A stretch of 19,090 nt of DNA from positions 1 through 19,090 of the forward strand of contig JAFNXT010000338.1 of the NCBI GenBank assembly GCA_017378975.1, given 5' to 3'. Positions 1 through 19,090 of this stretch are shown here, piece by piece. Below the pieces are notes generated by a model, which saw nothing but the letters and a program-made list of their open reading frames with translations, was not told the origin of the DNA and did no database searches. Made by a program: the position numbers and the translations under genes. Position 1 is the stretch's first letter, and the number at the start of each line of letters is the position of its first letter. Origin of the DNA: Oscillospiraceae bacterium (GTDB taxonomy: Bacteria > Bacillota > Clostridia > Oscillospirales > Oscillospiraceae).

Positions 1-38
1 AATGAGGGGGGCAAGTTCGCCGCCCTTGGGGCGGCGAC

Positions 39-58
39 GGCGAGGGCGTGCCCTCGCC
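39..58. repeat. Palindromic repeat, copy 1
   Basis: GGCGAGGGCGTGCCCTCGCC forms a 9-bp perfect stem around GT and is followed directly by CTACA and GATGG. A second copy with the same architecture, and the same CTAC after the right arm, lies at 13662-13681. Compensatory changes in the stem (AGGGC/GCCCT here, GAGGC/GCCTC there) keep the pairing, which suggests a maintained hairpin. Confidence 0.7.
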
Positions 59-164
59 CTACAGATGGGACGGCTACGGATGGGGCGGACCGTGACGGCA
101 AGGGGCGGCGGGGTGACCGGCTGGGCCGGTCATGCACCCTTCCGGCCCGCCTTGGGGCGGTCCA

Positions 165-182
165 CCTTCCCTCGAGGGAAGG
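165..182. repeat. Perfect 18-bp palindrome
   Basis: CCTTCCCTCGAGGGAAGG is its own reverse complement. It sits between two CCGCC-TTGGGG-CGG hairpins and about 55 bp upstream of the TIR gene promoter. It could be part of the composite intergenic repeat or an operator-like site; nothing in the sequence decides between these. Confidence 0.5.
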
Positions 183-236
183 CATGCGCCGCCTTTGGGG
201 CGGCGACAGCAGGTCAGTTCGGGGAGCAACTTGACC

Positions 237-265
237 TTGACGTGGTCTGTGGCAAATGGTATACT
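237..265 (+). promoter_or_regulatory. Promoter of first TIR gene
   Basis: TTGACG (237-242) and TATACT (260-265) are separated by exactly 17 bp, with a TGG extended -10 just before TATACT. Transcription would begin near 272, about 20 nt before the ribosome binding site. This also argues against translation starting at the in-frame ATG at 256, which overlaps the -10. The same arrangement (TTGACG, 17 bp, ATGGTATACTGG) precedes the second TIR gene. Confidence 0.85.
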
Positions 266-294
266 GGAGGAAATACGGAAAAAGAGGTAGTCCC

Positions 295-1119
295 ATGGCG
301 GAAAACATCAAACCTCTGCCTCCTTACAAGGGGCAGGAGAACTATGTCTTCATCAGCTACTCCCACCGCAACGCTCCCGCGGTCCTGCAGGTGGTCCAGC
401 AGCTCCAAAAGGACGGTCATCGGGTCTGGTATGACGAGGGCATCGATCCGGGCACCGAGTGGGACGAGAACATCGCCCAGCACGTGAAGGACTGTCATTG
501 CTTCGTGGCCTTCCTTTCGAAAGAATATCTCCAGTCCACCAACTGCAAGGACGAGCTCAACTACGCCCGGGAGCTGGATAAGCCCCGTCTTCTGGTGTAT
601 CTGGAGGACGTGGAGCTCCCTGTGGGCATGCAGATGCGGCTGAGCCGGTTGCAGGCGGTACATAAGTACAAATACACCGATGCCGCAGGCTTCTACGAGA
701 AGCTTTATGACTTCTCTCCGCTGGAAGAATGCAAGGGCCCCGTGGCCGTGGCTCCCAAGGTCTCCACGCCCCCTCCGGTGGATCCTCCGGAGGAACCTCC
801 CGTAAAGACGGACAGCGACACCGGCACGGACGATTCCCTCCGGGACGGATTCCTCCTGTTCGGCGGTATGCTCCTTGGGATCGCGGCGATCGTGGCCGGC
901 GTCGTGATGTGGTTCCTGGATGTACCTTTCCTGATCTGGCTGGCGGCCACCGTGATCCCCGGTGCCATCGCCGGCGGCATGATGGGCAAGGTCATCGAGG
1001 ATGGCAAATGGCCCTGGATCGTATGCGCGATCCTTGCACCGGCACTTTCCGGCCTGCTGATCCTCCTGATCTGGCTGGTCATGCTGTTCATTGGCTTCAT
1101 CGGAGGCCTGTTCTCCTGA
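295..1119 (+). CDS. TIR-domain membrane protein (paralogue 1)
   Basis: A 274-residue protein with an N-terminal TIR domain and a membrane-embedded C-terminus. The TIR fold (about residues 14-145) shows the first-strand/box-1 motif YVFISYSH (17-24), a BB-loop-like YDEGIDPGTEW (46-56) and NCKDELNYA with Glu87 at the position of the NAD-hydrolysing glutamate of bacterial and plant TIRs. A Pro/Asp-rich linker (155-183) leads to three hydrophobic segments at about 185-206, 209-230 and 240-272. The start is ATG 295, with GAGGT 6 nt upstream and the promoter at 237-265; an upstream in-frame ATG at 256 lies inside the -10. It converges on a close paralogue across a shared terminator. Known TIR proteins of this kind either hydrolyse NAD or make cyclic ADP-ribose-type signals during defence. 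Activity here is inferred from the conserved Glu; membrane tethering is inferred from hydrophobicity. Confidence 0.92.
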   Translation: MAENIKPLPPYKGQENYVFISYSHRNAPAVLQVVQQLQKDGHRVWYDEGIDPGTEWDENIAQHVKDCHCFVAFLSKEYLQSTNCKDELNYARELDKPRLLVYLEDVELPVGMQMRLSRLQAVHKYKYTDAAGFYEKLYDFSPLEECKGPVAVAPKVSTPPPVDPPEEPPVKTDSDTGTDDSLRDGFLLFGGMLLGIAAIVAGVVMWFLDVPFLIWLAATVIPGAIAGGMMGKVIEDGKWPWIVCAILAPALSGLLILLIWLVMLFIGFIGGLFS

Positions 1120-1126
1120 ATACACG

Positions 1127-1157
1127 AAAAGCTCCGCCCTTCTTGGGCGGAGCTTTC
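1127..1157. terminator. Bidirectional terminator between convergent TIR genes
   Basis: A 12-bp perfect stem, AAAGCTCCGCCC (1128-1139) with GGGCGGAGCTTT (1145-1156), closes a 5-nt loop. Short T runs flank it in both directions (TTT on +, TTTT on -). It is the only sequence of note in the 46 bp between the stop codons of the two convergent TIR genes and would serve both. Confidence 0.85.
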
Positions 1158-1165
1158 ATACGTTT

Positions 1166-2122
1166 TCACATCATCAGATAAGTGAGCGTGACGTTCAGGA
1201 GCATGGGTCCCAATTGCAGAGGCAGGAACGCCGCGAACAGGAGCGCACCACGCCAAGTATGGCCCTTGCCGTTGCCCTTCATGATCAGCGCACCGCTGGG
1301 GATGCCCATGAGGGCCGTCATGACCACACCGACCAGGAACAGCTCCGGATCTTCGAAGATCAGGAAGGCCGCCGACGTCACCACACAGGCCGCCAACGCC
1401 AGACCCAACAGCATCAAAAACAGGTTCTGCCTGGGGGCCTTCTTCACCTTGGCCGCCGGCTTGGGCTGAGGGAACACCGGAGCGGTCTGCTTGGGCTGAG
1501 GGAACACCGGAGCCGCCGGCTTGGGCTGAGGGAACACCGGAGCCGCCGGCTTGGGCTGGGGAGATACCGGAGCCACCGGCCGCTGGGGCGGCACGGGCTT
1601 CGGCTGTGCCGGTACGGAAGCCACCGGGACCTTGGGCCGCTCCGGCTCCACCGCAGGCTTGGGCTCCTCCGCTGTGACCGCCTTGCAGTCGCTCAGCGAG
1701 GAGAACTCATACAGCTTCTCGAAGAAGACCTTCCGGTCCGCATATTTGTACTGATGTACCGCCTGCAACCGTCCCAGCCGCATCCGCATACCACCGGGCA
1801 GCTCCACATCCTCCAGATACACCAGAAGACGGGGCTTGTCCAGCTCCCGGGCGTAGTTGAGCTCGTCCTTACAATTCATGGACTGCAGATATTCCTTCGA
1901 CAGGAACGCCACGAAACAACCGCAATGCTCCACGTGATCGGCGATGTTCTCGTCCCACTCGGTGCCGGGGTCGATGCCCTCGTCATACCAGATCCGGTAG
2001 CCGTCCTTCTGCATCCGGTCCAGCACGCTGAGCACCTTGGCACTGTTCCTGTGGGAATAACTGACGAAGATATAGGGTTCCTCCCCCTTATAGGGCGGAA
2101 GGATCTTCCGTTCATCCGTCAT
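1166..2122 (-). CDS. TIR-domain membrane protein with proline-rich repeat linker (paralogue 2)
   Basis: A 318-residue paralogue of the TIR protein at 295-1119. By hand alignment the first 148 residues align without gaps with about 110 identities. It keeps YIFVSYSH (17-24), YDEGIDPGTEW (46-56) and the putative catalytic Glu87 in NCKDEL. After residue 150 the proteins diverge. This one has a Pro/Lys-rich stalk (152-230) containing a tandem 10-residue repeat QPKPAAPVFP, then hydrophobic segments at about 233-256, 260-281 and 290-316. I choose ATG at 2122: GAGGTG sits 6 nt upstream and a TTGACG-17-TATACT promoter lies just beyond. A GTG at 2131 is in frame but overlaps the ribosome binding site. 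The promoter -35 overlaps the stop codon of the kinase gene behind it. The role is predicted to be a membrane-anchored TIR effector or signal producer; the long stalk would hold the TIR domain away from the membrane. Confidence 0.92.
   Translation of the reverse strand: MTDERKILPPYKGEEPYIFVSYSHRNSAKVLSVLDRMQKDGYRIWYDEGIDPGTEWDENIADHVEHCGCFVAFLSKEYLQSMNCKDELNYARELDKPRLLVYLEDVELPGGMRMRLGRLQAVHQYKYADRKVFFEKLYEFSSLSDCKAVTAEEPKPAVEPERPKVPVASVPAQPKPVPPQRPVAPVSPQPKPAAPVFPQPKPAAPVFPQPKQTAPVFPQPKPAAKVKKAPRQNLFLMLLGLALAACVVTSAAFLIFEDPELFLVGVVMTALMGIPSGALIMKGNGKGHTWRGALLFAAFLPLQLGPMLLNVTLTYLMM
1461..1580. repeat. 30-bp tandem repeat (four units) in TIR stalk
   Basis: Four head-to-tail 30-bp units start at 1461, 1491, 1521 and 1551. 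Each begins TTGGGCTG; the first three continue AGGGAACACCGGAGC and the last is diverged (GGGAGATACCGG). They encode the QPKPAAPVFP repeat of the minus-strand TIR protein. Because the period is a multiple of three, gain or loss of a unit would lengthen or shorten the stalk without breaking the frame. Confidence 0.9.
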
Positions 2123-2154
2123 GGTCTGCACCTCACTTAGTCATTATCTATACC

Positions 2155-2183
2155 AGTATACCATCCCGGGGCGCACCCGTCAA
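2155..2183 (-). promoter_or_regulatory. Promoter of second TIR gene
   Basis: Read on the minus strand, TTGACG (2183-2178) and TATACT (2160-2155) are 17 bp apart, with TGG directly before TATACT. The -35 overlaps the TGA stop of the kinase gene (2182-2180), so this TIR gene has its own promoter even though it lies downstream of the kinase in the same direction. Confidence 0.85.
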
Positions 2184-5100
2184 GTGGCGCGCACCGTTAC
2201 GATCCCCAGCTCTTCCGCTTCCCGGAGGACCGATCCGTCCGGCAGGGTCTGGCATACCAGCGTCCGGCACACGTCACCCAACGCCGCGGTCTCTTCCGCG
2301 AACCGTCTGTACCGCGCCCGGTCCGGGGTCCCGCCGACACAGCACACCGGCAAGGGCCGGAAGCCGTCCGTCAGCATCAGGGCGCCCCGGTGACAGGAGA
2401 TGTCCGAGAACGCTCCCCGGTCCTGGGCCCCATACCAGCACCGCACCGTCAACAGCCCATCAGGGTCGGTGAGGAGCTTCCGGATCCGGTGGCTGGTATA
2501 GGTGAAGGACACCTTCTCCCCGTCCCGGCGGAGCATGGTGATGAGCTTGGCTTGGTACAACGCTTCCAGCACCGTCCACATGGCTTCGTCCACACCGGTG
2601 AGCCTTTCCACCGTCAGTCCGTCACAGCGGACCCACAGCAGGCCCTCCGGATCCATGGACACCTCCAGCCGGTCGGGATCTGCCAGCAGATACCACCGGG
2701 AGAACAGCTTCTCCAGCACCGGCTCCAGCTCCCAACGGGTGAAGATCTCGATCTGGCAGGTATCCGACGCACAGCCGTGGAGGCCGGAGCCTTCACCGGT
2801 CACGCCCAGCTCCGCCAGCCGACGCAGGAGCCGCTCCGCACCGGGGCTACCGTTGCCGGGGAAATAGAAGCGGATGGCCCGCTCCTCTTCGCCACGCCGG
2901 GCCGATCCCATCAGGCCTTCTCTGTGGGCATCCTCTCCCAGACGGTGGCAGAGCCTGCTCCAGCAGTCACCGCCTGCCCGGGTGCCGATCTGCCACAGGG
3001 CTTCCAGTTCTTCTTCGTATTCCGGCAGTTCTCCGGCGCCCCAGCGGATCCCACACAGGGCCTCCAGCTCCTCCACCCGGAGCCGTGCCCGGGTCCGCAG
3101 ATACCGCAGGCGGTCACATCCGTGATGCTCCGTGAACCGATGCTCCGTCCGGTCGAATCGGAACAGGCCAAGCTTCTGCCGGACCAGCTCCAAAAACCGT
3201 GTCTGTTTGTCAGGGGCACGGAACAGCGCCGTGTCGCCATCGAAGAGGGTGCCGGGATCCAACGCTTCCAGAAGTGCTTCCCCGTCCCCGTCACAGCGGA
3301 GGTACCGGGTCTTCACCGGGCAGTCCAGCAACGCCTGCCGGGCCTGCGATATCCGGTCCGCGGTGGCACCCACCAGAAGCTCCGTTTCGCTTCGGATGTG
3401 GCTCCGTTCCAGATAGTCCGCGATGGTCCGCAGCTTGGTCTTCAGGGCCTGTCCGTCGCTGTCCGCCCCCCACAGATACAGATAGCTGATCTTCCGGGGC
3501 CGCAGGACCGTGGCAGACACCACATTGGAAAGCATGGCGATCCCATCGCCCTCCTCCAGCGCCATGGCCAGCGCCGGTTGGGGCTCATTGGTCAGGATGA
3601 AGGGGATCTTCTCCACCAGCGTAAGATCGTACGATTTATAATCCCGTTCCAAAGTGCTTTCGATCAGGGGGAAGAAGCGGACCCGGAGCCATTCCAGCCG
3701 CTGACGCACCTCCGCCAGCTCCGGGGACCCCTCCGCCTCGATGGACTGCTCCAGATCCCGGGCGTACCGCCCATAGGTCCGGCAACGGTCCACGTTCCCT
3801 TCCAGGATCCGCTTCAGGCATTGATGATACCGTGCGTAGGCCAGGCGGACGGCTTCGGACTTGCCCTCGGCGATCCGTCGCAGAGCCTGCAGGTCCGCGC
3901 TCCGCAGGGGCTGGCTATGCCGGACCTCCTCCGCGGCGGTCCGGAAGGTCCGGTACAGCTCCACGGACATCCGGTCCAGCGGATCGAGCCCACTCAGATC
4001 CTCTACCGATGCCAAAGGCACGCCCTTCAGCGGCATCTGCTCGGTGCTGGGGAGAAGACAGGGATGGGTCTTCCGTTCCTCATCCTTCACCCGTCCCCGT
4101 ACGACACAGCCCTGATGGTCCATCGCTCCGGACTCATCCGTTGGCAACTGCCATCCGTCGGTGACCTTCTCCAGGACCCAGCGGCGGTGCTCCAGCATCA
4201 CCAGTCGGCGAAGGGTCTGCTCATCCCGGAGCTTCCGCTCCACCAGCGCCGCCTGTTCCCGGAGGTCCTCCAGCCGAAGGCCCAGGCCGTACAGCTTATA
4301 GGGGATCGAGAGCACATAGGAAACGGAGGAATCATGATAATAAGGTTTTGCGAACCGTTTCCGCTCCGCCGTGATGTCCGCATCGTCATCGCACCAGATC
4401 AGATGGGTGTTGAATGCCATCCGCTCCAGCTCAGGGGAGATGCCCTCGGCACCCAGTTCCCGGTCCACATACACCGGGATACCGCCCTCGCAGGTCTCCT
4501 GATCTCCGGACTGGACCACATAAGCCACCGGACATCCGGCACCCAGCTCTAAAAACGCCGTTGCCGCCTCACGGTCCAGCCGGTCATCGCCCAGAGCGAT
4601 GAAGATGTAGTGGGGCCGCACCTGATCCAGGAGCCGCCGGGCCACGCTGTGCTGTCGCCGGAGGTCTCCCACACGGAAGGACTTCTCCGGGGTCCGGGTA
4701 TCCAGCCGGGCGAAGCAAGCGCCTTCCCGTTCTCCGTCCACCTCCACGAACTGCTTCAGCGCCGGGCGGTAATGCAGATAGACCTCTTTGTCCAGCGCCA
4801 TATCCCGTGACACCGCGGTGATGTGCAGGGTATGGTCCAGAAGCTGGCCGGTCTGCAGGCACAGGTCCATGAATTTCTGACCGTAGGTGCCTGCGCCTAC
4901 CGTCAGCACCCGGAGGTCTTCTCCTGACTCCATGGGCACCGAATACAGAGGCACCCGATACAGCAGATCCTGGAGCACGGCGGTGGGGTCCGGACGGCCT
5001 TCGGTGTCCCGGTCCAGGATCTGGAGCCTGCGCTCCAGCGGCAGAGCCTCCCGGAAGATGTCAGGCAACAGATAGGCCTGTGCCGTCTTCAGATCCCGGA

Positions 5101-6088
5101 TCAGCTCCTCACAGCAGATATAGCGGTTCCTCACGCCGGGGGCCAGCGTCCGGCGCAGGATCCCCGTCAGGATATAGCGGACATTGGCGCTGGAATTAGT
5201 CCGGGAGGACCGGATCAGACGGGACCCCTCCAGAAGCTCCTCCAGCCGGTCGAAATACCGGTCCTCATACAGCCCCTCCGGCACCTGCTCATGGACCACC
5301 ACTGCATAGAACAGCATGGCCCCGATCGAATAGATATCCGACCGGTTCCCGGCGTCTCCCCGTGCCACCTCCGGCGCCCGGAAGCCCCGGGTACCGGCGG
5401 TCCGCATGACGTTGCCGCGGACCGGACGCACGGAGTTCAGATCGTACAGGGAGATGTTGCCGGTGTTGATGTTCATCTCACTGTCATAGGCCACCAAAAA
5501 GTTGGAGGGCTTGATATCCAGATGGAGCATCTCCAGCTCATGGAACACCCGGACACAATCGGACAGCGTGATCAGGGTGTTGAGGATGTTGTAGAGCTTG
5601 TGCTCCGGCAGCTCCTCCGGGGCGTTGCGGACCTGACGCAGATAATCGTCGAAATCCTGCCCCACCATATCACCGGCGGTCCAAACATAGACACTGCCCG
5701 GCTGTCCGTCCACGGAGCGGCCGAAATATAGCTGGTAGGATGGGATGTAGTTGTTCAGGATCGCCCCCCGTTCTCCCCGGATCCGCACCCGGTCCAGCGT
5801 ATCATAGGTCTGTGTCAGCTCTGTGCAAAGCTCTGTGAACAATGTCACGGAGGCAGGATCTTCGGGCAGGAGCTGGTATCCCTCCGTCCGACGCAGGGAC
5901 AGTATCTCATCGGGGAGCAGGGGATAGAATTCCTTCAGCTTTCCCCGCTGGCCCATGGCCTGAGCGTCATAGCAGATACTGGAGCTCCCTTCACCCACCA
6001 CGCCCAGGATCGTGAAGCTGACCTCCTGTCGTCCTGCCCGGCGGCACAGCCGGATCTGCTCTCCTTCGGGGATATAGGTCCTGTCCAT
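2180..6088 (-). CDS. Multidomain Hanks-type kinase / Rossmann (TrkA-N-like) / RyR protein with CARF/Card1-like C-terminus
   Basis: A 1302-residue fusion. Residues about 20-340 form a Ser/Thr-type kinase: glycine loop GEGSSS (32-37), likely ATP lysine K52 in KLKEFYP, catalytic loop HLDIKPSNFL (189-198; HRD is HLD), metal-binding DLN (216-218, for DFG), APE (238-240) and D251 in DIYSIG. Residues 390-560 look like a Rossmann fold (VLTVGAGTYG at 394-403, IFIALGDDRLD at 495-505). Residues 575-720 match the RyR-domain pattern: H634..W637...K641...GW646, then K673THPCLLP. Residues 825-960 may be CARF-like. Residues 1165-1302 resemble the Card1/DUF1887 wHTH-nuclease tail, but the nuclease acidic and ECK-type residues are absent. 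The start is ATG 6088, with AAGGAG 8 nt upstream. Transcription is probably from an extended -10 at 6123-6128 and/or readthrough from the upstream gene. Predicted role: ligand-sensing signalling hub. Kinase and RyR calls are firm by motif; the C-terminal call is tentative. Confidence 0.85.
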   Translation of the reverse strand: MDRTYIPEGEQIRLCRRAGRQEVSFTILGVVGEGSSSICYDAQAMGQRGKLKEFYPLLPDEILSLRRTEGYQLLPEDPASVTLFTELCTELTQTYDTLDRVRIRGERGAILNNYIPSYQLYFGRSVDGQPGSVYVWTAGDMVGQDFDDYLRQVRNAPEELPEHKLYNILNTLITLSDCVRVFHELEMLHLDIKPSNFLVAYDSEMNINTGNISLYDLNSVRPVRGNVMRTAGTRGFRAPEVARGDAGNRSDIYSIGAMLFYAVVVHEQVPEGLYEDRYFDRLEELLEGSRLIRSSRTNSSANVRYILTGILRRTLAPGVRNRYICCEELIRDLKTAQAYLLPDIFREALPLERRLQILDRDTEGRPDPTAVLQDLLYRVPLYSVPMESGEDLRVLTVGAGTYGQKFMDLCLQTGQLLDHTLHITAVSRDMALDKEVYLHYRPALKQFVEVDGEREGACFARLDTRTPEKSFRVGDLRRQHSVARRLLDQVRPHYIFIALGDDRLDREAATAFLELGAGCPVAYVVQSGDQETCEGGIPVYVDRELGAEGISPELERMAFNTHLIWCDDDADITAERKRFAKPYYHDSSVSYVLSIPYKLYGLGLRLEDLREQAALVERKLRDEQTLRRLVMLEHRRWVLEKVTDGWQLPTDESGAMDHQGCVVRGRVKDEERKTHPCLLPSTEQMPLKGVPLASVEDLSGLDPLDRMSVELYRTFRTAAEEVRHSQPLRSADLQALRRIAEGKSEAVRLAYARYHQCLKRILEGNVDRCRTYGRYARDLEQSIEAEGSPELAEVRQRLEWLRVRFFPLIESTLERDYKSYDLTLVEKIPFILTNEPQPALAMALEEGDGIAMLSNVVSATVLRPRKISYLYLWGADSDGQALKTKLRTIADYLERSHIRSETELLVGATADRISQARQALLDCPVKTRYLRCDGDGEALLEALDPGTLFDGDTALFRAPDKQTRFLELVRQKLGLFRFDRTEHRFTEHHGCDRLRYLRTRARLRVEELEALCGIRWGAGELPEYEEELEALWQIGTRAGGDCWSRLCHRLGEDAHREGLMGSARRGEEERAIRFYFPGNGSPGAERLLRRLAELGVTGEGSGLHGCASDTCQIEIFTRWELEPVLEKLFSRWYLLADPDRLEVSMDPEGLLWVRCDGLTVERLTGVDEAMWTVLEALYQAKLITMLRRDGEKVSFTYTSHRIRKLLTDPDGLLTVRCWYGAQDRGAFSDISCHRGALMLTDGFRPLPVCCVGGTPDRARYRRFAEETAALGDVCRTLVCQTLPDGSVLREAEELGIVTVRAT

Positions 6089-6096
6089 ACGGCACG

Positions 6097-6102
6097 CTCC
6101 TT
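6097..6102 (-). promoter_or_regulatory. Ribosome binding site fixing the kinase start
   Basis: AAGGAG lies 8 nt before the ATG at 6088 on the minus strand, and this is the first in-frame start after the intergenic hairpin. Confidence 0.8.
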
Positions 6103-6122
6103 ACTTCTCATTTCTTGTGGAT

Positions 6123-6131
6123 AGTATATCA
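6123..6131 (-). promoter_or_regulatory. Possible extended -10 for kinase gene
   Basis: On the minus strand TGATATACT gives TG-n-TATACT about 35 nt before the kinase start codon. The -35 position at 17 bp (CCCGGA) does not match consensus, so this would depend on the extended -10. It abuts a strong hairpin (6130-6160), so expression may be a mix of weak local initiation and readthrough. Confidence 0.45.
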
Positions 6132-6160
6132 CCCCACCCCCGTGGTCCGGGGATGGGGTG
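6130..6160 (-). terminator. Strong GC hairpin between the 754-residue and kinase genes
   Basis: The minus-strand transcript would fold CACCCCATCCCCG with CGGGGGTGGGGTG around a 5-nt loop, 13 pairs including one G-U. On the plus strand the same position is a C-A mismatch, so the hairpin fits minus-strand RNA best. It lies 12 nt after the stop of the upstream gene. No U-run follows, so it may be an attenuator, RNA processing site or mRNA 3'-end stabiliser rather than a full terminator. Confidence 0.55.
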
Positions 6161-6172
6161 GTGTTTCCCACA

Positions 6173-8437
6173 TCAGCGTCTGCCCAGGACCAGACGCAGA
6201 TATACGACGATGACGGCGAACATATCGAACAGGTTCTTTTCGCTGATCGGCTGGAACCGGCAGGCCTTCAACTGGGAATCGATGCTGGTCCGAAGCTCTT
6301 CCAGCAGCTCCGGCATACTCATCCGCTCTCCGGCGGCGTCCTCCATGAACGCCTGGAAGGCGATCGCCACCAACTGGGTCCGGCCCACCCGGTGGGTCCG
6401 CTGGAGCTTCTTTTTCTCTTCCTCCAGTGCCGTGGACAGGAAGGGCAGGGCCGGAGGATCCTTCTCACTCCAGCTATCCAGTCCCTGTACCAGCGCCTGC
6501 ACACCGGTCAGCCCCTGGGCCAACAGCGCCGGAGCCACCGATCCGCAGGACTTCGCCACCGCATCGGCGCACAGGGGGGCGAGCTTGGCCCACTTCGGTT
6601 CGGTCTGCGCCAGTTGCTCCAGCACGGGCCCGATCCGCTCCAGCGTCCGCTCGCCGTCCTCTTTCGCCTCCGCCGCCGTGGCCATCGCCTGCTGATATGC
6701 CGTCAGCAACTGTCTGGCCGCGATGCGGGTCCGGATGACGGCGGTGTCCGGGATCTTCACATCGTCCGGACCAAGGCTCCGGCGTGCCCGGACCATCTCC
6801 TTCTGATAGCTTTCGAAGGCATCTTCCAGAAGTCCGCGCACCTGTGCGATCCGCTTCTCCACTTCGCCGGACCACTTCCGGTGATCTCTCAGGGCATCAT
6901 CCACGGTACGGACCAAGGTGCCGTACTCCGTGTCCTCAGACCGGGCCCACGGACCTTCCAGCTTCTGTCTGACCGACAGGAGGGTGGTATCCTTCGGCAC
7001 GGTCTGGAGGAGGACATCCACCGCCCGCAGGCAAACAGCGGGCCATATGACCCGGGATGCCATCCCAGAGGCCCTCCGGTCCTCCAGCAGGGCCGCCAGC
7101 AGGAGGTGGGACTCCGGGATCTCCGGACCCAGCCACCGCTCCATCTGCTCCATCAACTGCCGCAGTCCGGCATCCACACAGATCTCGTGGTCATCCAGAT
7201 ACCGGCCGATGCCGCCGCTGAGCACTTCCATCTCCAGCATCATCCGGTCCGCGATCACATCCGTACAGGGCAGACTGTCCAGGATCTTCACGAACTCCGT
7301 CAGGCTGGTGCGGCCTTCCCATGCCACGGCGATCCGGGATCGGTTCCCGGCATCCACGGGGATATCATAATGATCGCAGATGAAGGTGGCCAGCGCCTCC
7401 GGCTCCAGATCCCAGACCCCAGCCATCAGGCGGTCCCAATAATCGGCGCTGACCTTCAGCAGGGGATCGGCGACGGTGCCGCCCCGTGCTTCCGCCAGCT
7501 TCAGACACTGTTCGATCATGGCCTCCGCCTGCCTGTACCGCTCATACCGGGACAGGCCATCCTTGCGCAGGAAATAGATGAAGATCGTTTCCGCGAAATT
7601 CTTGGGGTTGATCCCCTCGCCCACAGGCTCTGCCTCGGAGCCGTCGGAGATGTTCCTGCCGGCAAGATACCGCAGGATATTGTTCTGATAATGGTCCTCG
7701 AACAGACGGACCGTCACATCCCGGTCCCGGTCCGGGACCGTCTCCTTGCCGGGGACCGAAGCCGTCATGCCGAAGGCGAAGGCGAACCGGTACAGATCCA
7801 TCTTGGCCTTGCCCTGCTGACGGAACCGGCCCTTGGCCAGATCGTCGGCACAGATCAGAAGCTCGTACTTCCGCCGGTCATCCTTGGACAGCTTCCCGGA
7901 CAGTACATCGAAGATATCGTCCCGGAGGATATGGGCCAGTTGCTCCGCCGTGGCGTTGGCCGGGACAGACTCTCCGTACATCCGCTGGGCCAGCCGCCGC
8001 ACCGTTACATTGTTTTTGGGTCCGTACCGCAGGAAATGCCGCAGGATCGTCAGGCGGACGGAGAAGTCCTGCAGATCCCGGTCGCCCAGCGTCCGGACCG
8101 TGTTCTCCATGTGGTCCGCCGGGGTGGGGAACTTCCGCCAGATCTGGTCCAGCTCCAGGATCAGACGCCGGATCAGTACGTCCCGTTCCGGTGCCTGAGC
8201 TACCTTCTCCTTCAACTGTCCCGGTGTGCAGTCATCGTCACAGTCGATCCCGCATCCACGCAGATGGTCCACCAGATCCCTGCGCAAGGTCGGATAAGCG
8301 GAGGTGTTCTTCTGCTGTTCCAGGAAACGGAGCTCCCGGAGCAGATCCTCCCGGCTGTAAGCATAGAGGAACTTGGAGAAGCTCCTGCCCATGAGTGCTC
8401 CGTAATATTCGCTGAATCTCTTCTTTTCAGGCAACAT
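6173..8437 (-). CDS. Unrecognised 754-residue, mostly helical protein upstream of the kinase
   Basis: I do not recognise this family. The protein is charged and looks predominantly alpha-helical, with no signal peptide. Blocks that look conserved (dense in turn, Gly and aromatic residues) are LLICADDLAKGRFRQQGKAK (193-212), DLYRFAFAFGMT (214-225), LFEDHYQNNILRYL (245-258) and GEGINPKNFAETIFIYF (273-289). A helical, possibly coiled-coil region fills about 520-700. The extreme C-terminus (LFDMFAVIVVYLRLVLGRR) is hydrophobic with a basic end and could be a membrane-associating helix. The start is ATG 8437 with AAAGGGG 9 nt upstream and a TTGACG-18-TATGAT promoter. It precedes the kinase gene in the same direction, 84 bp apart across a hairpin, and shares promoter style with both TIR genes, so I infer it belongs to the same system. 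It could be a partner, scaffold or regulator of the kinase. Confidence 0.8.
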   Translation of the reverse strand: MLPEKKRFSEYYGALMGRSFSKFLYAYSREDLLRELRFLEQQKNTSAYPTLRRDLVDHLRGCGIDCDDDCTPGQLKEKVAQAPERDVLIRRLILELDQIWRKFPTPADHMENTVRTLGDRDLQDFSVRLTILRHFLRYGPKNNVTVRRLAQRMYGESVPANATAEQLAHILRDDIFDVLSGKLSKDDRRKYELLICADDLAKGRFRQQGKAKMDLYRFAFAFGMTASVPGKETVPDRDRDVTVRLFEDHYQNNILRYLAGRNISDGSEAEPVGEGINPKNFAETIFIYFLRKDGLSRYERYRQAEAMIEQCLKLAEARGGTVADPLLKVSADYWDRLMAGVWDLEPEALATFICDHYDIPVDAGNRSRIAVAWEGRTSLTEFVKILDSLPCTDVIADRMMLEMEVLSGGIGRYLDDHEICVDAGLRQLMEQMERWLGPEIPESHLLLAALLEDRRASGMASRVIWPAVCLRAVDVLLQTVPKDTTLLSVRQKLEGPWARSEDTEYGTLVRTVDDALRDHRKWSGEVEKRIAQVRGLLEDAFESYQKEMVRARRSLGPDDVKIPDTAVIRTRIAARQLLTAYQQAMATAAEAKEDGERTLERIGPVLEQLAQTEPKWAKLAPLCADAVAKSCGSVAPALLAQGLTGVQALVQGLDSWSEKDPPALPFLSTALEEEKKKLQRTHRVGRTQLVAIAFQAFMEDAAGERMSMPELLEELRTSIDSQLKACRFQPISEKNLFDMFAVIVVYLRLVLGRR

Positions 8438-8471
8438 CCGTCCCAGCCCCTTTCTGTGGGTCTTTTCCTAT

Positions 8472-8501
8472 ATCATACCATCATCCGACAGCTCCCGTCA
8501 A
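8472..8501 (-). promoter_or_regulatory. Promoter of the 754-residue gene
   Basis: On the minus strand TTGACG (8501-8496) and TATGAT (8477-8472) are separated by 18 bp, with the same ATGG before the -10 as at the two TIR promoters. Transcription would start about 8465, leaving a short leader. Confidence 0.75.
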
Positions 8502-8616
8502 CTGTCCAGTCCGTGATCTGGAGGATCTTGTAGCATCTGGTCGTATCACGGTCAGGACCGATCGGAAGGCGGGGCTGGAAGTTGATTACAGTGTGGTTAC
8601 AAGTGAAACACCACTA

Positions 8617-8645
8617 TTGACTACGGGTTTCGTTGGGTTTACAAT
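8617..8645 (+). promoter_or_regulatory. Promoter of the Ig-like surface protein gene
   Basis: TTGACT (8617-8622), a 17-bp spacer and TACAAT (8640-8645) precede AAGGAGGGG (8666-8674) and the ATG at 8682. It is divergent from the promoter at 8472-8501. About 115 bp of AT-richer sequence between them holds no gene and has room for an operator. Confidence 0.75.
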
Positions 8646-8681
8646 GGATGCATCCGATCGAATCCAAGGAGGGGACTGAGG

Positions 8682-11426
8682 ATGAAGAGACTGTTATGTT
8701 TGCTTCTCGTATCGTGTCTTTCTTTTGCTATATTGTCCGGTGTCGTGTCTGCCAGAGAGATGGCTGTGTTGGAATTGGTGCCGGAGCAGACGGTGACCTT
8801 CACGGTGACCAAGGAGGAACCGGTGGCGGAGTATGGCTTCACTGCCACGGAGACCGGTGTCTATGTGCTTTATGACGTGGATGGCGGACATCAGACCACC
8901 GAGATCTCTGTGGAGCGGGTGGATCTGGAGCGGCAGACTGAGGTGGTCGCACAGGGGGCCGGCCGGGTGGTGTTCTCTGCCGTGGCCGGGGAAAGCTACA
9001 GGTTCACTATCCAATGCTCCTTCAAGGAAGCGGCCATGGAGTTCGAGTTCATGCTGTCCAAGGCTGTGGAGCCCCAGTCCCTGACGGTCAGTGGCAGTCC
9101 GCTGGAGGAGGGCTTCGTGGGAGCGGAAGGGTCCCTTCGGCTGGCGTACAGTCCTGCCAATGCGGCCTCTTCGGTCCAGTGGACCTCCACCGATCCCAAC
9201 GTGGTGACGGTGGAGGGGGATGCCAACGGTGCTACCTTCCGGTTCGTGGGCGCAGGCTCCGCCGAGGTGGTGGGCATTTCCGCCAACGGACTGGAGGTCC
9301 GGCATCCGGTGACGGTGTTGGCTCTGGACAAACTTGCGCTGGATGGGACCGTGTCCCACACGATCCGTGCCAATGGCGGTCTGTACGCTGAGTCGGAGCA
9401 TGATCTGTGCTTCATCCCCGAAAAGACCGGCACCTATGTGCTGTCCGTCAGCTATGACACCTCCGTGGAGCAGTACCACGGTCTGCGGATGTCCACGGGC
9501 TCCGGCGAGGGTTCCGTCCGTGGGGAGAAGGTCCTGCGGTTCCACGGTGAGGCCGGTCAGCATCACCACATCCATGTGGAATTCTGGGGCGCTTATGAAA
9601 AAGATGTGACTTATTCCTTCCGGCTCACCGCCGGTGTCCCGGCGGAGCAGATCCGTCTGGAGCCCGATGTGACCGCCGGGTACGCCGGGACCGATCTGGG
9701 CGTGGAAGTGATCTGGCTGCCGGAGAGCAGTCTGCCGGAGAGCCTGACCTGGTCCGTTTCCGATGAGGCGGTGGTGAAGGTCCGGGAGTCCTCCATGGAG
9801 TTCGCTATCGTGGATCTGATCGCTCCCGGCACTGCCACCGTGACGGCGACCACTGCCGATGGCAAGTCTGCCAGCTTCCAGATCCAGGTCTATGCGCCGC
9901 TGGCGCTGATCCCCATGGAGCAGGATGTGGCCACGCCGGTGACCTTGCTGGGGGACAGCTCGGTGGAGGTCTCCTTCACCCCCACTCAGACCGGTCACTA
10001 TCGGTTCACCTCCAGCGTTCCGGAGCTGTCTGCCAATCTGTACGCCGAAAGCGTCAGTGATGCCGGTGCGGTGCTGTATCATCTGGAGGCCGGTGTCACT
10101 TACTACGGTACCGTGGACAACCGGACATCTCAGACCGTCAGCGGTGAGCTGTACATCACTTGGGACCAGGTGCTTCTGCCGGTGGAGATGAAGATCACGA
10201 AGATGCCGGACAATACCACCTATCTGAAGGATATGCTGAAGGATATGTGGACCTATCAGCTTCTGGCAGGTCTGCGGATGGAAGTGGTCTGGTCCGACGG
10301 GACCACGACCCAATGGAGCTTCGACGAGGAAGGTCCCTATGTGGGTACCGAGTTCCTCTCCTGGGAGATCCGGGACCAGAAGGAGCTGGTGCTGGAGTGC
10401 CACGGTATCACCGCTTCCGTCCCGCTGACGGTGCTGGATAAGAAGATCACCGGGATCACGCTGGTGGACCCCGCGCCTTTGAAAGTGGTGGAACGGTCCT
10501 GCGGTATGGATATGGGGGATGGGGTATGGTACTATTCTCCTTACCTGTATGAGATGCGGTATGTGAGGATCAGCTTCAGCGACGGCAGTACCGTGATCGC
10601 TCTGCCGGAGGATCAGATCTATGGCATCTTCGTGGAATGTGAAGACAGTCAGGATCAGGAGCCCTGGACGCTGGACAAGAAGGGCTATGTGCGCTATACC
10701 TATGATGATCTCTCCGTGCAGATGGAGGTCCAGGTGGTCAAGAGCACCGTGGTGAAGCTGGAGCTGGTGGAGCTGCCGGTGGATACCATCGTGATCGGAG
10801 ACCCCCGGTTCTTCGCCGGCAGTGGGCCTTATTACTTTGCGCCCGTGGATCTGCGGGATCTGCTGGCCGGTATGGTGCTGAAGATCGGCTATCAGGACGG
10901 TACTGAGCGGATCGTGGGTCTGGAGCAGATCCAATGGCAGACTGTGGGCGGTATGGAGTACCCCTGTATCGATGGGTATCCTCTGGGTGCCTTCGGTGAG
11001 CTGATGATGAGCAACGAGATGATCACCGGTCCCTGTGACCGTGAGGGCCTGATCGAGTACATGGGCCAGAGCGTCAGCTATACGATCCATCTGGTGGAGA
11101 AGCCGTCGGACGATCCCACCGATCCTACGGATCCTACGGATCCCACGGTGACGGATCCGACTCAGACGGAGCCGACGGTGACGGAGCCCTCCACGGAGGG
11201 GACGGAGCCTTCTGTGGCACCTACGGAGCCCGGCGTGTCCGAGCCCACGAAGCCCTCCGGAACGGAAGGGACTTCCGGGACCTCTGAGGCTACGGAGCCC
11301 ACGGGCACCGAGCCGCCGAAGGATCCGGCTGACGGGAAGACCGGCATCGTGATCGGTGTGGTCGTGGCGCTGATCGTGGCGGCCGCGGCGGCGCTGGTGG
11401 TGCCGAAGCTGAAGAAGAAAATGTGA
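8682..11426 (+). CDS. Secreted Ig-like-domain surface protein, single C-terminal TM anchor
   Basis: A 914-residue exported protein. It has a Sec signal peptide (MKR, a hydrophobic core through residue 22, likely cleavage after VVSA). About residues 30-500 alternate beta-rich ligand-binding-like modules (each with a Y-x-F-T/G-x-Y pattern, as in TGVYVLYD, TGTYVLSV, TGHYRFTS) with two Big_2-type Ig-like domains. The first of these carries VQWTSTDPNVVTVEG and the second LTWSVSDEAVVKV. Residues about 500-800 hold three Ig-like repeats of the 'GLRMEVVWSDGTT / VRISFSDGST / MVLKIGYQDGTE' type. A Thr/Pro/Glu-rich stalk with DPT and TEP repeats follows, then one TM helix (GIVIGVVVALIVAAAAALVV) and a KLKKKM cytoplasmic tail. 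There is no LPXTG motif. It is likely displayed on the cell surface for adhesion or glycan binding. It is transcribed divergently from the kinase/TIR block, so a link to that block is possible but unsupported. Confidence 0.85.
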   Translation: MKRLLCLLLVSCLSFAILSGVVSAREMAVLELVPEQTVTFTVTKEEPVAEYGFTATETGVYVLYDVDGGHQTTEISVERVDLERQTEVVAQGAGRVVFSAVAGESYRFTIQCSFKEAAMEFEFMLSKAVEPQSLTVSGSPLEEGFVGAEGSLRLAYSPANAASSVQWTSTDPNVVTVEGDANGATFRFVGAGSAEVVGISANGLEVRHPVTVLALDKLALDGTVSHTIRANGGLYAESEHDLCFIPEKTGTYVLSVSYDTSVEQYHGLRMSTGSGEGSVRGEKVLRFHGEAGQHHHIHVEFWGAYEKDVTYSFRLTAGVPAEQIRLEPDVTAGYAGTDLGVEVIWLPESSLPESLTWSVSDEAVVKVRESSMEFAIVDLIAPGTATVTATTADGKSASFQIQVYAPLALIPMEQDVATPVTLLGDSSVEVSFTPTQTGHYRFTSSVPELSANLYAESVSDAGAVLYHLEAGVTYYGTVDNRTSQTVSGELYITWDQVLLPVEMKITKMPDNTTYLKDMLKDMWTYQLLAGLRMEVVWSDGTTTQWSFDEEGPYVGTEFLSWEIRDQKELVLECHGITASVPLTVLDKKITGITLVDPAPLKVVERSCGMDMGDGVWYYSPYLYEMRYVRISFSDGSTVIALPEDQIYGIFVECEDSQDQEPWTLDKKGYVRYTYDDLSVQMEVQVVKSTVVKLELVELPVDTIVIGDPRFFAGSGPYYFAPVDLRDLLAGMVLKIGYQDGTERIVGLEQIQWQTVGGMEYPCIDGYPLGAFGELMMSNEMITGPCDREGLIEYMGQSVSYTIHLVEKPSDDPTDPTDPTDPTVTDPTQTEPTVTEPSTEGTEPSVAPTEPGVSEPTKPSGTEGTSGTSEATEPTGTEPPKDPADGKTGIVIGVVVALIVAAAAALVVPKLKKKM
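11111..11160. repeat. DPT-coding 9-bp tandem repeat
   Basis: Several near-identical GATCC-Y-AC-S units encode Asp-Pro-Thr in the surface-protein stalk just before its TM helix. Such tracts commonly vary in copy number. Confidence 0.7.
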
Positions 11427-11437
11427 TGAGTCGATCT

Positions 11438-11469
11438 GACCGCCCCGGGATGCCCGGGGCGGTCCTTTT
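11438..11469 (+). terminator. Rho-independent terminator of surface protein gene
   Basis: GACCGCCCCGGG (11438-11449) pairs perfectly over 12 bp with CCCGGGGCGGTC (11453-11464) across an ATG loop and is followed by CTTTTC. It starts about 11 nt after the stop codon region and insulates the downstream topoisomerase operon. Confidence 0.9.
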
Positions 11470-11499
11470 CAGTCAGTGGAGCGTCAGGGGGGCGCGTTT

Positions 11500-11545
11500 T
11501 TGGGGGATCGCCACGTCGCTCCGCTCCTTGCGCTGACGTGGGTTT
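11500..11545 (-). repeat. Dispersed palindromic repeat of the GCGAGGAGCG...GACGTGGC type
   Basis: Read on the minus strand the segment runs CCACGTCAGCGCAAGGAGCG, then GAGCGACGTGGCGATCCCCC. It contains the inverted pair CCACGTC/GACGTGG (11511-11517 and 11535-11541). From memory this closely resembles a widespread bacterial intergenic repeat with the core GTCATTGCGAGGAGC...AGCGACGTGGCAATCC. It lies between the terminator at 11438-11469 and the topoisomerase promoter. Confidence 0.6.
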
Positions 11546-11555
11546 GGGGGACGTG

Positions 11556-11584
11556 TTGACATTGGGGGACGGGTGGGGTATACT
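11556..11584 (+). promoter_or_regulatory. Consensus promoter of topoisomerase operon
   Basis: A perfect -35 TTGACA (11556-11561), a 17-bp spacer and TATACT (11579-11584). The spacer is strikingly G-rich (GGGGG, GGG, GGGG), and further G-runs lie just upstream at 11540-11550. Transcription would begin near 11591, about 33 nt before the ATG. No other convincing promoter or terminator is seen before 17922, so it probably drives all four genes. Confidence 0.9.
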
Positions 11585-11623
11585 ATGATAGAAATATTAT
11601 GAGATAATGGCAGGTATTTGCAT

Positions 11624-13618
11624 ATGGCCACGAAAAAGCAAGAGCAATATGGTAATTCCAGTATCTCCATGCTCAAGGATGAGGAACGGGTGCGGAAGCG
11701 TCCGGCGGTCATTTTTGGCTCTGATGATCTGGAAGGATGCAAGCATGCGGTCTTCGAGATCCTTTCCAATGCCATCGACGAGGCCCGTGAAGGGCATGGC
11801 GATACCATCATCGTCACCCGGTATGAAGACCTGAGCGTGGAGATCGAGGACTTCGGCCGGGGCTGTCCTGTGGACTACAATGAGAAGGAAAAGCGCTACA
11901 ACTGGGAGCTGGTGTTCTGTGAGATGTATGCCGGCGGCAAATATGGGGAGAATGGAGAGAACTACGAGTACTCTCTGGGCCTGAACGGTCTGGGCTCCTG
12001 CGCCACCCAGTATGCTTCGGAATACTTCGATGTGGTGGTGCGCCGTGACGGCTTCCGGTATGATCTGCATTTCGAGAAGGGCCGCAACAAGGGCGGTCTG
12101 AAGAAGGAGCCCACGGACCGGCGGAAGACCGGTTCCTGGTTCCGGTGGCGGCCGGATAAGGAGGTCTTCACGGACATCGACATCCCGGTGGAGTACTACC
12201 GGGACGTGTTGCGGCGGCAGGCGGTGGTGAACAAGGGCATCACCTTCAGGTTCCGCAATCAGGTGGGCAAAAAGTTCGAGGAAGAGGAGTTTTGCTACGC
12301 CGGTGGCATCAAGCAGTACATCGAGGAGCTGGTGGGGGACGATGCCTTCACCATGCCCGTGTACTGGGAGACCGAACGCCGGGGCCGGGACGCAGAGAAC
12401 CGGCCGGAGATGAAGCTGAAGATCACCGCTTCCTTCTGCTTCTCCAAGAAGGTCAGTCATGTGGAATACTATCACAACTCCTCCTGGCTGGAGTACGGCG
12501 GCAGTCCGGATCGGGCGGTGCGGCTGGCATTCGCCGCCGCCTTCGACAAGTATCTTCGGGACAGCAACAAGTACACCAAGAGCGAGAGCAAGATCCTGTA
12601 TCAGGATATCCAGGATTGTCTGGTGCTGGTGACCAACTGCTTCTCCACCATCGGTTGTTTCGAGAACCAGACCAAGAAGTCTGTCAACTCTAAGTTCACG
12701 CAGGAGGCCATGACGGCCTTCTTCAAGGAGCAGCTCCAGGTCTGGGCCATCGAGAACAAGCAGGAGGCAGACCGGGCGGCAGATCAGATCCTGCTGAACA
12801 AGCGGGCCAGAGAATCCGCCGAGAAGACCAAGGCCAACGTCAAGAAGAAGCTTTCCGGCTCCATCGACATCGCCAACCGGGTCCAGAAGTTCGTGGACTG
12901 CCGGAGCCGGGATGCCGCTGTCCGGGAGCTGTATATCGTGGAGGGCGACTCCGCGTTGGGTTCTGTCAAGCTCAGCCGGGATGCGGAGTTCCAAGGGATC
13001 ATGCCGGTCCGCGGTAAGATCCTGAACTGTCTCAAAGCCGATTACACCAAGATCTTCGCGTCCCCCATCATCACCGATCTCATGAAGGTGCTGGGCTGTG
13101 GTGTGGAGGTACAGGGGAAGAAGGCCAAGGAGCTGTCTTCCTTCGATATCAGCAACCTGCGCTGGAGCAAGGTGGTGATCTGTACCGATGCCGACTACGA
13201 CGGCTTCCAGATCCGGACCCTGATCCTGACCATGATCTACCGGCTGTGCCCGACGCTGATCCGGGATGGGTATGTGTATATCGCGGAATCACCCCTGTTC
13301 GAGATCACCTGCAAGGAAAAGAGCGGGGAGAAGACATGGTTTGCCTACAATGAGCCGGAAAAGGCCAGGATCCTCCGTGAGCTGGAGGGCAAGAAGGTCA
13401 AGATCCAGCGGTCCAAGGGTCTTGGTGAGAACGATCCGGAGATGATGTGGATGACCACCATGAATCCGGAGACCCGGCGGCTGATCAAGGTCATGCCGGA
13501 GGACGCGGCACGGACGGCCTATTATTTCGATGTGTTGCTGGGCGATGCCCTCAATGAGCGGAAGAGCTTCATCGCGGAGAACGGCGCGAAGTATCTGGAG
13601 CTGGCGGACATCTCGTAA
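11624..13618 (+). CDS. parE: Type IIA DNA topoisomerase, GyrB/ParE-type ATPase subunit
   Basis: A 664-residue B subunit of a topoisomerase IV/gyrase-type enzyme, which uses ATP to pass one DNA duplex through another. The GHKL ATPase domain shows VRKRPAVIFGSDD, EILSNAIDEA (ATP/Mg-binding Asn) and EDFGRGCPV; the ATP lid reads LGLNGLG where GyrB/ParE usually has GGLHGVG. The transducer region keeps ENQTKKSV (QTK loop). The Toprim domain has IVEGDSALGS (E440) and CTDADYDG (D522, D524, D526), so metal binding is intact. QRSKGLGENDPEMMWMTTM follows, the usual GyrB/ParE tail. Its length suits a ParE without the GyrB insert of proteobacteria. I prefer ATG 11624 (GGCAGG upstream) over an in-frame TTG at 11618. 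Gene name by position with subunit A; whether it is called ParE or a separate clostridial paralogue is unsettled. Confidence 0.9.
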   Translation: MATKKQEQYGNSSISMLKDEERVRKRPAVIFGSDDLEGCKHAVFEILSNAIDEAREGHGDTIIVTRYEDLSVEIEDFGRGCPVDYNEKEKRYNWELVFCEMYAGGKYGENGENYEYSLGLNGLGSCATQYASEYFDVVVRRDGFRYDLHFEKGRNKGGLKKEPTDRRKTGSWFRWRPDKEVFTDIDIPVEYYRDVLRRQAVVNKGITFRFRNQVGKKFEEEEFCYAGGIKQYIEELVGDDAFTMPVYWETERRGRDAENRPEMKLKITASFCFSKKVSHVEYYHNSSWLEYGGSPDRAVRLAFAAAFDKYLRDSNKYTKSESKILYQDIQDCLVLVTNCFSTIGCFENQTKKSVNSKFTQEAMTAFFKEQLQVWAIENKQEADRAADQILLNKRARESAEKTKANVKKKLSGSIDIANRVQKFVDCRSRDAAVRELYIVEGDSALGSVKLSRDAEFQGIMPVRGKILNCLKADYTKIFASPIITDLMKVLGCGVEVQGKKAKELSSFDISNLRWSKVVICTDADYDGFQIRTLILTMIYRLCPTLIRDGYVYIAESPLFEITCKEKSGEKTWFAYNEPEKARILRELEGKKVKIQRSKGLGENDPEMMWMTTMNPETRRLIKVMPEDAARTAYYFDVLLGDALNERKSFIAENGAKYLELADIS

Positions 13619-13637
13619 AAATGAAGGAACTGAGGAT

Positions 13638-13660
13638 GTGATCATGCATGGCATGATCAC
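13638..13660. repeat. 10-bp perfect hairpin in the topoisomerase intergenic gap
   Basis: GTGATCATGC (13638-13647) pairs completely with GCATGATCAC (13651-13660) across ATG. It stands directly next to the palindrome at 13662-13681, giving two tandem hairpins in the 89-bp gap. There is no U-run, so it is not a typical terminator. Confidence 0.7.
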
Positions 13661-13661
13661 C

Positions 13662-13681
13662 GGCGGAGGCATGCCTCCGCC
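13662..13681. repeat. Palindromic repeat, copy 2
   Basis: GGCGGAGGCATGCCTCCGCC is a perfect 20-bp palindrome followed by CTACG and then ATAGATG. It has the same architecture and trailing CTAC as the copy at 39-58. It sits 26 nt before the subunit A start codon, so it would be transcribed in the operon mRNA and could affect processing or translation between the two subunits. Confidence 0.75.
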
Positions 13682-13707
13682 CTACGATAGATGTTAAGGA
13701 GTGCGAT

Positions 13708-15954
13708 ATGGCACGGAAGAAACAGGAACCGGAAAAGAAGAAAAAGATAAATACGGACGGGGTCATGGGGTTGGTGGGGTCTACCACGGAGCAGGCGATC
13801 TCGGAAACGCTGGAGCTCAACTATATGCCCTATGCCATGAGCGTCATCGTTTCCCGGGCGATCCCGGAGATCGACGGCTTCAAGCCCTCCCATCGGAAGC
13901 TCCTTTATACCATGTATAAAATGGGTCTGCTGTCCGGCGGGCGGACCAAGTCTGCCAACATCGTGGGCCAGACCATGAAGCTCAATCCCCACGGTGACGC
14001 GGCGATCTATGAGACAATGGTCCGTTTGGCCAGAGGCAACGAGACGCTCCTGCATCCCTTCGTGGATTCCAAGGGCAACTTCGGTAAGGTCTATTCCCGT
14101 GATATGGCTTACGCCGCCGCCCGTTATACGGAAGCGAAGCTGGAGAAGTTCTGCGACGAGCTGTTCCGGGACATCGACTCCAACACCGTGGAGATGGTGG
14201 ACAACTACGACGCCACCATGAAGGAGCCGGCCCTCCTGCCCACCACCTTCCCCAATGTGCTGGTGACGGCCAATCAGGGCATCGCCGTGGGTATGGCATC
14301 GAATATCTGCTCGTTCAACCTGCGGGAGGTCTGCGAGACGGCCATCGCCCGGATCCGGGATCCCGAGCATGACCTCCTGAGCACCCTGCCGGGCCCCGAT
14401 TTCTCTACGGGAGCGGAGCTTCTGTTCGACGAAGCCACCACCCGGGAGGTCTATGCCACCGGTCGTGGCAGCTTCAAGCTTCGGTCCAAGTGGCGTTACG
14501 TCAAGGAGGGGAACCGGATCGAGATCTATGAGATCCCCTACACCACTGCCACCGAGATCATCATGGACAAGGTGGCGGACCTGATCAAGGCCGGTAAGAT
14601 CCGGGAGATCGCGGATATGCGTGACGAGACGGATCTGGGCGGTCTGAAGCTGACGATCGATCTGAAGCGTGGCGTGGAGCCGGAGAAGCTGATGCAGAAG
14701 CTGTTCCGTCTGACCACGTTGCAGGACAGCTTCCCCTGCAACTTCAACATCCTGATCGCAGGTATGCCCAGAGTCATGGGCGTGGGTGAGATCCTGGACG
14801 AATGGACCGCTTGGCGGACCGGATGCGTCCGCAACCGGATCTATCATCAGAAGGAGAAGAAGCAGGAGCGTTTGCACCTTTTGAAGGGTCTGGAGCGGAT
14901 CCTGCTGGACATCGATAAAGCCATCCGGATCATCCGGGAGACGGAGCTGGAGAGCGAGGTCGTGCCGAATCTGATGATCGGCTTCGGCATCGATGAGGTA
15001 CAGGCAAATTTCGTGGCGGAGATCAAGCTTCGCAACATCAATAAAGAGTACATCCTGAAGCAGACCAAGGCCACCGGAGATCTGGAGAAGGAGATCGCGG
15101 AGCTACAGAGCATCCTCGACAGCCGCCGGAAGCTCCAGAACCTGATCGTGAAGGAGCTGCAGCAGGTGGCGGACAAGTTCGGTCAGCCCCGTAAGACCGA
15201 GATCATCTATGAAGCCGCCCAGATCCAGCCCGAGGAGGAAGAGGAGCCGGTGCCGGACTATCCCGTGACGCTGTTCGTCTCCAAGGAGGGCTACATCAAG
15301 AAGATCACCGCCCAGTCCCTGCGGATGTCCGGTGAGCAGAAGTTCAAAGAGGGCGACAGTCTGGCCTTCTCCACGGAGACTTCCAACCGGGCGGAGATCC
15401 TGGTGTTCACCGATAAGTATCAATGCTACAAGAGCCGTCTGTCCGATTTCGACGATGGGAAGGCTTCGCAGCTGGGCGATTATCTGCCCTCCAAGCTGGG
15501 CTTCGACCCGGAGGAGAAGGTGGTGCAGGTGGTATTGCCCGGGGATCACAAGGGCTTCGTGCTGTTCTTCTTCGCGGGCGGTAAGGTCGCCAAGGTGCCC
15601 CTGAGCGCCTATGAGACCAAGACCAACCGCCGGAAGCTCACGGGCGCTTATTCCGACAAGAGTCCTCTGAAGGCCATTTTTGCCTTCGAGGCGGATCTGC
15701 AGATGGCACTGTATGCCACGGACGGACGCTGTCTGATCTTCTCCACGGCACAGCTCCTGCCCAAGACCACCCGGAACACGCAGGGCGTGGCGGTCATGAG
15801 CCTGAAGAAGAAGGCGGAGCTGGAGCGTGTCAGTATTCTGGAGGACAGCGGCATCGTCGATCAGCGCCGCTATCGCACCAAGACGATCCCTGCCACCGGC
15901 GCGCTGTTGAAGCCGGAGGACACGGGGGACAAGCAGATCGCGTTCGAGGTCTGA
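13708..15954 (+). CDS. parC: Type IIA DNA topoisomerase, GyrA/ParC-type cleavage subunit
   Basis: A 748-residue A subunit partnering the ParE-like protein. After a Lys-rich N-terminus (2-14) the breakage-reunion domain shows NYMPYAMSVIVSRAIPEIDG, FKPSHRKLLYTMY, the helix NPHGDAAIYE (93-102), NFGKVYSRDMAYAAARYTE with catalytic Tyr140, and GIAVGMASNI. The Ile of the IAVGMA segment is typical of the DNA-intercalating position. A coiled-coil gate lies at about 380-480. The C-terminal beta-pinwheel-like part (about 505-748) contains blade-like repeats (VTLFVSKEGYIKKI, GFVLFFFAGGKVAKV, MALYATDGRCLIFS) but no recognisable GyrA box (QRRGGKG), favouring a ParC/decatenase role over gyrase. Ala98 occupies the E. 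coli GyrA Ser83 position and Glu102 the Asp87 position. The start is ATG with TAAGGAG at 13695-13701. Confidence 0.92.
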   Translation: MARKKQEPEKKKKINTDGVMGLVGSTTEQAISETLELNYMPYAMSVIVSRAIPEIDGFKPSHRKLLYTMYKMGLLSGGRTKSANIVGQTMKLNPHGDAAIYETMVRLARGNETLLHPFVDSKGNFGKVYSRDMAYAAARYTEAKLEKFCDELFRDIDSNTVEMVDNYDATMKEPALLPTTFPNVLVTANQGIAVGMASNICSFNLREVCETAIARIRDPEHDLLSTLPGPDFSTGAELLFDEATTREVYATGRGSFKLRSKWRYVKEGNRIEIYEIPYTTATEIIMDKVADLIKAGKIREIADMRDETDLGGLKLTIDLKRGVEPEKLMQKLFRLTTLQDSFPCNFNILIAGMPRVMGVGEILDEWTAWRTGCVRNRIYHQKEKKQERLHLLKGLERILLDIDKAIRIIRETELESEVVPNLMIGFGIDEVQANFVAEIKLRNINKEYILKQTKATGDLEKEIAELQSILDSRRKLQNLIVKELQQVADKFGQPRKTEIIYEAAQIQPEEEEEPVPDYPVTLFVSKEGYIKKITAQSLRMSGEQKFKEGDSLAFSTETSNRAEILVFTDKYQCYKSRLSDFDDGKASQLGDYLPSKLGFDPEEKVVQVVLPGDHKGFVLFFFAGGKVAKVPLSAYETKTNRRKLTGAYSDKSPLKAIFAFEADLQMALYATDGRCLIFSTAQLLPKTTRNTQGVAVMSLKKKAELERVSILEDSGIVDQRRYRTKTIPATGALLKPEDTGDKQIAFEV

Positions 15955-15978
15955 AATATTTGAGAGGGAGGTCACGGG

Positions 15979-16839
15979 ATGGAGCGCTGGTCACATCAGA
16001 TCCGGTGGATCGTCACCACGATCCTGGGCGCGGCGGTGTTCTCGCTGGGGTTCGACCTGTTTTTGGTGCCCAATGAACTGAACTCCGGTGGCGTTTCCGG
16101 TCTTTCCATGGTGATCCGGGAGCTGTTGGGCTTCGGGTCCGTGGGCTTCATCCAGATCCTTTTGAACATCCCTTTGTTTTTACTGGGTGGGATCAAGATC
16201 GGGAAGAAATTCTTCTGGGGCTCCCTGTTGGGGATGCTGGCCAGCTCCGTGTTCATCGACCTGTTCGCCGGGCTCCCGGCTCCTCAGACGGAGCCTCTAC
16301 TGGGGGTGCTGTACGGATCGGTGCTTTGCGGTGCCGGGTTGGGGCTGGTGTTCGCCTGCGGGACCTCCACCGGCGGCTCGGATATCCTGGTACGGCTGTT
16401 GAAGCTCCGGTTCCGGGACGTGCCGGTGGGCCAGATCTGTCTCGCCACGGATCTGGCGGTGGCGGTGCTGACGGGTCTGGTGTTCGGTGACGTGACCCGG
16501 TGTTTGTATACCGGGCTCACGGTGTTCATCAGTGCCAAGGTCATGGACTTCATCATCTATCGCTTCGACGACTCCAAGGTGGCGCTGGTGATCACCAAGG
16601 AATACGAAGCGGTGGCTCAGGCGGTGGGGCAGCAGTTGGGCCGTGGTGCTACCTTCCTCCATGGACAGGGCGCGTGGTCCGGGCAGGAGACGGAGGTGGT
16701 CCTCACCGCCGTGAAGCGGCAACAGCTCACGGAGCTGAAGGAACTGGTCACCGGGATCGATCCCGGGGCATTCATCATCGTGCAGGATGCCCATCAGGTG
16801 TTGGGCGACGGGTTCGCCCGATACGGACAGTCATTATGA
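15979..16839 (+). CDS. YitT family membrane protein with C-terminal DUF2179
   Basis: A 286-residue integral membrane protein. Hydrophobic segments at about 8-30, 45-72, 80-98, 104-128, 145-165 and 170-188 carry the family signatures PNELNSGGVSGLS and CGTSTGGSDILVRLL. The soluble C-terminal DUF2179 domain (about 195-280) shows ALVITKEYE, LGRGATFLHGQGAWSGQE and IDPGAFIIVQDAHQVLGDGF. The family is widespread in Firmicutes with no settled function; transport has been suggested. It starts 24 nt after the topoisomerase subunit A stop with GGGAGGT 6 nt before its ATG, so it is very likely co-transcribed with that operon. There is no obvious functional link to topology. Confidence 0.94.
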   Translation: MERWSHQIRWIVTTILGAAVFSLGFDLFLVPNELNSGGVSGLSMVIRELLGFGSVGFIQILLNIPLFLLGGIKIGKKFFWGSLLGMLASSVFIDLFAGLPAPQTEPLLGVLYGSVLCGAGLGLVFACGTSTGGSDILVRLLKLRFRDVPVGQICLATDLAVAVLTGLVFGDVTRCLYTGLTVFISAKVMDFIIYRFDDSKVALVITKEYEAVAQAVGQQLGRGATFLHGQGAWSGQETEVVLTAVKRQQLTELKELVTGIDPGAFIIVQDAHQVLGDGFARYGQSL

Positions 16840-16854
16840 AAGGGGAGAGGGGAC

Positions 16855-17922
16855 TTGAAACGGAAGGCCGTCGCGCTGATCCTGGGCATCGTGCTGTGTT
16901 TCAGCGGTTGCGCGGAAATGTTCAGCGCATACTATTACTCGGAAGAGCCCCATCTCCACAGGACGACGGTCTCCGGCCCTTCCTATGCGGTGGAGGATAT
17001 GGATGATATCCACAAGGCCCTGTGCGACGCGATCGCCGCCTTTGAGACGGAGATGATGATCATCGGTCAGGGTCATGATATCGATGCGCTGGAAAAGGAT
17101 CTGCAACAGGTGTATCTCCATGTGCTCGAACACGATCCCATGGCGGCTTATGCGGTGGAGGGGATGACCTCCCGAGCCGGTCAGGTGGATGGGAAGAACG
17201 TAGTGACGGTATCCTTCGAATATCGGTACGATACCAAGTATCTCCGGCATATCCGGAAAGTGGAGACCATGGAAGACGCGGCATCCCAGCTCCGGGCGGC
17301 GCTGGAGGGCTGTGATGGGTCGCTGGTGCTGTATGTGGAGCATTACGAGGAGCAGGATCTGATACAGATCGCGCAGGAATACGCGGTCCGGTATCCTGAC
17401 CGGGTGGTGGAGATACCCCGGATCCTCACCGGGATCTACCCTTATACCGGAGAGGCCAGAGTGGTGGATATCACGTTCAGTTATACCATGGATCTGGCTT
17501 CTCTGAAACAAATGCGGACCGACGTGGCCCGATGCTTCAACGATGCGGTGGAGGCTCTGCCGGAGGGGGCTTCGGATTTGAAGGTTTATGAGTCCCTTTG
17601 GTCCTTCCTGCGGGACCGGGACACCGGGCGGTATGACAGCTCCATCACGCCGGCGTACAGTCTGCTCTACCACGGCGTGGGGGACAGCAAGGCCTATGCC
17701 ACGGTCTATGCCGCCTTGTGTGAGCGAGTGGGGATGCCCTGTCAGGTGGTCCGGGGGACCAGGGACGGGCAGGGCCATTGCTGGGCGGTGATCCGGACGG
17801 AAGAAGGGGAGAGACATTTGGATCTGCTTGCAGAAACGTTCCTGCCCCGTACCGATGCTCAGATGGAAGGCTATGTGTGGGACCCGGACCGGGTCCCGGC
17901 CTGCCCGGAGGTCATCCAATAA
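16855..17922 (+). CDS. Transglutaminase-like lipoprotein with Cys-to-Ser active site
   Basis: A 355-residue exported protein starting at TTG, preceded by AGGGGAGAGGGG and 15 nt after the YitT stop. A basic N-terminus, a hydrophobic core and FSGC give a lipoprotein signal with Cys19 as the likely lipidated residue. The C-terminal region (about 255-335) has the transglutaminase-like layout: GVGDSKAYATVYAALCERVG, then GHCW with His308, then HLDL with Asp323. In active members the position of Ser278 is the nucleophilic Cys (as in GVCxGYA). With Ser there, peptide cross-linking or proteolysis is not expected, and a binding or structural role is more likely. The middle (about 110-250) contains two similar alpha/beta blocks around VDGKNVVTVSFEYRYD and EARVVDITFSYTMD. 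It is the last gene of the operon, and no hairpin terminator follows, only an A-rich stretch. Confidence 0.8.
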   Translation: MKRKAVALILGIVLCFSGCAEMFSAYYYSEEPHLHRTTVSGPSYAVEDMDDIHKALCDAIAAFETEMMIIGQGHDIDALEKDLQQVYLHVLEHDPMAAYAVEGMTSRAGQVDGKNVVTVSFEYRYDTKYLRHIRKVETMEDAASQLRAALEGCDGSLVLYVEHYEEQDLIQIAQEYAVRYPDRVVEIPRILTGIYPYTGEARVVDITFSYTMDLASLKQMRTDVARCFNDAVEALPEGASDLKVYESLWSFLRDRDTGRYDSSITPAYSLLYHGVGDSKAYATVYAALCERVGMPCQVVRGTRDGQGHCWAVIRTEEGERHLDLLAETFLPRTDAQMEGYVWDPDRVPACPEVIQ

Positions 17923-17947
17923 AAATAAAAAAGATGAAAATTGGGGG

Positions 17948-17975
17948 TTGACATTTTCGATATCTGTGCTATAAT
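17948..17975 (+). promoter_or_regulatory. Consensus promoter of tRNA-Gly
   Basis: Perfect TTGACA (17948-17953) and TATAAT (17970-17975) separated by 16 bp. Transcription would start near 17982, a few bases before the mature tRNA 5' end at 17988, as expected for a highly expressed stable RNA. Confidence 0.9.
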
Positions 17976-17987
17976 TCATCTTGTTCC

Positions 17988-18063
17988 GCGGGTGTAGCTC
18001 ATCCGGTAGAGCGCCACCTTGCCAAGGTGGAGGTAGCGAGTTCGAGCCTCGTCACCCGCTCCA
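17988..18063 (+). tRNA. tRNA-Gly (anticodon GCC)
   Basis: The cloverleaf folds by eye. Acceptor GCGGGTG pairs with CACCCGC (18053-18059), followed by discriminator T and an encoded CCA (18061-18063). The D arm has GCTC/GAGC. The anticodon stem CCACC/GGTGG closes the loop TTGCCAA, giving anticodon GCC (glycine). The T arm is GCGAG-TTCGAGC-CTCGT. It has its own promoter and terminator. tRNA 3' ends are frequent integration sites for mobile elements, but no integrase or duplicated 3' end is visible in this window. Confidence 0.96.
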
Positions 18064-18067
18064 GATA

Positions 18068-18103
18068 AACCTCTCTTGTCCAACGGGCAAGAGAGGTTTT
18101 TTT
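18068..18103 (+). terminator. Rho-independent terminator of tRNA-Gly
   Basis: AACCTCTCTTG-TCC (18068-18081) pairs with GGG-CAAGAGAGGTT (18085-18098) with one G-U pair, and a run of seven Ts follows. It begins 5 nt after the CCA end. Confidence 0.93.
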
Positions 18104-18141
18104 ATCATCCCATCTCCCCAAAGGGGAAGGAGGATCTGAAA

Positions 18142-19090
18142 ATGAAACGAACGGTTTGCGCCCTGACGGCAACGGCGCTGGCGTTGTCTTTGCTGACGGC
18201 TTGCCGCAAGGAGCCCTCGGCCCCTACCACGGAGCCCACAGAGATCACTTGCCCCGTAGAGACCACCCAGCCGGTGGAGGCGCCGACGGTCCCGGTCCAG
18301 GTACCGGAGTCGGATCCTTTGATCTCCGGGCCGGAGAAGCTGGTGTCGGTGACGGATTTCAATGAGCTGACATTGGCTGTGAAGGTCACTGCCGGAGATA
18401 CGGTCCGCAGGGTCACCTATGCGCTGCGCAACGATGCGGGCCAGATCACCTTCTATGAGCGTAACGCGGAGGCAGAGCCCGGTGCCGATCAGTCCTACGG
18501 CTATGAGTCGGTCTGCTTCGGGGGCCGGATGTTCACCAACGGTGACATCACCGGCGAAGGCTTCCGGGAGATCGCCACGGAGCCGGAATACGGCTCAGCG
18601 GAGGGGTATTTCCGCAACGCATTGGCTATGTTGGGCTTCGATTTCGGCGATTGGCTCCGGACCGACGGCTTCCTCAAAGGGGAGGAAGCGACTTGGTTGG
18701 ACCGGGTCTGCGATGTTTATGAGACCGCCTGCACGGATCTGTTCGGAGAGGGCTATAAGGTCCGGCTTTTAGTGGATCGGGAGACCGGTCTGTGGGTCCG
18801 GTCGGAACGGACCATCCCCGGTACCGGTGAGACGATCCTCATGGAGGTGGAGTCCATGGAGGCATCTGCCCATATGATCCCGGGCTCACGTCCGGTGGCG
18901 CTTCGCAAGCAGGTGATCTACCGGGAAGAGGGGGTCACTGTCACCGCCATGGGACTGGACTTTACGGATCCCAATGGGGCGGTGCTGGTGCTTGCGACAG
19001 ATAACGCCACAGATACGGACATCTGCGCTACCGTGCCCCAGCTTCTGATCAACGGGCTTTACTGCCCGGTGCCGGTGCAGATCCTCTGCG
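18142..19090 (+). CDS. Thr/Pro-rich lipoprotein, partial (runs off the right edge)
   Basis: An open frame of 316 codons with no stop before the window ends. It starts at ATG 18142, with AAGGAGG at 18127-18133. The N-terminus MKRTVCALTATALALSLLTA followed by Cys is a lipoprotein signal (lipobox LTAC, lipidated Cys about 21). A Thr/Pro/Glu linker (about 27-55) leads to a beta-rich domain. Visible segments include VTYALRNDAGQITFYERN, a WLRTDGFLKGEE stretch and, at about 200-250, VRLLVDRETGLWVRSERTIP, reminiscent of outer-leaflet lipoproteins that report on a substrate. I cannot name the family. The late segment MGLDFTDPNGAVLVLATDNA-TDTDI looks like the start of an Ig-like or 'DUF-type' extracellular domain that continues beyond the window. 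Confidence 0.8.
   Translation, partial: MKRTVCALTATALALSLLTACRKEPSAPTTEPTEITCPVETTQPVEAPTVPVQVPESDPLISGPEKLVSVTDFNELTLAVKVTAGDTVRRVTYALRNDAGQITFYERNAEAEPGADQSYGYESVCFGGRMFTNGDITGEGFREIATEPEYGSAEGYFRNALAMLGFDFGDWLRTDGFLKGEEATWLDRVCDVYETACTDLFGEGYKVRLLVDRETGLWVRSERTIPGTGETILMEVESMEASAHMIPGSRPVALRKQVIYREEGVTVTAMGLDFTDPNGAVLVLATDNATDTDICATVPQLLINGLYCPVPVQILC

Follow-up and report, generated by a model that had tools for sequence, protein, structure and literature searches.

The window considered here, meaning the whole stretch of 19,090 nucleotides that makes up positions 1 to 19,090 of contig JAFNXT010000338.1 (assembly GCA_017378975.1, Oscillospiraceae bacterium), carries two TIR genes, a gene for a 1302-aa kinase fusion and a gene for a 754-aa protein. 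That these are four real and correctly named genes, as a previous sequence-only reading had proposed, is confirmed by the present analysis. The following features were assigned.

237..265, plus strand: promoter of TIR1, TTGACG-17-TATACT with extended -10
298..1119, plus strand: TIR1 gene, TIR domain at residues 17-124, C-terminal hydrophobic segments at about 181-273
1128..1156, no strand assigned: terminator-like 12-pair hairpin between the convergent TIR genes
1166..2131, minus strand: TIR2 gene, TIR domain followed by a proline-rich linker and C-terminal hydrophobic segments at about 234-316
2155..2183, minus strand: promoter of TIR2, overlapping the 3' end of the kinase-fusion gene
2180..6088, minus strand: kinase-RCK-RyR-CARF-Card1-like fusion, 1302 aa
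5054..6088, minus strand: Hanks-type kinase domain of the fusion, residues 1-345, with K52, HLDIKPSN at 189-196, D216-x-N218 and E240
4400..4936, minus strand: TrkA/KtrA (RCK)-like Rossmann domain of the fusion, residues about 385-563, with a GxGxxG-type motif
3914..4273, minus strand: RyR domain of the fusion, residues 606-725, with H634, W637, H675 and D705 where phage RyDEP has its ligand residues
2183..3580, minus strand: CARF and Card1/Can2-type nuclease fold of the fusion, residues 837-1302, nuclease motif destroyed
6173..8437, minus strand: gene of the 754-aa all-helical product, whose family in other genomes immediately precedes the fusion (or PP2C plus fusion)
8472..8501, minus strand: promoter of the 754-aa gene, TTGACG-18-TATGAT

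For TIR1 a start at 298 is favoured over one at 256, since the -10 box reaches as far as 265; the promoter pattern of this type occurs four times in the genome, twice within this locus. The hairpin is weak evidence by itself, since positions 1-9000 contain two terminator-like sites against 4.1 expected from shuffles. Residues S20, D46, S80 and E86 of TIR1 align with S7, D33, S68 and E74 of Cat1, to which NADase-site roles are assigned in the excerpted text of PMC12162218, and TIR2 keeps the same positions. Judged by their sequences, both are probably membrane-bound enzymes turning NAD into a small alarm molecule. The NCBIfam model Thoeris_type3_ThcB4 (Thoeris III) gave TIR1 27.9 bits, under the cut-off of 220.

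The fusion retains intact Hanks-type kinase motifs (K52, D191, N196, D216 and E240, covering Lys, HxDxxxxN, D-x-N/G and APE; Pkinase E 6.6e-12), and structure comparison places its Rossmann part closest to the K+ channel regulators TrkA/KtrA and residues 837-1302 with the whole CARF-nuclease fold of cA4-bound Can2 and of Card1. Its RyR domain scores 12.2 bits against PF02026, below the Pfam gathering score of 27.4, and is matched in profile-profile comparison (hhalign) with a probability of 85.7% and E 5.5e-6; the fold-search list, filled by the other domains, held no RyR entry (model pLDDT 90.8). The ligand residues H634, W637, H675 and D705 are kept in 43, 44, 44 and 44 of 44 aligned rows, respectively, and correspond to the four ligand residues of the RyDEP-cADPR structure, RyDEP being a phage evasion protein with a RyR domain (PF02026; excerpts of the 2026 preprint PMC13232231). 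The same excerpts show binding of 2'cADPR and 3'cADPR, two messengers made by TIR proteins, to phage RyR domains. Other adenine nucleotides may likewise be ligands of a PF02026 domain. The proposal that the large protein is a nucleotide sensor is thus better founded than before, with its RyR ligand residues kept, a TrkA-like Rossmann part and a CARF fold. The Card1 motif D...E-x-K, intact in 37 of the 44 rows, is replaced in the window copy (D, E and K by A, C and V), so that output here would run via the kinase; among relatives the toxic-type nuclease has been lost or replaced repeatedly.

The 754-aa protein is all-helical and a member of no named family. Of 17 genome loci, 16 have its family directly adjoining the fusion on the upstream side, with gaps of 3-108 bp to the next gene, and the remaining one is cut by a contig end; these two components form the conserved core of the module. 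The set of 17 omits the window, L062/L032/L006 (G056, L010's contig), G564, where 754-family genes lie at contig ends with no fusion readable, and the distant kinase-type loci L061 and L081, where no 754-family gene is detectable (an unrelated 552-aa gene occupies its position in L061, none in L081). A PP2C phosphatase gene is added in 11 of the 17 loci and a standalone RyR gene in 8; the L019 stretch ends with the fusion, so that any standalone RyR would have escaped notice in it. Both genes are missing from the window. Upstream of kinase-less relatives the 754 family was found in none of nine cases, three of them with only 2-3 kb of upstream sequence.

TIR genes accompany this core repeatedly but not always. 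A TIR lies within 10 kb at 9 of 29 RyR (PF02026) loci in 26 same-class genomes, 0.41 being expected (P about 8.5e-11, under a uniform placement that ignores island clustering of TIR genes). Two further tallies gave 6 of 23 loci against 0.73 expected and 5 of 14 stretches against 0.21, all three being compiled by hand with same-frame fragments merged and uniform placement assumed; the TIR at L010 is counted although it falls below the Pfam cut-off, L030 is left out of the 23 loci as not a real relative, and the 14 stretches omit G796 (no TIR on its RyR-bearing contig), G1023 and the partial 754-family genomes G335, G461, G503 and G632. At 11 of the 17 core loci the stretch covered, on several short contigs, contains no TIR, and 20 of the 29 RyR loci have none within 10 kb. 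The core may thus rely on a TIR encoded far away, or need none. The recurrent module proposed earlier is therefore real, since the 754 family adjoins the fusion in 16 of 16 readable loci and TIR genes lie near far above uniform placement, and the genes co-occur rather than scatter over unrelated neighbourhoods. Its fixed four-gene composition is not borne out: the constant part consists of the 754 family and the fusion, PP2C and standalone RyR frequently accompany it, and TIRs may or may not be present.

The distribution of the module is very patchy and sporadic: among 101 genomes of the genus only its own gave a full 754-family match, and 12 same-genus gyrB-anchored regions had no module. Searches returned no relative on viral contigs or phage records, and on plasmids kinase-domain matches only; PADLOC matches among 113 neighbouring ORFs are few, at most 3 per family among the matches listed (25 of 60 families), a count that stands without a control set. 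With so few defence neighbours and no phage-record relative, the defence role is one that we infer.

The locus suggests that bacterial immune signalling has a further, new branch. The reading we favour, at somewhat better than even chances, is of an anti-phage module, Thoeris-like and sporadic in occurrence, whose TIRs produce an ADP-ribose-type signal for the RyR fusion to receive. Infection would trigger the membrane-tethered TIR proteins to convert NAD+ into a messenger of this type (a cyclic ADP-ribose isomer or ADPR), which would be bound by the RyR domain beside the NAD/nucleotide-type RCK domain and would turn on the N-terminal kinase, with the co-encoded 754-aa protein as its presumed first partner. 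In most aligned relatives the messenger would also activate the Card1-type nuclease at the C-terminus, phosphorylation would be undone by PP2C where a locus carries it, and the standalone RyR protein might mop up or cleave the messenger. With its nuclease dead and both PP2C and standalone RyR missing, the window copy would do damage through the kinase/754 arm and through NAD+ loss by the TIRs.

The sequence-only reading had the fusion controlling the TIR proteins. The direction from TIR to fusion, as maker to receptor, is the more likely. In the reverse order, which we regard as rather unlikely, a complex of the 754-aa protein and the kinase fusion would sense infection or NAD state and release or phosphorylate killer TIRs that deplete NAD+, RyR and RCK being left as feedback or safety sensors. 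The dead nuclease beside two TIRs with kept NADase residues accords with such an order, as do single-protein fusions of kinase and TIR at L026 and L061 and the kinase-NB-ARC-TPR and kinase-NACHT partners of distant 754-family proteins, which look like direct infection sensors. However, RyR adjoins TIR also at five loci (L077, L080, L093, L094 and L090, the last three in G791, G856 and G985) where no such kinase was found in the stretch, which argues that the wider pairing is of RyR with TIR and not of kinase with TIR; moreover, RyR domains bind TIR products in the excerpted preprint (PMC13232231).

It is distinctly improbable that core and TIR genes merely share islands without forming a pathway, the TIR pair being a separate system. 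TIR1 and TIR2 each possess their own promoter, most core loci have no TIR in the stretch covered (the 11 of 17 above), and TIR genes can be numerous and clustered, with 22 matches in G208. Yet in six genomes (G791, G856, G862, G924, G938 and G985) the sole TIR found is the neighbour of the RyR gene, all three TIRs of G785 and all four of G902 are no more than about 16 kb away from the module, and the excerpts of PMC13232231 supply an independent biochemical tie of RyR to TIR signals. Still less credible is a non-defence phosphorelay for stress or NAD/ion state, where the RCK-like domain would read NAD(H) or ADP/ATP as KtrA does and kinase and PP2C would set a physiological response: the Rossmann part does resemble K+ channel regulators, and kinase plus PP2C, the latter present in relatives, is a common regulatory pair, but the patchiness, the repeated loss or replacement of a toxic-type nuclease and the TIR linkage speak against it. 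That CARF is the main receptor, for a cyclic oligoadenylate of CRISPR or CBASS-type source, with RyR secondary, is hardly probable at all in spite of the full Can2/Card1-like fold, since relatives of about 915-950 aa without PF09002 keep the kinase, the Rossmann part and the inner RyR and carry a RyR at the C-terminus.

TIR signalling occurs in bacteria as well as in plants and animals, and the set of proteins that receive its messengers is still being charted. In recent work, RyR domains were shown to serve phages as a tool against these messengers. Extending the TIR-to-RyR reading, we consider it conceivable, at a little less than even chances, that bacterial RyR domains receive, on the host side, cyclic ADP-ribose isomers made by TIR proteins, and that the module belongs, as one branch, to a broad TIR-RyR immune family with interchangeable outputs (kinase plus 754-type partner, Card1 nuclease, Rossmann-RyR-type membrane proteins), in which standalone RyR acts as a built-in off-switch binding or cleaving the messenger. 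The animal cADPR-ryanodine receptor pairing would then have a counterpart in bacterial immunity. Ring nucleases, the off-switches for CRISPR signals, offer a parallel to the proposed standalone role. Host RyR genes with kept ligand residues, often adjoined by TIR, would suggest an origin for the phage RyR tool and would offer the long-debated cADPR-ryanodine receptor link a bacterial precedent that is open to testing. Through kinase and PP2C, phosphorylation would also become part of nucleotide immune signalling.

Thoeris combines the TIR protein ThsB with ThsA-type receivers, of SIR2-SLOG or TM-Macro types. The present locus likewise co-encodes TIRs bearing NADase-site residues with the carrier of a putative ADPR-type-signal-binding domain, but the window has neither receiver type (described in part in excerpts of PMC11204291); in their place stands the kinase-RCK-RyR-CARF-nuclease fusion with a helical partner and, often, PP2C. 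PADLOC and NCBIfam gave no ThsA-type match for the fusion (among the matches listed, 25 of 28 PADLOC families) or the 754-aa protein, in a comparison reaching short of the newest Thoeris types. RyDEP shares the H, W, H and D ligand residues, whereas here RyR is a host domain within, or a gene beside, the kinase fusion, with TIR nearby in part of the loci. The Card1/Can2 proteins (CARF plus PD-(D/E)XK nuclease, PF09002) share the whole fold of residues 837-1302; unlike them, the window copy has its motif destroyed and its nuclease fused behind kinase-RCK-RyR. Cat1 of type III CRISPR also joins TIR NADase and CARF in one pathway, but as a single CARF-TIR protein, whereas here each of the two has a protein of its own and RyR comes in addition.

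TerY-P is a kinase-PP2C-vWA triad. Gene sets of this kind are described in excerpts of PMC7159879, and like them and the PADLOC systems PD-T4-6 and MAD6 the module has a Hanks-type kinase and, in 11 of 17 core loci, PP2C; the PADLOC matches of the fusion reflect kinase similarity only, no PP2C or vWA occurs among the 9 window proteins scanned, and no Pfam vWA in five 754-family relatives scanned (L006, L007, L009, L019 and L020). A protein kinase fused upstream of CARF has been described before, but with Zn ribbon, AAA+ ATPase and wHTH and without RyR or RCK, and neither "ryr" nor "tir" occurs in the text of PMC4012209. Finally, TrkA/KtrA RCK domains share the fold of the Rossmann part, whereas the window fusion has no membrane segment; among relatives, some carry N-terminal hydrophobic segments.

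The genes of the module lie in the left part of the window, the order of features from left to right being:

298..1119 (+): TIR1
1166..2131 (-): TIR2
2180..6088 (-): 1302-aa kinase-RCK-RyR-CARF-Card1-like fusion
6173..8437 (-): 754-aa gene
8682-11426: Big_2 surface protein, large, its C-terminal region rich in proline/threonine
11618-15954: GyrB-like/GyrA-like pair, scoring under the NCBIfam gyrase/topoisomerase IV cut-offs listed
then: YitT protein, transglutaminase-fold protein, tRNA-Gly

No description of this composition was found among the entries listed by the literature searches; a 2025 preprint that systematically surveys TIR-based systems may include RyR receivers, and kinase-CARF fusions as such were already noted in 2014 (PMC4012209). 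NCBIfam (June 2026) gave no model above cut-off for 10 related proteins. The module is treated here as a novel form of nucleotide signalling by TIR proteins; its receiver falls outside Thoeris membership, whereas its working mode is probably Thoeris-like.

The possible ligand of the receiver is suggested by phage RyDEP, which cleaves 2'cADPR/3'cADPR, with six of eight assayed homologues binding 2'cADPR/3'cADPR, and which contacts the ligand via H75, W78, H100, and D117, the pair H75/D117 being catalytic (PMC13232231, bioRxiv May 2026). In the alignment, these residues correspond to H634, W637, H675, and D705 of the window fusion, and they are kept in 43, 44, 44, and 44 of 44 rows, respectively. 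The mapping follows motif order, and more residues separate the motifs in the fusion RyR than in RyDEP (71 vs 42 from H to D). Standalone or C-terminal RyRs keep H, W, and D in 10/10 examined, the H100 position being occupied by T in nine and by N in one; the RyR of locus L011 has spacing identical to RyDEP (3 and 42). Based on this pattern of kept ligand residues, the fusion RyR looks like a predicted ligand binder, whereas its standalone counterpart may either bind or hydrolyse the ligand.

As for the candidate source of the ligand, TIR1 can be aligned to the TIR domain of Cat1 (E 6.2e-6), and its S20, D46, S80, and E86 are kept counterparts of Cat1 residues lining the NADase site (PMC12162218), while Cat1 H8 and N10 are replaced by Y and H; TIR2 is identical to TIR1 at the four kept places. 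Both proteins have hydrophobic segments after the TIR domain, and their genes, convergent on a hairpin, each possess an own promoter, identical in hexamers and spacing.

Association of RyR and TIR genes was estimated in three sets, with P values assuming uniform placement, whereas TIR genes cluster: a TIR gene was found in the stretch at 6/23 relative loci (0.73 expected, P ~ 3e-5; L030 and the window excluded), in 5/14 stretches taken from family, order, and class genome samples (0.21 expected, P ~ 9e-7), and ≤10 kb from 9/29 RyR loci of 26 genomes, own excluded (0.41 expected, P ~ 8.5e-11), the second and third sets having six genomes in common (G718, G746, G785, G902, G938, and G1017). The third set came from a PF02026 search of 391 class genomes, 27 of them positive, and is thus independent of the profiles built in the present analysis. 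In six genomes (G791, G856, G862, G924, G938, and G985), the RyR neighbor is the sole TIR detected. The majority of RyR loci (20/29) have no nearby TIR, as do 11/17 core loci (those with a kinase-RyR fusion of the window type) within the stretch examined. RyR-TIR pairs lacking a kinase occur beside membrane-type Rossmann-RyR proteins at loci L077 and L080, where the TIR gene follows the membrane protein gene, in L077 with a standalone RyR in between. These belong to a family of ~650-755 aa (L077:7076-10610, L080:374-4860, L078, L079, and L084) in which hydrophobic segments at the N-terminus precede Rossmann and RyR parts, a membrane version of the same putative receiver. Kinase-TIR fusion proteins adjoin kinase-RyR modules at L026:14816-15940 and L061:4668-6245.

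The window 754-aa protein, predicted to be all helical, has no naming family in Pfam, NCBIfam, PADLOC, or PHROGs, and none of five relatives scanned with Pfam was named; a family profile built without it matched it at E 4.4e-85. The 17 core loci comprise 14 of 24 from the first relative set plus L054, L075, and L076, the window not being counted. In 16 of them a family member is located directly upstream on the same strand, 3 to 108 bp from the next gene, the remaining one, L022, starting at a PP2C gene. PP2C (PF13672) is inserted between the 754-family gene and the fusion in 11/17, and a standalone RyR gene lies downstream of the fusion in 8/17. No member was found within the stretches examined for kinase-less relatives of the first set (n=9), while distant, partial matches (hhalign probabilities 94-95%) stand directly upstream of kinase-NB-ARC-TPR (L055:5636-11019) and kinase-NACHT (L056:6652-10933) proteins. 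Taken together, upstream placement, absence beside kinase-less relatives, and distant members next to kinases make the family look like a dedicated partner of the fusion's kinase type; in view of the distant relatives, the front part may be common to NLR-like proteins.

In the proposed mechanism, TIR would make the signal, RyR-RCK of the fusion would receive it, and the kinase with its 754-aa partner, in most aligned relatives also a nuclease, would provide the output. The main rival reverses this order, assigning the sensor role to the fusion and killing to TIR, and is favored by the nuclease being dead in the window copy. For signaling from TIR to RyR, the messenger identity, the direction itself, and the kinase targets are the weakest steps.

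Distribution of the module is patchy. In 101 genomes of the same genus, profile search gave a full 754-family match in the own genome alone and a partial one in another; in order genomes it gave 6/394, three of them full. The GyrB-like gene is kept in 34/41 genomes of the genus, own included, and the module is missing from 12/12 same-genus regions anchored on it (12 of 33 other genomes with an anchor match, 7.5 to 16 kb upstream each); a relative (43%) of the Big_2 gene appears in the nearest of these regions alone. Same-family genome G056 also carries a module (L010). The own assembly (2.02 Mb, 359 contigs, 75.7% complete) encodes elsewhere a second, 1018-aa Rossmann-RyR-nuclease protein without kinase (L059:6909-9962, G000:C193) and a standalone RyR gene (L087:3434-3910, G000:C250). 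BspA-type leucine-rich repeat proteins are found near the module at L010:4301-7468, this one with a weak N-terminal TIR match, and L020:5285-6193, and two modules are followed within a few kb by ATPase-type genes with IetA/DolB/TRIP13-like and MAD3/MAD8-like matches (L009:17453-20938 and L014:14878-15918).
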